Shown here piece after piece: positions 1 to 64,000 of a DNA stretch of 64,000 nt (position 1 is its first letter; every line of letters starts with the position of its first letter). Source of the stretch: Sulfitobacter maritimus. GTDB taxonomy: Bacteria; Pseudomonadota; Alphaproteobacteria; Rhodobacterales; Rhodobacteraceae. Location: the NCBI RefSeq assembly GCF_013346665.1, contig NZ_JABVBB010000021.1, forward strand, positions 558,001 to 622,000, given 5' to 3'. The notes under the pieces are model-generated. The model made no database searches. It worked only from the letters and a program-made list of their open reading frames with translations, and was not told where the DNA came from. Both the position numbers and the translations under genes were made by a program.

Positions 1-202
1 ACTCATCAAGAATTTCGAACCCGCTTTTGCCGGGCAGCATCACATCCAGCATCACCAGATCAGGCGCAGCCTTGCGGATCACCTCGACCGCGCCGGACCC
101 ATTGGCGAGCGTCTCCACCCGCCAGCCCTCTTGGCTCAGCAAAAAGCGGATGGCCTCAGCGATGTTTACCTCATCCTCCACCAACACTACGAGTTTGCTC
201 AT
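1..202 (-). CDS. Response regulator receiver domain protein (partial, C-terminus outside window)
   Basis: Only the first 67 codons are visible; the gene runs off the left edge. The N-terminus is a CheY-like receiver domain: an acidic pocket (E9, D10), the phospho-acceptor aspartate in VMLDVMLP (D53) and the following GKSGFEIL segment. A two-component response regulator is therefore clear, but the output domain and partner kinase are outside the window. It lies in the same direction as the ScfR-type regulator gene, whose stop is about 110 bases upstream, so co-transcription is possible. The start is the ATG whose complement ends at base 202. Confidence 0.9.
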   Translation of the reverse strand, partial: MSKLVVLVEDEVNIAEAIRFLLSQEGWRVETLANGSGAVEVIRKAAPDLVMLDVMLPGKSGFEILDE

Positions 203-314
203 CGGCAAATAGTCTCCCCCTCGGTGCCGTGGTCGCGTCTTGTTGCGCGACCTGCACACCGGGGCAAAGCATGCAACGGTTTGCCAGCCCTGTCAAAAAC
301 TGCCTGCGCCCTCG

Positions 315-1607
315 CTAAATGCCGTCGCGCAGGATCGAAGGCTCGCGCCGCGCTTGGCAATCCGTGATCGGGCAGATGCGGCAGGTGGCCCCCAACGGCT
401 GCGCCGATGCGACCCCCGAAGGCACGGGCAGCAGCAACATCACCGATTGGCTGAGCGGCGGGGTGTTATAGGCAGGCGCGGCCTGAACCTCACAGGTTGC
501 AATCGCCTCAAACTCTGCCTGTCCGCGTCCCATCTGGGCGACGCGGGATTTCATCACCAGCCCCGGCTGTCCCAGCACAGCAAACAGCGGCCAGAGCGGG
601 CAGCAAGCGCCAAAACGCGGCACCGTGAACCCCGCGATGGATTTGGCAAAGGTCACGCTGCCCGAACGGTCACAGACCACCAGCCCCGCCCCAAGATCGG
701 GCAAGGATGCCAGCCGCCGCAACACGCGGCCCACAGGTTGGCCTAAAGCCTGCGCGATTTCTGCCGGGTCATGTCCCTGCGTGGCCACCGTCTGCTCTAA
801 CTGCGCAAGCGGCAGAGCCGCCGCATCTCGCGCGATCTGCTGTAAGACGCCCGTCGCGATATGCTGCGCGGCCTTGCTCTTGAGCGTTTCGGCCTCTGCC
901 ACCAGTCGTGCAATGGCTTCCTGAGGGGTCTGGGCCTGCTCAAGTGGCGCAAAGCGGTAGTCATGGGCGGCAAGAAAGCTCTCCACTTCCGCCTGCGGAG
1001 AATGGGCCACCTCTCGGGTCTCGGCTGCGTTGTCAAAATAGGTCACCAGCGCCTGTGCGCTGTCGGACAGGCGGCGGCTGTCTTGGTGGATATTGGCTTG
1101 AAACCGGTCGCGCCATTCGGGCTGCAGACTATCGGTCTCGGTCAAAATCGCCGCTGTTGACCGGATCGCGGCGGCGGTGCTGAGCAATTCATGCATTGAG
1201 GTCGCCAATTGCGGATCATGGGCCAGACGGTCTGAAAGCGCTTCTACCGTCTGTTCCAGTGCTGCGATCCGGCGCCGACAAGCGGCCAACACTTTGGCCC
1301 AACCGGGAAAACGCCCGGCAAATTCATCGGCGCGGTCGGCCTCCGCTTCGGCCAACCCGATCTCCCCCGCAGCTTCGCGCAAAGCGGCGATCAAGGCGGC
1401 CTCCGCCCCCTCGGTCAGCGCTTGCGGCTCAACCTGCAAAGCCTGGGCGATATTCAGCAGAAGTTTGCCGCCGATTCTGCGCCGGTTGTGCTCAATAAGG
1501 TTTAGATAGCTTGCCGATATGCCGATCTGCTGGGCCAGTTCGGCCTGTTTCAGCCCCGCCATCACCCGCCGCTCACGGATGCGACTGCCGGTCAACCCTT
1601 CACGCAT
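315..1607 (-). CDS. XRE-family regulator with ScfR-type (DUF2083) C-terminal domain
   Basis: A 430-residue DNA-binding regulator. Residues about 8-62 form a Cro/CI-type helix-turn-helix (RRVMAGLKQAELAQQIGIS, then SYLNLIEHNRRRIGG). The long C-terminal part ends in a cysteine cluster (C409, C412, C417) followed by ARREPSIL, the hallmark of the short-chain fatty-acyl regulator family (ScfR, related to PrpR/RamB). Members of this family control acyl-CoA, propionate and glyoxylate metabolism and probably sense acyl-CoA. It is divergent from a five-gene ABC importer with a 236-base shared promoter region that carries AT-rich dyads. A Shine-Dalgarno GGGAG lies six bases before the ATG. The family is fairly secure; the ligand and the regulation of the importer are inferred. 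Confidence 0.82.
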   Translation of the reverse strand: MREGLTGSRIRERRVMAGLKQAELAQQIGISASYLNLIEHNRRRIGGKLLLNIAQALQVEPQALTEGAEAALIAALREAAGEIGLAEAEADRADEFAGRFPGWAKVLAACRRRIAALEQTVEALSDRLAHDPQLATSMHELLSTAAAIRSTAAILTETDSLQPEWRDRFQANIHQDSRRLSDSAQALVTYFDNAAETREVAHSPQAEVESFLAAHDYRFAPLEQAQTPQEAIARLVAEAETLKSKAAQHIATGVLQQIARDAAALPLAQLEQTVATQGHDPAEIAQALGQPVGRVLRRLASLPDLGAGLVVCDRSGSVTFAKSIAGFTVPRFGACCPLWPLFAVLGQPGLVMKSRVAQMGRGQAEFEAIATCEVQAAPAYNTPPLSQSVMLLLPVPSGVASAQPLGATCRICPITDCQARREPSILRDGI

Positions 1608-1689
1608 GTCACGCTCCCGCCTTAGAATTCACAGGCAATTTCAACGTCTTTCTGCGGCGCAATATCATATTCTTTACAAACTCAGCGTG

Positions 1690-1717
1690 AATATTGCGAA
1701 CATATTTACAGAAATAT
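1690..1717. promoter_or_regulatory. Overlapping AT-rich inverted repeats, candidate ScfR operator
   Basis: The divergent intergenic region holds a perfect dyad ATATTT-ACAG-AAATAT (1702-1717) overlapping a second one, AATAT-N7-ATATT (1690-1706). They stand out from the GC-rich surroundings and lie between the regulator start (1607) and the importer start (1844). A binding site for the adjacent XRE/ScfR protein is inferred from position only. Confidence 0.4.
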
Positions 1718-1843
1718 CGTTTCCTTCAAGCGCCTTATTGATCGGTTTTCAGTTTCCGCGCCATAGTTTCTTTGCATTCTTGCGCGCCGTGGCACCGGGG
1801 GGAGGTTCCGCTGCCATGGCTCATAAAAACATGGGAGGACTTC

Positions 1844-3190
1844 ATGTCGTTTACGAAACTGACACGCCGCGGGCTGATCCAGACCGGCGCGGTTGCCGGT
1901 GCAGGATTGGCGCTGCCGACCTATCTGCGGGCCGAAAATCACACGGGCTTCACCAACGCGCCCACGGGCAGCACCGTCACACTGGGCTTTAACGTGCCCC
2001 AAACTGGCCCCTATGCCGAAGAGGGTCTGGACGAGTTGCGCGCGCAGGAGCTTGCGGTTGAACACCTTAACGGTGAAGGCGACGGCGGCATGATGAACAC
2101 CTTCAGCTCCAAAGCGCTGAAAGGGAACGGCATTCTGGGCAAGAAGGTCGAATATGTCACCGGCGACACCCAGACCAAATCCGACGCCGCCCGCGCTTCG
2201 GCCAAGGCGATGATCGAAAAAGATGGCGCGGTGATGATCAACGGCGGCTCGTCCTCGGGCGTGGCCGTGGCGGTTCAGGGTCTGTGCCAAGAAGCGGGCG
2301 TGATCTTCATGGCCGGTCTGACCCACTCGAACGACACCACAGGCAAAGACAAAAAGGCCAATGGCTTCCGCCACTTCTTTAACGGTTACATGTCCGCCGC
2401 CGCCCTCGCCCCGGTGTTGAAGAACGCCTATGGCGAGGACCGCCGCGCCTACCATCTGACGGCGGATTACACATGGGGCTGGACCCAGCAGGAATCTATC
2501 GCCGCCGCGACCGAAGCAATGGGCTGGGAAACCGTCAACAACGTGCTGACGCCGCTGGCCTCGACCGACTTCAGCTCCTACATCGCGCCGGTGCTGAACT
2601 CTGGTGCCGATGTTCTGGTGCTGAACCACTACGGCGGCAACATGGTGAACTCGCTGACAAACGCGGTGCAGTTCGGCCTCTTGGACAAGGAAGTGAACGG
2701 CAAGAAGTTCGAAATTGTCGTGCCGCTCTACTCCGAGCTGATGGCCGCCGGTGCCGGGTCCAACGTGCAGGGCGTTATTGGCTCGATGAACTGGAACTGG
2801 CAGTTGCAAGATGAAGGCTCCAAAGCCTTCGTGAAATCCTTCGGCGAGAAATATGGCCGTCCACCCTCCAACTCCGCGCACACCTGCTACGTGCAGACGC
2901 TGCTCTATGCGGATGCGGTGGAACGTGCGGGCACCTTCAACCCCTGCGGTGTTGTTGAAGCGCTTGAGGATTTCGAGTTCGACGGTCTGGGCAATGGTCC
3001 GGTGCTGTACCGTGGCGACGACCACCAGTGTTTCAAAGACGTGCTGGTCATGAAGGGCAAGGAAAACCCGACCAACGAATACGACACGTTGGAGATTGTC
3101 GAAGTCACGCCACGTGCGCAGGTCGAATATGCGCCTGATCACCCAATGTTCGCCGGGGGCGAGTTGGGCAAGTGCAACCCGGGCGCTTGA
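1844..3190 (+). CDS. ABC importer substrate-binding protein, branched-chain amino acid/urea type, Tat-secreted
   Basis: A 448-residue periplasmic ligand-binding protein. The N-terminus carries a Tat-like signal (TRRGLIQTGAVAGAGLALP), followed by a type-I periplasmic-binding fold beginning VTLGFNVPQTGPYAEEG. The start is the ATG at 1844, preceded by GGGAGGAC; an upstream in-frame extension has no ribosome site. It is the first gene of a binding-protein, two-permease, two-ATPase operon of the HAAT (Liv/Urt/Fmd) family. Such proteins bind amino acids, urea or short amides; the ligand cannot be read from the sequence. The divergent ScfR-type regulator hints at a carbon substrate feeding acyl-CoA metabolism, which is inference. 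Confidence 0.85.
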   Translation: MSFTKLTRRGLIQTGAVAGAGLALPTYLRAENHTGFTNAPTGSTVTLGFNVPQTGPYAEEGLDELRAQELAVEHLNGEGDGGMMNTFSSKALKGNGILGKKVEYVTGDTQTKSDAARASAKAMIEKDGAVMINGGSSSGVAVAVQGLCQEAGVIFMAGLTHSNDTTGKDKKANGFRHFFNGYMSAAALAPVLKNAYGEDRRAYHLTADYTWGWTQQESIAAATEAMGWETVNNVLTPLASTDFSSYIAPVLNSGADVLVLNHYGGNMVNSLTNAVQFGLLDKEVNGKKFEIVVPLYSELMAAGAGSNVQGVIGSMNWNWQLQDEGSKAFVKSFGEKYGRPPSNSAHTCYVQTLLYADAVERAGTFNPCGVVEALEDFEFDGLGNGPVLYRGDDHQCFKDVLVMKGKENPTNEYDTLEIVEVTPRAQVEYAPDHPMFAGGELGKCNPGA

Positions 3191-3236
3191 TCTGTTGAAC
3201 CTCGCGGGCGCGCTGCATCGGCGCGCCCCCTTTCAC

Positions 3237-3259
3237 CACATGAGGCCCGCCCTCATGTG
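3237..3259 (+). other. Hairpin between binding-protein gene and first permease gene
   Basis: A perfect 9-base-pair stem, CACATGAGG, with a 5-base loop and CCTCATGTG. No T-run follows, so it is unlikely to be a complete terminator. Hairpins at this position in importer operons commonly stabilise the upstream mRNA or cause partial termination, which would favour the binding protein over the permeases. Confidence 0.6.
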
Positions 3260-3284
3260 AACGCATCCCTTACAGGTGGGGTCC

Positions 3285-4313
3285 ATGGACGCTGTTCTTC
3301 TGCAAATACTTAACGGGCTCGACAAGGGCTCGGCCTATGCGCTGATCGCGCTTGGGCTTACATTGATCTTTGGCACGCTTGGCGTGGTCAACTTTGCCCA
3401 TGGGGCGCTGTTTATGATCGGGGCCTTCTGCTCGGTCACGCTACAGCGACTTCTGACGCTGAGTGTTGAGACCATCGACGAGACCCAGAAAGACTTTCTG
3501 GGCAATCCGCTGAAGGTCAAAACGCCCTATGTTGAGAACTGGTTCGGCCCCGAGATGGGACAGGCCATTATCGACTGGTCGGTGCCGCTGGCGATCCTGT
3601 TCGCGATCCCGGTGATGCTGCTCATTGGCTTCATCATGGAACGCGGGTTGATCAAGCATTTCTACAAACGCCCCCATGCGGACCAAATCCTCGTGACCTT
3701 CGGCCTCGCCATCGTGCTGCAGGAAGTGGTCAAGTATTTCTACGGCGCCAACCCGATCCCCACACCTGCCCCTGATGTGTTCAGAGGCAGCTTCGACTTC
3801 GCCCCCCTCTTGGGCTTGGACACCTCGCTCGCCTACCCCTACTGGCGTCTGGTCTATTTCGGCTTTTCCACCGTCATCATCGCCGCCGTCTTTGCTTTCC
3901 TGCAATTCACAACCTTCGGCATGGTCGTCCGCGCTGGTATGGCGGACCGTGAAACCGTGGGCCTTCTGGGCATCGACATCGACCGCCGCTTTACCATCAT
4001 GTTCGGCATCGCCGCCGCAGTCGCAGGTCTCGCGGGCGTCATGTATGCGCCAATCAACTCGCCCAACTATCACATGGGCATGGATTTTCTGGTGCTGAGC
4101 TTCGTCGTCGTCGTGGTCGGCGGCATGGGGTCACTGCCCGGCGCGGTGCTAGCAGGGTTCCTTCTGGGCATCCTCGAAAGCCTAGCCTCCATGAATGAAA
4201 TCAAGAACATCATCTACGGTATCGACCAGATCATCATCTACGTCGTTGCCATCGTGATCCTGCTGGTCCGCCCGCGCGGTCTGATGGGTCGCCGCGGCGT
4301 GATGGAGGAATAA
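3285..4313 (+). CDS. ABC importer inner-membrane permease (LivH/UrtB type)
   Basis: A hydrophobic 342-residue permease of the branched-chain amino acid/urea family. The N-terminal GLDKGSAYALIALGLTLIFGTLGVVNFAHGALFMIGAF block and the later VVVVGGMGSLPGAVLAGFLLGI block are typical of the LivH half-transporter. A hydrophilic stretch at about residues 50-85 (from DETQKDFLGNP to the WFGPEMG segment) is longer than in many LivH proteins and separates two early membrane segments. A GTG at 3276 is in frame, but AGGTGGGG just before the ATG at 3285 makes 3285 the better start. It pairs with the next permease to form the channel. Confidence 0.88.
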   Translation: MDAVLLQILNGLDKGSAYALIALGLTLIFGTLGVVNFAHGALFMIGAFCSVTLQRLLTLSVETIDETQKDFLGNPLKVKTPYVENWFGPEMGQAIIDWSVPLAILFAIPVMLLIGFIMERGLIKHFYKRPHADQILVTFGLAIVLQEVVKYFYGANPIPTPAPDVFRGSFDFAPLLGLDTSLAYPYWRLVYFGFSTVIIAAVFAFLQFTTFGMVVRAGMADRETVGLLGIDIDRRFTIMFGIAAAVAGLAGVMYAPINSPNYHMGMDFLVLSFVVVVVGGMGSLPGAVLAGFLLGILESLASMNEIKNIIYGIDQIIIYVVAIVILLVRPRGLMGRRGVMEE

Positions 4314-4316
4314 GCC

Positions 4317-5522
4317 ATGTTCGGACTGGAAAAACGCGATACGTTTCTTTTGGGGGTCGTGATCGTTCTCACGCTCTTTGCCCCCTTCATCCTCAACCCC
4401 TTCCCCGCAAACTCTGCCATGGCACAGTTCAACGCGGGCTACCCCGACCTGATGCAACGCTTCGTGATCTTTGGCATCTTTGCGATCGGGTTTAACATCC
4501 TCTTTGGCCTGACCGGATACCTCTCCTTTGGCCATGCGGCCTTTCTGGGGGTCGGCTCCTACTCCGCCGTCTGGATGTTCAAACTGCTGAGCTACAACGT
4601 CGTGCCCGCGCTGGTGCTGGCCGTAATCATGGCAGGGCTGTTCTCGGCGCTCATCGGCTTCATCAGCCTGCGACGGTCGGGGATCTACTTTTCCATCCTC
4701 ACGCTGGCCTTCGCGCAGATGTCGTTTAACCTCGCCTATTCGGTGCTGACGCCGATCACCAATGGTGAAACGGGGCTACAGATCTACACCTCTGACCCGC
4801 AGTACCTTCAATCCGCTTCGGCACCTGCCTTTCCGAACCTTTTTGGCGCGGCGATGAACTCTTCGACGACGCTGTTCTTCGGCGGTTGGACCTTTACCTT
4901 CTCGGTCGGCTACTACTTCTGCGCAGCTTTCCTAATCCTCGCCTTCTATCTGGCCATCCGCATCTTCCGCTCACCTTTCGGCATGATGCTGCGGGCGGTG
5001 AAATCGAACCAGCAGCGGATGAACTACACTGGGCTGAACACGCGCCCCTACACGCTGGCGGCCTTTGTCATCTCAGGCATGTATGCCGGTCTCGCCGGTG
5101 GCCTGCTCGCCGCCATGGACCCGCTCGCGGGGGCCGAGCGGATGCAGTGGACGGCCTCTGGCGAAGTGGTGCTGATGACGATCCTCGGCGGCGCGGGCAC
5201 CTTGATCGGGCCGGTGCTGGGCGCGGGCTTCATCAAATACTTTGAAAACATCTTTGCCAAGATCAACGACAACGTCTTGCACGGCTGGTTCGCCTTCATG
5301 CCCGACGGGATCGAAGACGCGATGGTTGCGATCATCCACCCCTTCGTCGGCAAGGGCTGGCACCTCACGCTGGGCCTCTTGTTCATGCTGGTCGTGATCT
5401 TCCTGCCCGGTGGGCTGGTCGAAGGTGGGCAACGTCTGGGCCGCGTCTTCCGCCGCAAGGACCACAACGCAGGCTCGGTTGAATCCGATGCCGCCCAACA
5501 ACGCAGCGAAGCCGCAGAATAG
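4317..5522 (+). CDS. ABC importer inner-membrane permease (LivM/UrtC type)
   Basis: A 401-residue membrane protein, second permease of the importer. [27 protein letters not shown] and the [20 protein letters not shown] segment are the LivM-family signatures. It starts three bases after the previous stop and ends ten bases before the first ATPase gene, so translation is probably coupled. The C-terminal tail after [20 protein letters not shown] is charged and probably cytoplasmic. As in the other permease, family membership is secure but the substrate is unknown. Confidence 0.88.
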
Positions 5523-5532
5523 GAGAGACATC

Positions 5533-6297
5533 ATGGCCATTCTCGAAGTCAAAAACGTCGGCAAGCGCTTTGGCGGGCTGCAGGCGCTGAGCGATGTCAA
5601 CCTGAGCGTGGCGGAGAACTCCGTCCATGCGATCATCGGCCCCAACGGAGCGGGTAAATCCACGCTGCTGAATTGTCTGGTGGGCAAGCTGATCCCCGAC
5701 ACCGGCTCGGTCATGTTCGATGGGCAGTCCGTGCTTGGGCGCAAACCCTATGAAATCAATCAGATGGGCATCAGCCGGGTGTTCCAGACACCCGAGATCT
5801 TTGGTGATCTCACGGTGATGGAGAACATGCTGATCCCCTGCTTGGCCAAACGCGACGGGGCCTTTCAGCTCAACGGTTGGTCGCGCATCGTGGGCCAGCG
5901 GGACATGATCGACAAGGCCGAAGAAATGCTGCGCGACATGAACATGATCGACAAGCGGCACATGCACGCGGCCTCCATGTCGCGCGGGGACAAGCGGCGG
6001 TTGGAGATTGCCATGTGCCTTGCCCAAGACCCTCGCTTGCTACTCTTGGATGAACCCACCGCAGGCATGGCGCGGGCCGATACCAACAACACCATCGACC
6101 TGCTGAAACAGATCAAAGACGAGCGCGACATCACCATCGCCATCATCGAGCATGACATGCATGTGGTCTTTTCGCTGGCCGAGCGCATCACCGTGTTGGC
6201 CCAAGGCACCCCGCTGGTCGAAGACACGCCCGACCGGATCAAGGGCCACCCCAAGGTCCGCGAAGCCTATTTGGGCGAGAGCCAAGACGCCGCCTGA
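5533..6297 (+). CDS. ABC importer ATP-binding protein (LivG/UrtD type)
   Basis: A 254-residue cytoplasmic ATPase. It has Walker A GPNGAGKST, a signature-like SRGDKRRLEIA in place of the usual LSGGQ, Walker B LLLLDEPTAGMA and the switch histidine in IIEHDMHVVF. The SRGDKRR variant is typical of LivG/UrtD-type ATPases. The ATG at 5533 follows the GGAGAGACATC ribosome site; an open frame continues upstream inside the permease gene but is not translated from there. It energises the import complex with the second ATPase. Confidence 0.9.
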   Translation: MAILEVKNVGKRFGGLQALSDVNLSVAENSVHAIIGPNGAGKSTLLNCLVGKLIPDTGSVMFDGQSVLGRKPYEINQMGISRVFQTPEIFGDLTVMENMLIPCLAKRDGAFQLNGWSRIVGQRDMIDKAEEMLRDMNMIDKRHMHAASMSRGDKRRLEIAMCLAQDPRLLLLDEPTAGMARADTNNTIDLLKQIKDERDITIAIIEHDMHVVFSLAERITVLAQGTPLVEDTPDRIKGHPKVREAYLGESQDAA

Positions 6298-6348
6298 TCC
6301 CCGCCCCATTGATCTTGGCCCGCATGGCCGAACCGCAAGGACACCCCG

Positions 6349-7101
6349 ATGAGCACCGACACGCTAGATAAAAACGCCAACCACGCCCAAACCTCTCCGG
6401 CCTTCCTCTCGGTCTGGGACATTCACGCCTATTACGGTGAGAGCTACATCGTGCAGGGGGTGAGCTTTAACGTTCACGAAGGTGAAATCCTCGCGCTTTT
6501 GGGCCGCAACGGCGCGGGCAAAACCTCAACCCTGCGGGCCATCGCGCGGGTCAGCAACCCCGAGTTGAAACGTGGCGAGATCTGGCTTGACCATCAGCCG
6601 CTGCACAATATGGCCAGTCATCAGGCTTCAGCGGCGGGACTGGCGCTGGTGCCGGAAGATCGGCGCATTATCTCGGGCCTCACGGTCGAAGAGAACCTCA
6701 AACTGGCCCAGATTGCCCCGCCCATTGGTTGGTCACTGGACCGACTTTATGACCTCTTTCCGCGTTTGGGTGAGCGCAAGAACCAAGAAGGCACCACCCT
6801 CTCCGGCGGCGAACAGCAAATGCTGGCGATTGCGCGGGCCTTGGCGCGGGACATAAAGGTATTACTTTTGGATGAACCCTACGAAGGGCTTGCCCCGGTG
6901 ATCGTAGACGAAATCGAAAAGACATTGGCGCTGATTAAGGCGCAGGGCATTACCACCATTCTGGTGGAGCAGAACGCCGTGCGTGCGCTGAAACTGGCCG
7001 ACCGCGCGGTGATCCTCGACACAGGCGGCATCGTCTTTGACGGCACAGCAGCCGAAGTGCTCGAAAACGCCGAATTGCGTGCGGAATACCTCGCGATCTG
7101 A
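6349..7101 (+). CDS. ABC importer ATP-binding protein (LivF/UrtE type)
   Basis: A 250-residue ATPase and last gene of the importer operon. Walker A GRNGAGKTST, signature LSGGEQQMLAIARAL, Walker B VLLLDEPYEGLAP and VEQNAVRALKLADRAVIL identify the LivF/UrtE family. A short polar N-terminal extension (residues 1-22) precedes the usual LivF start. A 51-base gap separates it from the first ATPase gene. A two-stem hairpin follows 16 bases after its stop and may close the transcript. Confidence 0.9.
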   Translation: MSTDTLDKNANHAQTSPAFLSVWDIHAYYGESYIVQGVSFNVHEGEILALLGRNGAGKTSTLRAIARVSNPELKRGEIWLDHQPLHNMASHQASAAGLALVPEDRRIISGLTVEENLKLAQIAPPIGWSLDRLYDLFPRLGERKNQEGTTLSGGEQQMLAIARALARDIKVLLLDEPYEGLAPVIVDEIEKTLALIKAQGITTILVEQNAVRALKLADRAVILDTGGIVFDGTAAEVLENAELRAEYLAI

Positions 7102-7116
7102 CTTTTCCGGTCATCT

Positions 7117-7158
7117 CCCGGCGCGGTGAGAGGCGCGATATGAACCTCTGGCGCCGGG
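7117..7158 (+). other. Two-part stem-loop after the importer operon
   Basis: Outer arms CCCGGCGC (7117-7124) and GCGCCGGG (7151-7158), with inner arms AGAGG (7129-7133) and CCTCT (7145-7149). An A-run, not a T-run, follows on the plus strand, so a simple intrinsic terminator is uncertain. It separates the importer from accB. Confidence 0.45.
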
Positions 7159-7287
7159 CAGGCAAAAAAACCCATCCCGCCCCCTAGACAACAGTTGCCT
7201 TTTCATGGCTTTGCCCTTGGCCTATAAGCGAGCACAATCAATCGCGCAGCGACGGGCTGACAGCCTGTCGAAATCTTCGAGGATCCA

Positions 7288-7803
7288 ATGACAAAAAACA
7301 CCCATGACAGTGACGTGGCCTTCATCAAGGCCCTCGCCGAGCTGCTGAACGAGAATGACCTGACCGAGCTTCAGGTCAAACGTGATTACGCCGAGGATGA
7401 CAGCCTGAACGTGCGTGTGAGCCGCAAGCCACCACAACAGATCATGGCCGCACCCCAGCAGCAGCAGTATCAAGCCGCCCCTGCTGCCCCCGCCCCCGCA
7501 CCCGCGCCTGCAAGCGCACCCAGCAGCACCGCGCCTGCTGCCGCTGCGGATGCTGATCCCGCCGATCACCCCGGTGCCGTGACCTCGCCCATGGTTGGCA
7601 CAGTCTATCTGCAAAGTGAGCCGGGCGCGCCTGCGTTTATCTCTGTCGGTGCTTCTGTTTCCGAAGGCGACACGCTGCTGATCGTGGAAGCGATGAAAAC
7701 GATGAACCACATTCCCGCCCCCCGCGCGGGCACCGTGAAGCGTATCCTTGTCGGTGACGGCGATGCGGTTGAATTCGGCGCCCCGCTGGTGATCCTGGAA
7801 TAA
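7288..7803 (+). CDS. accB: Acetyl-CoA carboxylase biotin carboxyl carrier protein
   Basis: A 171-residue carrier that holds the biotin of acetyl-CoA carboxylase, the committed step of fatty-acid synthesis. The C-terminal lipoyl/biotinyl fold contains [10 protein letters not shown], with the biotinylated lysine in the MKM-like motif (here MKT). The N-terminal AccB helix region ([21 protein letters not shown]) is joined by an Ala/Pro/Gln-rich linker at about residues 50-105. It is nine bases upstream of accC, the usual accBC pairing; accA and accD are not in this window. Confidence 0.96.
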
Positions 7804-7812
7804 GGGCAGATC

Positions 7813-9165
7813 ATGTTCAATAAAATCCTAATCGCCAACCGTGGAGAGATCGCCCTGCGCGTCATCCGCGCGGCCCGCGAGATGGGCATCCAGACGGTCG
7901 CGGTGCATTCCACCGCTGACAGTGACGCGATGCATGTGCGCATGGCCGACGAATCCGTCTGTATCGGCCCGCCCTCTGCCACGCAGTCTTATCTGTCGAT
8001 CCCCGCCATTATCGCCGCCTGTGAGATCACCGGCGCCGAGGCGATTCACCCCGGCTATGGCTTCCTGTCTGAAAACGCCAATTTCGTGCAGGTGATTGAG
8101 GACCACGGCCTGACCTTCATCGGCCCCACCGCCGAACACATCCGTGTCATGGGCGACAAGATCACCGCCAAAGACACGATGAAAAAACTCGGCGTGCCTT
8201 GTGTTCCCGGCTCCGACGGGGGCGTGGCGACCCTCGAAGAAGCCAAACGCCTTGGCGAAGAGATTGGCTATCCGGTCATTATCAAAGCCACCTCCGGCGG
8301 TGGCGGCAAGGGCATGAAGGTTGCTCAATCCGCCGAGGACATGGAGAAAGCCTTCCACACCGCGCGGGCGGAAGGCAAATCGAACTTCGGCAATGACGAA
8401 GTCTATATCGAGAAATACCTCACCACCCCGCGCCACATCGAGATTCAGGTCTTTGGGGATGGCAAAGGCAACGCGGTGCATCTGGGCGAGCGCGACTGTT
8501 CGCTTCAGCGCCGCCACCAAAAGGTGTTTGAGGAAGCCCCCGGCCCTGCGATCAGCGACGAAGAACGCGCGCGGATTGGTAAGGTCTGTGCGGATGCGAT
8601 TGCCAGCATCAACTACATCGGCGCGGGCACGGTCGAGTTCCTTTATGAGAACGGCGAGTTCTATTTCATCGAAATGAACACCCGCCTGCAGGTGGAACAC
8701 CCGGTGACCGAAGCCATCTATGGCGTCGATCTGGTGCGCGAGCAAATCCGCGTGGCCGAAGGAATGCCGATGTCGTTCACGCAGGATGATCTGACCATCA
8801 ACGGCCATGCCATTGAGGTCCGCATCAACGCCGAGAAACTGCCGAACTTCGCGCCCTGTCCGGGCCGGATCACGCAGTATCACGCGCCGGGCGGCTTGGG
8901 TGTGCGGATGGATTCCGCGCTTTATGACGGCTATTCGATTCCGCCCTTTTACGACAGTCTCATTGGCAAACTGATCGTGCATGGGCGCGACCGGCCAGAG
9001 GCGCTGGCGCGATTGGGTCGGGCCTTGGGTGAGCTGATCGTCGATGGGGTAGATACCACTGTGCCGCTGTTCCACGCGCTTTTGGCCGAGGAAGACGTGC
9101 AATCGGGTGACTACAACATCCACTGGCTGGAGCACTGGCTGGAAACCAACCTCGGCAACGCCTGA
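7813..9165 (+). CDS. accC: Acetyl-CoA carboxylase biotin carboxylase subunit
   Basis: A 450-residue biotin carboxylase, the normal family length. It carboxylates AccB-biotin using ATP and bicarbonate. Visible features are the N-terminal [20 protein letters not shown], the ATP-grasp glycine loop [10 protein letters not shown], and the active-site block [16 protein letters not shown]. It forms an operon with accB, and aat follows only six bases after its stop. The order accB-accC-aat is a familiar arrangement in Rhodobacterales. Confidence 0.97.
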
Positions 9166-9171
9166 CACCCT

Positions 9172-9807
9172 ATGTCGGAGCTGACGCCCGAGATTCTGCT
9201 TCACGGCTATGCCATGGGGATTTTCCCCATGGCCGAACATCGCGACGATCCAGAGATTTTCTGGGTCGATCCGCGGCGTCGTGGGGTGATGCCGCTTGAC
9301 GGGTTTCACCTCTCGCGCTCTTTGGCCCGCGCCATGCGGCGGACCCATTTTACGACCTCGATCAACCGTGATTTCGACGCTGTGGTTGCCGCCTGTGCGG
9401 ACCGCGCCGAGACTTGGATCAATGGTGAGATCGCCGCGCTCTACGGTGCGCTGCACCGCGCAGGTCATGCCCATTCCTTTGAGGTCTGGGACGGTGAAGA
9501 ATTGGCGGGCGGTGTGTACGGCGTAACACTTGGGCGGGCGTTCTTCGGCGAAAGCATGTTTTCGCGCCGGACGAATGGGTCCAAAATGGCGCTGGCCGCC
9601 TTGGTGGATCGCCTGAACCGCGCGGGCTTTATCCTGTTCGACACCCAGTTTTTGACGGATCACCTAGCATCACTCGGCGCGGTAGAGATCAGCCGCGCGG
9701 CCTATCATGCCCAGCTTGAAGACGCCAAATCAGGTTACGCAGATTTCACCGCACCCGCACCGGCAAGCCTTCAGGATGTGGTGCAGCGCATGACCCAGAC
9801 ATCATAG
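9172..9807 (+). CDS. aat: Leucyl/phenylalanyl-tRNA--protein transferase
   Basis: A 211-residue N-end-rule enzyme. It transfers Leu or Phe from aminoacyl-tRNA to N-terminal Lys/Arg of proteins, marking them for ClpS/ClpAP degradation. Diagnostic segments are the N-terminal GYAMGIFPMAE, WVDPRRRGVMPL, and GGVYGVTLGRAFFGESMFSRRTNGSK. It follows accC by six bases. Its last 37 bases overlap the convergent DUF2155 gene. Confidence 0.95.
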   Translation: MSELTPEILLHGYAMGIFPMAEHRDDPEIFWVDPRRRGVMPLDGFHLSRSLARAMRRTHFTTSINRDFDAVVAACADRAETWINGEIAALYGALHRAGHAHSFEVWDGEELAGGVYGVTLGRAFFGESMFSRRTNGSKMALAALVDRLNRAGFILFDTQFLTDHLASLGAVEISRAAYHAQLEDAKSGYADFTAPAPASLQDVVQRMTQTS

Positions 9808-10145
9808 CGAAAATGCTCCAGCGCGTTCAGCGCCGGGGCCGAGCCGATCATCCAGCCCGAAAACAACGCACCGGATTTGCCAGTCTCGGTAATTTCCAAG
9901 GCGGCATAGGCATTGGCTGCGGGATCACCTAGGGGGTAACGGCAATCAATCATCGCAATCTGCAAATTGCCCAAGGTGGTCGACGCCCCTTTTGCAATTT
10001 CCAGATCGACCGTATCGCCAGAGATCTTGTCCAAGGCCCGCAGAACGCCGCCGCTGGCGCTGGCCACCTCTTCTGCGTCCTGTGCATGGACCGGCCCCAA
10101 GGCCGATGCGGCCAAAAGGGCTGTCGCCAAGATTAGCTGTCTCAT
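9771..10145 (-). CDS. DUF2155 family secreted protein
   Basis: A 124-residue protein with an N-terminal signal peptide (MRQLILATALLAASALGPVHAQ) followed by a small globular domain. The core VLRALDKISGDTVDLEIAKG, MIDCRYP and FSGWMIGSAPALNALEHFRYDVWVMRC is typical of DUF2155, an uncharacterised alphaproteobacterial family. Two conserved cysteines (in IDCRYP and VMRC) could form a disulfide. The ATG at 10145 sits at the signal peptide; a longer upstream frame exists but lacks a signal. It lies 35 bases downstream of the NDUFA12-like gene in the same direction and overlaps the end of aat tail to tail. Confidence 0.82.
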   Translation of the reverse strand: MRQLILATALLAASALGPVHAQDAEEVASASGGVLRALDKISGDTVDLEIAKGASTTLGNLQIAMIDCRYPLGDPAANAYAALEITETGKSGALFSGWMIGSAPALNALEHFRYDVWVMRCTTS

Positions 10146-10180
10146 CACCCTACCCGCTGCTGCTTTATGCTGGCCGTGCC

Positions 10181-10564
10181 TTACTCGGGCTGCCATGCCT
10201 CATAGTCTTTGCGCTCAACCGGCGCGGCGCGGCGCAAAGACCCGGCAGGCGCATAGGCCATTGCTGTGCCAGTGCGATTCTCGACATGCGCCTTTTCCCA
10301 GGGCTTGTGAACCAGCGGCTTGTCGGTCGGCGGCTCGTCCCATGTGCGGTGCAACCAACCGTGCCAATCAGGGCTCACCCGGCTCGCCTCGGCTTCACCA
10401 TTGAAGATCACCCAGCGTTTGCTGTCATCGGCGTTGCGATAATAGATATTACCCTGCGCGTCTTCACCGACCTTGTTGCCCTTACGCCAAGTGAAAAGTT
10501 GGGTGTTCAACGTCTGGCCGTTCCACCATGTCACGCTGCGCAAAAGTGAATTGAGAATGCCCAT
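10181..10564 (-). CDS. NADH:ubiquinone oxidoreductase 17.2 kDa subunit homologue (NDUFA12 family)
   Basis: A 127-residue homologue of the mitochondrial complex I accessory subunit NDUFA12/B17.2, a supernumerary subunit shared by alphaproteobacteria and mitochondria. The core [47 protein letters not shown] and [18 protein letters not shown] blocks match the family. It binds at the junction of the peripheral and membrane arms of complex I. It is separate from any nuo operon here and precedes the DUF2155 gene, an arrangement common in this group. Confidence 0.9.
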
Positions 10565-10687
10565 CGAGGTCTCCGTTCCTGTTGTCCGTTATATGCACCA
10601 TGAGGGCCGTGGCGTCCAGCCTCGGTGCGAACGGGCTTGGCCCCCTTGCGGCAGGAAGCTAGGCTTTGGCAAAACGAAAGGACAGTT

Positions 10688-12463
10688 ATGGCACAGGCAC
10701 AACCCATCCCGCAGACCGCCGCAGAATGTCACGGCGTACGGGTGCCTGCCTCGCCATTTCTGAATGACATGCGGATCAAGCGGATCAACGCAGGCCGCTA
10801 TGAGCGCCAAGAGATTGACGGTGCCCTGGCGGTAATCCGGCCAGGTGACCGGGTCTTGGAAATGGGTGCGGGTCTGGGGCTGGTGGGTGCCATTGCGGCA
10901 CAAGAGGCCGCACCCGCAGCGGTGCTGTCTTTTGAAGCCAACCCCGCGCTTATCCCGCATATCCGTGCCCTCTACGCTCTGAACGGGGTGCAGGATGTTA
11001 TCTCTGTGCGAAATCAGGTGGTTGTGAGTTCTCCGGACCGGCCAGACACGCTGCCCTTTCACATCCGCAATTCCTTTCTCGGTTCATCTTTGATCGATAG
11101 CGACACCCGCGCCACCACGCAGGTTGGTGTGCCGACAGTTGCCTATGACGCGATTCTGCAGGACTTTGCGCCGGACGTTCTGCTGATCGACATCGAAGGC
11201 GGGGAGCTGGAGTTTCTGCGTCATGCATCGCTCGATGGACTGCGCGCGGTGGTGATTGAGTTCCATCCCGAAGCCTATGGCCGCGAAGGCATGCGTGAAT
11301 GCAAAACCATTCTCGAACGCGCAGGCTTTTGCAAAGAGCCGGGCCTATGCACGCGCCATGTCTGGACCTGCACCTTTGACGCTGCGAAACGTCCGCCCGT
11401 CCCCGAGGGCGGTTGGACGACACAGATCGAGACCTTCGACAACGCGCTCGCGATCCCCCCGCAAAGCGGCGGATTGGTGCAGGCTGCCGGGGTCTTGCAA
11501 AGTGACGGGCGCCCCTGCCCGCAGGCCGCGCTTTGGCGCAATGGCCGGCTCCTCACCACGCCGCCGGAAATGCCCTCCGGAGATTTGGCTGAGCGTGCAG
11601 GCACTTGGCTTTGGGGCGGCGTGTTGTGGAAACACTTTGGGCATTTTCTGGTCGAGAGCAGTTCGCGACTTTGGGCGTTGGATCACCTTAAAGAGGACAT
11701 TGACGGCATCCTGTTTATCCCCAAACGCGCCCGTAACGGCGGCGAAGTCGCCGCCTATCAAAGCGATTTCCTCAAACTCATGGGGTTTGACAAACCGGTC
11801 ATTAGCCTCGACGCGCCCACTCGTGTGGAACGGCTGATCGTTCCCGGACAGGGTTTTGGGCTGGGGAGTTTGATCTCTGGCACCGAGTTTTTTCGAGAGG
11901 CCATTGCCGAGAGGTTTGCCCGCGATGTTCAAGCCGAGGGGGCAGAGAAGCTCTACATCAGCCGCAGCAAACTGCCCGCAGGGCGCGGTAATCTGATTGG
12001 TGAAGACGCGCTTGAAATGGCGCTGGCGGCGGAGGGGTACGAAATCTTTCACCCTGAAAAACATGACCTGCGCACCCAGATCGCAGCCTATAAGGCTGCC
12101 CGCCAGATCATCGCCGCCGAAGGCTCGGCGCTGCATCTGCTGGCCATGCTCGCCCGCCCCGCCCAGCAGGTCGCGATCGTCGTGCGCCGCCCGTCTTCGG
12201 CCACCCGTGGGTTGGAGCAGCATCTGCACAGTTTCGCCGGGATCACCCCCGCCACGCTTTGCCACCTGACCCGATCATGGAAACCGCACGGCAAGGCTAA
12301 AACCCGGCTTTGGATGGGGGAATTGGACATGCCCGCCTTGGGACAGGACTTGGCAGCGCGGGGTTTTATCTCTCGCAACGGATCAGACTGGCAGACACTT
12401 GACCCCGCAGTGGTAGAGGCGCGATTGGGCGATCAGTATGAAGTGGTCAAACAAGATGGCTAA
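10688..12463 (+). CDS. FkbM-family methyltransferase fused to GT61 (DUF563) glycosyltransferase
   Basis: A 591-residue two-domain protein. Residues about 40-235 are an FkbM-type SAM-dependent methyltransferase: motif I VLEMGAGLGLVGAI near residue 57, then LLIDIEGGELEFLR near residue 160. Residues about 300-540 resemble DUF563/family 61 glycosyltransferases: WKHFGHFLVESSSRLWAL, YISRSKLPAGRGNLIGE and AAEGSALHLLAML. Such enzymes modify cell-surface glycans, so joint methylation and glycosyl transfer is inferred. No other polysaccharide genes lie nearby. The ATG at 10688 follows GAAAGGACA; the upstream in-frame extension lacks a ribosome site. Confidence 0.8.
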   Translation: MAQAQPIPQTAAECHGVRVPASPFLNDMRIKRINAGRYERQEIDGALAVIRPGDRVLEMGAGLGLVGAIAAQEAAPAAVLSFEANPALIPHIRALYALNGVQDVISVRNQVVVSSPDRPDTLPFHIRNSFLGSSLIDSDTRATTQVGVPTVAYDAILQDFAPDVLLIDIEGGELEFLRHASLDGLRAVVIEFHPEAYGREGMRECKTILERAGFCKEPGLCTRHVWTCTFDAAKRPPVPEGGWTTQIETFDNALAIPPQSGGLVQAAGVLQSDGRPCPQAALWRNGRLLTTPPEMPSGDLAERAGTWLWGGVLWKHFGHFLVESSSRLWALDHLKEDIDGILFIPKRARNGGEVAAYQSDFLKLMGFDKPVISLDAPTRVERLIVPGQGFGLGSLISGTEFFREAIAERFARDVQAEGAEKLYISRSKLPAGRGNLIGEDALEMALAAEGYEIFHPEKHDLRTQIAAYKAARQIIAAEGSALHLLAMLARPAQQVAIVVRRPSSATRGLEQHLHSFAGITPATLCHLTRSWKPHGKAKTRLWMGELDMPALGQDLAARGFISRNGSDWQTLDPAVVEARLGDQYEVVKQDG

Positions 12464-12507
12464 ATGCACAGGTGGTTGAGTGCGCTCGCGTCAGCCCTCA
12501 CATGCAA

Positions 12508-12534
12508 AGAGGCGGACCGCATTGGTCCGCCTCT
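12508..12534. terminator. Bidirectional hairpin terminator between convergent genes
   Basis: A perfect 11-base-pair stem AGAGGCGGACC with a 5-base loop GCATT and GGTCCGCCTCT, followed by CGTTTA on the plus strand and TTTGCATG on the minus strand. It lies between the converging glycosyltransferase fusion and clpX, so it probably serves both. Confidence 0.8.
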
Positions 12535-12572
12535 CGTTTACTCCGCCAAACTTAACCGTTCAGCGCAAAGCT

Positions 12573-13841
12573 TTACCCAGCGGTGGCGGGTTCCTTGCTT
12601 TCGCTATCCGCGTGGATCATCAGCGGTTTAGCCTCTGACGTGACGGCCTCTTCGTTGACGACAACCTCGGTCACTGTATCCAGCCCCGGCAGTTCGAACA
12701 TCGTGTCGAGCAGGATGTCCTCAAGGATGGAGCGAAGGCCGCGGGCGCCGGTTTTGCGCTCAATCGCGCGTTTGGCAATCGCTTGCAGTGCGTCATCAGT
12801 GAAGGACAACTGCGTGTCTTCCAGCTCGAACAGACGCTGATATTGCTTGACCAAAGCGTTCTTCGGCTCGGTCAAGATCGTCACCAGCGCGTCTTCGTCC
12901 AGATCTTCGAGCGTGGCCAGAACTGGCAGACGGCCCACGAATTCAGGGATCAGACCGAACTTGAGCAGGTCTTCCGGCTCCAGATCGGTAAAGATTTCGC
13001 CAATGCCGCGCGCGTCTTGGTCGCGCACATCAGCGCCGAAGCCCATCGCCGAGCCCTTGCCACGTGTCGCGATGATCTTGTCGAGACCGGCGAAGGCCCC
13101 GCCACAGATGAACAGGATGTTCGTGGTGTCCACCTGCAGGAATTCCTGCTGCGGATGCTTGCGCCCACCCTGCGGCGGGACAGAAGCCACAGTGCCTTCC
13201 ATCAGTTTCAGCAGCGCCTGCTGCACGCCCTCACCGCTCACATCACGGGTGATGCTGGGGTTTTCAGACTTGCGGGTAATCTTGTCGACTTCGTCGATAT
13301 AAACGATGCCGCGCTGCGCCCGTTCGACGTTGTACTCGGACGCCTGCAAGAGCTTGAGGATAATGTTTTCAACATCCTCGCCCACATAACCAGCCTCGGT
13401 CAATGTGGTCGCATCGGCCATGGTAAAGGGCACGTCCAAAATCCGCGCCAGCGTTTGGGCCAACAACGTCTTGCCGCAGCCAGTGGGGCCGATCAGCAGG
13501 ATGTTGGATTTCGCCAGTTCGATATCGCCGCCCTTCTGGGCGTGATTCAGGCGTTTGTAGTGATTGTGCACAGCCACCGAAAGGACGCGCTTGGCCATCG
13601 CCTGACCGATCACATAGTCGTCCAGCACGCCGCAGATGTCGCGGGGCGTCGGCACGCCGTCGGTCGCTTTGAGGCCGGAAGCCTTGGTTTCCTCACGGAT
13701 GATATCCATGCAAAGTTCAACGCATTCGTCGCAAATGAACACGGTCGGCCCCGCAATCAGCTTGCGCACCTCGTGCTGGCTCTTGCCGCAGAAACTGCAA
13801 TAGAGCGTGTTCTTGCTGTCGTTGCCGGAAGTATTCGCCAT
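12573..13841 (-). CDS. clpX: ATP-dependent Clp protease ATPase subunit ClpX
   Basis: A 422-residue AAA+ unfoldase that feeds substrates into ClpP. The N-terminal zinc-binding domain has C15 and C18 (LYCSFCGKS) and a second pair in [10 protein letters not shown]. The AAA+ module shows Walker A GPTGCGKT, Walker [11 protein letters not shown] and the sensor region [10 protein letters not shown]. It lies downstream of clpP on the same strand with a 124-base gap, the standard clpP-clpX order. The chosen ATG at 13841 matches the usual ClpX N-terminus; an upstream in-frame extension is not conserved-looking. Confidence 0.98.
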
Positions 13842-13965
13842 CTCAAACCTTTCAGGTCTGTCGTGTATGTCCGCCCTAAAACGTAGGGCCGCGATGTTTG
13901 GCCTCAAGCTTAGGCCAGTGTTCCCGGCGCTACAATCGCAAAATATGCAGCGCCGGGTCCGTCAA

Positions 13966-14622
13966 TTATTTGTCTTTCTTGCCCTTGCGAGCAGCATCGG
14001 CGTCATCCGCCTTGCCACGGCTCTCAACGATCTCGTCGAGATGGCCCCATTCTTTGGCTTCTTCCGGTGTCATCCACAGATCGCGGTCGAGCGCTTTTTG
14101 CACGACGTCGAGCGGCTGACCAGAGTGTTTGACGTAAAGCTGATACATCCGCTCGCGGGTCCGCTCAATATGGCGGGCCGAGATCAGGATGTCTTCGGCC
14201 ATGCCCTGCGAGCCGCCGGAGGGCTGGTGGATCATCACCTCGGCGTTGGGCAGCGCGAAACGCATCCCCTTCTCACCGCCGATTGCGATGACCGAGCCCA
14301 TCGAGGCCGCCATGCCGCAGATCAGGGTGGAAACCTTGGGCTTGATGTATTGCATCGTATCATAGATCGACAGGCCCGCCGTCACCTCGCCACCGGGCGA
14401 GTTGATGTACATGCTGATTTCCTTGGACGGGTTTTCCGCCTCAAGATGCAGAAGTTGCGCGACGACCAGATGGCTCATCCCGCTGTGGATCGGCCCGTTG
14501 ACGAAGATGATCCGTTCTTTCAGCAAGCGCGAGAAGATGTCGTAAGAACGCTCGCCCCGGCTGGTCTGTTCAACCACCATGGGGACGAGCGTATTCATGT
14601 AAGTGTTGATCGGGTCGTTCAT
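13966..14622 (-). CDS. clpP: ATP-dependent Clp protease proteolytic subunit ClpP
   Basis: A 218-residue serine peptidase that forms the barrel of ClpXP/ClpAP. The catalytic serine is in GMAASMGS (S107), the histidine in MIHQPSGG (H132) and the aspartate in the DRD segment (D181). The C-terminus is a lysine-rich tail ([15 protein letters not shown]). The ATG at 14622 ([19 protein letters not shown]) is the likely start. It lies 121 bases downstream of soxD on the same strand, so read-through from the sox genes is possible, although a promoter candidate precedes it. Confidence 0.97.
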
Positions 14623-14677
14623 GCGTGCCTGCCTCAGTTCCTGTTCGCGGGACCATACCCGCAAAACTGTTACCCAG

Positions 14678-14706
14678 AGATTAGTCCCCCCGGTATGGGG
14701 GTTCAA
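14678..14706 (-). promoter_or_regulatory. Candidate clpP promoter
   Basis: On the minus strand TTGAAC (14701-14706) is separated by 17 bases from TAATCT (14678-14683), about 55 bases upstream of clpP. The extended CTTGAA resembles the -35 of heat-shock (RpoH) promoters, which often drive clpP. This is inference from a short motif match. Confidence 0.35.
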
Positions 14707-14743
14707 GGGGGGCAGGCACGTCAGTTTTCCCTAATCTGTCAGA

Positions 14744-15844
14744 TCACTCCGACGCGTCACGCAGGTAGGCGATCAGCGCGTCGATATCTTCCTCTTTGCG
14801 CACACCACGGAAAGACATTTTGGTGCCTTTCATGTAGCCCTTGGGATCCGCCAAGAAGGCGCTCAATTCGTCGTGAGACCAGACGAGACCTTCCTCACCA
14901 GCCGCTTCCATCGCTTTGGAATAACGGAACCCCTCGACCGCGCCTGCCGGGCCATCAACGATGCCGTTGAGCACCGGGCCGACCCGGTTTTTCGCCTTGG
15001 CGCCGATCTGATGGCAGGATTTGCACTTGCGAAAGGCCTTTTCACCTGCCTTGATCATCGCGGGATCAGCGGCGGGGGCTTCGGCGACTTCGACAGGTGT
15101 TTCCTCAGCGGTGGCCTCTTCGGGTGCTGGCGCTTCTTCGGTGGTCGGGTCAGACGCCGCCTCTTCTGTCGCAGGCTCGGTGGTTTCGGCTTCGGCCTTC
15201 TCTGCCGCTTCCTTAGCCGCAGTCTCCTCAGGCGTCACATCGAGCACGGCGGCGCGCATTGTGATCTCAACCTCAGGCTTACAGTCCGTCATGCAAGGCT
15301 CTTTGCTGAACGCGGGGAATTCGATCTCCATCCGGTCATCCGGCACGAAGCCTTCCTCATTGGGCAAACGCGCCTCAGTGAAGTTCTCGGACGACAGCAC
15401 GAAATCCTCATCCACTTCATCGTTGAGATAGAGCAGATAGGCCGTGATCGCATAGACCTCATCATCGGTTAGCGACTGCGCATCGCCAAAGGGCATGGCC
15501 CGGTGTACGTAGTCGAACACAGTCGACAGATAGGGCCAGTAGCTGCCCACGGTCTTGACGGGGCGCGCGTCGGTCAGGCTGCCCTGCCCGCCCGCAAGCA
15601 CCGGCCAGCGGCCTGCGCCTTCGCCGAAGACACCGTGACAGGCCGAACATTTCTCGGTGTAGATGCCGTCGCCTGTGGCCACGTCACCGCTGCCTTCGGG
15701 CAGGCCCAAACCATCGGGGCGCACGTCGATGTCCCAGACAGCAACCTCTTCGGGGGTCGCGGGGCGGCCAAGGCCCAAAGGCTCGGCCGCGAGCGGTGAG
15801 GCCATCGTGCTGGCCAGCAGTGCAAGTTTAAGAAATCTCGACAT
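14744..15844 (-). CDS. soxD: SoxD, diheme cytochrome c subunit of sulfane dehydrogenase SoxCD
   Basis: A 366-residue secreted cytochrome. The signal peptide ends near residue 20 (LLASTMASPLAA). Two heme c sites are visible: CSACH (66-70) and CKSCH (274-278). With SoxC it oxidises the protein-bound sulfane sulfur on SoxYZ, giving six extra electrons per thiosulfate. A long acidic Ala/Glu/Thr-rich linker (about 195-262) separates the heme domains. Its start overlaps the end of soxC by 17 bases, implying translational coupling. It is the last gene of the sox operon here; no soxE or soxF follows. Confidence 0.95.
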   Translation of the reverse strand: MSRFLKLALLASTMASPLAAEPLGLGRPATPEEVAVWDIDVRPDGLGLPEGSGDVATGDGIYTEKCSACHGVFGEGAGRWPVLAGGQGSLTDARPVKTVGSYWPYLSTVFDYVHRAMPFGDAQSLTDDEVYAITAYLLYLNDEVDEDFVLSSENFTEARLPNEEGFVPDDRMEIEFPAFSKEPCMTDCKPEVEITMRAAVLDVTPEETAAKEAAEKAEAETTEPATEEAASDPTTEEAPAPEEATAEETPVEVAEAPAADPAMIKAGEKAFRKCKSCHQIGAKAKNRVGPVLNGIVDGPAGAVEGFRYSKAMEAAGEEGLVWSHDELSAFLADPKGYMKGTKMSFRGVRKEEDIDALIAYLRDASE

Positions 15845-17087
15845 TTTCGGCCTTTCCGTCAGCATCAACAGCCCAGGTCTGGATGCCGTTGTTGTGGTAG
15901 ATTGAATTGAGCCCGCGCATCTCGCGCAGTTGATCTTTGGTGGGCTGCACATAGCCGGTGCTGTCATGCGCACGGCTTTGCACCAGCAGCGGGCTGCCGT
16001 CCCATTCAAAGTCGTAATAGAAACGGTGCAGCGCCTTTGGCGTGCTTGGCCCGCTCATCCGCGCCTTATGCCAGGTGATGCCACCATCAATGGTCACATC
16101 AACGCGCGGGATCGTGCCGCGGCCAGACCACGCCAGACCTGTCAGCACGGTCGGCCCGGGACCATGGGTAATCGGCGCCTGCGGGCTGGGGCTGGTGACG
16201 ACCGACTTCGCGTCCATCTCCCACGTAAAGCGGCGCGCGGTGCCGTCGTCCAGCAAGTCGGTGTATTTGCTGGTTTCTTCGCGGTGATGCCAAGGCTGAT
16301 CGCCCACTTCGAGACGGCGCAGCCATTTGACCCACATGTTGCCTTCCCAGCCGGGCACCACGAGACGCACCGGATAGCCCTGTTCAGGCCGCAGCGCCTC
16401 GCCGTTCATCTTGAAGGCGACCAGACAGTCGTCCAGTGCCTTTTCCATCGGGATCGACCGGCTCATTGCCGCCGCATCGGCCCCCTCGGCCAGCAGCCAT
16501 TTGCCCTCGGTCTTGACGCCCGCCTCTTCGAGCAGCAACCGCAGCGGGATGCCGGTGTATTCGACGTTGTGAATCATGCCGTGGGTGAACTGCACACCGT
16601 TAAGCTGCGAGCCGCGCCATTCCATGCCTGAATTCGCCGCGCACTCAAGAAAGTAAACGTGGTTCTCACGCGGGAAGCGCATCAGGTCTTCCATGGTGAA
16701 GATCAACTCGCGGTCCACCAAACCGTTGATCATCAAACGATGTTCTGCCGGGTCGACCTTGGCCACGCCGGAGTGATGCCGCTCAAAGCACACGCCGTTG
16801 GGCGTGATCGTGCCATCAAGCGCATGGATCGGGGTGAAGTTGATCGAACTTACGGGATCGGCAGTCAGCCATTCTACGGTGCGGCGTTTGACGTCTTCTT
16901 CATAGGGAGAAGGCATGCCGTAGGGCGAGACATCGACGCCGTCGCCCAGTTCTTGCATCCAAGGTTTAATCGCAATCGCGGGATCGGTCTCGGCGCTGGC
17001 TTTGCCCGCCAATGTCCCTGCGGCCACCGCCCCTGCGCCAGTTAGAAAGGCACGGCGCGATGGTCCGTTGTGGTTTTCTTCAGTCAT
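15828..17087 (-). CDS. soxC: SoxC, molybdenum-cofactor sulfane dehydrogenase subunit
   Basis: A 419-residue sulfite-oxidase-fold molybdoenzyme. A Tat signal (SRRAFLTGAGAVAAGTLAGKASA) exports it already folded. The molybdenum-ligating cysteine is probably C149 in FLECAANSG, and the C-terminal dimerisation domain includes GRGTIPRVDVTIDGG. With SoxD it removes sulfane electrons from SoxY. The region upstream of its start carries a large dyad containing a SoxR-type operator motif, so soxCD may have its own control in addition to read-through from soxB. Confidence 0.96.
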   Translation of the reverse strand: MTEENHNGPSRRAFLTGAGAVAAGTLAGKASAETDPAIAIKPWMQELGDGVDVSPYGMPSPYEEDVKRRTVEWLTADPVSSINFTPIHALDGTITPNGVCFERHHSGVAKVDPAEHRLMINGLVDRELIFTMEDLMRFPRENHVYFLECAANSGMEWRGSQLNGVQFTHGMIHNVEYTGIPLRLLLEEAGVKTEGKWLLAEGADAAAMSRSIPMEKALDDCLVAFKMNGEALRPEQGYPVRLVVPGWEGNMWVKWLRRLEVGDQPWHHREETSKYTDLLDDGTARRFTWEMDAKSVVTSPSPQAPITHGPGPTVLTGLAWSGRGTIPRVDVTIDGGITWHKARMSGPSTPKALHRFYYDFEWDGSPLLVQSRAHDSTGYVQPTKDQLREMRGLNSIYHNNGIQTWAVDADGKAENVEIS

Positions 17088-17096
17088 GTCGTGGCC

Positions 17097-17140
17097 CTCA
17101 CAAATACAAATTCAGTTTATTGAATTTGTTTGCTTGTGAG
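17097..17140. promoter_or_regulatory. Large dyad with SoxR-type operator between soxB and soxC
   Basis: Inner arms ACAAATTCA (17106-17114) and TGAATTTGT (17121-17129) are perfect over nine bases. Outer arms CTCACAA (17097-17103) and TTGTGAG (17134-17140) extend it. The core ATTCA-N6-TGAAT is identical in layout to the site upstream of soxX. It could be an operator, an mRNA hairpin, or both. Confidence 0.6.
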
Positions 17141-17160
17141 AACCCCTATTCTGCTTTTTC

Positions 17161-18861
17161 TTACTTAGGCAGAACGTATTTCACCGGCGTCCGGGCGCCA
17201 TCGGAAACCGTTCCCAATTTGGAGATATGGCTTTCCACCACGTCCCAGATCGGCGGCCCTTCGGTGCCTTCGTTGACCGAGGCCCAACCGGCGACAACAT
17301 AGCTGCGCTGCGGGTCAATCGGCTCACCGGAACTGAGCAGGGTCATCTCGCTGATGCGCTCGCCCTGCGGCTTGGCGATGTCCATCTTGAAGCCCATGCC
17401 GCCGACACGCACCATGTCGCCGCCCTGCTGGTAATAGGGGTCGGGGTTGAACAGGTTGTCGCCCACATCCTCTAGCACGACTTTCAGGAATTCACCTGTC
17501 ATTTCCGTGCGGTAGGTGTTGGGATAGGTCATTGAGGTGACGTTAAAGATGTCCTCGCGCGTGATGTCCTGACCGGGCAGGATCGACGCGCCCCAGCGGA
17601 CACCGGGGCTCAGCGCGATCTCGGCGTCGCGCTCGGACAGCATGGCGTCGCAGATCAGATCATCCCAGGTGCCATTGAAATTACCGCGGCGGTAGAGCAG
17701 CGTGTCGGTCTTGCCGACCACATGGGTCAATTCGTCAAGGAACGGCGCGCGTTGTGCGTCGATCAGCTTGGCGATCTCGGCGTCCGGCGTGATCAGGTCC
17801 GAGAAAATCGGGATCAGCTTGTGACGAATACCCATCATCTTGCCGTCGCGCACATCAAGATCGACGCGGCTGACGAATTTCCCGTGCGAGCCGGAGGCGA
17901 TGATATGTGTCTCGCCCACCAGCACCGGCTCGGGCAGCGCGTCATGGGTGTGGCCCGAGAGGATCACGTCGATCCCCTTGACGATCCCGGCCATCTTCTT
18001 ATCGACGTCAAAGCCGTTGTGGCTCAGGCAAACGACCACCTCAGCGCCTTGGGTGCGCACCTCGTCGACCATCGACTGCATGTGCTCATCACGGATGCCA
18101 AAGGAGTATTCAGGGAACATCCAGCCGGGGTTGGCGATCGGCAGATAGGGGAAGGCCTGCCCGATCACGGCGACCTTCACGCCGCCCCGCTCGAAGAATT
18201 TGTAAGGTTTGAACAGTTCGGCAGGCTCATCCCATTCCGCGTCAAAGATGTTCTGGCCAAGCGCGGCATAGGGCAGCCCCTCGACGATCTCCTGCACCCG
18301 CTCAGAGCCCAGCGTGAACTCCCAGTGGAAAGTCATCGCGTCAGGCTTCAGCGCGTTCATCACATTGACCATGTCCTGCCCTTCGGTCTTGAGACAGGTC
18401 ATTGAGCCGTGCCATGTGTCGCCGCCATCCAGCAGCAGCGCATCAGGCCGATCAGCCCGGATTGCGTTCAGCACGGTGGCCACACGGTCCAGCCCGCCGA
18501 CTTTGCCGTAAGCCTGTGCATGAGCCACGAAATCATCATAGGTCAGCGCATAATCCAGCGGGGTGCCGCCGCCGATGCCATAACGGCGGCGGAAGTCTTC
18601 ACCAGTGATATGGGGCACCTTGCCGTGGTTCTCGCCCACGCCGATGTTGACCGATGGCTCGCGGAAATAGATCGGCTTCAGCTGCGCGTGGATGTCGGTG
18701 ACATGCATCAAAGTGACATTGCCGAACTTCCCAAACTCCAACAGCGCGTCTTGGTCAAACTTGTCCTGCGCGGCCAGCCGCGCCCAGTTGCCAAAGCCCG
18801 ACCCGCCATAGATGGAGGCCGCGGCCATGGACATTTGCAGAAAATCACGGCGAGACAGCAT
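17161..18861 (-). CDS. soxB: SoxB, dimanganese thiosulfohydrolase
   Basis: A 566-residue 5'-nucleotidase-like metalloenzyme that hydrolyses the sulfonate from SoxYZ-bound S-sulfonate, releasing sulfate. The N-terminus has a Tat signal (SRRDFLQMSMAAASIYGG). Metal-binding blocks are DIHAQL, LDGGDTWHGS, LSHNGFDVD and SGHTHDALPEP. It lies downstream of soxA after an 86-base gap that contains a GC-rich hairpin, and upstream of soxC after a gap with a large dyad. The family length and order are typical of the alphaproteobacterial sox operon. Confidence 0.97.
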   Translation of the reverse strand: MLSRRDFLQMSMAAASIYGGSGFGNWARLAAQDKFDQDALLEFGKFGNVTLMHVTDIHAQLKPIYFREPSVNIGVGENHGKVPHITGEDFRRRYGIGGGTPLDYALTYDDFVAHAQAYGKVGGLDRVATVLNAIRADRPDALLLDGGDTWHGSMTCLKTEGQDMVNVMNALKPDAMTFHWEFTLGSERVQEIVEGLPYAALGQNIFDAEWDEPAELFKPYKFFERGGVKVAVIGQAFPYLPIANPGWMFPEYSFGIRDEHMQSMVDEVRTQGAEVVVCLSHNGFDVDKKMAGIVKGIDVILSGHTHDALPEPVLVGETHIIASGSHGKFVSRVDLDVRDGKMMGIRHKLIPIFSDLITPDAEIAKLIDAQRAPFLDELTHVVGKTDTLLYRRGNFNGTWDDLICDAMLSERDAEIALSPGVRWGASILPGQDITREDIFNVTSMTYPNTYRTEMTGEFLKVVLEDVGDNLFNPDPYYQQGGDMVRVGGMGFKMDIAKPQGERISEMTLLSSGEPIDPQRSYVVAGWASVNEGTEGPPIWDVVESHISKLGTVSDGARTPVKYVLPK

Positions 18862-18894
18862 GTCAGGCTCCGTCGGTTAAAAACAAGGAAAGGC

Positions 18895-18916
18895 CCCGCC
18901 CCTTCTGAGGGGCGGG
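18895..18916 (-). other. GC-rich hairpin between soxA and soxB
   Basis: A perfect 8-base-pair stem (CCCGCCCC / GGGGCGGG) with a 6-base loop. On the transcribed minus strand it is followed, some 14 bases on, by a short T-run. It may attenuate transcription or protect the soxXYZA mRNA segment; neither is shown. Confidence 0.5.
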
Positions 18917-18947
18917 ATCATGTCAGGCAGCAAGCCCGGCATTGTGT

Positions 18948-19799
18948 TTAGTTGCGCACCGAAGGTGCTTCGACCGACAGGCCGTTGCCACGGCTTGCGA
19001 CGTAAAGCTCAAGCGCCACGAATTCGGGGCTGCCGGGCTTGAAGGTCTCGGCGCGGGTGTCGCGGATGCAGCCTTTGAAACGCGCGTGGCTGCTGTTCAG
19101 CTTGGTGTTTTTCAAACGGTACACCGGAAAGCCGTTGATCTGGCCTTGGCTCAGGTGGTCGGCGCGGATCATGTTCCCGTAATTGTCTTCGTGACAATTG
19201 GCACAGCTCAGCTCCAGCTGACCGTAACGGGTGTAATACATCTCCTTGCCCTGTTCCCATGTGCTCTGGGCCGGACCGTCGATGGCGACATTCACCGGCA
19301 TGCCCCGCGACTCGATCGAGATCAGAGCCTCCATCGCGGTCATTTTGCTGCCGGTGTACTTCCAAGGCTCGGCACCCATCTGGTTCTCGCGGCAGTCGTT
19401 GATCTGCATCGCGAGCGTGCGCACTTCGCCTGCTTCTTCGTTCCACTTCGGATAGACAGCGCGGACGCCCTCCATCGAAGAGGCCGGCTCATTGTGGCAG
19501 GATGCGCAGGATTTGCCTTCGCTGCCCTCGGCCGTGTCCCAAGCAGCTTGCGCTTGGTCCACAAAGATCATGCCAGGGTTGTCGAAGTCATCCATCTGGG
19601 TCTGCTGGGTCTCGTCCGAGCGGAACCGCCAGCCAGACATGATTTCCGGCAACGCCCCCTCAAGATGCGCAGGCGGCTCGGTCTTGGTCACCATTTCGAT
19701 CTCGCCATTAACGACAAGCTCGGCGTCCTCGTCCGCCATCCCCAGCGTCGGTGCGGCTACTAAAAGCGCCGCCACAGCGGTCATTGCCTTGAATTTCAT
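18948..19799 (-). CDS. soxA: SoxA, diheme cytochrome c subunit of SoxAX
   Basis: A 283-residue secreted cytochrome (signal MKFKAMTAVAALLVAAPTLGMA). It has two CxxCH sites, CASCH (98-102) and CANCH (199-203), and a C-terminal cysteine in RFKGC (C244) that is the likely persulfidated heme ligand. SoxAX oxidatively couples thiosulfate to the cysteine of SoxY. Two intact CxxCH motifs place it in the diheme SoxA type. The ATG at 19799 sits directly before the signal peptide and is preceded by a GGGAGGAAAG ribosome site. It follows soxZ by 43 bases. Confidence 0.96.
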   Translation of the reverse strand: MKFKAMTAVAALLVAAPTLGMADEDAELVVNGEIEMVTKTEPPAHLEGALPEIMSGWRFRSDETQQTQMDDFDNPGMIFVDQAQAAWDTAEGSEGKSCASCHNEPASSMEGVRAVYPKWNEEAGEVRTLAMQINDCRENQMGAEPWKYTGSKMTAMEALISIESRGMPVNVAIDGPAQSTWEQGKEMYYTRYGQLELSCANCHEDNYGNMIRADHLSQGQINGFPVYRLKNTKLNSSHARFKGCIRDTRAETFKPGSPEFVALELYVASRGNGLSVEAPSVRN

Positions 19800-19842
19800 G
19801 TCTTTCCTCCCTGTACCACTCGCGACGTGACTGACCTGTCGG

Positions 19843-20172
19843 TCAGCCCACCGCGACGGATTTGACCTCTTCGTAGATCGAACCGTCGTCATCATACCAT
19901 GTGAACTTGAAGTCGCCGGCCTCTGGCACTTTGGCATCAAATTCGAAATAGGGGTTGGTCGACATCGCCGGTTCCATCTTGATGTCGATCACATTCTCAC
20001 CGTTGAATTCGCAGGTGAAGCGGTTGATGATCGACTGCGGAATGACATTGCCGTCGCTGTCTTTACGCTGGCCCGATTCCATCGGGTGGCTGATCAGGGT
20101 CTTGATCGTAATGACCTCACCCGCTTCAGCTTTTTTCGGGACTTTGACGCGAGGGGTTACACCTTCTGCCAT
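19843..20172 (-). CDS. soxZ: SoxZ, sulfur-carrier complex subunit
   Basis: A 109-residue immunoglobulin-like protein without a signal peptide. The core VKVPKKAEAGEVITIKTLISHPMESGQRKD, IINRFTCEFNGENV and FEFDAKVPEAGDFKFTWYDDDGS matches SoxZ. It pairs with SoxY and is probably exported with it by the Tat route (hitchhiking). The gene lies 31 bases after soxY in the fixed X-Y-Z-A order. Confidence 0.97.
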   Translation of the reverse strand: MAEGVTPRVKVPKKAEAGEVITIKTLISHPMESGQRKDSDGNVIPQSIINRFTCEFNGENVIDIKMEPAMSTNPYFEFDAKVPEAGDFKFTWYDDDGSIYEEVKSVAVG

Positions 20173-20203
20173 GTTCTAAACTCCTGTATGGGGGCGCGCG
20201 GAC

Positions 20204-20623
20204 TTAACCGCCGCAGCCGCCGATTGTGACTTTGATTTCTGCGCTGGTGCGGGCAAAGGTGCCATCTTCCAGCTTGGCGATGGCGACGACTTCTTGTGTC
20301 GTGGCCAAGCGAATACGGGTCGAGGCGCTGCGCGAACCGGCCAGCGGGCCGAATTTGAACGTGCCAACGGGCGGTGTTGGGTTGCCGGTGGCCAGAACCA
20401 TGATCTCGGACGCGCCTTCGGCTTCGACAGAAATTGGCACGGTGTTGCCGTTCTCAGCAATCTCAGGGGCGGTCAGGGTCACGCCGGTGTCGGCCATATC
20501 GGCCCCGCCGGTGAATTCCGCGATCAGTTCGTCCACTGTTGCCGCCGAAGCGCCCATCGGCAGGACCGTCAGCGCCATCGCGCCAAGGCCGAGGCCCAGT
20601 GTTTCACGTCTTGAGAAGTTCAT
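20204..20623 (-). CDS. soxY: SoxY, sulfur-substrate carrier protein
   Basis: A 139-residue carrier whose C-terminal GGCGG motif holds the swinging-arm cysteine (C137), which carries sulfur intermediates between SoxAX, SoxB and SoxCD. The N-terminus has a Tat signal (FSRRETLGLGLGAMALTVLPMGASA). Both features are decisive for the family. It lies between soxX and soxZ; the 123-base gap before it holds no clear signal. Confidence 0.98.
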   Translation of the reverse strand: MNFSRRETLGLGLGAMALTVLPMGASAATVDELIAEFTGGADMADTGVTLTAPEIAENGNTVPISVEAEGASEIMVLATGNPTPPVGTFKFGPLAGSRSASTRIRLATTQEVVAIAKLEDGTFARTSAEIKVTIGGCGG

Positions 20624-20746
20624 CTCTCACTCTCCTTGTTCGTCTGCGGCGCAGCGCGCCGTCATTCCACTCCACGGTGCCGCGCACCGCGATCTCTTGC
20701 ACCGGCTCAACCCAAAGCGCCCCATCAGAGCGGTGGGCAGGCCGCG

Positions 20747-21223
20747 TTACTCTTCTTTCAGTGTCGCCAAGAAGGCGACGACATCTTCGATCTGCTGGGC
20801 TTCGAGCAGCGGCGGCAGCGGCTCTTCGGCAGCTTTGCCGGTGAAGCCATCGCCCGGCCGGATGTAGCCGGTGGTCTTGTAATAAGACGGCATCATCGAG
20901 CCTTCGAATGTCATTTTGCTATTGGCGACGATGCCGCGCAATTCAGCTTCGCTCCAGCGGTCCCCGGCGCCGTCGAGCATTGGCCCAACCTCACCATGGA
21001 AAGGCACATCGCTCAGCGCGCTGATTTGATGGCAGGCCACACAGTTGCCCGCTTTCTTATTGCCGACGATGGCCGCGCCATTGGCCGGATCGCCCGGTGT
21101 CCCGGTCAGCGATTGCTCCACCGCGCCGTAATCGTCAAAGGTGACATCGGCGGGTGCCACGGTTTCTGCAGCGGCCAGAACCGGCGCGCCCGACACGATT
21201 GCAGCGACAATCCATTTCATCAT
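20747..21223 (-). CDS. soxX: SoxX, monoheme cytochrome c subunit of SoxAX
   Basis: A 158-residue secreted cytochrome with a signal peptide (residues 1-19), a single CVACH heme site (61-65) and a probable methionine ligand in KMTFEGSMMPSYY. It accepts electrons from SoxA. The start at 21223 is chosen because GGGAGGAAG lies about six bases upstream; an ATG one codon later is equally possible in product terms. It is the first gene of the XYZABCD group and has an operator-like palindrome 89 bases upstream. Confidence 0.95.
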   Translation of the reverse strand: MMKWIVAAIVSGAPVLAAAETVAPADVTFDDYGAVEQSLTGTPGDPANGAAIVGNKKAGNCVACHQISALSDVPFHGEVGPMLDGAGDRWSEAELRGIVANSKMTFEGSMMPSYYKTTGYIRPGDGFTGKAAEEPLPPLLEAQQIEDVVAFLATLKEE

Positions 21224-21311
21224 CGAAAACTTCCTCCCAGTGCCGATCACGTTGATGTGTGATCCGGTTACAAAGACCCTAAGGCAGGCGGGCGGCAGGG
21301 CGCAACAACAA

Positions 21312-21327
21312 ATTCAAACTTTTGAAT
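21312..21327. promoter_or_regulatory. Candidate SoxR operator upstream of soxX
   Basis: A perfect inverted repeat ATTCAAA-CT-TTTGAAT in the soxW-soxX gap. ArsR-family SoxR repressors are known to bind the soxS-soxV and soxW-soxX intergenic regions in related bacteria. The same ATTCA-N6-TGAAT layout recurs between soxB and soxC. Confidence 0.65.
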
Positions 21328-21358
21328 AGCTATCTCTCCCGCCCCCTGCACCACTGGA

Positions 21359-21943
21359 TCAGTCAGTGCTGCCATTGTCGCGCTCTTGAATCATTCGCGC
21401 ATGGTAGCGCTGGAAATCCTCATCGCTGTCAAGGGCATAGCGCTCTTCGTTGACCCAAGTCAGCATGTCCAATGTCGTCCCAACGCCAAAGGCGCCGGGC
21501 ATCACCGCCACGGCGGCCTGCGGGGCGGTGGCTTGCTCTGGCACCTCTTGGGGCAAGAACATCATCGTAGGCGTAAACAGAATCCCCCACTTCCGCGCCA
21601 TCTGCTTTTCCGACAGGGTTTCCCTATCGAAATCCGTGACCTCGATGTCGCCATGAAGGTTCAACTGCACCACGAAATAATTCTCATCGATGTAGTTGGC
21701 GATCACATCGGTTGGGAAAACTTCCTCATGCATCTTGGTGCAATAGACACAGCCGCGTTGTTCGAACATGAGCAAGAGGCGCTTGTCCTCGCTGTTGGCC
21801 TCCTCCAGATCCTCGCGCAGGTCTTTGAAGGTGTCGCGCATCCACGGGGTTTTATGCAGCCCGTCATCGCCCATTTCCGCCGCTGCCAGCGGCAGGGCCA
21901 GAACGGCAGCCATGCCAATGGCAAAGATCCTTGAAAAACTCAT
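21359..21943 (-). CDS. soxW: SoxW, periplasmic thioredoxin
   Basis: A 194-residue thioredoxin-fold protein with a signal peptide (residues 1-22) and active-site CVYC (C65, C68) in FEQRGCVYCTKMHEEVFP. A cis-proline-like segment LFTPTMMFLP follows. It accepts electrons from the membrane protein SoxV and keeps the SoxY cysteine in a reactive state. It starts 18 bases after soxV, the usual soxVW pair. The long helical region after the fold (residues 165-194) is less conserved in appearance. Confidence 0.92.
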   Translation of the reverse strand: MSFSRIFAIGMAAVLALPLAAAEMGDDGLHKTPWMRDTFKDLREDLEEANSEDKRLLLMFEQRGCVYCTKMHEEVFPTDVIANYIDENYFVVQLNLHGDIEVTDFDRETLSEKQMARKWGILFTPTMMFLPQEVPEQATAPQAAVAVMPGAFGVGTTLDMLTWVNEERYALDSDEDFQRYHARMIQERDNGSTD

Positions 21944-21961
21944 ATCGGCGTCCTCCCTAAG

Positions 21962-22699
21962 TTAGCCCAATGTTGTGAAGCTGGGGAACCAGCGGATCAT
22001 CACATCCGCGATCCATTGTACGCCCCCGGTCACGATCAGCACAGCAAAAAGGATCAGCATGGCGCCCATCACCTTTTCGACCTTCTGCACCAGCGCCATA
22101 TTCCGCGACGCCCAGTTCAGGAACGGTTTGGCAAAAAGCGCCGCCACCCCGAAAGGCGCGGTCATCCCCGCCCCATAGGCCGCGAGCAGCAGACCGCCGT
22201 GCCAGATATCGCCCATGCCCGAGGCAATCATCAAAATCGCCGCCAGCGCTGGCCCGACGCAGGGCGTCCAGCCAAAGCCAAAGGCCAGCCCCATAACATA
22301 GGCGCCCCAGACCGACGTGGGCTTGCCGCCGCCCTCCAGCCGCGCTTCGCGGTAGAGCAGTGGCACTTTGATCACGCCAAGAAAATGCAGACCAAAGATC
22401 AACAGGATTGCCGCCGCGACCCAACTGAGCGGTTCAAGATATTGCGTGAACAACTGGCCGAGAGCCGTCGCCCCCATGCCCAGCAGCACGAAAATCGTCG
22501 TAACCCCAAGCGCGAAAAGCACCGACGACAGCACCAAACGCCGCTGCGCGCCGGGCGCAATGGCCCCGTCCCCGCGCAGCTCGGTCACGCTGAGACCGGC
22601 CATATAGCTAAGGTAAAACGGCACCATTGGCAGGATGCAGGGCGTGAAAAAGCTGAGCAGCCCCGCCAAAAGAGCGCCCGCGTAGCTGATGTCGAACAT
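21962..22699 (-). CDS. soxV: SoxV, CcdA-type membrane electron carrier
   Basis: A 245-residue polytopic membrane protein of the CcdA/DsbD family that moves electrons from cytoplasmic thioredoxin to periplasmic SoxW. Signature segments are LSFFTPCILPMVPFYLSYMAGL (C21) and FGFGWTPCVGPALAAIL, which supply the two redox cysteines. It is the first gene of the minus-strand sox operon, divergent from soxS with a 98-base promoter region. Confidence 0.93.
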   Translation of the reverse strand: MFDISYAGALLAGLLSFFTPCILPMVPFYLSYMAGLSVTELRGDGAIAPGAQRRLVLSSVLFALGVTTIFVLLGMGATALGQLFTQYLEPLSWVAAAILLIFGLHFLGVIKVPLLYREARLEGGGKPTSVWGAYVMGLAFGFGWTPCVGPALAAILMIASGMGDIWHGGLLLAAYGAGMTAPFGVAALFAKPFLNWASRNMALVQKVEKVMGAMLILFAVLIVTGGVQWIADVMIRWFPSFTTLG

Positions 22700-22744
22700 G
22701 TTTCCCCCTGTTGCGCGGCGTCATGTCGCGTAGCGCTTGATCGG

Positions 22745-22767
22745 AATTCATATTCAAATTACGTTGA
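22745..22767. promoter_or_regulatory. Degenerate SoxR half-sites in the soxV-soxS promoter region
   Basis: Two tandem ATTCA half-sites (22746-22750 and 22752-22756) are followed by TTGA (22764-22767). They resemble the perfect operator near soxX but do not form the exact N6 spacing. The position between soxV and soxS is where SoxR binding is expected. Confidence 0.4.
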
Positions 22768-22797
22768 GCGTTCTCCAAACGTCAATCAGGCAACCCG

Positions 22798-23160
22798 ATG
22801 ATCCGCATATTAACCGCCCTGAGCCTCACGGCGCTGACCGCTCTGCCCGCTTGGGCGGTGGAACTGGTGATGGTTGAGCAACCCGGCTGCGTCTATTGCG
22901 AGCGCTGGAACGAAGAGATCGCGCCCGCCTACCCCAAGACCGTTGAGGGCGCTTTTGCCCCGCTGCGCCGGGTCGACATCTCTGACGTGAGAGACGAGAT
23001 CGACACCGCCCGCGCCGTGGTCTTCACCCCGACGTTTCTTGTGGTCGAAGAGGGTGCCGAATTGGGCCGCCTTGAAGGCTACCCCGGACCGGAGTTCTTT
23101 TGGCCCCTGCTTGACCGTCTGCTGACGGATATGACCGACTATAAGGACAAGACCGAATGA
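22798..23160 (+). CDS. soxS: SoxS, periplasmic thioredoxin-like protein
   Basis: A 120-residue protein with a signal peptide (residues 1-20) and a thioredoxin CVYC site (C31, C34) directly after VELVMVEQPG. SoxS reactivates SoxYZ by reducing it and is needed for full thiosulfate oxidation. It is divergent from soxV, and its stop overlaps the soxR start by four bases (ATGA), so the two are translationally coupled. The order S then R matches soxSR read away from soxVW in Paracoccus. Confidence 0.9.
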   Translation: MIRILTALSLTALTALPAWAVELVMVEQPGCVYCERWNEEIAPAYPKTVEGAFAPLRRVDISDVRDEIDTARAVVFTPTFLVVEEGAELGRLEGYPGPEFFWPLLDRLLTDMTDYKDKTE

Positions 23161-23495
23161 CCGCCCTGCCCGTCATCACCCCGGATATGTCTGATGAGGA
23201 CATGGACCGGATGCTCAGCAATGCCGTGACCGCGTCAAACTTCCTCAAGGCGATCAGCCACGAGGGGCGTTTGATGATCCTGTGCCATCTCGTTTCAGGC
23301 GAAAAATCCGTAAGCGAGTTGGAAGCGTTGCTCTCCAGCAGGCAAGCAGCGGTATCACAGCAGTTGTCCCGGCTTCGCCTTGAAGGTCTGGTTGAACCCC
23401 GGCGCGAAGGAAAGACGATCTTTTACCGTCTTGCCGATGACCGTCCGCGCAAGATGCTGGAACTGGTGTACGAATTGTTCTGCAAGGATGATTGA
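23157..23495 (+). CDS. soxR: SoxR, ArsR-family repressor of sox genes
   Basis: A 112-residue winged-helix repressor. The recognition region SVSELEALLSSRQAAVSQQLSRLRLEGLVEPRREGKTIFYRLAD is typical of ArsR/SmtB proteins. Sox repressors of this type bind DNA without thiosulfate or its oxidation signal and release it on cysteine oxidation; one cysteine lies in LILCHLVSG-like position (MILCHL) and another in ELFCKDD. It overlaps soxS and the following permease gene. Candidate operators lie near soxX, between soxB and soxC, and between soxV and soxS. Confidence 0.9.
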   Translation: MTALPVITPDMSDEDMDRMLSNAVTASNFLKAISHEGRLMILCHLVSGEKSVSELEALLSSRQAAVSQQLSRLRLEGLVEPRREGKTIFYRLADDRPRKMLELVYELFCKDD

Positions 23496-24546
23496 GCTTT
23501 TTGGCCAACCCATGACCGCCGCGCTGCTGGGCGGATTTGGCGGCATCCTGCTTGGTCTTGCGGCCCGTTTGGGGCGGTTTTGTACCTTGGGCGCGATTGA
23601 GGATCTGCTCTATGGCGGCTCATCCCACCGGATGCGCATGTGGGGGCTGGCGATCGGGGTGGCAATCTTTGGCAGCTTTGCCCTCGCCGCTTTGAATTTG
23701 GCAAACATCGACCGTGCCTTTTACCTCGGCGTTCATTTTGCTTGGGCGCCCGCTGTCGTGGGTGGGCTGATCTTTGGCTACGGCATGGCGCTTACGGGCA
23801 CCTGCGGCTTTGGAGCGCTGGCGCGTCTTGGCGGGGGCGATCTGCGGGCTTTTGTCATCGTGCTGGTCATGGGGCTGTCTGCCTTTGCGGTGCTGAGCGG
23901 TCCTCTCGCTCCGGCGCGGATGCTGTTGTTTCCGCGCAGTCTGAACAACGGCCCGCCAGACGGTATCGCCCACACACTTGCGGCCCTTACAGGGGGATCG
24001 GTGGCGTTGATCGGCATGGGGTTGGGACTGCTGCTCTGTCTCTTCATGCTGGCCGCGCGTGATTTTCGGCGTGATCTGCGGTCCGTGCTTTGGGGCTGTG
24101 TCGCAGGGCTGGCGGTGGTCTCTGGCTGGGCTGGCACCGCATGGCTCGCCCGGAACGGCTTTGGCGCGCAAACACTGCATTCGCACAGCTATGCCGCGCC
24201 GGTGGGGGAATCGCTGCTCTATGCCATGCAAGGTTCGGTGCGTCCGCTTAGCTTTGGCATCGGCTCAGTTGCTGGGGTCTGGGTTGGAGCCTTTATTGGC
24301 TCGCTCTGGCAGGGTCATTTTCGCTGGGAAGCCTGCGAAGACCCGCGCGAGCTACGCCGCCAGATTTTTGGCGCAGGGCTGATGGGTGCAGGTGCGGTGA
24401 TCGCAATGGGCTGCACCATCGGCCAAGGCATCTCTGCGATCTCGGTGCTGGCCTTCAGCGGCCCGGTCACCCTTGCCTCTATCGTCGCTGGCGCGGCTCT
24501 TGGGCTGCGCCAGCTGATCGTTGGGTTTCGCAGCAACCCGGTTTAA
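23488..24546 (+). CDS. YeeE/YedE-family sulfur transporter (SoxT-like)
   Basis: A 352-residue polytopic membrane protein with two sulfur-transport repeats, each with a conserved cysteine (GTCGFGALARLGGGD and GAVIAMGCTIGQGISAISVLAFSGP). YeeE/YedE proteins import thiosulfate or related sulfur species. The start at 23488 overlaps the soxR stop by eight bases, so it is co-expressed with soxSR; genes in this position have been called soxT. Import of thiosulfate for signalling or assimilation is the likely role but is inferred. It ends 11 bases before the convergent znuA gene. Confidence 0.85.
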   Translation: MIELFGQPMTAALLGGFGGILLGLAARLGRFCTLGAIEDLLYGGSSHRMRMWGLAIGVAIFGSFALAALNLANIDRAFYLGVHFAWAPAVVGGLIFGYGMALTGTCGFGALARLGGGDLRAFVIVLVMGLSAFAVLSGPLAPARMLLFPRSLNNGPPDGIAHTLAALTGGSVALIGMGLGLLLCLFMLAARDFRRDLRSVLWGCVAGLAVVSGWAGTAWLARNGFGAQTLHSHSYAAPVGESLLYAMQGSVRPLSFGIGSVAGVWVGAFIGSLWQGHFRWEACEDPRELRRQIFGAGLMGAGAVIAMGCTIGQGISAISVLAFSGPVTLASIVAGAALGLRQLIVGFRSNPV

Positions 24547-24557
24547 CCCGCGCGGGC

Positions 24558-25631
24558 CTAGTCTGACAGACAGGCCGCCATGCTCTCGGCCATGCCGCGC
24601 AGCAGATCGGAATAGAGCGTGGCCCCCGGTGTTAGTTCCGCGCCAATCGGGTCCAGCGTGCCGGTTTTGACCCCCTGCCCTTCGCTTACGGCCGCGATCA
24701 GACCGGGGTTGAACTGTGGTTCCGCAAAGACGCATTTTACGCCGCTGTCCTGCACCATCTCGCGCAGCGCTGCGACCCGTGCCGCCCCCGGCGCACGGGC
24801 ATCGTTTTCGCTGATCGCCCCGATGGCTTCGATGTCAAAACGCGCCTCGAAATAGTGATAGGCATCGTGAAAAACGATAAAGGGCTGATCTTTGACCGGG
24901 GCAAGCCGCTCGGCAATCTCGGTTTCCAACTCGACCAACTCCGCCTGTGCCGCCGCCGCATTTGCGCGGTATTGCGCCGCGTTTTCGGGGTCAAGCTCGG
25001 CCAGAGCGCCAGCAATCTCTCCGAGCCAAAGCTGCCCATTGCGCGGATCAAGCCAGACGTGGGGATCAACGCCCTCGTGCGTGTGGCCCGCGTGGTCTGC
25101 TACGTCATGCGCGTGGCCTTCGTGGTCTGCCCCGTCTTCCGCATGGCGCGCGTAATCCGCATCGTCGTGCGCATGGCCCGCGTGGCCCGCATCGTCATGC
25201 GCGTGATCCTCTTCGTGTTCCTCATGCGCATCAGCGCCATGAGGAACACCCTCCGCGCCGTGATCATGCGCTTCGAAACGCGCGCCCTGACGGAATGCCA
25301 AAACCTGCGTGCCGGGCTGCGACATTAACTCCAGATGTTCCGCGTTGCCTGCCAGCGTGGTCAAGGGCTCAGCCAACCAAGGCGTCAGCGCCGGGCCGAC
25401 CCAGACCACCAAATCCGCCCCGCTCAGCGCACGTGCCTCGGAAGGGCGCATGGCATAGCCATGCGGCGAGGCCCGAGGGGGTACGATGAGCGCGGGCGCG
25501 CCCACGCCTGCCATCACCTGTGCCACCAAGGCCTGCACCGGCGCGATGTCGGTGGCGACCGCAGGCGCTTCCGCCCAGACCGGGGCCGAAGTGGCAACAA
25601 GAACCGCGGCGGGTAAGGTAAAACGAAACAT
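24558..25631 (-). CDS. znuA: Zinc ABC transporter substrate-binding protein
   Basis: A 357-residue cluster A-1 metal-binding protein with a signal peptide (residues 1-20). Metal-ligand segments are PRASPHGYAMRPSEA, DPHVWLDPRNG, FHDAYHYFEARF and the C-terminal GTLDPIG. A long His/Asp-rich loop (about 120-190, many HAHDD and DHEGHAH units) is typical of zinc-specific ZnuA. It is divergent from zur with Zur-box-like sequences between them, so zinc repression is expected. The permease and ATPase genes lie on the opposite strand after zur. Confidence 0.94.
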   Translation of the reverse strand: MFRFTLPAAVLVATSAPVWAEAPAVATDIAPVQALVAQVMAGVGAPALIVPPRASPHGYAMRPSEARALSGADLVVWVGPALTPWLAEPLTTLAGNAEHLELMSQPGTQVLAFRQGARFEAHDHGAEGVPHGADAHEEHEEDHAHDDAGHAGHAHDDADYARHAEDGADHEGHAHDVADHAGHTHEGVDPHVWLDPRNGQLWLGEIAGALAELDPENAAQYRANAAAAQAELVELETEIAERLAPVKDQPFIVFHDAYHYFEARFDIEAIGAISENDARAPGAARVAALREMVQDSGVKCVFAEPQFNPGLIAAVSEGQGVKTGTLDPIGAELTPGATLYSDLLRGMAESMAACLSD

Positions 25632-25642
25632 GATGGACCTCT

Positions 25643-25690
25643 GTAATGTTATAATATCACCTTGCTATCAGTCATGTTATATCATATCAA
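25643..25690. promoter_or_regulatory. Zur-box-like palindromes in the znuA-zur intergenic region
   Basis: TGTTATAATATCA (25647-25659) is an imperfect palindrome. A second related element, TGTTATATCATATCA (25674-25688), lies toward zur. AT-rich TGTTAT-type dyads are the usual Zur sites in alphaproteobacteria, and the 83-base gap serves both znuA and zur. Confidence 0.6.
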
Positions 25691-25714
25691 TACGAAACTC
25701 ACCGGAGGTCCCCC

Positions 25715-26194
25715 ATGTCCGCCATCGAATTCCGCGACCACGACCATGCTGCCTGTATGCGCAGCACAATGCAGGCTGCCGAGGCGCAATGCACCGCGCG
25801 TGGCCTGCGCCTGACGCCGGTGCGCCGCCGTGCGTTGGAGATTTTGCTCGCCGAACACCGCGCTCTGGGGGCCTATGATCTGCTGGCGCATCTGTCGGCG
25901 GAAGGGCTGGGCACACAGCCGCCCGTCGCCTACCGCGCCTTGGATTTTCTGGTCAAAGCCGGGCTCGCCCATAAGATCGAAGCGCTGAACGCCTATGTCG
26001 GTTGTGTGCAGCCGGGGGCGGACCATGCGCCGGCGTTTTTGATCTGTCGTGGCTGCCGCTCGGTGGCGGAGGCTGAAACCACGCCGTCGCAAAGCCGTTT
26101 GGGCGATGCCGCCCGCGCCGCTGGATTTCGGATCGAACGCAGCGTGGTCGAGGCCGAAGGCCTTTGCCCTGCATGCCAAAAGGATGATATATGA
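25715..26194 (+). CDS. zur: Zinc uptake regulator, Fur family
   Basis: A 159-residue Fur-family repressor. The winged helix (GLRLTPVRRRALEILLAEHRALGAYDLLAHL, then PPVAYRALDFLVKAGLAHKIE) is followed by a dimerisation domain with structural zinc cysteines CRGC and the C-terminal CPAC pairs. The zinc-uptake context makes Zur the right family member over Fur or Irr. Its last four bases overlap the start of znuC, and it shares a promoter region with znuA. Confidence 0.93.
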   Translation: MSAIEFRDHDHAACMRSTMQAAEAQCTARGLRLTPVRRRALEILLAEHRALGAYDLLAHLSAEGLGTQPPVAYRALDFLVKAGLAHKIEALNAYVGCVQPGADHAPAFLICRGCRSVAEAETTPSQSRLGDAARAAGFRIERSVVEAEGLCPACQKDDI

Positions 26195-26949
26195 CGCTGA
26201 TCCAGACCTCGGGCCTGACCCTGCGCCATGACGGCCAGACCGTGCTGCGCAATGTGAATTTCACCCTCAGACCGGGCGAGATCGTGACGATCGTTGGCCC
26301 CAATGGCTCCGGCAAATCGAGCCTGCTGCGTGCCTTGATCGGCGCATTGAAACCGGCAGCAGGCAAGATCACCCGCAAACCCGACCTGCGGATTGGCTAT
26401 GTGCCACAAAAGTTGCAGATCGACGGAACCCTCCCCCTAACCGTGCGCCGCTTCGTCAACCTACCGCGCCGCCGACCGGCTGAGGCGATCCAAGCGGCGC
26501 TGACCACCGCCGGCGTGCCAGAATTGGCCGAGCGGCAGATGGTGGACCTCTCTGGCGGGCAGTTCCAGCGCGTGTTGCTGGCCCGTGCCCTGCTGGAAAA
26601 ACCTGACCTTCTGATCCTTGATGAAGCGACCCAGGGGCTTGACCAACCGGGGTCCGCTGCCTTCTACCGCCAGATTGAGACGGTGCGCCAAGACTTCGGC
26701 TGTGCTGTGCTAATGGTGAGCCATGATCTGCATGTTGTCATGGCGGCAAGCGACCGGGTGTTGTGCCTGAATGGCCATGTCTGCTGCGAAGGCACGCCAG
26801 AAACCGTGGCCGATGCGCCGGAATACCGTGCGCTTTTCGGTACTGGCACCCAAGGGGCGCTGGCGCTTTACCGACATGACCACGATCATCACCACCACCA
26901 TCACAGCGACGCCTGTGAAGGCCACCAGCGTGAGACCGAGAATGCTTGA
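26191..26949 (+). CDS. znuC: Zinc ABC transporter ATP-binding protein
   Basis: A 252-residue ATPase with Walker A GPNGSGKSS, signature LSGGQFQRVLLARALLE and Walker B LLILDEATQGLD. A histidine-rich stretch near the C-terminus (HHHHHHSD) is typical of zinc-handling ZnuC proteins and is unlike the rest of the ATPase. It is coupled to zur (four-base overlap) and to znuB (eight-base overlap). Confidence 0.95.
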   Translation: MTLIQTSGLTLRHDGQTVLRNVNFTLRPGEIVTIVGPNGSGKSSLLRALIGALKPAAGKITRKPDLRIGYVPQKLQIDGTLPLTVRRFVNLPRRRPAEAIQAALTTAGVPELAERQMVDLSGGQFQRVLLARALLEKPDLLILDEATQGLDQPGSAAFYRQIETVRQDFGCAVLMVSHDLHVVMAASDRVLCLNGHVCCEGTPETVADAPEYRALFGTGTQGALALYRHDHDHHHHHHSDACEGHQRETENA

Positions 26950-27748
26950 CGACTTTATCCTACGCGCCGCCCTTGCCGGATTGGGGGTGGCGCTTGCGGC
27001 TGCGCCTTTGGGCTGTTTCGTAATCTGGCGGCGTATGGCCTATTTCGGTGATGCCACCAGCCATGCGGCCTTGCTGGGCGTGGCGTTGGCCTTGGCGACT
27101 GACTTGCCCATTACCGCAGGTGTGCTTTTGGTAGCGCTGGTCATGGCGCTGGTGATCAGCACGCTGTCAGGGCGTAATGTCAGCGCCGACGCGCTGTTGG
27201 GCGTTATGGCCCATGCTGCCTTGGCGCTTGGGCTGGTGGCGGTGTCACTCTTGCCGGGGCAACGGGTCGATCTGTCCTCTTACCTGTTCGGAGAGATCCT
27301 TGCCGTGACCCGCACTGACCTTGTCGTGATTTGGGGCGGCGCGGTGGCGGTGGGGCTGTTGCTGGCATGGCGCTGGTCGGCCCTGCTGGCAGCGACATTG
27401 AACCCCGATCTGGCGCAGGCATCGGGCGGGAACCCAAAGCGCGAGCAGTTGATCCTGACCTTGGCATTGGCGATCATGGTGGCCGTCGCGATTAAAGTGG
27501 TGGGCGCGCTGCTCATTGCGGCTATGCTGATCATCCCCGCCGCCACGGCCCGCCCCTTTGCCCGCACGCCCGAAACCATGGCGCTCTGGGCGATGGGCTT
27601 GGGCGCGCTGGCGGCTTTGGGGGGGTTGATGGCCTCGCTGGAGTTTGACACCCCCACCGGGCCGAGCATCGTGAGCGTGGCTGCCGCGCTCTTTGCGCTG
27701 TCCTCGGCGATCTCGGTGGCCCTTCCGGCAATGCGCCGCCGGGGATAA
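26942..27748 (+). CDS. znuB: Zinc ABC transporter permease
   Basis: A 268-residue ABC-3-type permease. [49 protein letters not shown] is the family N-terminus, and the [23 protein letters not shown] segment follows. The start at 26942 overlaps znuC; an upstream in-frame extension lies inside znuC and is not used. With ZnuC and ZnuA it completes high-affinity zinc import. The convergent Rid-family gene ends 37 bases after its stop. Confidence 0.94.
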   Translation: [268 protein letters not shown]

Positions 27749-27785
27749 CCCCGGCGACGCCTGTTTTATCGACGCAGGGGAGCGC

Positions 27786-28184
27786 TTAGCGCTTGATCAC
27801 CGCGTCGGCTTCAATCTCAAGCTTGGCTTCATCCTCAATGAGGTCGGCCACAACCACCATTGCCATGGCCGGGAAATGCTTGCCCAAAATCTCACGATAG
27901 GCGCGGCCCACGTCTTTTTGCGCGGCAAGATATTCTTTCTTATCCGTTACATACCATGTCAGACGCATGATATCCTCGGGCGTGCCACCAGCAGCTTCGA
28001 CGACATCACGGATGTTTTGCAGCGCCTGTTTCATCTGGCCGATAAAGTCATGGCATTCGAATTTCTGTTCGGCGTTCCAGCCGATCTGACCGCCCACAAA
28101 CAGATGGCCATCCGCGCTCAACATACCGTTGGCATAGCCTTTGGCGGGGGCCCAACCTTCGGGCTGGATAACTTGATGCGACAT
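27786..28184 (-). CDS. Rid-family (YjgF/YER057c) deaminase-like protein, last gene of the anthraniloyl-CoA operon
   Basis: A 132-residue chorismate-mutase-like Rid protein: GYANGMLSADGHLFVGGQIGWNAEQKF near the N-terminus and KLEIEADAVIKR at the C-terminus. At the place of the catalytic arginine of canonical RidA (PARSC... in E. coli) this protein has methionine (M107 in FPAMAMVV). It is therefore probably not a 2-aminoacrylate deaminase but a Rid subfamily member. It lies 23 bases after the importer's last ATPase gene, at the end of the tryptophan/anthranilate operon, so hydrolysis of an enamine or imine made from anthraniloyl-CoA is a reasonable guess. The ATG at 28184 is preferred to an upstream non-ATG start. 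Confidence 0.82.
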   Translation of the reverse strand: MSHQVIQPEGWAPAKGYANGMLSADGHLFVGGQIGWNAEQKFECHDFIGQMKQALQNIRDVVEAAGGTPEDIMRLTWYVTDKKEYLAAQKDVGRAYREILGKHFPAMAMVVVADLIEDEAKLEIEADAVIKR

Positions 28185-28207
28185 GTCGTGTTCCTTTTTG
28201 TTAACAG

Positions 28208-28897
28208 TCACACGCCGAGGAATTGATCGGCGATCTGGGAATCGAGCGCGGGCATCGGACCAGTCCAGACCGAGCGGCCACGTTCGAGAATAACGGCGTG
28301 ATCCGCGACCCGGCGCAGCTCGGCGAGGGATTTGTCCACCACCAAAAGCGCCAGCCCGCTGTCACGTTTCAACTGGGCGACGGCAGCCCAGATTTCTTGG
28401 CGCACGACGGGGGCCAGCCCTTCGGTCGCCTCGTCCAGCAACAACAGTTTCGGGTTGGTCATCAGCGCCCGGCCAATGGCCAGCATCTGCTGCTCCCCGC
28501 CCGAGAGTGCCCCTGCCGCCTGATCGCGCCGCTCGCCCAGACGGGGGAAAAGCGCCACCACGCGCTCCTCGTCCCACGCGCCGGGCCGGGCAGCGGCGAT
28601 GAGGTTCTCATGCACCGTCAGCGGTGCAAAACAACGGCGTCCCTCTGGCACCAACCCCAGCCCCGCCTGCGCGGCGCGGAAACTGGGCAGCCCGCCGATG
28701 TCGCGCCCGTCGAAAGTCACGCTGCCGTGGCTGTGCTTCATCATCCGACAGATCACCTTGATGGTGGAGGATTTGCCCATCCCGTTGCGCCCCATCAGCG
28801 CACAGACCTCGCCTTCCTTAAGCGACAGATCAACGCCAAATAATGCCTGCGTCGGGCCGTAGGACGCCTCGATGCCCTTTAGTTCCAGCAAGCTCAT
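28208..28897 (-). CDS. ABC importer ATP-binding protein (LivF type)
   Basis: A 229-residue ATPase with Walker A GRNGMGKSSTIK, signature LSGGEQQMLAIGRALM and Walker B LLLLDEATEGLAP. It belongs to the branched-chain amino acid importer family. Its start overlaps the LivG-type gene by four bases. It is the last of five importer genes inside the tryptophan/anthranilate operon; the substrate is therefore likely an aromatic compound of that pathway, which is inferred from position. Confidence 0.88.
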   Translation of the reverse strand: MSLLELKGIEASYGPTQALFGVDLSLKEGEVCALMGRNGMGKSSTIKVICRMMKHSHGSVTFDGRDIGGLPSFRAAQAGLGLVPEGRRCFAPLTVHENLIAAARPGAWDEERVVALFPRLGERRDQAAGALSGGEQQMLAIGRALMTNPKLLLLDEATEGLAPVVRQEIWAAVAQLKRDSGLALLVVDKSLAELRRVADHAVILERGRSVWTGPMPALDSQIADQFLGV

Positions 28898-29649
28898 GCC
28901 GCGTCCTCCTCGCCCAGATAAGCCACGCGCACCTGTGGGTCGGCCTTGATCTCTGCTGCCGTGCCGGTGGCGATAATCTGGCCGTAAACCAGCACCGAAA
29001 TACGGTCCGCCAGTGCGAAAACCGCATCCATGTCATGTTCCACCAGCAGGATTGGCGCCTCGGCCCGCAGCCCATCAAGGAAACCGGTCAGCGCTTTCGA
29101 GCCGCCTGCCCCGAGACCCGCCATTGGCTCATCCATCAAGAACACCTTGGGCCGCAGCGTCAGCGCCACGGCAACCTCCAACTGTCGGCGTTGCCCGTGC
29201 GACAGATCGGCGGTGCGCTTGGCTGCATGGTCCGCGAGGCCCACAAGTTCCAACGCCCGCAGCGCCTCCTCCCGCAACTCCTTCTGCCGCATCACCGGGG
29301 CAAAGAAGCGCATCACCCGGCCCGACTGCCCAAGCGCGCCCAGCACGGCGTTTTGCAACACGGTATATTCCATCGCCAGCGAGGAGATTTGAAAGGTGCG
29401 GCCTAGCCCCGCCCGCGCACGTTGCACGGTGCTCAGCGGTGTCACGTCCTGCCCCGCAAAATGCACCGTGCCACTGTCTGAGCGTAGCCCGCCCGCGATT
29501 TGTTTAATCAACGTCGACTTGCCCGCGCCGTTGGGGCCGATCAACGCGTGAATCTCGCCGGGTTTCAAGGTCAGTGACACATCGTCAGTGGCCTTCAACG
29601 CGCCAAAGCTCTTGTGCAGGTTGCGCACATCCAACAGCACCTCAGTCAT
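28894..29649 (-). CDS. ABC importer ATP-binding protein (LivG type)
   Basis: A 251-residue ATPase with Walker A GPNGAGKSTLIKQI, signature LSHGQRRQLEVAVAL (the LivG variant of LSGGQ), Walker B VFLMDEPMAGLG and switch region LLVEHDMDAVFALADRI. It overlaps the LivM-type permease by eight bases and the LivF-type ATPase by four, so translation of the importer genes is coupled. Confidence 0.9.
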   Translation of the reverse strand: MTEVLLDVRNLHKSFGALKATDDVSLTLKPGEIHALIGPNGAGKSTLIKQIAGGLRSDSGTVHFAGQDVTPLSTVQRARAGLGRTFQISSLAMEYTVLQNAVLGALGQSGRVMRFFAPVMRQKELREEALRALELVGLADHAAKRTADLSHGQRRQLEVAVALTLRPKVFLMDEPMAGLGAGGSKALTGFLDGLRAEAPILLVEHDMDAVFALADRISVLVYGQIIATGTAAEIKADPQVRVAYLGEEDAA

Positions 29650-30625
29650 GGGCCACCTCCCGTCCGGCGATAAGGCCGATCATGCCACCCCGCGCGAAAA
29701 GCACGACAAGCAAGAGCAGCAGCCCCAGATAGATGTGCCAGAACTCCGAGAGCCCGCCCAAGACATGCTCCAGCAAGATAAACAACGCGGCACCCGCCAC
29801 CGGGCCAAAGAGCCGTCCCACCCCGCCGAGGATGACGAAGATCATGATTTCGCCACTGGTCTGCCAAGAGAACATCGTCGGGCTGACAAAGCGATTGAGG
29901 TCGGCAAACAGCGCCCCCGCCAGCCCGGTCACAGCGCCAGAGATGACAAAGGCCACCAGCCGCAGTTTGAAGGGCGCAAGGCCCACGGCCTCGACCCGTT
30001 CCGCATTCTGCCGCGCCGCCGAGAGGGCCAGACCGAAAGGCGCACGAGCGAGACGCCCGGCAAAGAACAGGACCGCCGCGAGAATGACAAAAGCGATGCC
30101 AAAGAAAGTCAGCGGATCGAGCGTGTTCAGCCCCGGAAAGCCATTGCGCACATAGATCGACAGCCCGTCCTCGCCCCCGTAGGCGGGCCAAGAAATCGCG
30201 AAGTAGAACAACATCTGCCCGAAGGCCAGCGTGACCATAATGAAATAGACGCCCGAGGTGCGCAGCGATAGTGCGCCGATTAGCAGCGCCGCCAGCGCGG
30301 AAACCGCCAGCGCCACCAGCCAGATCACCGGCATGGACTTGGTGCCTTCGATCAGAAACGGGCTTTCCATGATCGGCGTGTAGCTTTGCGCATGTGCCGC
30401 GAGGATGCCCATCGCATAGCCGCCCAGCCCAAAGAAAGCCGCATGGCCAAAGCTGACCAACCCCCCGAGCCCAAGCGCGATGTTCAGCCCCACGCCCGCT
30501 AAGGCAAGGATCGCAGCCTTGGTCGCCAGCGTGATGATAAAGGGCTCGTCCAGCGCAAAGGCGGCCAGTGCAGTCGCGGGCAGCAGCAGGAAGAGGAAAG
30601 TGTTAAGGATTGTTTCGCGGGTCAT
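29642..30625 (-). CDS. ABC importer permease (LivM type)
   Basis: A 327-residue membrane protein: AILALAGVGLNIALGLGGLVSFGHAAFFGLGGYAMGI and the LGGVGRLFGPVAGAALFILLEHVLG segment are LivM-type. The ATG at 30625 is one base after the LivH stop; an open frame continues upstream inside LivH but is not the start. It forms the channel with the LivH-type permease. Confidence 0.88.
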   Translation of the reverse strand: MTRETILNTFLFLLLPATALAAFALDEPFIITLATKAAILALAGVGLNIALGLGGLVSFGHAAFFGLGGYAMGILAAHAQSYTPIMESPFLIEGTKSMPVIWLVALAVSALAALLIGALSLRTSGVYFIMVTLAFGQMLFYFAISWPAYGGEDGLSIYVRNGFPGLNTLDPLTFFGIAFVILAAVLFFAGRLARAPFGLALSAARQNAERVEAVGLAPFKLRLVAFVISGAVTGLAGALFADLNRFVSPTMFSWQTSGEIMIFVILGGVGRLFGPVAGAALFILLEHVLGGLSEFWHIYLGLLLLLVVLFARGGMIGLIAGREVAHD

Positions 30626-30626
30626 C

Positions 30627-31544
30627 TTACGCCTCCCCAAAGAGGCCGGTGGGTTTGAACAGCAAGACCCCCGCCATAAGAATGTAAATTGACATGGAGG
30701 CCAGCGAGGAGCCGACCGAAGTGGCTGCCGAAGCCTCCATGAAATTGGCAAAGAACAGCGGCAGCAGGACCGAGCCGAGCGTGTCCGTCAACCCCACCAG
30801 CAACGCCCCGATAAGCGCGCCCTTGATCGAGCCGATGCCGCCGATGACGATGACCACGAAAGCAAGGATTAGCACCGGCTCGCCCATGCCCACCTGCACC
30901 GATTGGATCGCGCCGACCAGCGCGCCCGCCAGCCCGGCCAGCGCCGCACCAAGGGCAAAGATCAACGTATAGAGCTTGGCAATGTCGATGCCCAAGGCGG
31001 CAATCATCTCGCGGTCCGCTTCGCCCGCGCGGATCTGGATGCCGATGCGGGTGCGTGCAATCAGCAGGAAAAGCCCCGCCGCAATCGCCAGCCCAACGCC
31101 GATGATCACCAGGCGGTACAGCGGATATTGGATGCCCCCCGGCAGCATCACCGGGCCGGAAAGCGCCGCCGGAATGTCGAGGAATAGCGGAAAGGAGCCA
31201 AAGAGAAACCGCGTCCCTTCGGAGAAAATCAGGATCAGCGCAAAGGTGGCTAACACTTGGTCAAGGTGATCGCGGTCATAAAGCCTGCGGATCACCGTCA
31301 TCTCGATCAGACAGCCAGCGAGCGCCGCAGCGGCCAGTGCCGCCACCAGTGCCAGCAGAAACGACCCCGTGGCCGCCGCCACCGCCGCCGCCGCAAAAGC
31401 GCCAACCATATAGAGCGAGCCATGCGCGAGGTTGATCAGCCCCATGACCCCGAAAATCAGCGTCAGCCCTGCCGCCATCAAGAACAGCATGACCCCGGAT
31501 TGAACCCCGTTTAACACCTGTTCGATGAGCAGGATGAATGACAT
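30627..31544 (-). CDS. ABC importer permease (LivH type)
   Basis: A 305-residue membrane protein, LivH family: LNGVQSGVMLFLMAAGLTLIFGVMGLINLAHGSLYMVGAFAAAAV at the start and FVVIVIGGIGSIKGALIGALLVG later. It lies downstream of the binding-protein gene after a 95-base gap containing a GC-rich hairpin. No unusual features. Confidence 0.88.
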   Translation of the reverse strand: MSFILLIEQVLNGVQSGVMLFLMAAGLTLIFGVMGLINLAHGSLYMVGAFAAAAVAAATGSFLLALVAALAAAALAGCLIEMTVIRRLYDRDHLDQVLATFALILIFSEGTRFLFGSFPLFLDIPAALSGPVMLPGGIQYPLYRLVIIGVGLAIAAGLFLLIARTRIGIQIRAGEADREMIAALGIDIAKLYTLIFALGAALAGLAGALVGAIQSVQVGMGEPVLILAFVVIVIGGIGSIKGALIGALLVGLTDTLGSVLLPLFFANFMEASAATSVGSSLASMSIYILMAGVLLFKPTGLFGEA

Positions 31545-31553
31545 TTAGCAAAG

Positions 31554-31574
31554 TCTCCCGGCGCGCCGGAGAGA
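31554..31574 (-). other. Hairpin between binding-protein gene and LivH-type permease gene
   Basis: A 12-base palindrome CCGGCGCGCCGG (31558-31569) is flanked by TCTC and AGAGA, which extend the stem with a one-base offset. No T-run follows on the minus strand. It occupies the same position as hairpins in the two other importer operons of this window. Confidence 0.5.
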
Positions 31575-31639
31575 TGGTCCGGCGTGAAAGTGGTAAAACG
31601 TCGGCCCCGGCGCGTGTTCAGCACCGGAGCCGCGCGGGA

Positions 31640-32785
31640 TTACATTTTGCAGTCAGCCGCGTAGGCGTCAGCATGATCGGTCAGCGAGGGGCCGATAAGC
31701 TTGTTGGTATAAACATCGCCCTCTTTCACCACTTCGCGCACGTAGTAGTCCTGCACTGGGTGCTGGTTGTTGCCAAAGGAAAACTTCCCCCGCACGCTGT
31801 CAAAATCCGCTTCTTTCAGCGCCTCACCAAAGGCTTCGGCGTCCGACACGTCAGCCTTGTCCATCGCGCTCAAGAGCAGGTTCGCGGTGTCGTAGCCCTG
31901 GCTTGCATAGAGCGATGGCAGACGGTCGTATTCCTCTTGGAAGGCGGCCACGAACTCTTTGTTCGCCTCATTGTCGAGGTCTTTGTTCCACTGGCTGGTG
32001 TTTTTGATGCCAACAGCAGCTTCACCCACGGCCTGCAAGATGCCTTGGTCAAAGCTAAAGGCCGGGCCGACAACCGGTAGGTCGACGCCGGAGTTAGCGT
32101 ATTGCTTGAGGAAGGAAATCCCCATCCCACCGGGCAGAAAGAAGAACACGCTATCGGCACCCGACGCACGGATCTGCGCGATCTGAGCGGCATAGTCGGT
32201 CTGGCCCAGATCGGTATAGACCTCCCCCGCAGCCTCACCCTCATAGGTGCGCTTATAGCCCGTCAGCGCGTCCTTGCCCGCTGGATAGTTCGGCGCCAGC
32301 ATGAAGGTGTTTTTGTAGCCCGCGTCATTGGCATAAGCCCCCGCCGCTTCGTGCAGGTTGTCGTTCTGCCATGCCACGTTGAAGTAAAGCGGGTTGCAGC
32401 CCTTGCCGGCCAGTGCCGAAGGACCGGCGTTGGGCGACAGGTAGAACTTGCCCTGCGCGGTCGCCGCCGGCACCACGGCCATGGCGAGGTTGGACCAGAT
32501 GATGCCAGTCATCACGTCGACCTTCTCGGACTGGATCATCTTGTCGGCCAGTTGCACGGCAATCTCTGGCTTGCGCTGGTCGTCTTCGACCACGACCTCA
32601 AGGTTCTCATTCCCGGCCATCTTGGTCGCCAGCAGGAACCCGTCGCGCACATCAATGCCAAGGCCCGCGCCGCCGCCTGACAGGGTGGTGATCATGCCGA
32701 CCTTCACCTTGCCCTCTTCGGCCCATGCGCCGCCCGCTGCCAATGCCGCGACCGAGGCCGCCATCACGAGTGATTTCATTTTCAT
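31640..32785 (-). CDS. ABC importer substrate-binding protein, aromatic-pathway importer
   Basis: A 381-residue type-I periplasmic-binding protein with a Sec signal peptide (MKMKSLVMAASVAALAAGGAWA). The mature part begins KVKVGMITTLSGGGAGLGIDVRDGFLLA, typical of the branched-chain amino acid/aromatic-acid binding group. It is downstream of kynureninase by 87 bases and upstream of the permease genes, inside an operon for tryptophan and anthranilate breakdown. Likely ligands are tryptophan, kynurenine, anthranilate or a related aromatic acid; this is inferred only from gene context. Confidence 0.85.
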   Translation of the reverse strand: MKMKSLVMAASVAALAAGGAWAEEGKVKVGMITTLSGGGAGLGIDVRDGFLLATKMAGNENLEVVVEDDQRKPEIAVQLADKMIQSEKVDVMTGIIWSNLAMAVVPAATAQGKFYLSPNAGPSALAGKGCNPLYFNVAWQNDNLHEAAGAYANDAGYKNTFMLAPNYPAGKDALTGYKRTYEGEAAGEVYTDLGQTDYAAQIAQIRASGADSVFFFLPGGMGISFLKQYANSGVDLPVVGPAFSFDQGILQAVGEAAVGIKNTSQWNKDLDNEANKEFVAAFQEEYDRLPSLYASQGYDTANLLLSAMDKADVSDAEAFGEALKEADFDSVRGKFSFGNNQHPVQDYYVREVVKEGDVYTNKLIGPSLTDHADAYAADCKM

Positions 32786-32872
32786 TTCCTTCTCCCTTGG
32801 TTGGTTTGGGCCTCTTTGATGGGCCCGCTTTGTTGGGTCGTTTTGCCAGCTTAGCGAGGGGATTTGCCCCTG

Positions 32873-34060
32873 TCAGGTCACCCTCGCGCGGGTCTTGTAT
32901 TTTTCGTTGTCCCAAAGACGGTTCTCCATCACATCGCGAATGATCGCGACGGCTTTGGAGACATCCTCGGCATCGATATAAAGCGGCGTAAAACCAAAGC
33001 GCATGATATCGGGCGCACGGAAGTCGCCAATCACGCCGCGGTCGATCACGGCTTGCATGGCGGCGTAGCCTTCCTCAAACCGGAACGACACCTGACTGCC
33101 CCGCTCGGCGCTGTTGCGCGGGCTGGCGAGGGTGAGTTGTGGCACGTCGCGCTCGACTTCTTCGATGAACTGCTCCTGCAACGCGATTGAGGCCGCGCGC
33201 AACTCTTGCATGTCCACATCGGCCCAAAGCTCCATCGCCACTTCCAGCGCGGTCAGTTGGATCACAGGCGGCGTGCCAACGCGCATCCGCTCAATCCCCT
33301 GTCCGGGCTGGTACGCAAGATCGAAGGCAAAGGGCTGGCGATGCCCCAGCCACCCGGCCAGTGCAGGTTGCACCGCATCCGCCAAATCAGGCCGCACATA
33401 GATGAACCCCGGCGCGCCCGGCCCGCCGTTGAGGTATTTGTAGGTGCAGCCCACGGCAAATTCGCAGTTGCTCCCGGCCAGATCGACCGGCAGCGCCCCC
33501 GCCGAATGTGCCAGATCCCAGATCATCACCGCACCGCTGGCATGGGCCAGTTCGGTCATCGCCTTCATGTCGTGTTTGCGACCCGTACGATAATCGACCT
33601 CGGTGAGCATCACGGCGGCGATGTCTTCGCCAATCACGTCCTTCACCTTTTCAGGTGCGACGCTGCGCAGCTCATAGCCCTGCTCTAACAGCCCGACCAA
33701 GCCTTCGGCCATATAAAGATCCGAAGGGAAGTTACCGGTGTCCGATAGGATCACCTTGCGCCCTTGCCGCAGCTTGACCGCCGAGGCCAGCGCCTGAAAC
33801 ACCTTGATCGACAGCGTGTCGCCCATAACGACCGATCCTTCAGGCGCACCGACGACTTTGGCCACCATATTGCCAACCCGCGTGGGCTGTTCCATCCACC
33901 CGGCTTGGTTCCAACCACGGATCAACATCTCGCCCCATTCGTCCGCGATCATCTCCTGCACACGTGCCGCAGCGGCTTTGGGCAACGGCCCCAAAGAGTT
34001 GCCGTCGAGGTAGATGACCCCGTCGGGTAGAACAAACTGATCCTTTTTCAAAACAGACAC
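32873..34060 (-). CDS. kynU: Kynureninase
   Basis: A 395-residue PLP enzyme of the aminotransferase fold that cleaves kynurenine to anthranilate and alanine. Key segments are YLDGNSLGPLP near the N-terminus, WDLAHSAGALPVDL, and the PLP lysine K208 in CTYKYLNGGPGAPGFIYV. Family length is normal. It starts directly after kynA with no gap and precedes the importer genes. Together with the ligase upstream it links kynurenine to anthraniloyl-CoA. Confidence 0.95.
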   Translation of the reverse strand: MSVLKKDQFVLPDGVIYLDGNSLGPLPKAAAARVQEMIADEWGEMLIRGWNQAGWMEQPTRVGNMVAKVVGAPEGSVVMGDTLSIKVFQALASAVKLRQGRKVILSDTGNFPSDLYMAEGLVGLLEQGYELRSVAPEKVKDVIGEDIAAVMLTEVDYRTGRKHDMKAMTELAHASGAVMIWDLAHSAGALPVDLAGSNCEFAVGCTYKYLNGGPGAPGFIYVRPDLADAVQPALAGWLGHRQPFAFDLAYQPGQGIERMRVGTPPVIQLTALEVAMELWADVDMQELRAASIALQEQFIEEVERDVPQLTLASPRNSAERGSQVSFRFEEGYAAMQAVIDRGVIGDFRAPDIMRFGFTPLYIDAEDVSKAVAIIRDVMENRLWDNEKYKTRARVT

Positions 34061-34888
34061 TTACAGCGCTCCTCTCACATGCCAAAGCTCGGGGAAGAGT
34101 TCCACTTCGAGCATTTTGCGCAGATAGGTCACACCTGACGTGCCTCCGGTGCCGCGCTTAAAACCGATGATACGTTCCACGGTGGTGACGTGGTTAAACC
34201 GCCAACGCCGGAAATAGTCTTCGAGGTCGACCAGTTTCTCAGCCAGTTCGTATAGTTCCCAATGGGTTGTGGGGTCTTCATAAACCTTCTGCCAGAGGTC
34301 CTGCACCTCCTGCTTCGGCGCCCAACCCTTCGGCTCCGGCGCACCGGCCAAGGGGGCTTCGCCCATGCGCGCGCACATCAGGTCGATCGCCACTTGATAA
34401 AGGCTCGGCTTTTCCATTTCCGCCACCAGCGCCGCATGTGGCTCCGGCGTATGCTCATGGAGCTTGGTCAACGCAGCGATACGGTTGCCAAGCAGGTACT
34501 CGATCAGGCGGTACTGATAGGACTGAAAGCCAGAGGACGCGCCGAGGTGCGGGCGAAAGGCCGTATATTCACTCGGCGTCATGGTGCGCAACACGTCCCA
34601 CGCGGAATTGAGCTGCTCAAAAATGCGCGCCACACGGGTCAACATCTTGAAACTCTGACGCAATTCCCCGGCTTGCAGTGCTTCGCGACAGGCCGTCAAC
34701 TCATGGATCGCCAGCTTCATCCAAAGTTCCGACGTCTGGTGCTGGATGATGAACAACAGCCCATCATGCGCCATGTCGAGCGGGTTTTCGGTGGTCAGGA
34801 TCTGGTCCAGCCCAAGGTAATCGCCATAGGACTTGTCCTTGGCGAAACTCATCTTTGCGCCTTTGGAGGCTTCGTCGAAGGTGCTCAT
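34061..34888 (-). CDS. kynA: Tryptophan 2,3-dioxygenase
   Basis: A 275-residue heme dioxygenase that opens the indole ring of tryptophan to N-formylkynurenine. Diagnostic blocks are LLFIIQHQTSELWMKLAIHEL, SSGFQSYQYRLIEYLLGNR and KRGTGGTSGVTYLRKML. It overlaps the ligase gene by four bases (ATGA) and abuts kynU. Kynurenine formamidase (kynB), which should act between the two, is not beside them. Confidence 0.95.
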   Translation of the reverse strand: MSTFDEASKGAKMSFAKDKSYGDYLGLDQILTTENPLDMAHDGLLFIIQHQTSELWMKLAIHELTACREALQAGELRQSFKMLTRVARIFEQLNSAWDVLRTMTPSEYTAFRPHLGASSGFQSYQYRLIEYLLGNRIAALTKLHEHTPEPHAALVAEMEKPSLYQVAIDLMCARMGEAPLAGAPEPKGWAPKQEVQDLWQKVYEDPTTHWELYELAEKLVDLEDYFRRWRFNHVTTVERIIGFKRGTGGTSGVTYLRKMLEVELFPELWHVRGAL

Positions 34889-36507
34889 TTATCCTCTCTC
34901 AGCGCGAAACGCTGAATTTTACCGGTGGCGGTTTTCGGCAGTTCTTTAAGAAACCGGATCTCGCGCGGGTATTTATAGGGCGCGATTGTCGCTTTAACAT
35001 GGTCTTGCAAGGTCTTGATCGTCACGGCATCTTCGGCTGTGCCTTCGACCAGAACCACATGCGCCTGCACGATAGAACCGCGTGCTTCGTCCGGAGCGGC
35101 GACCACGCCACATTCGCTGACAAAGGGGTGGCTCAGCAATGCGGCCTCAACCTCTGGCCCTGCGATGTTGTAGCCGGAACTGATAATCATATCATCGTTG
35201 CGGGCGGCGAAATGCAGGTAGCCGTCCTCATCCATGGTGAAACTATCGCCGGTGATGTTCCAGCCGTCCTTCACATAGTCCGCCTGCCGGGCATCACCGA
35301 GATAACGGCAACCGGTTGGCCCGCGCACAGCGAGCCGACCGACCTCACCCCGCGGCACTTCATTGCCGTCGGCATCAATCACCCGCGCCTCATAGCCGGT
35401 GACAGGCTTGCCGGTACAGGCGGCGCGGTGGTCGTCGAAACGGTTGGAAATGAAGATATGCAGCATCTCTGTCGCGCCGATCCCGTCGAGCATCGGCTTG
35501 CCGGTCTTTTCCTTCCACTCATAATAGACGGGCGCGGGCAAGGTCTCCCCCGCGGAAACAGCGGCGCGTAGGCTGCTGAGGTCCGCGCCCTCTTCCATCG
35601 CCTGTAACATGGCGCGGTAGGCCGTGGGCGCGGTGAAACAGACAGTCGCTTTGTACTTCTCGATGATCTCAATCATATTCGGCGGGCTGGCGGTTTCCAG
35701 TAGGGTCGCCGCTGCGCCGAAGCGCAGGGGGAAAACGGCGAGACCGCCAAGGCCGAAGGTAAAGGCCAAGGGGGGCGAGCCCACAAAAACGTCCTCTGGC
35801 GTCACACCAAGCACTTCGCGGGCATAGCCATCTGCGATGATCAGAAGGTCGCGATGAAAATGCATTGTTGCTTTGGGGTTACCGGTTGTTCCTGATGTGA
35901 ATCCCAGCAAGGCGACATCGTCCTGGGCGGTTTGAACCGCCTCGAACTGAACCGGTTTTTCCAGCGCCAGACGGTCGAGCTCGGCGTCATGGTTGCTGGT
36001 GCCATCAAACCCTACCACGGTCTTGAGGTACGCGGAGGATTTCGCACAGGTCGTCATCTCATCCATCAGGCGGGTGTCGCAGAAGGCGTGACTGATTTCA
36101 GCCTTATCAACAATCGCCGACAACTCCCCCGCCCGCAGCATGGGCATGGTATTGACCACCACCGCCCCCGCCTTGGTCGCGGCCAACCAACAGGCCACCA
36201 TGGCAGGGTTATTGGCCGAGCGGATCAGCACCCGGTTGCCGGGCCTTAAGCCAAGGTCTTCGACCATCGCGCTGGCCAGACGGTTGGTCCAGTCCGCCAG
36301 TTCCTTATAGGTCCGGCGGCGGCCATTCCCGATAAGGGCGGTGCGATCTCCAAACCCTTTTTCAACCATAGAATCAGTGAGTTCGACGCCAACATTCAAC
36401 CGTTCGGGATAGTCAAAGCCGGTTAGGTTAAAGTCCGGCCACTGATCCATGGGCGGAAGGTTATCGCGGGTGAACGTATCTTCATGTGCGCTTTGGTACA
36501 GCTTCAT
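34885..36507 (-). CDS. 2-aminobenzoate-CoA ligase (benzoate-CoA ligase family)
   Basis: A 540-residue AMP-forming acyl-CoA synthetase: P-loop-like [51 protein letters not shown] and the C-terminal [15 protein letters not shown] with its catalytic lysine. The benzoate/2-aminobenzoate ligase group is indicated by sequence style and by the adjacent kynureninase, which makes anthranilate, and by the 2-aminobenzoyl-CoA monooxygenase in the same operon. It overlaps both neighbours by four bases. A generic aryl-CoA ligase remains possible. Confidence 0.85.
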
Positions 36508-37655
36508 CCCATGGCCCCCAATGTCTGACGCGCGATGACGACACGTTGCACGTCAGACGCGCCTTCGTAAATGCGCAAGGCCCTGATTTCGCGATAAAGC
36601 CGCTCAACCGCCTCGCCATGGCGTACGCCGTCACCGCCATGCAGTTGCACCGCCGTGTCGATGACTTTTTGCGCTTGATCAGTGGCAAAGAGTTTTGCCA
36701 TTGCCGCTTCGCGTGTCACCCGCGGGGCGCCGCTGTCTTTGGTCCAGGCCGCGCGGTAGACGAGCAATGCCGCGGCATCGACGTCGAGCGCCATGTCTGC
36801 GATATGGCCCTGCACCAGCTGCAGCTCGCTCAGCGGGGCGCCCTGTACTTGGCGCGTGGTCACGCGGTCCAGCGCTTCATCCAGCGCCCGCCGCGCAAAG
36901 CCCAAAGCGGCAGCGGCGACGGTGGAGCGGAACACATCCAACACCGACATGGCGATGGCAAAGCCGCGCCCAGCCTCGCCCAGAAGCGCCGAGCCGGGCA
37001 GTTTCACATTGTCGAAATGCAGCGTCGCCAGCGGGTGTGGTGCCATGACCTCCAACCGTTCCTCGACCATCAGCCCCGGCGTGTTGGCAGGCACGATAAA
37101 GGCCGAAAGCCCCTTGGCCCCCGGCGCCTCCCCTGTGCGGGCGAAAACGGTGTAGACATCGGCAATGCCACCGTTGGATATCCACGTCTTGCGCCCGTCG
37201 AGGACATAGCCGTTGCCATCTGCCTTGGCGGTCATGGTGGAGTTTGCCACGTCAGAGCCAGACTGCGGCTCGGTCAGCGCAAAGGCGGAGATCGCTTGCC
37301 CTGAGCGGGTCTTGGGCAGCCATTCGGCCTTCTGTTCATCCGTACCAAAAAGCGAAATCGCCCCGGTGCCAAGCCCTTGCATGGCAAAGGCAAAATCCGC
37401 CAGCCCGTCATGGCGCGCCAGCGTTTCGCGGATCAGGCAGAGCGTGCGGACGTCAAGCACCTCGTCGCCTTCCGCCCCGCTATGACGCAGCCAGCCGTCC
37501 TGCCCCATCATCGTCACAAGGTCACGGCAAGCCCCATCGGTATCGCCGTGATCGACATTCTTTAACTCTTGCCCGGCCCATTTATCCAGCGCCAGCGCCA
37601 ATTCTTTGTGGCGCGGCTCAAAAAAGGGCCAGTCAAGAAAACTTTTGTCAGCCAT
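36504..37655 (-). CDS. Acyl-CoA dehydrogenase
   Basis: A 383-residue flavoprotein of the acyl-CoA dehydrogenase family. FAD/substrate blocks [16 protein letters not shown] and [14 protein letters not shown] are present, and the catalytic base is probably the glutamate in [21 protein letters not shown]. It overlaps the ligase by four bases. In the Azoarcus 2-aminobenzoate clusters an acyl-CoA dehydrogenase is also found; it probably acts on the ring-reduced CoA thioester, which is inferred. Confidence 0.88.
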
Positions 37656-37703
37656 GATTTACGCCTCCCCGCGTAGTTTTTCTTTTGGCTTTTCGTTTGT
37701 GGC

Positions 37704-38504
37704 TCAGTCCCCTTCGAAGACTGGGCGTTCTTTGGCAACGAAGGCGTTGTAAGCCCGCTCAAAGTCGCCGGTCTGCATACAGATCGCCTGTGCCTGCGCC
37801 TCGGCCTCAATCGCCTGTTCGATGGACATGGCCCATTCCTGCGCCAGCATCGTCTTGGTCATCATATGCGCAAAATTCGGACCCGCCTGAATTTTTTGCG
37901 CCAGCTTCAGTGCTTCGTCTTCCAACGTCTCGCCTGTCACAAGACGGTTGTAGAAGCCCCAGCGTTCGCCCTCTTCAGCGGACATAGCGCGGCCGGTGTA
38001 GAGCAGTTCGGCTGCCCGCGTCTGGCCAATGATGCGCGGCAGGATCGCGCAGGCACCCATGTCACAGCCCGCAAGGCCCACACGGGTAAAGAGGAAAGCC
38101 GTCTTAGCCTCCGCCGTGGCCAGCCGTAGGTCAGAGGCCATAGCGATGATCGCGCCTGCGCCGACACAGACGCCATCCACCGCCGCGATGACAGGCTTGC
38201 CGCAGTTCACGATCGCCTTGACCAGATCGCCGGTCATGCGGGTAAAACGCAGCAGTTCTTTCATGTTCATCCGGGTCAAAGGCCCAATGATATCATGCAC
38301 ATCGCCGCCGGAGCTAAAGTTGCCACCATTGGAGCCAAAGATCACCACATCGACGTCATCAGCATAGACGAGATCGCGGAACCAGTCGCGCAGCTCGGCG
38401 TAGCTGTCAAAGGTCAGCGGGTTCTTGCGGTCAGGCCGGTCGAGCCGCACGGTGGCGATCCGGTCTTTAATCTCGCACTGAAAATGTTTGACATCACTGC
38501 GCAT
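37704..38504 (-). CDS. Enoyl-CoA hydratase/isomerase family protein
   Basis: A 266-residue crotonase-fold protein. Oxyanion-hole blocks are [12 protein letters not shown] and [27 protein letters not shown]; a glutamate-poor active site around [20 protein letters not shown] suggests a hydrolase or isomerase variant is possible. The ATG at 38504 overlaps the MarR gene by 11 bases; an upstream frame lies inside marR. It probably processes the cyclic or ring-opened CoA intermediates. Confidence 0.87.
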
Positions 38505-38955
38505 TGGCTTGTTCCTTTTCTTCCGTTTGAGCGGCGAACGCCTGTAGGCGGTCCGCCATAGCGCGGGCTTCCTCGGCTGAGATGCCGCGCAGTTTTTCGT
38601 TGATCCAGTCTTCATGCGCCTGCGCTTGGCGGGCGAATTGCGCAGCACCTTCGGGCGTCAGCCGCAGCAGCATCGCACGACGGTCCCCCGGCACGGCGAT
38701 ACGCTCGACCAGCCCCTCTTCGCTGAGCCGGTCCGCAATGCCGGTGACATTGCCGTTGGACACCCGCAGCACACCGGAAAGCTGGCTCATTTTCAGCCCC
38801 TCGGGATGGCGCGACAGGGCGGACATCACGTCGAACCGGGGCAAGGTCGTCTTGTGCTCACGGCGCAGGATGTCGCGCAACTCCTGCTCAAGGCCGCGCA
38901 CGACTTTCAGCAGGCGCAGCCAGAGGCGGACGCGATCCTTGGCGGCGTTGCTCAA
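38494..38955 (-). CDS. MarR-family transcriptional regulator of the anthranilate operon
   Basis: A 153-residue winged-helix regulator: [70 protein letters not shown] is the MarR DNA-binding domain with its wing. It lies between the SDR and the hydratase genes with overlaps on both sides, so it is part of the operon it probably controls. MarR proteins of aromatic-CoA pathways commonly release DNA on binding an aryl-CoA; the ligand here is unknown. A candidate operator lies upstream of the first gene. Confidence 0.88.
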
Positions 38956-39683
38956 ATCTCGCCTCCTGAGAGGGACAGTGTGTGGCCGTTCACCGCCGCG
39001 GCAGCGTCAGAGAGGAGATAAAGCGCAGCCGCTGCGACTTCGCCGGTGTCGACAAAGCGGTTCTGCGGGCTGGCGCGTTTCAGGATGGCACGGGCTTCGT
39101 CGGCGCTTTTGCCGGTGGTGTTGGTGATGTTCTCGACCGAGCGTTCCAACAGCGGTGTGTCGATGAAACCGGGGCAGATCGCGTTGACGGTGATGCCCGT
39201 ACGCGCGACTTCCAGCGCCAACGCACGGGTAAGGCCGATGACACCGTGTTTCGCGGCAACATAGCCCGCGACGTAGGGGTAGCCCTTGAGGCCGGCGGTC
39301 GAGGCGACGGCGATCAAGCGGCCTCGTTTTGCCTCTTTCATCTCCGCCAATGCGGCCTGCCAGACGTTAAAGACCCCGGTGACATTGACGGCGAACATAT
39401 CGTTCATGTCCTGCGCGGTGATCTTGTCGAAAGGCGCGGAATGGGCGGCGCCGGCATTGGCGATGACACCGGTGATCGGGCCATCTTCAGCGCGGGCGGC
39501 GGCAAAGGCGTCGGCCACGGCCTTGGCATCGGTGACGTCGCAGGTCTGGAACGGCAGCCCTTGTTCGCGCAACGGCGCTTCGCGGCGGCCCATGATGGTA
39601 ACCTTGGCCCCGCTATCGGCCACGGCGCGGGCGATCTCTGCCCCGACGCCGGAGCCGCCGCCGGTGATGACGATATGGCTCAT
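38952..39683 (-). CDS. SDR-family oxidoreductase
   Basis: A 243-residue short-chain dehydrogenase: nucleotide motif [23 protein letters not shown], catalytic serine near VASTAGLKG and the YxxxK motif YVAAKHG. It resembles 3-hydroxyacyl-CoA/3-oxoacyl reductases. The ATG at 39683 overlaps the end of the monooxygenase/reductase gene by four bases. It probably oxidises a hydroxyacyl-CoA intermediate of the anthraniloyl-CoA route. Confidence 0.87.
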
Positions 39684-41971
39684 ACTTTCTCCATCTCCGC
39701 CGCGCGGTCGGCCAAGCGCCATGTCTGATCGCGGCCCGGCCCATAAGGCAGTGGCCAATCAGCATGGCGGTCGCCAATGGCAGCGGCGGCATGGAGCGTC
39801 CAATAAGGATCGGCCAGATGCGGCCGCGCAAGGCAGACCAGATCGGCCCGCCCCGCCATGAGGATCGAATTCACGTGATCGGCCTCATAGATATTGCCCA
39901 CCGCCATGGTCTTGATCCCACCATCGTTGCGGATGCGGTCGCTGAAGGGGGTCTGGAACATGCGCCCATAGACGGGCTTGGCTTGTTTCGAGGTCTGGCC
40001 CGCCGACACATCGATGATATCGGCCCCGGCCGCGCTAAACATCCGCGCAATTTTCACGGCTTCTTCGGGGGTTACGCCGTCTTCTTCAACCCAATCCGTG
40101 GCCGAGATACGCACCGCCATCGGCTTTTCTTCGGGCCAAGCGTCGCGCATTGCTTTGAACACTTCCAGCGGGTAGCGCATGCGGTTTTCCAAGCTGCCGC
40201 CGTACTCATCCTCGCGCTGGTTCGACAGGGGCGAGATGAAGGACGAGATCAGATAGCCGTGGGCCGCGTGCAACTCAATCATGTCAAAGTTAGCGCGATG
40301 GGCCATGCGGGTGGCCTCAACAAATTCGTCGCGGATCACGTCCATGTCTTCACGGGTCGCGGCTTTTGGCACGGCGTTCTTTTCCGACCACGGGATCGCG
40401 GAAGCAGAGATGATTTCCCAATTGCCGGCTTTCAATGGCGCGTCCATCTCTTCCCAGCCGACCTGCGTGGAGCCTTTGCGCCCCGAATGGCCGATCTGGC
40501 AGCAGATTTTTGCGTCGGTCTCGGCATGAACGAAATCGGTCAGGCGCTTCCATGCGGCCTCATGCTCTGTCGCGTAAAGGCCCGGACAGCCCGGCGTAAT
40601 GCGACCCTGCGGCGAGACGCAGGTCATTTCGGTATAGACCAGCCCCGCTCCGCCTTTGGCGCGTTCGGCGTAGTGAATGAGGTGCCAGTCGGTCGGGCAG
40701 CCATCGACCGCCTTGTACTGCGCCATGGGCGAGACAACGATGCGGTTATTAAGTTTCATGTCACGCAGTTGGAAAGGTGCGAACATCGGGGCGCGGATGG
40801 GGCCGTTGGTATCGGCACCCGCCTGTTCAAGGAACCATTTTTCGGCTCCCTCCAGCCATTTAGGATCGCGCTCGCGCAGGTTCTCATGGCTGATGCGCTG
40901 GCTCCGGGTTAGCATGGAGTAGTTCAATTGGACCGGGTCGAGGTCAAGGTAACGCTCGACATCTTCGAACCATTCGACGGAGTTACGCGCCGCCGATTGC
41001 AGACGCAGCACCTCAAGACGGCGGGCGTCTTCGTATTTCTCGAACGCAGTGGCGAGATTGGGGTCATCGGTGACGTGTTTTGCGAGTGAGATCGCGGATT
41101 CCAGCGCTAGTTTCGTCCCCGACCCAATCGAGAAATGCGCCGTGGCCGAGGCATCGCCCAGCAACACGACATTCTCATGGCTCCACTTTTCGCAGAGCAC
41201 ACGGGGGAATTTGATCCAGGCCGAGCCGCGGATGTGGCTGGCGTTGGTCATCAGCTTGTGGCCATCGAGGTGGTCTTTGAAGATTTCCTCGCAGATCGCG
41301 ATGGTCTCTTCTTGGGTCTTTTCGCCAAAGCCATAGGCATCGAATGTCTTTTGGCTACATTCGACGATGAAGGTCGCCGTGTCTTTGTCGAACTGATAGG
41401 CGTGGACCCAGATCCAGCCCTTGTCGGTCTTTTCAAAGATAAAGGTGAAGGCGTTGTCGAATTTCTGATGGGTGCCGAGCCAGACAAAGGGGCAGCGGCG
41501 CACGTCAATGTCGGGCTTGAATGTGTCTTCGAACTCCATCCGGGTTTTTGAATTCAACCCGTCTGCTGCGACGACAAGATCATAGTCCTTCATATAGTCA
41601 GACGCGGCTTTGACCTCGGTCTCGAACTGAAGATTCACGCCCAACTCCCGCGCCCGGTTTTGCAAGATCAGCAAGAGCCGCTTGCGCCCGATGCCGCAGA
41701 AACCGTGACCGGAGCTGTGGATCACATTGCCTTTGTGATGCAGAGCAATGTCGTCCCAATAAGCGAAATGGCTACGAATCTCCTTGGCGGAAACCGGATC
41801 GTTGACCTCAAGATTGTCGAGCGTTTCATCCGAAAGCACCACGCCCCAGCCAAAGGTATCATCAGCGCGGTTGCGTTCCAGCACGGTCACATCGGCATCG
41901 GGCTGCCGCAGTTTCAGCGAGATCGCGAAGTACAGCCCCGCAGGGCCGCCGCCAAGACAGATTGCACGCAT
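39680..41971 (-). CDS. 2-aminobenzoyl-CoA monooxygenase/reductase (salicylyl-CoA 5-hydroxylase/old-yellow-enzyme fusion)
   Basis: A 763-residue two-domain flavoenzyme. Residues 1-about 375 are an FAD monooxygenase of the salicylyl-CoA hydroxylase type ([63 protein letters not shown]). Residues about 385-763 are an old-yellow-enzyme FMN reductase ([48 protein letters not shown]). This pairing is the hallmark of the Azoarcus-type enzyme that hydroxylates and reduces 2-aminobenzoyl-CoA. It is the first gene of the operon. The ATG at 41971 fits the FAD motif. Confidence 0.92.
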
Positions 41972-42045
41972 CGAAAATCCCTTCTGGTTCGGTTTGGGGG
42001 GAAGCCTAAGTCCGGTTCCGTTTTCGTTCAAGGGTAAATATTTCA

Positions 42046-42056
42046 TGCTTAAAGCA
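42046..42056. promoter_or_regulatory. Palindrome upstream of the anthraniloyl-CoA operon, candidate MarR operator
   Basis: TGCTT-A-AAGCA is a perfect odd palindrome 75 bases before the monooxygenase/reductase start, in an AT-richer stretch. Its size and position suit a MarR-family site. The 179-base divergent region also serves the DgoK-like gene. Confidence 0.4.
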
Positions 42057-42150
42057 ATTAGGCGACGGCAAGCCGATCTGGGCTTCCGGATTGAACACCG
42101 CGCCGCTGCGGCCTATGCCAGCGACAGGATCAAGGATGAAAGGCGACAGG

Positions 42151-43026
42151 ATGGCAGAGGTCAAACAGGTAGAATGGCTGGCCGTGGAATGGTTTGAACA
42201 CCGCCTTTCGGTCTGGGCGATGCAAGGCAGCACCGCGCTGGAGGCAGCAGTTTGCGCCACTTCTGCCGCCGACGAGGACACCTTTGTCGATACGCTGACC
42301 CAGCTTATCGCGCCGTTGAACCTGCCCGCAGGTCTGCCTGTCTTTGCAGCCGGTCTGCCGGGGCGGTCGGATGTCTCCCCCCGCACCGTGCCATGCGATG
42401 CGATGGCGGCAGAAACGGTTGCGCGGACCAGTGCAGGGTTTGAGTTGCACATCATCCCCGGCCTGCGGCAGCACTCGCCCAGCGGCCTCATGCAGGGTGC
42501 AGAAACCCGAATCGCGGGATTTCTAAGCCTGAACAAAGACTGGGATGGCGTCATCTGTCTGCCGGGTGCCACGTCTGTTTGGGCGCAGGTCAGCGCGGGG
42601 GAAGTGGTAAGCTTCCAGAGTTTCTTGACCGGCGAATTGATCGACATGCTTGGCGCCGACGGGCCGGCGGAAGTGGATACGGCACTGGATGACACAGCAT
42701 TTGACGAAGCGCTCAGCGACGGGCTGTCGCGGCCCGAGCGTTTGGCGGGGCGGTTGGCCTCGTTGCGTGCGGACCGCGCCCTTGGCGCCCTGCCCGCCCC
42801 CACGGCGCATGCGCGTTTGGCGGGTATATTGATTGGTGCCGAACTTGCCGCCGCACGGCCCTATTGGTTGGGTCAATCCTTGGCCGTGATGGGGCCGGAG
42901 GGTCAGGCGAGCCTCTATATGCGGGCCTTGTCGCAGCAAGGGGCGATGGCAACGCAGGCCGATGCCGCGCGGATGGCTTTGGCCGGGATTTGCGCTGTGC
43001 GCCGTGCTGTAGGCAACGCAGGCTGA
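42151..43026 (+). CDS. DgoK-like protein with diverged kinase motifs
   Basis: A 291-residue protein related to 2-dehydro-3-deoxygalactonokinase: the HIIPGLRQHSPSGLMQGAETRIAGFL, CLPGATSVWAQVSAGEVVSFQSFLTGEL and AGILIGAELAAARPYWLGQSLAVMG blocks follow the family closely. The N-terminal phosphate-binding motif, usually DWGTTRLRAW-like, reads EWFEHRLSVW, and the LPGTHSKW motif reads LPGATSVW. These changes raise doubt about kinase activity. The ATG at 42151 has AAAGG seven bases upstream; earlier starts lack one. No aldolase or galactonate gene is nearby. Confidence 0.75.
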   Translation: MAEVKQVEWLAVEWFEHRLSVWAMQGSTALEAAVCATSAADEDTFVDTLTQLIAPLNLPAGLPVFAAGLPGRSDVSPRTVPCDAMAAETVARTSAGFELHIIPGLRQHSPSGLMQGAETRIAGFLSLNKDWDGVICLPGATSVWAQVSAGEVVSFQSFLTGELIDMLGADGPAEVDTALDDTAFDEALSDGLSRPERLAGRLASLRADRALGALPAPTAHARLAGILIGAELAAARPYWLGQSLAVMGPEGQASLYMRALSQQGAMATQADAARMALAGICAVRRAVGNAG

Positions 43027-43038
43027 CGGCCCTGCCCG

Positions 43039-43491
43039 TCAGTCTTTTTTGCGCATATCCAGTGCCACGAGGTCTTCGAGCATATCGAGCAGGTTTTCCA
43101 TCCGCTCCTTGCCAAACCGCGCTTCGAAATCGGCAAAAAGTGCTGCGGCATCCTCGGCATGGTCTTGCAGTATCTGACAGCCCTTGTCGGTCACCGTCAC
43201 GATAGATTTACGCCCATCGTTTGGATCGCTGGACCGGGTCAGCAGCCCTTCCTCCTCCATCGCACGCAGCATCCGAGTGAGGCTGGGCAACAGCAGGCAG
43301 GTGGCATGAGCAAGCGCGGTTTGCTCCATCGGGCCGGATTCGTCCAACACGCGGATCACGCGGAACTTCTGCTCTGAGATGCCGCTTTCGTTCAGGATTT
43401 CGCGGATCGGACCCATCACTCGTTCGCGCGCGCGCAGCAAAGCAATCGGCAAAGATCGGGCCGTGCGGCGCAGTGGGGGTTGGGTGACCAT
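43039..43491 (-). CDS. MarR-family regulator, HpaR-like
   Basis: A 150-residue winged-helix regulator. The motif pattern SLPIALLRARERVMGPIREILNESGISEQKFRVIRVLDESGPMEQTALAHATCLLLPSLTRMLRAMEEEGLL resembles regulators of homoprotocatechuate (hpa) degradation. The gene is divergent from an aromatic-L-amino-acid decarboxylase, and a palindrome lies 23 bases before its start. A regulator of aromatic-compound metabolism is plausible; the effector is unknown. Confidence 0.82.
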   Translation of the reverse strand: MVTQPPLRRTARSLPIALLRARERVMGPIREILNESGISEQKFRVIRVLDESGPMEQTALAHATCLLLPSLTRMLRAMEEEGLLTRSSDPNDGRKSIVTVTDKGCQILQDHAEDAAALFADFEARFGKERMENLLDMLEDLVALDMRKKD

Positions 43492-43513
43492 TCTTGACGG
43501 GCTCCTGATCGCT

Positions 43514-43524
43514 ACTTAACAAGT
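43514..43524. promoter_or_regulatory. Palindrome in the MarR/decarboxylase promoter region
   Basis: ACTT-AAC-AAGT lies 22 bases before the MarR start. The length and symmetry fit a MarR-type operator, probably for autorepression. Confidence 0.4.
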
Positions 43525-43664
43525 CAAACGTCGCCCTAAAGGGCGCGATGTCAAAAGCATAGCCTTTGTGCGCGCAATCTTGAAGAGCGGATGCAGACAG
43601 TAAGATCAGGGAGCGGAAATAAGATGAGGCAAAAGCGACGGACGGTCTGGCGTGAGGGTCTGCG

Positions 43665-45083
43665 ATGAATTGGGAAGAGTTCCGCCATTGGGGCCGCCGC
43701 GCTGCGGATTGGGCCGCAGACTATCACGCAGGGCTGCGCAAACGGCCGGTGCGCGCGCAGGTCGCCCCCGGCGCGATCCTATCGGCCCTGCCCGACGCGC
43801 CGCCCGAAGCTGCCGAGGCGATGCAGGCGATTTTCGATGATTTCGAGCAGACCATCATGCCCGGCATGACTCATTGGCAGCATCCCCGATTCTTTGCCTA
43901 TTTCCCGGCCAATGCCGCCCCCGTATCGGTGCTGGCGGAGTATTTCGTCTCGGCCATTGCGGCGCAATGTATGCTCTGGCAGACCTCGCCTGCCGCGACA
44001 GAGCTGGAAACGCGGGTTTGCGACTGGATGCGTCAGGCGGTGGGCTTGCCGGATGGCTTTACCGGGGTGATCCAAGACAGTGCCAGTTCCGCCACGCTTT
44101 GCGCCGTGCTGACCATGCGCGAACGGGCTTTGGACTGGCAGGGCAACAAGGCGGGGCTGTCTGACCACCCCCGGCTGCGGATCTATTGCTCGGCAGAGGT
44201 ACATACCTCCATCGACCGCGCGATTTGGATCGCGGGGATTGGCGAAGGCAACCTGATCCGCATCCCCACCCACGGCCCTCATCGCGCGATGGACCCAGAG
44301 GCGCTGCAGGCGGCCATTGCCGCGGACCGCGCCGCAGGTCATCTGCCTGCGGGCATCATCGCCTGCACCGGCGGCACCAGCGCAGGGGCCAGCGACGACA
44401 TCGGCGCTGTGATGGATGTGGCGGAGGTCGAGGGGCTCTATACCCATGTGGATGCCGCTTGGGCCGGGTCCGCGATGATCTGCCCTGAGTTTCGCACTCT
44501 CTGGGCTGGGGTCGAGCGCGCGGATTCTGTGGTCCTGAACCCGCATAAATGGCTGGGCGCACAGTTCGATTGCACCACGCATTTCCTGCGTGATCCTGAG
44601 GATCTGGTGCGCACCTTAGCGATCCAGCCGGAATACCTCAAAACGCACGGCGCGGACGGCGTTGTGAATTACTCTGAATGGTCGGTCCCGCTGGGCCGAC
44701 GCTTCCGGGCGCTGAAATTGTGGTTCCTCATCCGGGCGCATGGGCTGGAAGGGCTACGCGATATGATCCGCAATCATGTGACATGGGCACAAGACCTCGC
44801 CGTACGGCTGGACAAGACCAATGGGTTTGAGATCGTGACCGCGCCGATGCTGTCGCTCTTTACCTTTCGCCACGCGCCTGCCGGGGTGCAAGACCTTGAC
44901 CAGCATAACCAAGACCTCGTCAATCGCATCAATGCCGACGGGCGGATTTATCTGACCCAAACACGGATTGATGGCGCGTTGGTAATCCGCTTTCAGGCAG
45001 GTGCCTTCACCGCCACGGCGGAGGATGTGGACATGGCTTATGACGTGATCACTGAACTGGCAGAGGTCTCCGCTAAGGCGTGA
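43665..45083 (+). CDS. Aromatic-L-amino-acid decarboxylase (group II PLP decarboxylase)
   Basis: A 472-residue PLP enzyme with the DOPA/tryptophan decarboxylase layout: TIMPGMTHWQHPRFFAYFPANAAPVSVLAEY, IQDSASSATLCAVL, GGTSAGASDDIG, HVDAAWAG and the PLP lysine in NPHKW (K295). It decarboxylates tryptophan, phenylalanine, tyrosine or DOPA to the amine; which is used cannot be told. Divergent from an HpaR-like MarR. Its stop overlaps the convergent sulfotransferase-like gene by 11 bases. Confidence 0.9.
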   Translation: MNWEEFRHWGRRAADWAADYHAGLRKRPVRAQVAPGAILSALPDAPPEAAEAMQAIFDDFEQTIMPGMTHWQHPRFFAYFPANAAPVSVLAEYFVSAIAAQCMLWQTSPAATELETRVCDWMRQAVGLPDGFTGVIQDSASSATLCAVLTMRERALDWQGNKAGLSDHPRLRIYCSAEVHTSIDRAIWIAGIGEGNLIRIPTHGPHRAMDPEALQAAIAADRAAGHLPAGIIACTGGTSAGASDDIGAVMDVAEVEGLYTHVDAAWAGSAMICPEFRTLWAGVERADSVVLNPHKWLGAQFDCTTHFLRDPEDLVRTLAIQPEYLKTHGADGVVNYSEWSVPLGRRFRALKLWFLIRAHGLEGLRDMIRNHVTWAQDLAVRLDKTNGFEIVTAPMLSLFTFRHAPAGVQDLDQHNQDLVNRINADGRIYLTQTRIDGALVIRFQAGAFTATAEDVDMAYDVITELAEVSAKA

Positions 45084-45948
45084 TCAACGTCACACCGGAA
45101 ATGGCGCGGATGGCCTCAACATCCGCGTCATAAGTTGCGGTCATCTCAGTCACCAATTCTTCGGTCCAACCGGGCATGTCGATCTCTTGCTCGATCTCTT
45201 CTTCAAGCGCGAATTTATCAAGGAACGCTGTGATCACACGCCGCTTTTGCGCTTCTGACATTTCAGGGTGCGCATGCAGATAGGCCCGAAACCGCTGCAT
45301 CCCTTCGGCTGACATGATCGTGTGGAGCAGGTCAAACCCGCCCTTAATCTTGCTCTCTGGCGCAAGTCCGGCCATCTCGCGGATCACCTGCGCCCAAATC
45401 AACGGTGCGTCCTCATTGCACCAGACGGTGATCGGGATTTCCGGCGCTGTCTCACGCATTTGCGCAATGGTTTCAGACCAACGCAGATCCTCTGGCCCCC
45501 TGCCCCCCCAGCATCCTTCCGCGCTTTGATCCGCCGCTTTTTCGAAGAGGATCGGCACCAGCGACGCAGGGTTGCGGATCGCCATAAAGACGCGAATCTC
45601 ATCCTCGGGAAACAGCCGCGCCATGCGCCGCATTCGGATCGGGGCTGCGGGATAGAGCATCCCGTGGCGCAGTCCCGTAGCGGGCGAGCGGAAGAAGTTA
45701 GCGTCAGACAAGATCACCCGCTCCGCCCGGCCCTCATCGAGAATCGCGTCAAGCAACACATCCCGCGCAACCTCCGAAGGCTCGGTCTTGTGCATCGCGT
45801 TCAGCGTGTCCCGAAACAGGGTTCGATAGGTGCTCGGCCCGGGCACACGCACACCCGCTTCGGCAAACTTATCCTGATTTTGCAGCAAACATTTTAACAG
45901 TCGTTCGTCTTCTGTAAAATGAACGCCAGTATGCAAAACGAGCTGCAT
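45073..45948 (-). CDS. Hypothetical protein, possibly sulfotransferase-like
   Basis: A 291-residue cytoplasmic protein with no signal peptide or membrane segment. The N-terminus MQLVLHTGVHFTEDERLLKCLLQNQDKFAEAGVRVPGP and the internal DEIRVFMAIRNPASLVPILFEKA faintly recall P-loop sulfotransferases, but the usual GxPKSGTT loop is absent. The C-terminal half is rich in glutamate. An in-frame TTG at 45969 gives a longer version; the ATG at 45948 is chosen, with a weak ribosome site. I do not recognise its function. Confidence 0.6.
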   Translation of the reverse strand: MQLVLHTGVHFTEDERLLKCLLQNQDKFAEAGVRVPGPSTYRTLFRDTLNAMHKTEPSEVARDVLLDAILDEGRAERVILSDANFFRSPATGLRHGMLYPAAPIRMRRMARLFPEDEIRVFMAIRNPASLVPILFEKAADQSAEGCWGGRGPEDLRWSETIAQMRETAPEIPITVWCNEDAPLIWAQVIREMAGLAPESKIKGGFDLLHTIMSAEGMQRFRAYLHAHPEMSEAQKRRVITAFLDKFALEEEIEQEIDMPGWTEELVTEMTATYDADVEAIRAISGVTLITP

Positions 45949-46036
45949 GATAATCCGATCAACTGTCAAAACCTGACGGCTAAATAGCCCGTCCGGCGGT
46001 CCGTGTAAAATCCGAAAGAAAACCGCATTTCCCCTC

Positions 46037-46065
46037 TTGCACCCCCGCGTGGGTTTCTCTAAATG
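46037..46065 (+). promoter_or_regulatory. Promoter of tRNA-Thr
   Basis: TTGCAC (46037-46042) and TAAATG (46060-46065) with a 17-base spacer lie 10 bases before the mature tRNA. The match to the housekeeping consensus and the position make this the likely promoter. Confidence 0.55.
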
Positions 46066-46075
46066 AGCCTCCAGT

Positions 46076-46151
46076 GCCCCTATAGCTCAGCTGGTAGAGC
46101 AACTGATTTGTAATCAGTAGGTCCGCGGTTCGAGTCCGTGTGGGGGCACCA
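46076..46151 (+). tRNA. tRNA-Thr (anticodon UGU)
   Basis: A 76-base cloverleaf including encoded CCA. Acceptor stem GCCCCTA / TGGGGGC, a D-arm AGCTCAGCTGGTAGAGC, anticodon stem ACTGA/TCAGT around loop TTTGTAA (anticodon TGT), and T-arm CGCGG-TTCGAGT-CCGTG. Discriminator A precedes CCA. It reads ACA codons (and related threonine codons). Confidence 0.97.
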
Positions 46152-46285
46152 CTTCCTTCCTGTTACTTTTGGTATTCGGTGGTTTTCCACCCTAATCCGC
46201 GCTGTATGTGTGTCAGTGCGAAGGGATGTTGCGGCAAACCTTTCCGGCCTCATCTATCGTCTCAAATAAAATCCCCATTTCTCCC

Positions 46286-46316
46286 TTGACCCTCCAGTGA
46301 CTGGAAGCCCCATCTT
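46286..46316 (+). promoter_or_regulatory. MerR/CueR-type promoter of copA
   Basis: TTGACC (46286-46291) and CATCTT (46311-46316) are separated by 19 bases, the over-long spacer typical of MerR-family promoters. The dyad CCTCCAG-TG-ACTGGAAG lies between them, which suits CueR binding. It precedes copA by about 30 bases. Confidence 0.75.
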
Positions 46317-46344
46317 AAGAGCAACTTAACCAAAGGGGCCAAAG

Positions 46345-48846
46345 ATGACCGACGAGACAGCACTGAGATTCGGTGTGGAAAACATGAGCTGCGCGTCTTG
46401 TGTAGGGCGGGTCGAAAAGGTGCTCGGTGCCGTCGATGGGGTTCGGGCTGCTGAGGTTAACCTTGCGACCGAAACCGTCACGCTTCGAGCGGCACCAGGG
46501 CTGGAGACCGCGAAAGTCTCTGACGCGTTGGCGCAGGCAGGCTACCCCGCCCGTCTTGTGACCCGCCGGCTGCAGATCGCGCAGATGACCTGCGCGTCTT
46601 GTGTGGGGCGGGTGGAGCGGGCGTTGTCCGCTGTGCCGGGCGTGGTCTCTGTTAACGTCAACCTCGCGACCGAAGAGGCGCAGGTTGAGATGTTTGACCA
46701 CCCGGATACGCTCGCCGCAGTGCAAACTGCGGCAGCAGCCGCGGGCTATCCGGCCACGGTCGATAGTGGGGATAATAAAGGCGATGCAACTGCCCGGAAG
46801 GAGGCCGAAAGCGCACATCTGAAGCGCAATACCATTTTGGCGGCCATTCTGACCCTCCCAGTTTTCATTCTTGAGATGGGGGGCCATCTGATCCCGAGCT
46901 TTCACCGTTGGATCAATGCGACCATTGGGATGGAAACCTCTTGGCTCGTTCAATTTGTTCTCACGACTCTCGTGCTTGCCGGACCGGGGCGGCATTTCTA
47001 CCTCAAGGGCTTGCCGGCGCTGTTCAAAGGTGCGCCGGATATGAATTCGCTGGTGGCGCTTGGGTCCGGGGCGGCGTGGCTCTACTCGGTCACGGCGCTC
47101 TTTGCGCCGGCACTGCTGCCCGAAGGCAGCCGCCTCGTCTATTTCGAGGCGGCTGCGGTTATTGTGACGCTGATCCTTCTGGGGCGCTATCTTGAAGCCC
47201 GGGCGAAGGGGCGTACCGGGGCCGCGATTGCCAAGCTGATCGGGCTGCGCGCCCGCAGTGCGCGGATCGAGCGCGAGGGCGATATCGTCGAAATCCCCGT
47301 CGAGGAGATCGCGGCAGGCGACATCATCCATCTGCGCCCCGGTGAGAAGATCGCCACCGACGGGGTGGTGCAGTCGGGCCAATCCTATGTCGATGAAAGC
47401 ATGATCACGGGTGAGCCTGTCCCGGTGGAAAAGACCGAAGGCGCTGATGTGGTGGGCGGCACGGTTAATGGCACCGGCAGCCTGACCTTCCGCGCGACCA
47501 AAGTGGGCGGTGATACGATGCTTGCCCAGATTATCCGCATGGTCGAAGAGGCGCAGGGCGCGAAGCTGCCCATTCAGGATTTGGTCAATCGCATTACCCT
47601 GTGGTTCGTGCCTGCGGTCATCGCTGTGGCGGTGCTGACCTTTGGCGCTTGGTTAGCCTTTGGCCCCTCACTAAGCCACGCGCTGGTGGCTGCCGTGGCC
47701 GTGCTGATTATCGCCTGCCCCTGTGCCATGGGACTGGCCACGCCCACGTCGATCATGGTCGGCACCGGACGCGCTGCGCAACTGGGGGTGCTGTTTCGGC
47801 GCGGCGATGCCTTGCAGACCCTGCATGGAATCAAAACCGTGGCATTGGACAAGACCGGCACGCTGACCAAAGGCCAGCCGGAACTGACCGACCTGACCCC
47901 TTTGAACGGTTTTTCCCAAGACACGCTTTTGCCGCTTATCGGGGCGGTTGAAGCTCGCTCGGAACACCCTATCGCGCAGGCCATTCTGCGACGGGCAGAA
48001 CGTGCAGGCCCCCTGCCCGATGATATAAGCGATTTCCAGTCGCATACCGGATACGGCGTCAGCGCCGTGGTCGCGGGACATCAGGTGAGCGTGGGGGCGG
48101 ACCGTCTGATGGAACGCGATGGGATTGATCTGGGCGATGCCGCAGAGATCGGCGCGGCCTTTGGCAAGGCGGGCAAGACCCCGCTGTTTGCCGCCGTCGA
48201 CGGCAAGCTTGCCGCCGTCATAGCCGTGGCCGATCCGGTGAAACAGGGCACGCCCGAGGCCATCAAGGCGCTGCACGATCTGGGGCTCAAGGTAGCGATG
48301 ATCACCGGCGACAATCAAGGAACGGCAGATGCCATTGCCGCTGATCTGGGGATCGACCGGGTGGTGGCCGAAGTCTTGCCTGACGGCAAGGTCGCGGCCA
48401 TCGACAGGTTGAAGGGCGAAGCGGGGCCGGTGGCCTTTGTCGGCGACGGGATCAACGATGCCCCGGCGCTGGCGCAGGCGGATGTGGGGCTTGCCATCGG
48501 CACCGGCACGGATGTCGCGATAGAGGCCGCTGACGTGGTGCTGATGTCGGGCGATCTGCGCGGGGTGGTGAGCGCGATTGACGTCAGCCAGCGCAGTATG
48601 CGCAACATCCAGCAGAACCTCTTTTGGGCCTTCGGGTACAACGTGCTGCTGATCCCGGTGGCGGCGGGGGCGTTCTATCCGCTGACGGGTTGGCTGCTGT
48701 CGCCAGCCTTGGCGGCGGGGGCCATGGCCTTGTCGAGCGTCTTTGTTCTGAGCAACGCGTTGCGCCTACGCTGGATCACCCCACCGCTGGCCGAGAACAC
48801 AGCGCCGCAGCCTACCCATACCGCCACCCCAGTCGCCGCAGAATAG
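46345..48846 (+). CDS. copA: Copper-exporting P-type ATPase with two heavy-metal domains
   Basis: An 833-residue P1B-type ATPase. Two N-terminal HMA domains are seen ([10 protein letters not shown] at about 14-23 and [10 protein letters not shown] at about 81-90). The membrane domain has the CPC metal motif [13 protein letters not shown]; the phosphorylation motif is DKTGTLTKG and the nucleotide domain includes [10 protein letters not shown] and [10 protein letters not shown]. It pumps Cu(I) out of the cytoplasm. A MerR-type promoter precedes it and cueR follows nine bases after its stop. Confidence 0.95.
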
Positions 48847-48855
48847 GAGCGTCAG

Positions 48856-49263
48856 ATGAACATCGGAGAAGTTGCAGAGCGCACCGGCCTGCCCCCCAAG
48901 ACCATTCGCTATTACGAGGACATCGGGCTGGTCAAACCGTTGCGGGATTCCAACGGCTACCGCGCCTTCCGCGAGAGCGAAATGCACAAGCTTGCCTTTC
49001 TAGGCCGCGCAAGGACATTGGGCTTCAGCATTGAAGACTGCCGCAACCTGCTGGCGCTGTGGGAAGACAGCAACCGCGCCAGCGCTGACGTGCGGGCGAT
49101 TGCAAAGGATCACTTGGCCCAAATCGAAGCCAAGATCCGCGACCTGCAAGAGATGCGTGATACGCTCAGCACCTTGGTTCGGGACTGCGCAGGGGATGAT
49201 CGGCCCGACTGCCCAATCTTAAAAAGTCTGGGAACCGAGTTCGGCTCTGAACGGCGCTCGTAA
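48856..49263 (+). CDS. cueR: Cu(I)-responsive MerR-family regulator
   Basis: A 135-residue MerR-family activator. MNIGEVAERTGLPPKTIRYYEDIGLVKP is the DNA-binding domain, followed by a dimerisation helix and the C-terminal metal loop C-x8-C (CAGDDRPDCPI), the CueR/HmrR copper signature. It lies nine bases after copA in the same operon and probably activates the 19-base-spacer promoter upstream of copA. Confidence 0.93.
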   Translation: MNIGEVAERTGLPPKTIRYYEDIGLVKPLRDSNGYRAFRESEMHKLAFLGRARTLGFSIEDCRNLLALWEDSNRASADVRAIAKDHLAQIEAKIRDLQEMRDTLSTLVRDCAGDDRPDCPILKSLGTEFGSERRS

Positions 49264-49274
49264 TCCAGAGCGAG

Positions 49275-49301
49275 GGGCGGCGTCCATATGGTCCGCCGCC
49301 C
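49275..49301. terminator. Hairpin between convergent cueR and choV
   Basis: An 8-base-pair stem GGGCGGCG / CGCCGCCC with an 11-base loop that is itself CCATATGG-centred. It sits between the stops of cueR and choV. No T-run is present, so termination strength is uncertain. Confidence 0.5.
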
Positions 49302-49307
49302 TGCCTC

Positions 49308-50333
49308 TCAGGTGTTCGTGGTCAACCGATCCACGATACTATGCGCCGTGACCGTGCCGATCTGGGCGCCTTTTTCCATTACCGCAACCGCCGTATCAGG
49401 GTCGCGCAGCCGGTCCATCAGATCACGCACCGGGCTTTCGGCCATGGTCTCGCCTTGGGTGGGGATATCCTCCACCGGTCCCATGACATCGCGCGCGGTA
49501 AGCACTTCCAGCGGGTTCATGTTGGCCACGAACTCCGCCACATATTCCGAGGCTGGGTTCGAGAAAATCTCGCGCGGGGTACCGATCTGCACGATGCGGC
49601 CGCCTTCCATAATGGCGATGCGTCCGCCTAGTTTGAAGGCTTCGTCAAGGTCGTGGCTGACAAAGATGATCGTGCGGTTCAACTTACGCTGAAGGTCGAG
49701 CAATTCGTCCTGCAACCGCGTCCGTATCAGCGGATCAAGCGCCGAGAACGGCTCATCCATCAACAAGATCGGCGCTTCGGTGGCAAAGGCACGGGCAAGG
49801 CCCACGCGCTGCTGCATCCCGCCCGACAGCTCGCCCACCTTGCGGTCAGCCCAATCGCTCAAACCTACTAGTTCCAACTGCCGCTCGGCACGCTCCAACC
49901 GCTCGGCCTTGGGCACGTTCGACAGTTCCAGCCCAAGCGCCACATTGTCGCGCACCGTCCGCCACGGCAGCAGTCCGAACTGCTGGAACACCATCGAGAC
50001 ACCCTCGCGCCGCACCCGCCGCAACTCGGCGGCGTTGCTGCCATGAATGTCACAAGACCAGCCCTCCGCATGGACATGGACCGTGCCGCGCACCATCGGG
50101 TTGAGCCCATTCACCGCCCGCAAAAGCGTCGATTTGCCCGAGCCAGACAGCCCCATCAGCACAAGGATCTCGCCATTCTCAACGCTGAGTGAGCAATCAT
50201 GCACGCCCAGCACTTGGCCCGTCTCCGCTTCGATCTCGGCGCGGCTTTGGCCCTCGTCCATCAGCGGCAAAGCCTTCTCTGGCTTGTCGCCAAAGACGAT
50301 GGAAACGTTGTCAAATTCTACTGCTTTACTCAT
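49308..50333 (-). CDS. choV: Choline ABC transporter ATP-binding protein
   Basis: A 341-residue OpuAA/ProV-type ATPase: Walker A GLSGSGKST, Q-loop VFQQFGLLPWRTV, signature LSGGMQQRVGLARAFATEAP, Walker B ILLMDEPFSALDP, and a C-terminal CBS-like region (about 270-335). The binding protein in this operon is ChoX-like, so choline is the best substrate call; glycine betaine is the alternative. It overlaps choW by four bases and is the last gene of choXWV. Confidence 0.9.
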   Translation of the reverse strand: MSKAVEFDNVSIVFGDKPEKALPLMDEGQSRAEIEAETGQVLGVHDCSLSVENGEILVLMGLSGSGKSTLLRAVNGLNPMVRGTVHVHAEGWSCDIHGSNAAELRRVRREGVSMVFQQFGLLPWRTVRDNVALGLELSNVPKAERLERAERQLELVGLSDWADRKVGELSGGMQQRVGLARAFATEAPILLMDEPFSALDPLIRTRLQDELLDLQRKLNRTIIFVSHDLDEAFKLGGRIAIMEGGRIVQIGTPREIFSNPASEYVAEFVANMNPLEVLTARDVMGPVEDIPTQGETMAESPVRDLMDRLRDPDTAVAVMEKGAQIGTVTAHSIVDRLTTNT

Positions 50334-51163
50334 TTCCGTCCCACCCGCAGGATACGGTCGAGCATGATCGCGACGACGACGATCACCAAACCGGATTCAA
50401 ATCCCAAGCCTGTGTTGACTTGGTTCAAGGCACGCACCACCGGCACGCCCAGCCCGTCTGCGCCGACCAGCGCGGCGATAACCACCATCGACAGCGAGAG
50501 CATGATCGTCTGGTTCAACCCAGTCATGATCTGCGGCAAGGCATAGGGCAGTTCGATCTTCCACAGCGTTTGGCGCGGCTTAGCACCAAATGCCTGCGCG
50601 GCCTCCAGTAACGCTTTCGGTGTCGAGGAGATGCCAAGTTGCGTGAGCCGGATCGGCGCGGGCAGCACAAAGATCACCGTAGCGATCAGGCCGGGCACCA
50701 TGCCGATGCCGAAAAACACAATCGCGGGGATCAGATAGACAAAGGTCGGCAGCGTTTGCATCAGGTCCAGCACCGGGGCGACCCAAGCGTAAAGCCGGGG
50801 CCGATGTGCCACGGCGATGCCAATCGGCACGCCCACGCCCATACAGACCACACAGGCCGACAGCACCAGCGTCAGGCTCTCGGTGGTCTCTTCCCAATAG
50901 TCTTGGTTTAGGATGAACAAAAACCCCAGCACCACGAAGATCACGGTTTTAAAGCTGCGCTGAATGGCAAAGGTAATCACAGCGAAAACGGCGATGATGA
51001 TCAGCGGATGCGGCGTTTGTAGCACCCATAGGATCGCCTCAATCAGCCACTCCATGGCGTCGGACAGCCCGTCAAAGAACCACGCCCCGTTTATTTGCAG
51101 CCAGTCCAGCGCGTCTTCGGCCACCTTGGCCACGGGGATCTTGTTTTCGGTCAGCCAGTCCAT
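50330..51163 (-). CDS. choW: Choline ABC transporter permease
   Basis: A 277-residue membrane protein of the ProW family. The region GVGVPIGIAVAHRPRLYAWVAPVLDLMQTLPTFVYLIPAIVFFGIGMVPG is the typical permease core. An N-terminal ~60-residue segment precedes the first membrane span. It is downstream of choX after an 85-base gap with a hairpin, and overlaps choV by four bases. Confidence 0.9.
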   Translation of the reverse strand: MDWLTENKIPVAKVAEDALDWLQINGAWFFDGLSDAMEWLIEAILWVLQTPHPLIIIAVFAVITFAIQRSFKTVIFVVLGFLFILNQDYWEETTESLTLVLSACVVCMGVGVPIGIAVAHRPRLYAWVAPVLDLMQTLPTFVYLIPAIVFFGIGMVPGLIATVIFVLPAPIRLTQLGISSTPKALLEAAQAFGAKPRQTLWKIELPYALPQIMTGLNQTIMLSLSMVVIAALVGADGLGVPVVRALNQVNTGLGFESGLVIVVVAIMLDRILRVGRK

Positions 51164-51200
51164 GTGAGTCCTTCAGGATTGGAGAGTTGCCCATGAGAAT

Positions 51201-51226
51201 GCCCGCCCCAAAGCGCGGGGGCGGGC
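51201..51226 (-). other. Hairpin between choX and choW
   Basis: A perfect 9-base-pair stem GCCCGCCCC / GGGGCGGGC with an 8-base loop. No T-run follows on the transcribed minus strand. It occupies the same place as hairpins after the binding-protein genes of two other importers in this window. Confidence 0.55.
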
Positions 51227-51248
51227 CGTTTTCATCATGTCGTTCGGA

Positions 51249-52169
51249 TCACTTCAGCGAAGCGACGGCTTCCATCGCGTCGCCGCCGTCCACGGTGGTT
51301 ACACCGTCGAGCCAAGTGTCGAGCACTTCGGGGTTTTCCTTGATCCAAGCCGCGGCGGCCTCTTCGGCGTCTTCACCGTCATCAAGGATCGCGCCCATGA
51401 TCTCGTTCTCCATCTCCAGCGTGAATTCGAGATTGTTCAGGAATTTGCCAAGGTTCGGGCATTCTTCAACAAAACCAGCGCGGGTGTTGGTATAGACCGT
51501 GGCACCGCCAAGATCGGGGCCAAAGTAGTCGTCGCCGCCTTCGAGGTAGGTCAGGTCAAAGTTGGCGTTCATTGGGTGCGGTTCCCAGCCAAGGAATACA
51601 ACGGGCTCCTCCTTGCGCGAGGCGCGTTGAACCTGAGCCAACATGCCCTGCTCGGAGGATTCGACGACTTCGAAATCCTTGAGGTCAAAGGCGTTGTCGT
51701 CGATCATCGATTGGATCAGACGGTTGCCGTCGTTGCCCGGCTCAATGCCGTAAATCTTACCGTCCAGTGCATCGGCATTTGCGGCGATGTCGGCGAATGT
51801 CTTGATGCCCATGTCGGCGGCGGCTTTGTTCACTGCCAGCGTATATTTCGCGCCTTCAAGGTTCGCGCGCACGGTGTCGACGCTGCCCTCTTCGCGGTAC
51901 TTTGCAATATCGCCTTCCATCGTGGGCATCCAGTTGCCCAAAAACACGTCAATGTCGCCTGCCGCCATGGAGGTATAGGTCACCGGCACGGCGAGGATTT
52001 TGGTCTCGGTGTCATAGCCAAGCGCGTCCAGTACAACGCTGGCAGCGGCTGTGGTGGCCGTGATGTCAGTCCAACCCACGTCAGAGAAGGTGACTTCATT
52101 ACACTCGGCGGCGGCGAGCGAGGTCGCAGCGGTCATCGCCAAGATGGAAGTCGAGAGTAGTTTTTTCAT
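51249..52169 (-). CDS. choX: Choline ABC transporter substrate-binding protein
   Basis: A 306-residue OpuAC-type binding protein with a signal peptide (residues 1-20). The mature N-terminus ECNEVTFSDVGWTDITATTAAASVVLDALGYDTE and VPVTYTSMAAGDIDVFLGNWMPTM closely follow ChoX of rhizobia, whose tryptophans form the choline cage. The start at 52169 sits at the signal peptide; an upstream frame is not used. It is the first gene of choXWV. Confidence 0.92.
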   Translation of the reverse strand: MKKLLSTSILAMTAATSLAAAECNEVTFSDVGWTDITATTAAASVVLDALGYDTETKILAVPVTYTSMAAGDIDVFLGNWMPTMEGDIAKYREEGSVDTVRANLEGAKYTLAVNKAAADMGIKTFADIAANADALDGKIYGIEPGNDGNRLIQSMIDDNAFDLKDFEVVESSEQGMLAQVQRASRKEEPVVFLGWEPHPMNANFDLTYLEGGDDYFGPDLGGATVYTNTRAGFVEECPNLGKFLNNLEFTLEMENEIMGAILDDGEDAEEAAAAWIKENPEVLDTWLDGVTTVDGGDAMEAVASLK

Positions 52170-52195
52170 TGGTGTTCTCCCCAGAGAAGTTTTTA

Positions 52196-52215
52196 TTGAC
52201 TGATGGGCCAATCAA
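52196..52215. promoter_or_regulatory. BetI-like palindrome upstream of choX
   Basis: TTGACTGATGGGCCAATCAA has outer TTGA/TCAA symmetry and resembles choline-responsive BetI operators, which often contain TTGA...TCAA. It lies about 27 bases before the choX start. BetI itself is not in the window. Confidence 0.35.
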
Positions 52216-52299
52216 AAAGCATCAGCCCCGATATTGCAACCGGATTAATTTTTCCAATCTAAAGCAGCGCTTGGATCAATACCAACAGTTTTGCGCTGA

Positions 52300-54012
52300 T
52301 CACTCTCGTGTGACCTGCGGCGGGCGCAAGACCGGTGTGACGTTCTCATCCGCACCAGGTTCAGGGGTCGCGTCGGCTGCGGGTTGTTCTGCGTCAGCGG
52401 GTTGTTCTGCATCGGCGGGTTCAGGGGACGCGTCCGCTGCAGGTGGTTCGGCGTCAGAGGGTTCGGCGTCAGAGGGTTCGGCGTCAGAGGTCTCACCCTC
52501 TGGCGTCTCCGAGGCTTCAGAGGGCGGATCGTCTGCCAAAGTCGCAGGCGCTTCCCCTTCAGAAGCGTTCTCCGCAGCGGTATCGGCAACAGGCACCTCC
52601 CCGCCATAGGCGGCCCTAATCCCGGCCTGCGTGCCGGGGCCATAGTCGCCATCAATCGCCCCATCGTAGAACCCCATCTGGGCCAATTTGCGCTGCAAAG
52701 CCTTGCGGGTCTCGCTGTTAAACAACGCCGGCTCGTCAACCATAAGGCTAAGCAGCGTCGCATCCCCACCCCGCAGAGCGCGGTAGAGGTAGAGCGCTGC
52801 ATCCGGTGCGCCGCGCCCTTCCACTTTGCCATCGTCAATCATCGCTGCATAGTTGAACATCGCCGCCGGGTGACGCCGATCAGCGGCGCGGCGGAAGTAG
52901 TTGCGGGCAAGGTCGGGATCGGGGCTCTGCCCCAATTCACCTTGCAGATGGATAAAGCCTAGATCGTTTAGTGCCGGGGCAAACCCCTCCTCTGCCGCCT
53001 CTTCGTAGAGCGTCAAGGCGCGGGAGGTGTCCTGCGTGACGCCGGTGCCTTCTTCATAGAGCTGCGCCAACAGGTAGCGCGCTTCGGCTGAGCCCGCGTC
53101 TGCCAAACGCGTAAGGTCGGCTGCAGCAGCGCTTGGATCATAGCGCGGATCCTCTGGGTCCAGCCGCAGATAGGCCGAGGCCAGCAAGGCCCGCGCATCG
53201 CCTTGCCGCGCCAGCGCCATGAGGGCAGCGTCCTGTGTCTCATCCAAGGCTGACCACATGCGGCGCAGAGAGGTGTTGGTAGGCGTTGGCGTGGCCGCGT
53301 CACTGCTAGCAAGGAAATAGGGCGTGGCCTTCAGCGCGCCAAACCGGCGCGGCGCGAGGTCGCCGCCGGTGCGGCTGCGCAGATCCGCACGCAGATGATC
53401 CAGCGCAACCGAGATTTCGACATCCGGCTCCGAAAACGCTTCAATCAGCGCTTCGACAAAGATCCCCGGCCCCTCGCCTGCGTTGTCGCACGCACCGATG
53501 CGGCCCGAGGTTAACACCAACGTCCCAGCACGCGGCTCTGGCGGGGTGAGCGGGGCCACACTGTCCAAGGGCGCGGCTTGGCAACTGTCGAGGATCACGA
53601 TCCGCATCTGCCGCGCCTTGCCCGCCGCCCGCAACACAGACGGGAGTGCCACTGCCTTTGACCGCAGTGCTTCTGCCGGGGCCAAGGGACCATCTGCCGG
53701 GATCAGAAAGTTCTCCCCCCCTGCCGAGAGTCGGTGGCCCGCATAGTAGATCACCGCGATTTCCGCTGTCTCAGCGCGAAAGGCGAAATCGGACAGCGCC
53801 TGTTTCATCTCTTCACCGGGGGTGTCGATCAGGGTCGTTACCTCAAACCCTAGATCGTCCAGCGCCGCGCCAAAGGCCCGCGCGTCGGTTCGTGGCCCGT
53901 CGAGGTCTTTGGCTTCGGCATAATCACCGATGCCAATCACCAGCGCCGCACGATCCTGTGCCATTGCTGTGAACGGCAGGCAGCAAAGCAATATGATCGA
54001 GGCAAAACGCAT
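52300..54012 (-). CDS. Secreted caspase-like (peptidase C14) protein with Sel1-like repeats and acidic tail
   Basis: A 570-residue protein. A signal peptide (1-19) precedes a caspase-like domain with candidate catalytic H93 (IYYAGHRLS) and C144 (ILDSCQAAP). Residues about 250-400 hold Sel1-like helical repeats (ARYLLAQLYEEGTGV, ALTLYEEAAEEGFAPALNDLGF). Then comes a peptidoglycan-binding-like motif (RKALQRKLAQMGFYDGAIDGDYGPGT) and a tail of Asp/Ala/Glu/Pro-rich repeats (about 465-560). A periplasmic or surface protease-like role is inferred. It is a single gene, 130 bases from choX; targets are unknown. Confidence 0.8.
   Translation of the reverse strand: MRFASIILLCCLPFTAMAQDRAALVIGIGDYAEAKDLDGPRTDARAFGAALDDLGFEVTTLIDTPGEEMKQALSDFAFRAETAEIAVIYYAGHRLSAGGENFLIPADGPLAPAEALRSKAVALPSVLRAAGKARQMRIVILDSCQAAPLDSVAPLTPPEPRAGTLVLTSGRIGACDNAGEGPGIFVEALIEAFSEPDVEISVALDHLRADLRSRTGGDLAPRRFGALKATPYFLASSDAATPTPTNTSLRRMWSALDETQDAALMALARQGDARALLASAYLRLDPEDPRYDPSAAAADLTRLADAGSAEARYLLAQLYEEGTGVTQDTSRALTLYEEAAEEGFAPALNDLGFIHLQGELGQSPDPDLARNYFRRAADRRHPAAMFNYAAMIDDGKVEGRGAPDAALYLYRALRGGDATLLSLMVDEPALFNSETRKALQRKLAQMGFYDGAIDGDYGPGTQAGIRAAYGGEVPVADTAAENASEGEAPATLADDPPSEASETPEGETSDAEPSDAEPSDAEPPAADASPEPADAEQPADAEQPAADATPEPGADENVTPVLRPPQVTRE
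52381..52489. repeat. Short tandem repeats encoding the acidic tail
   Basis: Two 18-base near-copies (52381-52398, 52399-52416) and three exact 15-base copies of GGTTCGGCGTCAGAG (52445-52489) lie within the coding sequence. They encode repeated acidic Ala/Glu/Pro/Ser units and keep the reading frame. Confidence 0.75.
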
Positions 54013-54116
54013 AGGTGGCTCCTTTCAGTCTCGCGCCGCGGCGGGGGCAATTCTGCCCGGTCAAAGGTTAACCTATGATGTTACTTAATGGTTTCCACCA
54101 TTCGCACAAAGCAATT

Positions 54117-54138
54117 CGGCCGAGGTTTCCCCCGGCCG
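54117..54138 (-). terminator. Hairpin downstream of the Mrp operon
   Basis: CGGCCG arms (54117-54122 and 54133-54138) flank a short GC-rich interior. It lies 40 bases past the mrpG stop and is followed on the minus strand by AATTGCTTTG, so it is a plausible terminator. Confidence 0.5.
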
Positions 54139-54176
54139 TCTGTCGTAAGTTGTGTTAAACGCCGCGCAGGCGGGCG

Positions 54177-54569
54177 TCAGGTGTGACGCGCGGTTTCCTC
54201 GATCTCACGGTCTTCCTCAGGCACATTGAGCGTGGCCCATGTATCGCCCTCGGGCAAGGCAGGCGGCTGCATGCAATCGCGGCGGTGAATGTTCGCCTTG
54301 GCCATAAAGTTCGCTGAGACGGGCGCGGTGACAAAGATAAAGCCCATGATCAGCAATTCATGCAGCGAGCCTTCGCCAACGGTAAAGGAATGGATCATCG
54401 CGGCCAAGAGATAGGCCCCGATCCCCAGCGTCCCGGCCTTGGTCGGCGCGTGCAGGCGGGTCATCGGGTCGTTGAGCTTGAGCAAGCCAATGCTTGCCAC
54501 GATGATAAAAAAACTGCCGATGAACAAAAACACGGCAACAGCGTAGGTGGCGATCAACTCAAGGCTCAT
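54177..54569 (-). CDS. mrpG: Mrp/Pha Na+/H+ antiporter subunit G
   Basis: A 130-residue membrane protein of the MnhG/PhaG family: GSFFIIVASIGLLKLNDPMTRLHAPTKAGTLGIGAYLLAAM is the conserved core. The C-terminal 35 residues are hydrophilic and acidic. It overlaps mrpF by four bases and is the last gene of the operon. It is one of six small-to-large subunits of a hetero-oligomeric cation/proton antiporter. Confidence 0.93.
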   Translation of the reverse strand: MSLELIATYAVAVFLFIGSFFIIVASIGLLKLNDPMTRLHAPTKAGTLGIGAYLLAAMIHSFTVGEGSLHELLIMGFIFVTAPVSANFMAKANIHRRDCMQPPALPEGDTWATLNVPEEDREIEETARHT

Positions 54570-54853
54570 TCGATAATATCCCCGCGCAGGACGAACCGGG
54601 CGTATGCGACGGTCGAGACAAAGCCCAACATCGCAATGATCAGCGCCGCCTCAAAATAAATCTGCGTGCCTTGCAAGATGCCCAGCAGCACGATCAGACC
54701 GATTGCGTTGATAAACATGGTATCGAGCGCCAGAATACGGTCCCCGGTGCCGGGGCCGATCCATAGCCGGATCATCGCCATAAACTGCGCAATGGCCACA
54801 AAAACCAGCGCGGCATAGAGCGACAGGGTGAGAAGTTCACTCGCTTGGGTCAC
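54566..54853 (-). CDS. mrpF: Mrp/Pha antiporter subunit F
   Basis: A 95-residue hydrophobic protein: AMIRLWIGPGTGDRILALDTMFINAIGLIVLLGI is the MnhF signature. It overlaps mrpE and mrpG by four bases each. The family is closely related to the GPxxxDRVxAxD motif proteins. Confidence 0.92.
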   Translation of the reverse strand: MTQASELLTLSLYAALVFVAIAQFMAMIRLWIGPGTGDRILALDTMFINAIGLIVLLGILQGTQIYFEAALIIAMLGFVSTVAYARFVLRGDIIE

Positions 54854-55350
54854 AGGAAAATCTCCTTCAGGCGGCGTTCGTACCGGTCTTTGATCTCATC
54901 GCGCACGGCGTCTGGGTCATCCGCGTCAAGCGCATGAACCAGCAGGTAGCGCCCGCAATCGGACAGGTCCGCTGACACGGTGCCGGGGGTCAGGGTGATG
55001 GTGCCAGCCAGAATGCTGATGGCCTCTGGCTCTTTCAAGTCCAGCGGGATCACGACCCACGCGGGCTTCATACTGTCGTTGGATTTGGTCAGGATGATCC
55101 ACGCCACTTGAACATTGGCGACGATAATGTCCCACAGTACCAACAGCACATAGGTCAGCATACGCAGGGGGCGGATCCCTTGGGGCCGGTCGGTCCACCA
55201 ACGGGCAGTCAGGATCGGGATCACGATACCAAGGATCAGCCCAAAGACCACCATCCCCGCGCTCAATTTGTTTTGCAGCAAAATCCAAACAACAGCGAGC
55301 AGGATGGTCAAGAACGGGTGCGGCAAGAGCCAGCGGATCGGTCGCATCAT
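54850..55350 (-). CDS. mrpE: Mrp/Pha antiporter subunit E
   Basis: A 166-residue membrane protein of the MnhE family, with a cytoplasmic C-terminal domain (SADLSDCGRYLLVHALDADDPDAVRDEIKDRYERRLKEIFL). The ATG at 55350 has GAGGAGG nine bases upstream and lies one base after the mrpD stop; a start at 55374 would overlap mrpD and is less likely. Confidence 0.92.
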   Translation of the reverse strand: MMRPIRWLLPHPFLTILLAVVWILLQNKLSAGMVVFGLILGIVIPILTARWWTDRPQGIRPLRMLTYVLLVLWDIIVANVQVAWIILTKSNDSMKPAWVVIPLDLKEPEAISILAGTITLTPGTVSADLSDCGRYLLVHALDADDPDAVRDEIKDRYERRLKEIFL

Positions 55351-55351
55351 G

Positions 55352-56896
55352 TTAATGTGCCTCCTCTTTGCCATCCGACAGCTTGCCGGGGGTCTCCAAC
55401 ACCGTGGTCAGATAGCGCTCCGGGCCGAACAGTTGTTGCGAGATCGCGGTGGCATAGGCCGTCGCCGGTCCCGCCAGCAGCGTATGGGCCGCCAGCAATG
55501 CCAGCAAGCCGCCCGCACCCACGTAGCATAGCACACCGGGGGCGGTTGCGGGGGCGGTGTCTTCCTCGGCTTCCACGGCGCGGGCTTTCCAGAAAACCGT
55601 GCTACCAGCGCGGCCAAAGCCCACAAGGCTCAGCAGGCTCGCGCCCAAGATCACGGCCCAGATCCAAGTCATATAGGGGTTCTGCACCGCTGCATCCATG
55701 ATCAGCAGCTTGCCGATGAAGCCCGACAGCGGCGGCACACCGACCATGGCAATCGCAGCGACAAAGAACATCGCAGAGGTCAGCCGCGCACCCGCCACCT
55801 GTGGCTGGGCGGTCAGATCAAGGTTCGCCCGCCCTGCCCGCACCAGATCGCAGATCAGGAACAACGCCCCCGCCGCCAGTGTCGAATGCACGATGTAGTA
55901 AAGTGCGGCGGCAATCCCTTCAGGCGTAAACAGCGCAATCGCCACCATCACCATGCCCATCGACCCGATGACCGAAAAGGCCACCAGACGGTCCAACTGC
56001 TTGGCTGCCAAGACCCCCACCATGCCAAGCGCCAGCGACAGCAGTGCCGCAGGCAACAGCCATGTGGTGTGCAGATCGGCGGTCGCGGCCAGTTCCGGGG
56101 GGAAGATCAACGTATAGACGCGGATGATCGCATAGGCGCCGACTTTGGTCATAATCGCGAAAAGCGATGCCACCGGGCCGGGCGCTTCGGCATAGCTTGA
56201 CGGCAGCCAGAAGTGCAGCGGCACCACGGCAGCTTTGATCGCGAAAACCATCAAGAGCAGCACGGCGGCAATGCGGATGCCCACAGTCTCGCCCAGATCA
56301 ATCAGCGCCACGCGCTGCGCCAGATCGGCCATGTTAAGCGTCCCCGTCTCGGCATAGATCGCGCCAAGGGCAAAGAGAAACAGCGTCGAGCCCAAGAGGT
56401 TATAGAGCACATATTGCACCCCGGCCCGCAGCCGCACCGTGCCGCCCGCGTGGATCATCAGCCCGTAGGAGGCGATCAACAGCACTTCGAAAAACACAAA
56501 GAGGTTGAAAAGGTCGCCCGTCAGGAAAGCACCCATAATGCCCATCAGTTGGAACTGAAACAGCGCATGAAAATGCCGCCCGCGTTCGTCCCATTTCGAC
56601 CCGATCACATAGAGCAGCACAAAGAGCGCGAGCACCGCCGTCAGCGTGACCATCAGCGTCGACAGACGGTCGCCCACCAGCACGATGCCGAAGGGCGCGG
56701 CCCAATCGCTCAAGCGGTAGAGCATGACCTCACCTGATGCAGCCTCAACCGACAGGCCGAGCCCCACGGCGATCAGCGCCACGGCCCCGAAGAGTGAAAA
56801 CACCCGCTGAATGGTGATGTGATAACGCGCTGCCAGTACGATGAAGGGTGCAAGGAAGGCAGGCAGCACGATGGGCAGGATCAGCCAATGGATCAT
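55352..56896 (-). CDS. mrpD: Mrp/Pha antiporter subunit D
   Basis: A 514-residue proton-translocating subunit homologous to NuoL/M/N. Conserved charged membrane segments include KAAVVPLHFWLPSSYAEAPGPVASLFAIMTKVGAYAIIRVY and AAKQLDRLVAFSVIGSMGMV, which hold the proton-path lysine and glutamate residues. It overlaps mrpC by four bases. The overall length is typical of MrpD. Confidence 0.95.
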   Translation of the reverse strand: MIHWLILPIVLPAFLAPFIVLAARYHITIQRVFSLFGAVALIAVGLGLSVEAASGEVMLYRLSDWAAPFGIVLVGDRLSTLMVTLTAVLALFVLLYVIGSKWDERGRHFHALFQFQLMGIMGAFLTGDLFNLFVFFEVLLIASYGLMIHAGGTVRLRAGVQYVLYNLLGSTLFLFALGAIYAETGTLNMADLAQRVALIDLGETVGIRIAAVLLLMVFAIKAAVVPLHFWLPSSYAEAPGPVASLFAIMTKVGAYAIIRVYTLIFPPELAATADLHTTWLLPAALLSLALGMVGVLAAKQLDRLVAFSVIGSMGMVMVAIALFTPEGIAAALYYIVHSTLAAGALFLICDLVRAGRANLDLTAQPQVAGARLTSAMFFVAAIAMVGVPPLSGFIGKLLIMDAAVQNPYMTWIWAVILGASLLSLVGFGRAGSTVFWKARAVEAEEDTAPATAPGVLCYVGAGGLLALLAAHTLLAGPATAYATAISQQLFGPERYLTTVLETPGKLSDGKEEAH

Positions 56897-57240
56897 GTGC
56901 GGTCCTCCGCGTCAGATGCGGGGATCAGATCGTCGACTTGATCGTCATTGCCGCCGAGGTACGCGCCGAGCGCGATCATCACCACCACGGCGGTCATGCC
57001 GAATGAGATCACGATGGCTGTCAGCACAAGCGCCTGCGGCAGCGGGTCTGTGTAGCGCGTAGCATCCGTCAGGATCGGCGGCGCGCCCACGGTCAGGCGG
57101 CCTGAGGCAAACAGAAACACGTTGACCGCATAGGTCAGCAGCGAGGTGCCCATGATCACCGGAAAGGTCCGCAGACGCAGCACGAGGTAAAGCCCAGAGG
57201 CCGTGAGAATGCCAATGGCAGAAGCGACGAGAAGTTCCAT
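56893..57240 (-). CDS. mrpC: Mrp/Pha antiporter subunit C
   Basis: A 115-residue NuoK-like membrane protein: LLVASAIGILTASGLYLVLRLRTFPVIMGTSLLTYAVNVFLFASGRL and DPLPQALVLTAIVISFGMTAVVVMIAL. The ATG at 57240 lies one base after the mrpA stop codon. The acidic C-terminus (DDQVDDLIPASDAEDRT) is cytoplasmic. Confidence 0.93.
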   Translation of the reverse strand: MELLVASAIGILTASGLYLVLRLRTFPVIMGTSLLTYAVNVFLFASGRLTVGAPPILTDATRYTDPLPQALVLTAIVISFGMTAVVVMIALGAYLGGNDDQVDDLIPASDAEDRT

Positions 57241-57241
57241 T

Positions 57242-60100
57242 TTATGCCTCCGCCTTGGGGGTGTCTTCGCGGGATGGGTCGATGTCCATCGGGTGATCGG
57301 CCTCCGGCACATGGGCGCGGCGGGCAAGACGCGAGAAGCTTTCCAGCGTCAACATCACCGCGCCAACCACCGCAAGGAAGACCCCAAGGTCAAAGAGCGC
57401 CGCCGTGGCCAGTTCGAATTTGTAGAAGGGCGGGATGCGCACATAGGTGAAGTCCGAGGTCAGGAAAGGTTTGTTAAAGAACCACGAGCCGATGCCCGTC
57501 AGCCCCGCGATCAGCACGCCGGTACCGATGATGCCGTGATAGGGGTACCGCAGCCGCGCCGAAGCCCAGGCAAAGCCGCTGGCCATATATTGCATCACCA
57601 CCGCGATCGACACGATGAGCCCGGCGATAAACCCGCCGCCCGGCTCATTATGGCCGCGCAGGAAGATGTAGAAGCCCACCAGCAGCACCACCGGCATAAT
57701 GACGCGGGTCATGACCACCATCATCATCGGATGTCGGTCCCCGGCCCGCGGCTGGTCCGGCTTGCGGTTGAGCAGCCGCGCCCGGACTGGGCCGGAGAGC
57801 AGTGTCTCGGTCAGCGCGTAGATCAGCAGGGCCGCGATGCCCAGAACGATGATCTCGCCATAGGTGTCAAAGCCCCGGAAATCCACGAGGATGACGTTGA
57901 CCACATTGGTCCCGCCGCCGCCTTTGTAGGAGTTGGCAAGGTGGAATTCAGAAATGCTCGGCGCCACCGTGTCACGCAGCAGATAGTGATAGGACAGCGC
58001 CATGGTCGCCGCGCCCGCCGCGAGCGAGACCGCAACGTCCCGCGTACGCCGCAGGACGGTGCTTTCGATAGGTGTGCGGTTGGGCAGGAAGTTCAGCGCC
58101 AAGAGCAGCAGGATGATCGTCACCACTTCGACCGTCAGCTGCGTCATCGCCAAGTCAGGCGCGCTGAAGAAGACGAAACCAGCCGAGACGATCAACCCGA
58201 CAATACCGATCAGGATCAGCGACAGCAGGCGGTTGCGGTGCAAGAACACGAGGCCACAGGCCGCCGCGACCAGCATCAGCCAACCCGCGATCTGCACTGC
58301 ATTCGTTGGCTGCATCGCACGGGTCGCGGCCCCGACCGTGCCGGTGGCCCAAGCGTAATAGCCCACCGCCACCACCGTCACTGCCATAATCGCGGCATAG
58401 CGCGAGAAGGCGCCGTTGTGCAGCCGCAGAGCCACCGCCCGCGACAGGCCGACAGAGGCTGCGATGATCCGGTCAAAGATTGACTTCGCTTCTGGCCTTG
58501 GCGCGGCATCCCAGATGCGCAGCAACGGGGTGAAGAGCGCCAGCAGGATCAGCCCGCCAATCACCGCGACGATCGACATATAGAGCGCAGGTCCCAGCCC
58601 ATGCCAGATTTTGAAATGCGCCGAAGGCATTTCCGCCGCGCCGCCCAAGACCGAGGCTGTGACCAGCTTCACGAAAGGCTCAGCGAGGAACGGGGCAAGA
58701 CCGATGACCACCACCGGGATGATCAGCAGCGCAGGGGGCAGCCAAAGACCGGGTTTGGGGTCATGCGGATGGTCCGGGTAGTCGTCGCGCACCTTGCCAA
58801 GAAAGGTATGGCCGATCAGACGGAAGCTATAGGCCGCGGAGAAAAGCGCCCCAAACGTCGCCAGCGCCGGCACCAACCACGGCATGTCGAAAAACGTCGT
58901 GTGCAGGCTCTCTTCCAGCATCATCTCTTTCGACAGGAAACCGTTTAGCAGTGGAATACCCGCCATCGACAGCGCCGCCAGCGTGGCGATGACAAAGGTC
59001 ACCGGCATCAGATGCCGCAGCCCGCCCAAACGCCGGATGTCGCGGGTATGCACCGCATGATCCACGATTCCCGCCGACATAAAGAGCGCGGCCTTGAAGG
59101 TCGCGTGGTTCAGGATGTGAAACACCGCCGCCAACGCGCCAAAGGCGGTGCCGGTGCCCAAGAGCATAGTGATCAGGCCGAGGTGGCTCACCGTCGAAAA
59201 GGCCAGCAACGCCTTCAGGTCATGTTTGAACAGCGCAATCACCGCGCCCAACACCATGGTGATCAGCCCCGCCGTGGTGACGATGGCAAACCACTCCGGC
59301 GTGCCCGACAGCACCGGCCACATCCGCGCCATCAGGAAGATCCCCGCCTTCACCATCGTCGCGGAGTGCAGATAGGCCGAAACCGGCGTTGGGGCTGCCA
59401 TGGCGTGGGGCAGCCAGAAGTGGAAAGGGAACTGCGCCGACTTGGTGAAACAGCCCAGCAGGATCAGGATCAGCGCCGGCAGATAGAGCGGCGAAGCCTG
59501 GATCAACTCGCGGTTTTCCAAGATCACACTCAGGTCATAGCTGCCGGTGATCTGGCCCAGCAGCAACATGCCACCGATCATGGCGAGCCCGCCCATGCCG
59601 GTGACGGTCAGCGCCATGCGGGCGCCTTGGCGGCCTTCGGGCAGGTGCTTCCAATAGCCGATCAGCAGGAAGGACGACAGCGAGGTCAGCTCCCAGAAAA
59701 TGAGCAGAATTAGCACGTTATCGCTGAGAACGATCCCGACCATCGCGCCTTGGAAGAGCAGCAGATAAGTGAAAAACTCACCCATATGATCGCCGCGTGC
59801 CAGATAGGAACGCGCATAGGCGATGATCAACAGTCCGATACCAAGGATGAGGCAGGCAAAGAAAAAGCCCAGACCGTCCAGCATCAAGGTCAGGTTCAGA
59901 CCAAGTTGCGGAATCCATTCAACCCGCGCGGTAACCAACTCCCCCGCCAATACGGCAGGCAGATGCGTGAGCAAGCCCACCAGCGCGACGAGCGTGACCA
60001 TAAAGGTGACCCCGGCGCAGGCTTGACGCCCTGCGGAATTCATCAGTCCGGGTAACAACGCCCCCAAAAAGGGCAAGGCAACGATAAGGAAGAGGGACAC
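57242..60100 (-). CDS. mrpA: Fused Mrp/Pha antiporter subunits A and B
   Basis: A 952-residue protein. Residues 1-about 780 are MrpA, a NuoL-like proton channel (FPFHFWLPHAMAAPTPVSAYLHSATMVKAGIF, FSTVSHLGLITMLLG, and the MnhA C-terminal segment). Residues about 790-950 are MrpB-like (VMTRVIMPVVLLVGFYIFLRGHNEPGGGFIAGLIV). The A-B fusion is known in alphaproteobacterial Pha systems. A GTG at 60100 with AGGAG five bases upstream is the preferred start; an upstream GTG at 60136 has no site. It is the first gene of the operon. Confidence 0.92.
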   Translation of the reverse strand: MSLFLIVALPFLGALLPGLMNSAGRQACAGVTFMVTLVALVGLLTHLPAVLAGELVTARVEWIPQLGLNLTLMLDGLGFFFACLILGIGLLIIAYARSYLARGDHMGEFFTYLLLFQGAMVGIVLSDNVLILLIFWELTSLSSFLLIGYWKHLPEGRQGARMALTVTGMGGLAMIGGMLLLGQITGSYDLSVILENRELIQASPLYLPALILILLGCFTKSAQFPFHFWLPHAMAAPTPVSAYLHSATMVKAGIFLMARMWPVLSGTPEWFAIVTTAGLITMVLGAVIALFKHDLKALLAFSTVSHLGLITMLLGTGTAFGALAAVFHILNHATFKAALFMSAGIVDHAVHTRDIRRLGGLRHLMPVTFVIATLAALSMAGIPLLNGFLSKEMMLEESLHTTFFDMPWLVPALATFGALFSAAYSFRLIGHTFLGKVRDDYPDHPHDPKPGLWLPPALLIIPVVVIGLAPFLAEPFVKLVTASVLGGAAEMPSAHFKIWHGLGPALYMSIVAVIGGLILLALFTPLLRIWDAAPRPEAKSIFDRIIAASVGLSRAVALRLHNGAFSRYAAIMAVTVVAVGYYAWATGTVGAATRAMQPTNAVQIAGWLMLVAAACGLVFLHRNRLLSLILIGIVGLIVSAGFVFFSAPDLAMTQLTVEVVTIILLLLALNFLPNRTPIESTVLRRTRDVAVSLAAGAATMALSYHYLLRDTVAPSISEFHLANSYKGGGGTNVVNVILVDFRGFDTYGEIIVLGIAALLIYALTETLLSGPVRARLLNRKPDQPRAGDRHPMMMVVMTRVIMPVVLLVGFYIFLRGHNEPGGGFIAGLIVSIAVVMQYMASGFAWASARLRYPYHGIIGTGVLIAGLTGIGSWFFNKPFLTSDFTYVRIPPFYKFELATAALFDLGVFLAVVGAVMLTLESFSRLARRAHVPEADHPMDIDPSREDTPKAEA

Positions 60101-60240
60101 GCGAACTCCTGATCTAGCGGACTGAAAGGTGGTCACCTTCTGTAGAAAATTTCACGGTACCTCAAGCGAAACCGGGCGCTTGCGATCAGATTGTCGCGCC
60201 TTGACGGTCCCTGCCCTGCTCTTTTTGGTCAGAATACTTC

Positions 60241-60252
60241 GGGGGGGGGGGG
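60241..60252. repeat. Run of twelve G residues in a 189-base intergenic region
   Basis: The gap between mrpA and matB (60101-60289) holds a G12 tract. On the transcribed minus strand it is C12 next to a GGGGG-containing segment, so a hairpin downstream of matB is possible. It could also be a slippage site or a sequencing artefact. Nothing else is recognisable in the gap. Confidence 0.5.
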
Positions 60253-60289
60253 CTTGTGGCCCGTCCCCCGTTCATCTCACCCAACAGAC

Positions 60290-61810
60290 CTAGGTCTGCG
60301 GTTGAAACAAATCCCCATAACGCGCCCGCAGCATATTCTTTTGCACCTTGCCCATCGTATTGCGCGGCAATTCCGGCAAAACGATCAACTTACGCGGCTG
60401 TTTGAACTTCGCCAATGCACCGCCCAAATCCGCCGTAATCTGGTCAAGGTCCAGCTCAGCCCCCCGCTTGGCCACCAGAACCGCCACCACGCTTTCGCCA
60501 AAATCAGGGTGCGGCACGCCGATCACCGCGCTTTCCAGCACGCCGGGCTGGTCGTCGAGCAGCAGTTCAACTTCCTTGGGGTAGATATTGTATCCGCCCG
60601 AAATAATCAGATCCTTGTCGCGCCCGACGATGGTGACATAGCCGTCGGCATCACGCCGCCCCAGATCGCCGGTGATGAAAAAGCCGTCCTCGCGCAGTTC
60701 TTGGGCCGTTTTTTCGGGCATCTGCCAATAGCCTTTGAACACATTCGGCCCGCGCACTTCGATGCTGCCGATCTCGCCGTCAGGCAGGGTCTCTCCGGTC
60801 TTGGGATCGGTGATTTTAAGCTCCACATCCGGCAGCGGGAAGCCCACTGTTCCCGCCCGGCGCTCGCCTGCGTAAGGGTTGGAGGTGTTCATATTCGTCT
60901 CGGTCATGCCGTACCGCTCAAGGATACGGTGGCCGGTGCGCTCTTCGAACGCAGCATGGGTTTCGGCGAGCAATGGCGCAGAGCCGGAGATGAACAGCCG
61001 CATATTCGCCGCCACATCGCGGGTGAAACGCGGATCGTCCAAGAGCCGCGTGTAGAAGGTCGGCACGCCCATCAGCGCGGTGGCATGGGGCATGTGTTCG
61101 ATCAACTGGTCAACATCGAGCTTGGGCAGAAAGATCATCGCGCCGCCCGCGACCAGCGTCACATTCGTCGCCACGAAAAGCCCATGGGTGTGGAAGATCG
61201 GCAGCGCATGCAGCAGCACATCGTCCGGGGTAAAGCGCCACAGGTCCACCAGCGTCTTCGCGTTTGACAGCAGGTTGTCCTGCGTCAGCATTGCCCCTTT
61301 GGAGCGCCCGGTGGTGCCGGAAGTATAGAGGAAGGCGGCAAGATCATCCGCACTGCGGGCGACTGTTTCGAAATTGTCGTCGGCCCCATCGGCACGTTCG
61401 GCCAGACTGCCTTCGCCTTGCGTATCCAAGGTTTCTAGCTTTGCGCCCGCCTCCTTGGCCACCAGTTCCATCTCATCCCGCCGGGCGGGCTGGCAGACAA
61501 AGGCCGCCGCGCCGCTGTCGGTGACGAAATAGCGAACCTCATCAGCGGTATAGGCCGGGTTCAGCGGCAGGAAAATGATGCCCGCCTGCGCACAAGCGGC
61601 ATAGACGGCCAAGGCGTCGGCGGATTTATCGATCTGTACCGCCAAACGGTCCCCTGCCTGCAGACCAAGATCGCTAAGCACATGGGCAAACCGTGCGGCA
61701 CGAGAAAGGAACTCGGCATGGGTCACCGTCCCCCCGTCCGGCAGATGCAGGAAGGGCGTGTGTTGTCCGGCGTGACGACCAAAGAGGGTGTCATAAAGGG
61801 GGTTTGCCAT
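60290..61810 (-). CDS. matB: Malonyl-CoA synthetase
   Basis: A 506-residue AMP-forming acyl-CoA ligase. Motifs FLYTSGTTGRSKGAML, RLFISGSAPLLAETHAAFEERTGHRILERYGMTETNMNTSNPY and LPRNTMGKVQKNML match MatB, which makes malonyl-CoA from malonate. The TRAP transporter downstream of the start supports malonate as substrate, but related dicarboxylates are possible. The ATG at 61810 has AAGGAG seven bases upstream; an adjacent GTG at 61813 is less likely. Confidence 0.88.
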   Translation of the reverse strand: MANPLYDTLFGRHAGQHTPFLHLPDGGTVTHAEFLSRAARFAHVLSDLGLQAGDRLAVQIDKSADALAVYAACAQAGIIFLPLNPAYTADEVRYFVTDSGAAAFVCQPARRDEMELVAKEAGAKLETLDTQGEGSLAERADGADDNFETVARSADDLAAFLYTSGTTGRSKGAMLTQDNLLSNAKTLVDLWRFTPDDVLLHALPIFHTHGLFVATNVTLVAGGAMIFLPKLDVDQLIEHMPHATALMGVPTFYTRLLDDPRFTRDVAANMRLFISGSAPLLAETHAAFEERTGHRILERYGMTETNMNTSNPYAGERRAGTVGFPLPDVELKITDPKTGETLPDGEIGSIEVRGPNVFKGYWQMPEKTAQELREDGFFITGDLGRRDADGYVTIVGRDKDLIISGGYNIYPKEVELLLDDQPGVLESAVIGVPHPDFGESVVAVLVAKRGAELDLDQITADLGGALAKFKQPRKLIVLPELPRNTMGKVQKNMLRARYGDLFQPQT

Positions 61811-61919
61811 CACGATGCTCCTTGCGATCTGTCTTGGAGCGGTGAGCCACCCCGCTTTGATGACAAACGCATATCTTAAGACATTGCAAGCGACAGCCGC
61901 GCTGGACCTTTATTAACGG

Positions 61920-61953
61920 CTTGCGGGGCAATGCCGCGACACTGCCCTGCAAG
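61920..61953 (-). terminator. Hairpin between dctM and matB
   Basis: CTTGCGGGGCA and TGCCCTGCAAG pair over 11 positions with one G-T, with a 12-base loop. On the minus strand it lies just after the dctM stop and is followed by CCGTTAATAA. Partial termination between the transporter and matB is likely. Confidence 0.5.
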
Positions 61954-61958
61954 TAGGG

Positions 61959-63275
61959 TCATCGGCCCATCAGGCTCGGCAGCCACGTTCCGATCTCTGG
62001 CACCAAGACGATCAGCCCCAGCACAAAGAGTTTGATGAGCAAGAATGGCATCACCGCCGCATAGATCTGCGGCATACGGATTTCCGGCGGCGCCACCCCG
62101 CGCATCACAAAGAGCAGCAGGCCGAACGGCGGGGTCAACAAGCCGATCTCCATTGTCAGCAGATAGACTACGCCCAGCACCAGCTCGTTGATCCCCATCG
62201 CATTGGCGAGCGGGACGAAAACCGGCACCGTAACCATCAGCATTGAGACTTGATCGATGAAACAGCCCAGAAACAGCAGGATCGCGATCATCCCCAAAAG
62301 CACCATCAGCGGTGTCGGATCAAAGCTGTTGATGGCGTTGATCAGCCCGTTGGTGGCCCCCGAAAAGCTCAGCACCTGCGCGAAGGTCTGGCTGGCGGCG
62401 ATGATGAAGAGGATCATCACCGAGAGCTTTAGCGTTTCCATCAGCGCCTTGCCCAGCTTGGCCAAACTGAGCGAGCGGTATGCCGCGCCGATAATGACAG
62501 CGGTAATACTGCCCAGGGCCGCACTTTCCGTCGGCGTGGCGATGCCCATGAGCAACGAGCCGATCACCACGGCAAAAAGCACCGACAGCGGCAGCACGTA
62601 GATCGCAAAGGGTGTCCAGCGTTCGCGCAGCGACATTTCCTCATATACATCTGGCGGCGCGACCTTGGGGTCGAGCAAGCTGCGCCCGACCACATAGGCC
62701 ACGAACAGCACCGCCAGTAGCAGCGCGGGCAGCACGCCTGCAATCAGCAGCCCAGCAATCGAGATACCCGCAAGCGAGCCCACCAGCACCGCCAGCGCCG
62801 AAGGCGGGATCAGCATGGCGATGGCGCCGGAGGCCATGATTGGCCCCATGGCCATCGACGGGTGATAGCCACGCTTCAACATCCCCGGCAGCAGCGTCCC
62901 GCCCAGCATTGCTGTATTGGCGATGGTCGAGCCGGACAGCGCCGCAAAGATCGTGCCGCCAAAGATCGTCACAACCGACATGCGCCCCGGAATACGGGTC
63001 ACCACGCGTTCAATCGCGTCAATAGCGCGATGCGCCACGCCGGTCTGAAACAGGATCTCCCCCATCAGAATAAACAACGGTATGGGTGCGAGCTGAAAAT
63101 TTGCCACCGACTGCGCCGAGTTGCGCGCCAATTGCAGGATGCCGCGCTCTCCGCCCAACACAAAATACGCTCCCACGGTGGTCACGACGATAAAGGCAAA
63201 GGCGACCGGCAGGCCGATCAGCAGCAATACCGCCAATCCGCCGAGCATTAGGGTCAGGATCAAGGCCCAATCCAT
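61959..63275 (-). CDS. dctM: TRAP transporter large membrane subunit (DctM)
   Basis: A 438-residue polytopic protein of the DctM family: LIGLPVAFAFIVVTTVGAYFVLGGERGI, FTPLRIP-type ATEPS segment replaced here by TPTESAALGSITAVIIG, and GCFIDQVSMLMVTVPVFVPLANAMGINELVLGVVYLLTMEIGLLTPPFGLLLFVMRGV. The ATG at 63275 comes one base after the dctQ stop; a GTG at 63287 would overlap dctQ. It drives sodium-dependent solute import with DctQ and DctP. Confidence 0.92.
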   Translation of the reverse strand: MDWALILTLMLGGLAVLLLIGLPVAFAFIVVTTVGAYFVLGGERGILQLARNSAQSVANFQLAPIPLFILMGEILFQTGVAHRAIDAIERVVTRIPGRMSVVTIFGGTIFAALSGSTIANTAMLGGTLLPGMLKRGYHPSMAMGPIMASGAIAMLIPPSALAVLVGSLAGISIAGLLIAGVLPALLLAVLFVAYVVGRSLLDPKVAPPDVYEEMSLRERWTPFAIYVLPLSVLFAVVIGSLLMGIATPTESAALGSITAVIIGAAYRSLSLAKLGKALMETLKLSVMILFIIAASQTFAQVLSFSGATNGLINAINSFDPTPLMVLLGMIAILLFLGCFIDQVSMLMVTVPVFVPLANAMGINELVLGVVYLLTMEIGLLTPPFGLLLFVMRGVAPPEIRMPQIYAAVMPFLLIKLFVLGLIVLVPEIGTWLPSLMGR

Positions 63276-63276
63276 G

Positions 63277-63771
63277 TCAAAGACCACTCAGGCTACGCTC
63301 AGCCGTTTCCGGATAGAGCAGACGTCGGATAAAAATGATCGTGCAGAGCGCAAGCGACAGCGGCACAAAGGCCAGCATCCACCATTCGGGGATCACAAAA
63401 GACGTGCGGATCATCGAGCCGCGTGCGGCAGAGGCCAGCACCGCTTGCAGGCCATACCACCCCAGCACACCAGAGGTGACCGCGCCGATGGCGCTGGTGA
63501 TGCGGGTCAGGATGCGCCCCGTCCGGCCCGCCAACGCACCGGTGATCAGGTCAACCTTCACATGCCCGCCAATCGACAGCACCCAAGGCGCGCCTAGAAA
63601 GGTGGCAATCATCAAGGCATATTGGATCGCGTCCAACGCGCCATAGACCACCGGCAGCCCCAAATTGCGCAGCAACACATTGATCGCGATAAACACCGCG
63701 ATCACCCCGAGGATACCGGCCGAAAAGACGGCCAGCCCCCGGAGTGTCCGGTCAAACATTGTTGAGATCAT
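63277..63771 (-). CDS. dctQ: TRAP transporter small membrane subunit (DctQ)
   Basis: A 164-residue four-helix membrane protein of the DctQ family: RTLRGLAVFSAGILGVIAVFIAINVLLRNLG and SIGGHVKVDLITGALAGRTGRIL are characteristic. It connects the periplasmic binding protein to DctM. It lies seven bases after the dctP stop. Confidence 0.9.
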   Translation of the reverse strand: MISTMFDRTLRGLAVFSAGILGVIAVFIAINVLLRNLGLPVVYGALDAIQYALMIATFLGAPWVLSIGGHVKVDLITGALAGRTGRILTRITSAIGAVTSGVLGWYGLQAVLASAARGSMIRTSFVIPEWWMLAFVPLSLALCTIIFIRRLLYPETAERSLSGL

Positions 63772-63778
63772 TGGGCGA

Positions 63779-64000
63779 TCACTTGGTCATGCAAGCGCGC
63801 ATCTGCTGCGCAAGATCGGCATCAACCTCTTCAACCGCCGCCCAACCGGCATCACGTGCGGCATTGGTCCAAGTTTCGGCGTCGGCCTCACCAAAGGTGA
63901 TGGTTTCGATCCCGGCCTCCGCCTGCGCGGCATATTCTGCCTTGTTGCGCTCGGCGTTGTCGTTGTTGAGCTCTTCCATCCAAGCCGCGCCCTCTTCAAG
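63779..64000 (-). CDS. dctP: TRAP transporter substrate-binding protein (DctP), C-terminal part
   Basis: The last 73 codons of a gene that continues past the right edge. The visible end (LEEGAAWMEELNNDNAERNKAEYAAQ, then ITFGEADAETWTNAARDAGWAAV and DLAQQMRACMTK) is a DctP-type C-terminus, matching the dctQ and dctM genes downstream. The substrate cannot be read here; malonate is suggested by matB. Confidence 0.8.
   Translation of the reverse strand, partial: LEEGAAWMEELNNDNAERNKAEYAAQAEAGIETITFGEADAETWTNAARDAGWAAVEEVDADLAQQMRACMTK

Follow-up and report, generated by a model that had tools for sequence, protein, structure and literature searches.

Described clusters and the layout of the Sulfitobacter operon

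Aerobic 2-aminobenzoate metabolism was reportedly assigned by Schuehle et al. in 2001 to the abm clusters of Azoarcus (Aromatoleum) evansii, which share eight kinds of gene with the locus analysed here: a ligase, a fused 2-aminobenzoyl-CoA monooxygenase/reductase (ACMR), three beta-oxidation-type genes, a MarR regulator, the binding protein of an ABC importer and a Rid gene labelled "translation inhibitor". Phaeobacter inhibens DSM 17395, also a member of the Rhodobacterales, is said by Drueppel et al. in 2014 to convert tryptophan through kynurenine to 2-aminobenzoate and to handle the latter as in Azoarcus. Both pathway halves are known, and the coupled route is reported from Rhodobacterales; what the present locus newly offers for testing is a shared predicted control site and an unusual Rid protein. 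Compared with the A. evansii clusters (see also PMC4539516 and PMC8388817), the present operon additionally includes tryptophan 2,3-dioxygenase (TDO), kynureninase (KynU) and four more genes of the importer. A genome reconstruction of Cupriavidus metallidurans CH34 contains, like our locus, both kyn genes (tryptophan) and abm genes (2-aminobenzoyl-CoA); anthranilate did not support growth of this strain, and linkage of the two sets is not stated in the accessible portion of that source (PMC8879955). For Arthrobacter sp. Rue61a, anthranilate-CoA ligase activity was shown for two gene products, and anthraniloyl-CoA and a C7H8O4 CoA ester were detected in anthranilate-grown cells; there, however, anthranilate derives from quinaldine and not from tryptophan, and the main text contains no word beginning with "kynurenin-" (PMC3534580). 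ACMR operons like the one described below, differing in gene order, are found on pCSC3H3 of Thalassospira marina, with KynU and TDO inside the operon, and on pMaD4 of Marinovum algicola, with KynU and TDO beside it; a gene for an alpha/beta hydrolase or esterase lies nearby in each case, and pMaD4 also carries a 3-hydroxyacyl-CoA dehydrogenase and a 3-oxoadipyl-CoA-type thiolase. No paper on an operon joining both halves was found among the literature matches listed, in which subscription journals are thinly covered.

The window, a 64-kb stretch of the Sulfitobacter maritimus genome, contains an operon of 14 genes, all located on the minus strand and running from position 41971 to 27786. Its gene complement is that of an aerobic 2-aminobenzoyl-CoA cluster of the Azoarcus type into which TDO and KynU genes have been inserted. 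An earlier note on this DNA, made from the letters alone, had listed fourteen genes of named families in one direction, mostly overlapping by 4-11 bases. All of them are present, profile searches returned the same families, and the 14-gene operon is confirmed at the level of gene content and direction. With the adopted starts (ACMR, ATG 41971; SDR oxidoreductase, ATG 39683; crotonase, ATG 38504; second permease, ATG 30625), overlaps of 4-11 bases occur at eight of the 13 junctions, or at seven if the Rid gene begins at ATG 28184, and the remaining five junctions are gaps of 0, 1, 48, 87 and 95 bases. The two largest gaps flank the binding-protein gene, so that the importer could be transcribed separately; a low-powered scan (17 sites versus a shuffled mean of 15.0) found no minus-strand terminator-like site in either of them. 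The SDR gene (38952..39683; PF00106) and the MarR-family regulator gene (38494..38955; PF01047) lie downstream of ACMR on the same strand in 63 and 61 of 64 loci, respectively.

Co-occurrence, linkage and a shared predicted operator

ACMR was detected in 106 of 244 related genomes, 101 of which also encode TDO (five do not), compared with 49 TDO-positive genomes among the 138 without ACMR (Fisher p about 3e-24, a value that overstates independence because the genomes compared are related). The two genes are situated no more than 15 kb apart in 34 of the 101 genomes possessing both. Among 64 well-flanked ACMR loci, 24 carry TDO inside or close to the cluster, in several gene orders, and 17 carry KynU, whereas neither gene was present in the stretch examined at 40; in Phaeobacter sp. 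CECT 5382, a search up to 10 kb from ACMR found no TDO or KynU. In a quickly built ACMR tree (65 rows), linkage within the stretch examined changes at least 11 times. A count of arrangement changes on this tree gave 15, which is inflated because the window received its own label although Sulfitobacter sp. HGT1 has the identical order, and only the 11 linkage changes are relied on. The synteny comparison proposed in the earlier note showed the gene order of the operon to be kept in Sulfitobacter sp. HGT1 through the second permease, where its stretch ends, and in S. sediminilitoris through KynU. Chance clustering of the two halves is ruled out by the ACMR-TDO co-occurrence and by recurrence of the arrangement in named genomes.

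An operator model was built from the upstream regions of ACMR genes, the wider palindrome being obtained from k-mer counts over 90 such regions. In the window it predicts a 20-bp palindromic operator at 42038..42057 on the minus strand (operon-strand sequence TTGCTTTAAGCATGAAATAT), which precedes the start of ACMR by 66 bp and scores 27.0 bits; no other site in the window reaches 5 bits. In the training data themselves, the operator recurs within five mismatches in 88 of 90 ACMR upstream regions versus 6 of 90 shuffles. Regions around TDO, which are separate from the training regions, were examined at a threshold of 17 bits, and among the 67 genomes in which ACMR and TDO are unlinked, 37 had a site, versus 5 of 46 TDO genomes lacking ACMR (p 1.2e-6, again among related genomes). 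Of these 37 sites, 34 are located at most 250 bp before a recognised gene; the operator is absent from the other 30 unlinked TDO regions, and 60 column-permuted motifs scored on the same 67 regions gave a mean of 0.25 and a maximum of 6. In the genomes without ACMR, the operator precedes the TDO operon in 4 of 46 regions; all three TDO regions of such genomes that contain a MarR of this kind (3/3) carry it. The held-out Marinovum cluster showed a site of 34.6 bits before ACMR and another of 24.1 bits between TDO-KynU and a divergent esterase gene, which there shares the operator with TDO. Because the operator recurs near unlinked TDO genes in ACMR genomes more often than near TDO in genomes without ACMR, the two halves look, at the sequence level, like one regulon. 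The operon MarR likely binds the 42038-42057 palindrome. A first operator guess based on just the window, TGCTTTAAGCA, proved only weakly shared and was discarded; a consensus pattern allowing two mismatches matched 55 places genome-wide versus 38 for a reversed control and, being too loose, was not used for naming further regulon members. The co-occurrence, the recurrent linkage and the shared predicted operator suggest that the tryptophan half and the CoA-anthranilate half are coupled in function, in line with the coupling proposed in the earlier note.

The importer consists of five genes, encoding a Peripla_BP_6 substrate-binding protein (31640..32785; PF13458; best solved match 4evq, 1.1e-49), permeases of the LivH (30627..31544) and LivM (29642..30625) types (both PF02653), and ATPases of the LivG (28894..29649; PF00005 and PF12399) and LivF (28208..28897; PF00005) types. 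It is present in the operon at 14 of the 40 loci without TDO and KynU and at 13 of the 24 with them; tryptophan therefore cannot be assigned as its cargo, and anthranilate or a related aromatic acid appears likelier. This distribution, together with the 40 of 64 loci that have neither TDO nor KynU in the stretch examined, would fit an operon serving mainly imported anthranilate, with TDO and KynU as passengers and tryptophan as no significant substrate. We consider such a reading unlikely, as it is opposed by the genome-wide co-occurrence of TDO and ACMR, by the operator beside TDO in more than half of the unlinked cases (37/67), and by linkage that varies repeatedly along the ACMR tree in differing gene orders.

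Enzymes of the two halves

The deduced TDO (34061..34888) exceeds the cut-off of Pfam PF03301 and has 2nox as its best solved TDO match (1.6e-100), with a score of 359.6 bits against TIGR03036, under the equivalog cut-off of 390.7. Likewise, the aryl-CoA ligase (34885..36507; PF00501) scores 364.4 bits against the benzoate-CoA ligase model TIGR02262, just below the cut-off of 375.25, and its nearest solved relative is 4wv3, an anthranilate-CoA ligase (6.6e-89); it is probably a 2-aminobenzoate-CoA ligase. The family assignments of both proteins are otherwise clear despite the sub-cut-off scores. KynU (32873..34060) passes TIGR01814 (284.8 bits, cut-off 246.4) and matches 1qz9 (1.3e-131), so that the kynA (TDO) and kynU members of the kynA-kynB-kynU set are present. 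Family searches recognised no formylkynurenine formamidase among the 14 operon genes. The KynB type (TIGR03035) is ruled out as the pathway formamidase, since the best scores in the same genome, 28.8 and 25.1 bits, do not exceed the cut-off of 223.05. An alpha/beta hydrolase encoded on contig C21 is related to the named formamidase 4e11 (3.5e-23), although it is closer to the unassigned esterase 2pbl (3.8e-97), and it carries HGGYW and GHSAG motifs, conforming to GxSxG and to HGGxW, a kynurenine formamidase motif. Homology and motifs place it, at this level, with AFMID-type formamidases; it has relatives in 213 of 244 genomes and is a good candidate, the best in this genome. Within the stretches scanned, no operator site above 4.6 bits was found near this candidate (its own best site being 4.6 bits), the kynureninase of contig C11 or 3-hydroxyanthranilate dioxygenase (3-HAO). 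The tryptophan-to-central-metabolism route of the earlier note thus stands as regards its genes and the coupling of the halves, but "complete" was an overstatement, because the operon has no formylkynurenine formamidase and the candidate lies on C21.

Contig C11 encodes a second KynU together with a 3-HAO scoring over cut-off, and kynurenine may therefore have another sink. The same two genes could be taken to indicate that the operon KynU mainly uses 3-hydroxykynurenine and feeds 3-HAO (NAD or 3-hydroxyanthranilate route), for which we see very little chance: in the comparison with 1qz9 the operon enzyme keeps W64, G281 and T282 of the Pseudomonas enzyme, presumably the kynurenine-preferring residues, and the KynU on C11 is, by position, the better candidate for that role.

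On the CoA-anthranilate side, ACMR (39680..41971) combines an FAD monooxygenase domain (PF01494) and an Oxidored_FMN/Old-Yellow-Enzyme domain (PF00724) in one protein of 763 amino acids (NF006101, 1304 bits, cut-off 1078), the fused layout that had already been read from the letters. It is accompanied by the adjacent putative 2-aminobenzoate-CoA ligase, by a crotonase/enoyl-CoA hydratase family protein (37704..38504; NF006107, 477.7 bits, cut-off 330) and by an acyl-CoA dehydrogenase (36504..37655; PF00441/PF02770/PF02771). The operon also has the further genes that define abm clusters, namely those of the beta-oxidation type and those for MarR, an ABC binding protein and a Rid. The dearomatising reaction of ACMR calls for the Old-Yellow-Enzyme half, which speaks against a salicylyl-CoA 5-hydroxylase. 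That the flavoenzyme is such a hydroxylase in a salicylate-degrading cluster, as the name of NF006101 (bifunctional salicylyl-CoA 5-hydroxylase/oxidoreductase) would have it, is a very improbable reading, given that the anthranilate-producing KynU adjoins, that the nearest solved ligase acts on anthranilate, and that the Azoarcus 2-aminobenzoate cluster (reaction reviewed in PMC4539516) has counterparts of the beta-oxidation-type genes, MarR, the binding protein and Rid. No recognisable gentisate gene occurs among the 14 operon genes.

The Rid protein and the proposed route

The last gene of the operon (27786..28211, start at GTG 28211 or ATG 28184) encodes a Rid-family protein (PF01042). In RidA, according to PMC4433059, Arg105 is required for imine hydrolysis. 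Alignment of 50 operon Rids revealed Met at this position in 48 and a gap in two, thus Met in all 48 readable copies, and because Arg105 is absent, the operon protein is rejected as an ordinary RidA. The active-site Glu120 is Glu in 39 of 48 copies and Gln in nine, and is consequently not invariant. The rationale would be that Arg105 of RidA holds a free carboxylate, whereas in the present pathway the carboxylate would be masked as a CoA thioester; Met at this position may point to a deaminase for a CoA-bound enamine. To our knowledge, no enzyme has yet been assigned to the deamination step of the pathway.

Judged from its genes, the operon is, with high probability, a tryptophan/kynurenine/anthranilate catabolic unit. 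TDO would open tryptophan to N-formylkynurenine, from which kynurenine would be released by a formamidase whose gene lies outside the operon (the candidate being that on contig C21); KynU would cleave kynurenine to alanine and anthranilate, and the ligase would convert anthranilate to anthraniloyl-CoA; the SDR, crotonase, acyl-CoA dehydrogenase and Rid would act downstream, with no fixed order proposed. The importer would probably take up anthranilate or a similar aromatic acid, and the operon MarR would probably repress the operon at the 42038-42057 palindrome until, by analogy, a CoA-thioester intermediate relieved the repression. A more detailed version, to which we give only tentative credence, is that Rid may be the dedicated pathway deaminase, after which the crotonase would hydrolytically open the beta-keto ring, all under one MarR regulon that includes the tryptophan half.

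These data offer a precise predicted operator with a candidate for its regulator, along with a candidate formamidase and a variant Rid protein, and they bear on deamination and ring opening, the middle of the Azoarcus pathway. More broadly, the comparative genomics suggests that in many alphaproteobacteria the breakdown of tryptophan and the CoA-dependent breakdown of anthranilate form one regulated route, and not two routes sharing an intermediate.

Layout, enzyme assignments and conservation of the operon

Fourteen genes, all on the minus strand of the window, run from 41971, the start of the fused 2-aminobenzoyl-CoA monooxygenase/reductase (ACMR), to 27786, in the order ACMR, SDR, MarR, crotonase (ECH), acyl-CoA dehydrogenase (ACAD), aryl-CoA ligase, tryptophan 2,3-dioxygenase (TDO), kynureninase (KynU), ABC binding protein, two permeases, two ATPases and a Rid protein. 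Overlaps of 4-11 bases were found at eight of the 13 junctions (seven if the Rid start is ATG 28184), and the five remaining junctions are gaps of 0, 1, 48, 87 and 95 bases, confirming the earlier note's description of 14 same-direction, mostly overlapping genes, with the families as named. Downstream, zinc ABC genes are oriented towards the operon. The upstream flank harbors a predicted 2-dehydro-3-deoxygalactonokinase (2-keto-3-deoxygalactonokinase) gene (42091-43026) and a second MarR-family regulator of HpaR type (43039-43491, minus strand; TIGR02337, 135.7 bits, over cut-off). The kinase gene is also present near the ACMR operon of plasmid pSG53 of Sulfitobacter guttiformis (locus L013, 19670-20572), perhaps as a trace of larger-block transfer. 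A predicted pyridoxal-dependent decarboxylase (PF00282; 43665-45083, plus strand), possibly acting on an aromatic amino acid, is encoded a few genes away.

Domain search revealed that ACMR consists of an FAD monooxygenase half and an Old-Yellow-Enzyme half; the best 60 of 146 matching solved chains aligned with the latter or, in the case of VioD, with the former, and none of these 60 spanned both. ACMR scored over the cut-off of NCBI model NF006101, named salicylyl-CoA 5-hydroxylase, which we take as a label and not as proof of substrate; its closest named relative among the matches listed was from Sulfitobacter sp. HGT1 (88%). TDO fell under the NCBI equivalog cut-off and over that of Pfam, and aligned with the solved enzyme 2nox over residues 9-273 of 275 (1.6e-100). 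KynU exceeded its model cut-off and, counted by hand along the alignment, retains W64, G281 and T282 of the Pseudomonas enzyme 1qz9, which we take to mark preference for kynurenine over 3-hydroxykynurenine. The closest solved relative of the ligase is an anthranilate-CoA ligase, with benzoate-CoA ligases ranking behind, and that of the binding protein is 4evq, an aromatic-acid binder of Rhodopseudomonas.

Gene order was compared across 91 ACMR loci (the best 80 of 594 relatives in named genomes plus 11 plasmid loci), a set biased towards close relatives, and gene content was counted in the 64 with enough flanking DNA. The core proved near-constant, with SDR, MarR, ECH and ACAD lying downstream on the same strand in 63, 61, 62 and 62 of the 64 loci, respectively, and the ligase in 56. 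Linkage to tryptophan cleavage genes is recurrent, with TDO in 24 loci and KynU in 17; within the stretch examined, 40 of the 64 contain neither. Where linked, the genes occur in several orders, namely ligase-TDO-KynU (the window, Sulfitobacter, Shimia), ligase-KynU-TDO (Thalassospira, Chelativorans, Mesorhizobium and others) and TDO ahead of the ligase (Roseibaca, Cognatishimia), and in some loci TDO/KynU are located outside the ACMR operon. In a quick ACMR tree (65 rows; 18 of 62 inner branches open), at least 11 changes of linkage were counted for the stretch examined, a figure carrying no direction of change.

At the genome level, a sample of 244 genomes was drawn at order level, the rows printed being all of the same genus or family. 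ACMR (E 1e-200 or better) was present in 106, TDO in 150 and both in 101 (odds ratio 36.7, p 3.4e-24), ACMR occurring without TDO in five genomes (G084, G131, G139, G157 and G170). The two genes share a contig in at least 59 of the 101 genomes and lie within 15 kb in at least 34 (23 on the same strand), these being lower bounds because assemblies are broken. KynU (E 1e-60 or better) is present in 226 of the 244 genomes and is therefore uninformative by itself.

A predicted palindromic operator shared with tryptophan cleavage genes

In the 200 bases before ACMR (90 regions, 89 loci plus the window), the motif GCTTGAA occurred in 67 regions, whereas no 7-mer was present in more than 9 of the regions after base shuffling. 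The symmetrised 20-bp model has the consensus ATATTTTAAGCTTAAAATAT; within these training data, 88 of the 90 regions fell within five mismatches of its core (6 of 90 shuffles), and in the 89 loci the site is located at a median of 66 bases ahead of ACMR, with 87 of them reaching at least 17 bits. The window site (42038-42057, minus strand) scored 27.0 bits, the best shuffle reaching 12.65. Since these counts come from training data, a separate test covered about 9.8 kb around TDO (six regions shorter) in 67 ACMR genomes with unlinked TDO and 46 TDO-only controls. Sites of at least 17 bits were present in 37 of the 67 regions versus 5 of the 46 controls (p 1.2e-6), and hits with 60 column-permuted motifs averaged 0.25 and never exceeded 6 of the 67 regions. 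Of the 37 sites, 34 lie no more than 250 bases ahead of a recognised gene (KynU 23, TDO 7, ligase 3, MarR 1) and the other three 310-324 bases before a ligase; as read from the list, 36 head a gene run containing KynU or TDO, the exception (L174) heading a ligase-importer run. The held-out cluster of Marinovum algicola pMaD4 carries the operator before ACMR (34.6 bits) and a second one between TDO-KynU and a divergent esterase (24.1 bits).

Four of the five control operators precede a TDO operon, the one at L211 not doing so. Three of the five (L189, L193 and L194, from genomes lacking an ACMR match at E 1e-200) precede a MarR-TDO-KynU operon that encodes a relative of the window's MarR; the operator was present in all three controls with such a MarR versus 2 of 43 without. 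We infer that the operon MarR binds the operator, and this regulator may be older than the anthranilate half or may persist after its loss. The association does not hold everywhere, as 30 of the 67 unlinked TDO regions lack a site. A further 28 sites of at least 17 bits were found in the 1.92 Mb of the 91 ACMR loci, including one 63 bases ahead of a separate TDO-KynU operon (L071) and others ahead of separate importer genes (L012, L015), many of the 28 being without obvious pathway link.

Importer cargo and the Rid variant

Among the 64 well-flanked loci, the operon includes the binding protein gene in 27, made up of 13 of the 24 that have TDO/KynU close by and 14 of the 40 that do not; identities to the window's binding protein overlap between the two groups (65-83% and 51-80%, respectively). 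Its occurrence in both settings favours anthranilate or a similar acid as the predicted cargo, rather than tryptophan.

Operon Rids (window plus 49 loci) were collected by similarity to the window Rid (scores over 60 bits; encoded downstream of ACMR and on its strand), a procedure that would miss more distant Rids at the same place. In all 48 readable sequences of these 50, the position of RidA Arg105 is Met, ruling out an ordinary RidA. Among the five further Rids encoded in the window's genome, this position is Arg in four and Ser in one, and in two Rids outside the operon in plasmid loci it is Arg in one and Ser in the other. In the Rid family, according to PMC4433059, this arginine contacts the ligand carboxylate, substituting alanine for it leaves almost no imine hydrolysis, and the position is Trp in Rid4 and Rid7 and variable in Rid5 and Rid6. 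In the pathway, thioester formation with CoA would mask the carboxylate, and ACMR would yield an enamine; in Arthrobacter Rue61a grown on anthranilate, a C7H8O4 CoA ester was described that, according to its authors, might be cyclohexanedione-carboxyl-CoA (PMC3534580). Taken with the loss of Arg105, these points raise the possibility that the operon Rid is a deaminase for the CoA-bound enamine. Against a deaminase role, however, the Glu120 position is Gln in 9 of the 48 sequences, no Rid was found in 25 of the 64 loci within the stretch examined, many stretches being short (it is present in all 11 loci with at least 15 kb downstream of ACMR), and enamine hydrolysis may be spontaneous.

Fates of kynurenine and relation to known systems

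No formamidase is encoded among the operon's genes, so the earlier note's 'complete' route to central metabolism is not supported for the operon, and a profile search of the window's genome gave KynB-type matches far under cut-off. In Ruegeria pomeroyi, an alpha/beta hydrolase adjoins TDO, and contig C21 of the window's genome (31106-31879) encodes a 47% identical relative possessing HGGYW and GHSAG, which matched Drosophila kynurenine formamidase 4e11 (3.5e-23) and was far closer to 2pbl, an unassigned esterase (3.8e-97). Of the well-flanked loci, 10 of the 24 with TDO and 4 of the 40 without it have the hydrolase close to ACMR (p 0.005). As read by eye from match lists, it adjoins KynU in TDO-less genomes (G008, G010, G084, G142, G222), as if (formyl)kynurenine came from outside. 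This pairing, together with relatives in 213 of the 244 genomes, shows that the hydrolase is not peculiar to the operon studied here.

Some kynurenine could be diverted to a second fate, as contig C11 (L100/L103 region) of the window's genome encodes, about 15 kb apart, a 3-hydroxyanthranilate 3,4-dioxygenase (19483-19935, over cut-off) and a second kynureninase (34923-36095, 56% identical). Genes for TRAP and TctC/TctB transport and for a sulfatase are among the neighbours. For the lower steps, the plasmid ACMR clusters of Leisingera thetidis (L014) and Marinovum algicola pMaD4 (L228) contain a 3-hydroxyacyl-CoA dehydrogenase and a 3-oxoadipyl-CoA-type thiolase, both absent from the window operon; judged by gene content, these are candidates for the pathway end and hint at acetyl-CoA plus succinyl-CoA as products.

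The Azoarcus cluster described by Schuehle in 2001 is said to contain the same eight gene kinds as the window operon, in which TDO, KynU and the remaining importer genes are additional. Phaeobacter inhibens reportedly (Drueppel, 2014) degrades tryptophan via kynurenine and Azoarcus-type 2-aminobenzoate metabolism, and the tryptophan-kynurenine-2-aminobenzoyl-CoA route itself is already known. The Azoarcus cluster is treated in PMC4539516 and PMC8388817, and PMC8879955 names Cupriavidus metallidurans as having both gene sets. Among the papers listed by literature searches, there was no report of the operon-level joining, the shared operator or the Rid variant. The earlier note's observation is confirmed and its interpretation holds in part, the operon being a real, recurrent and apparently co-regulated catabolic unit made of known modules.
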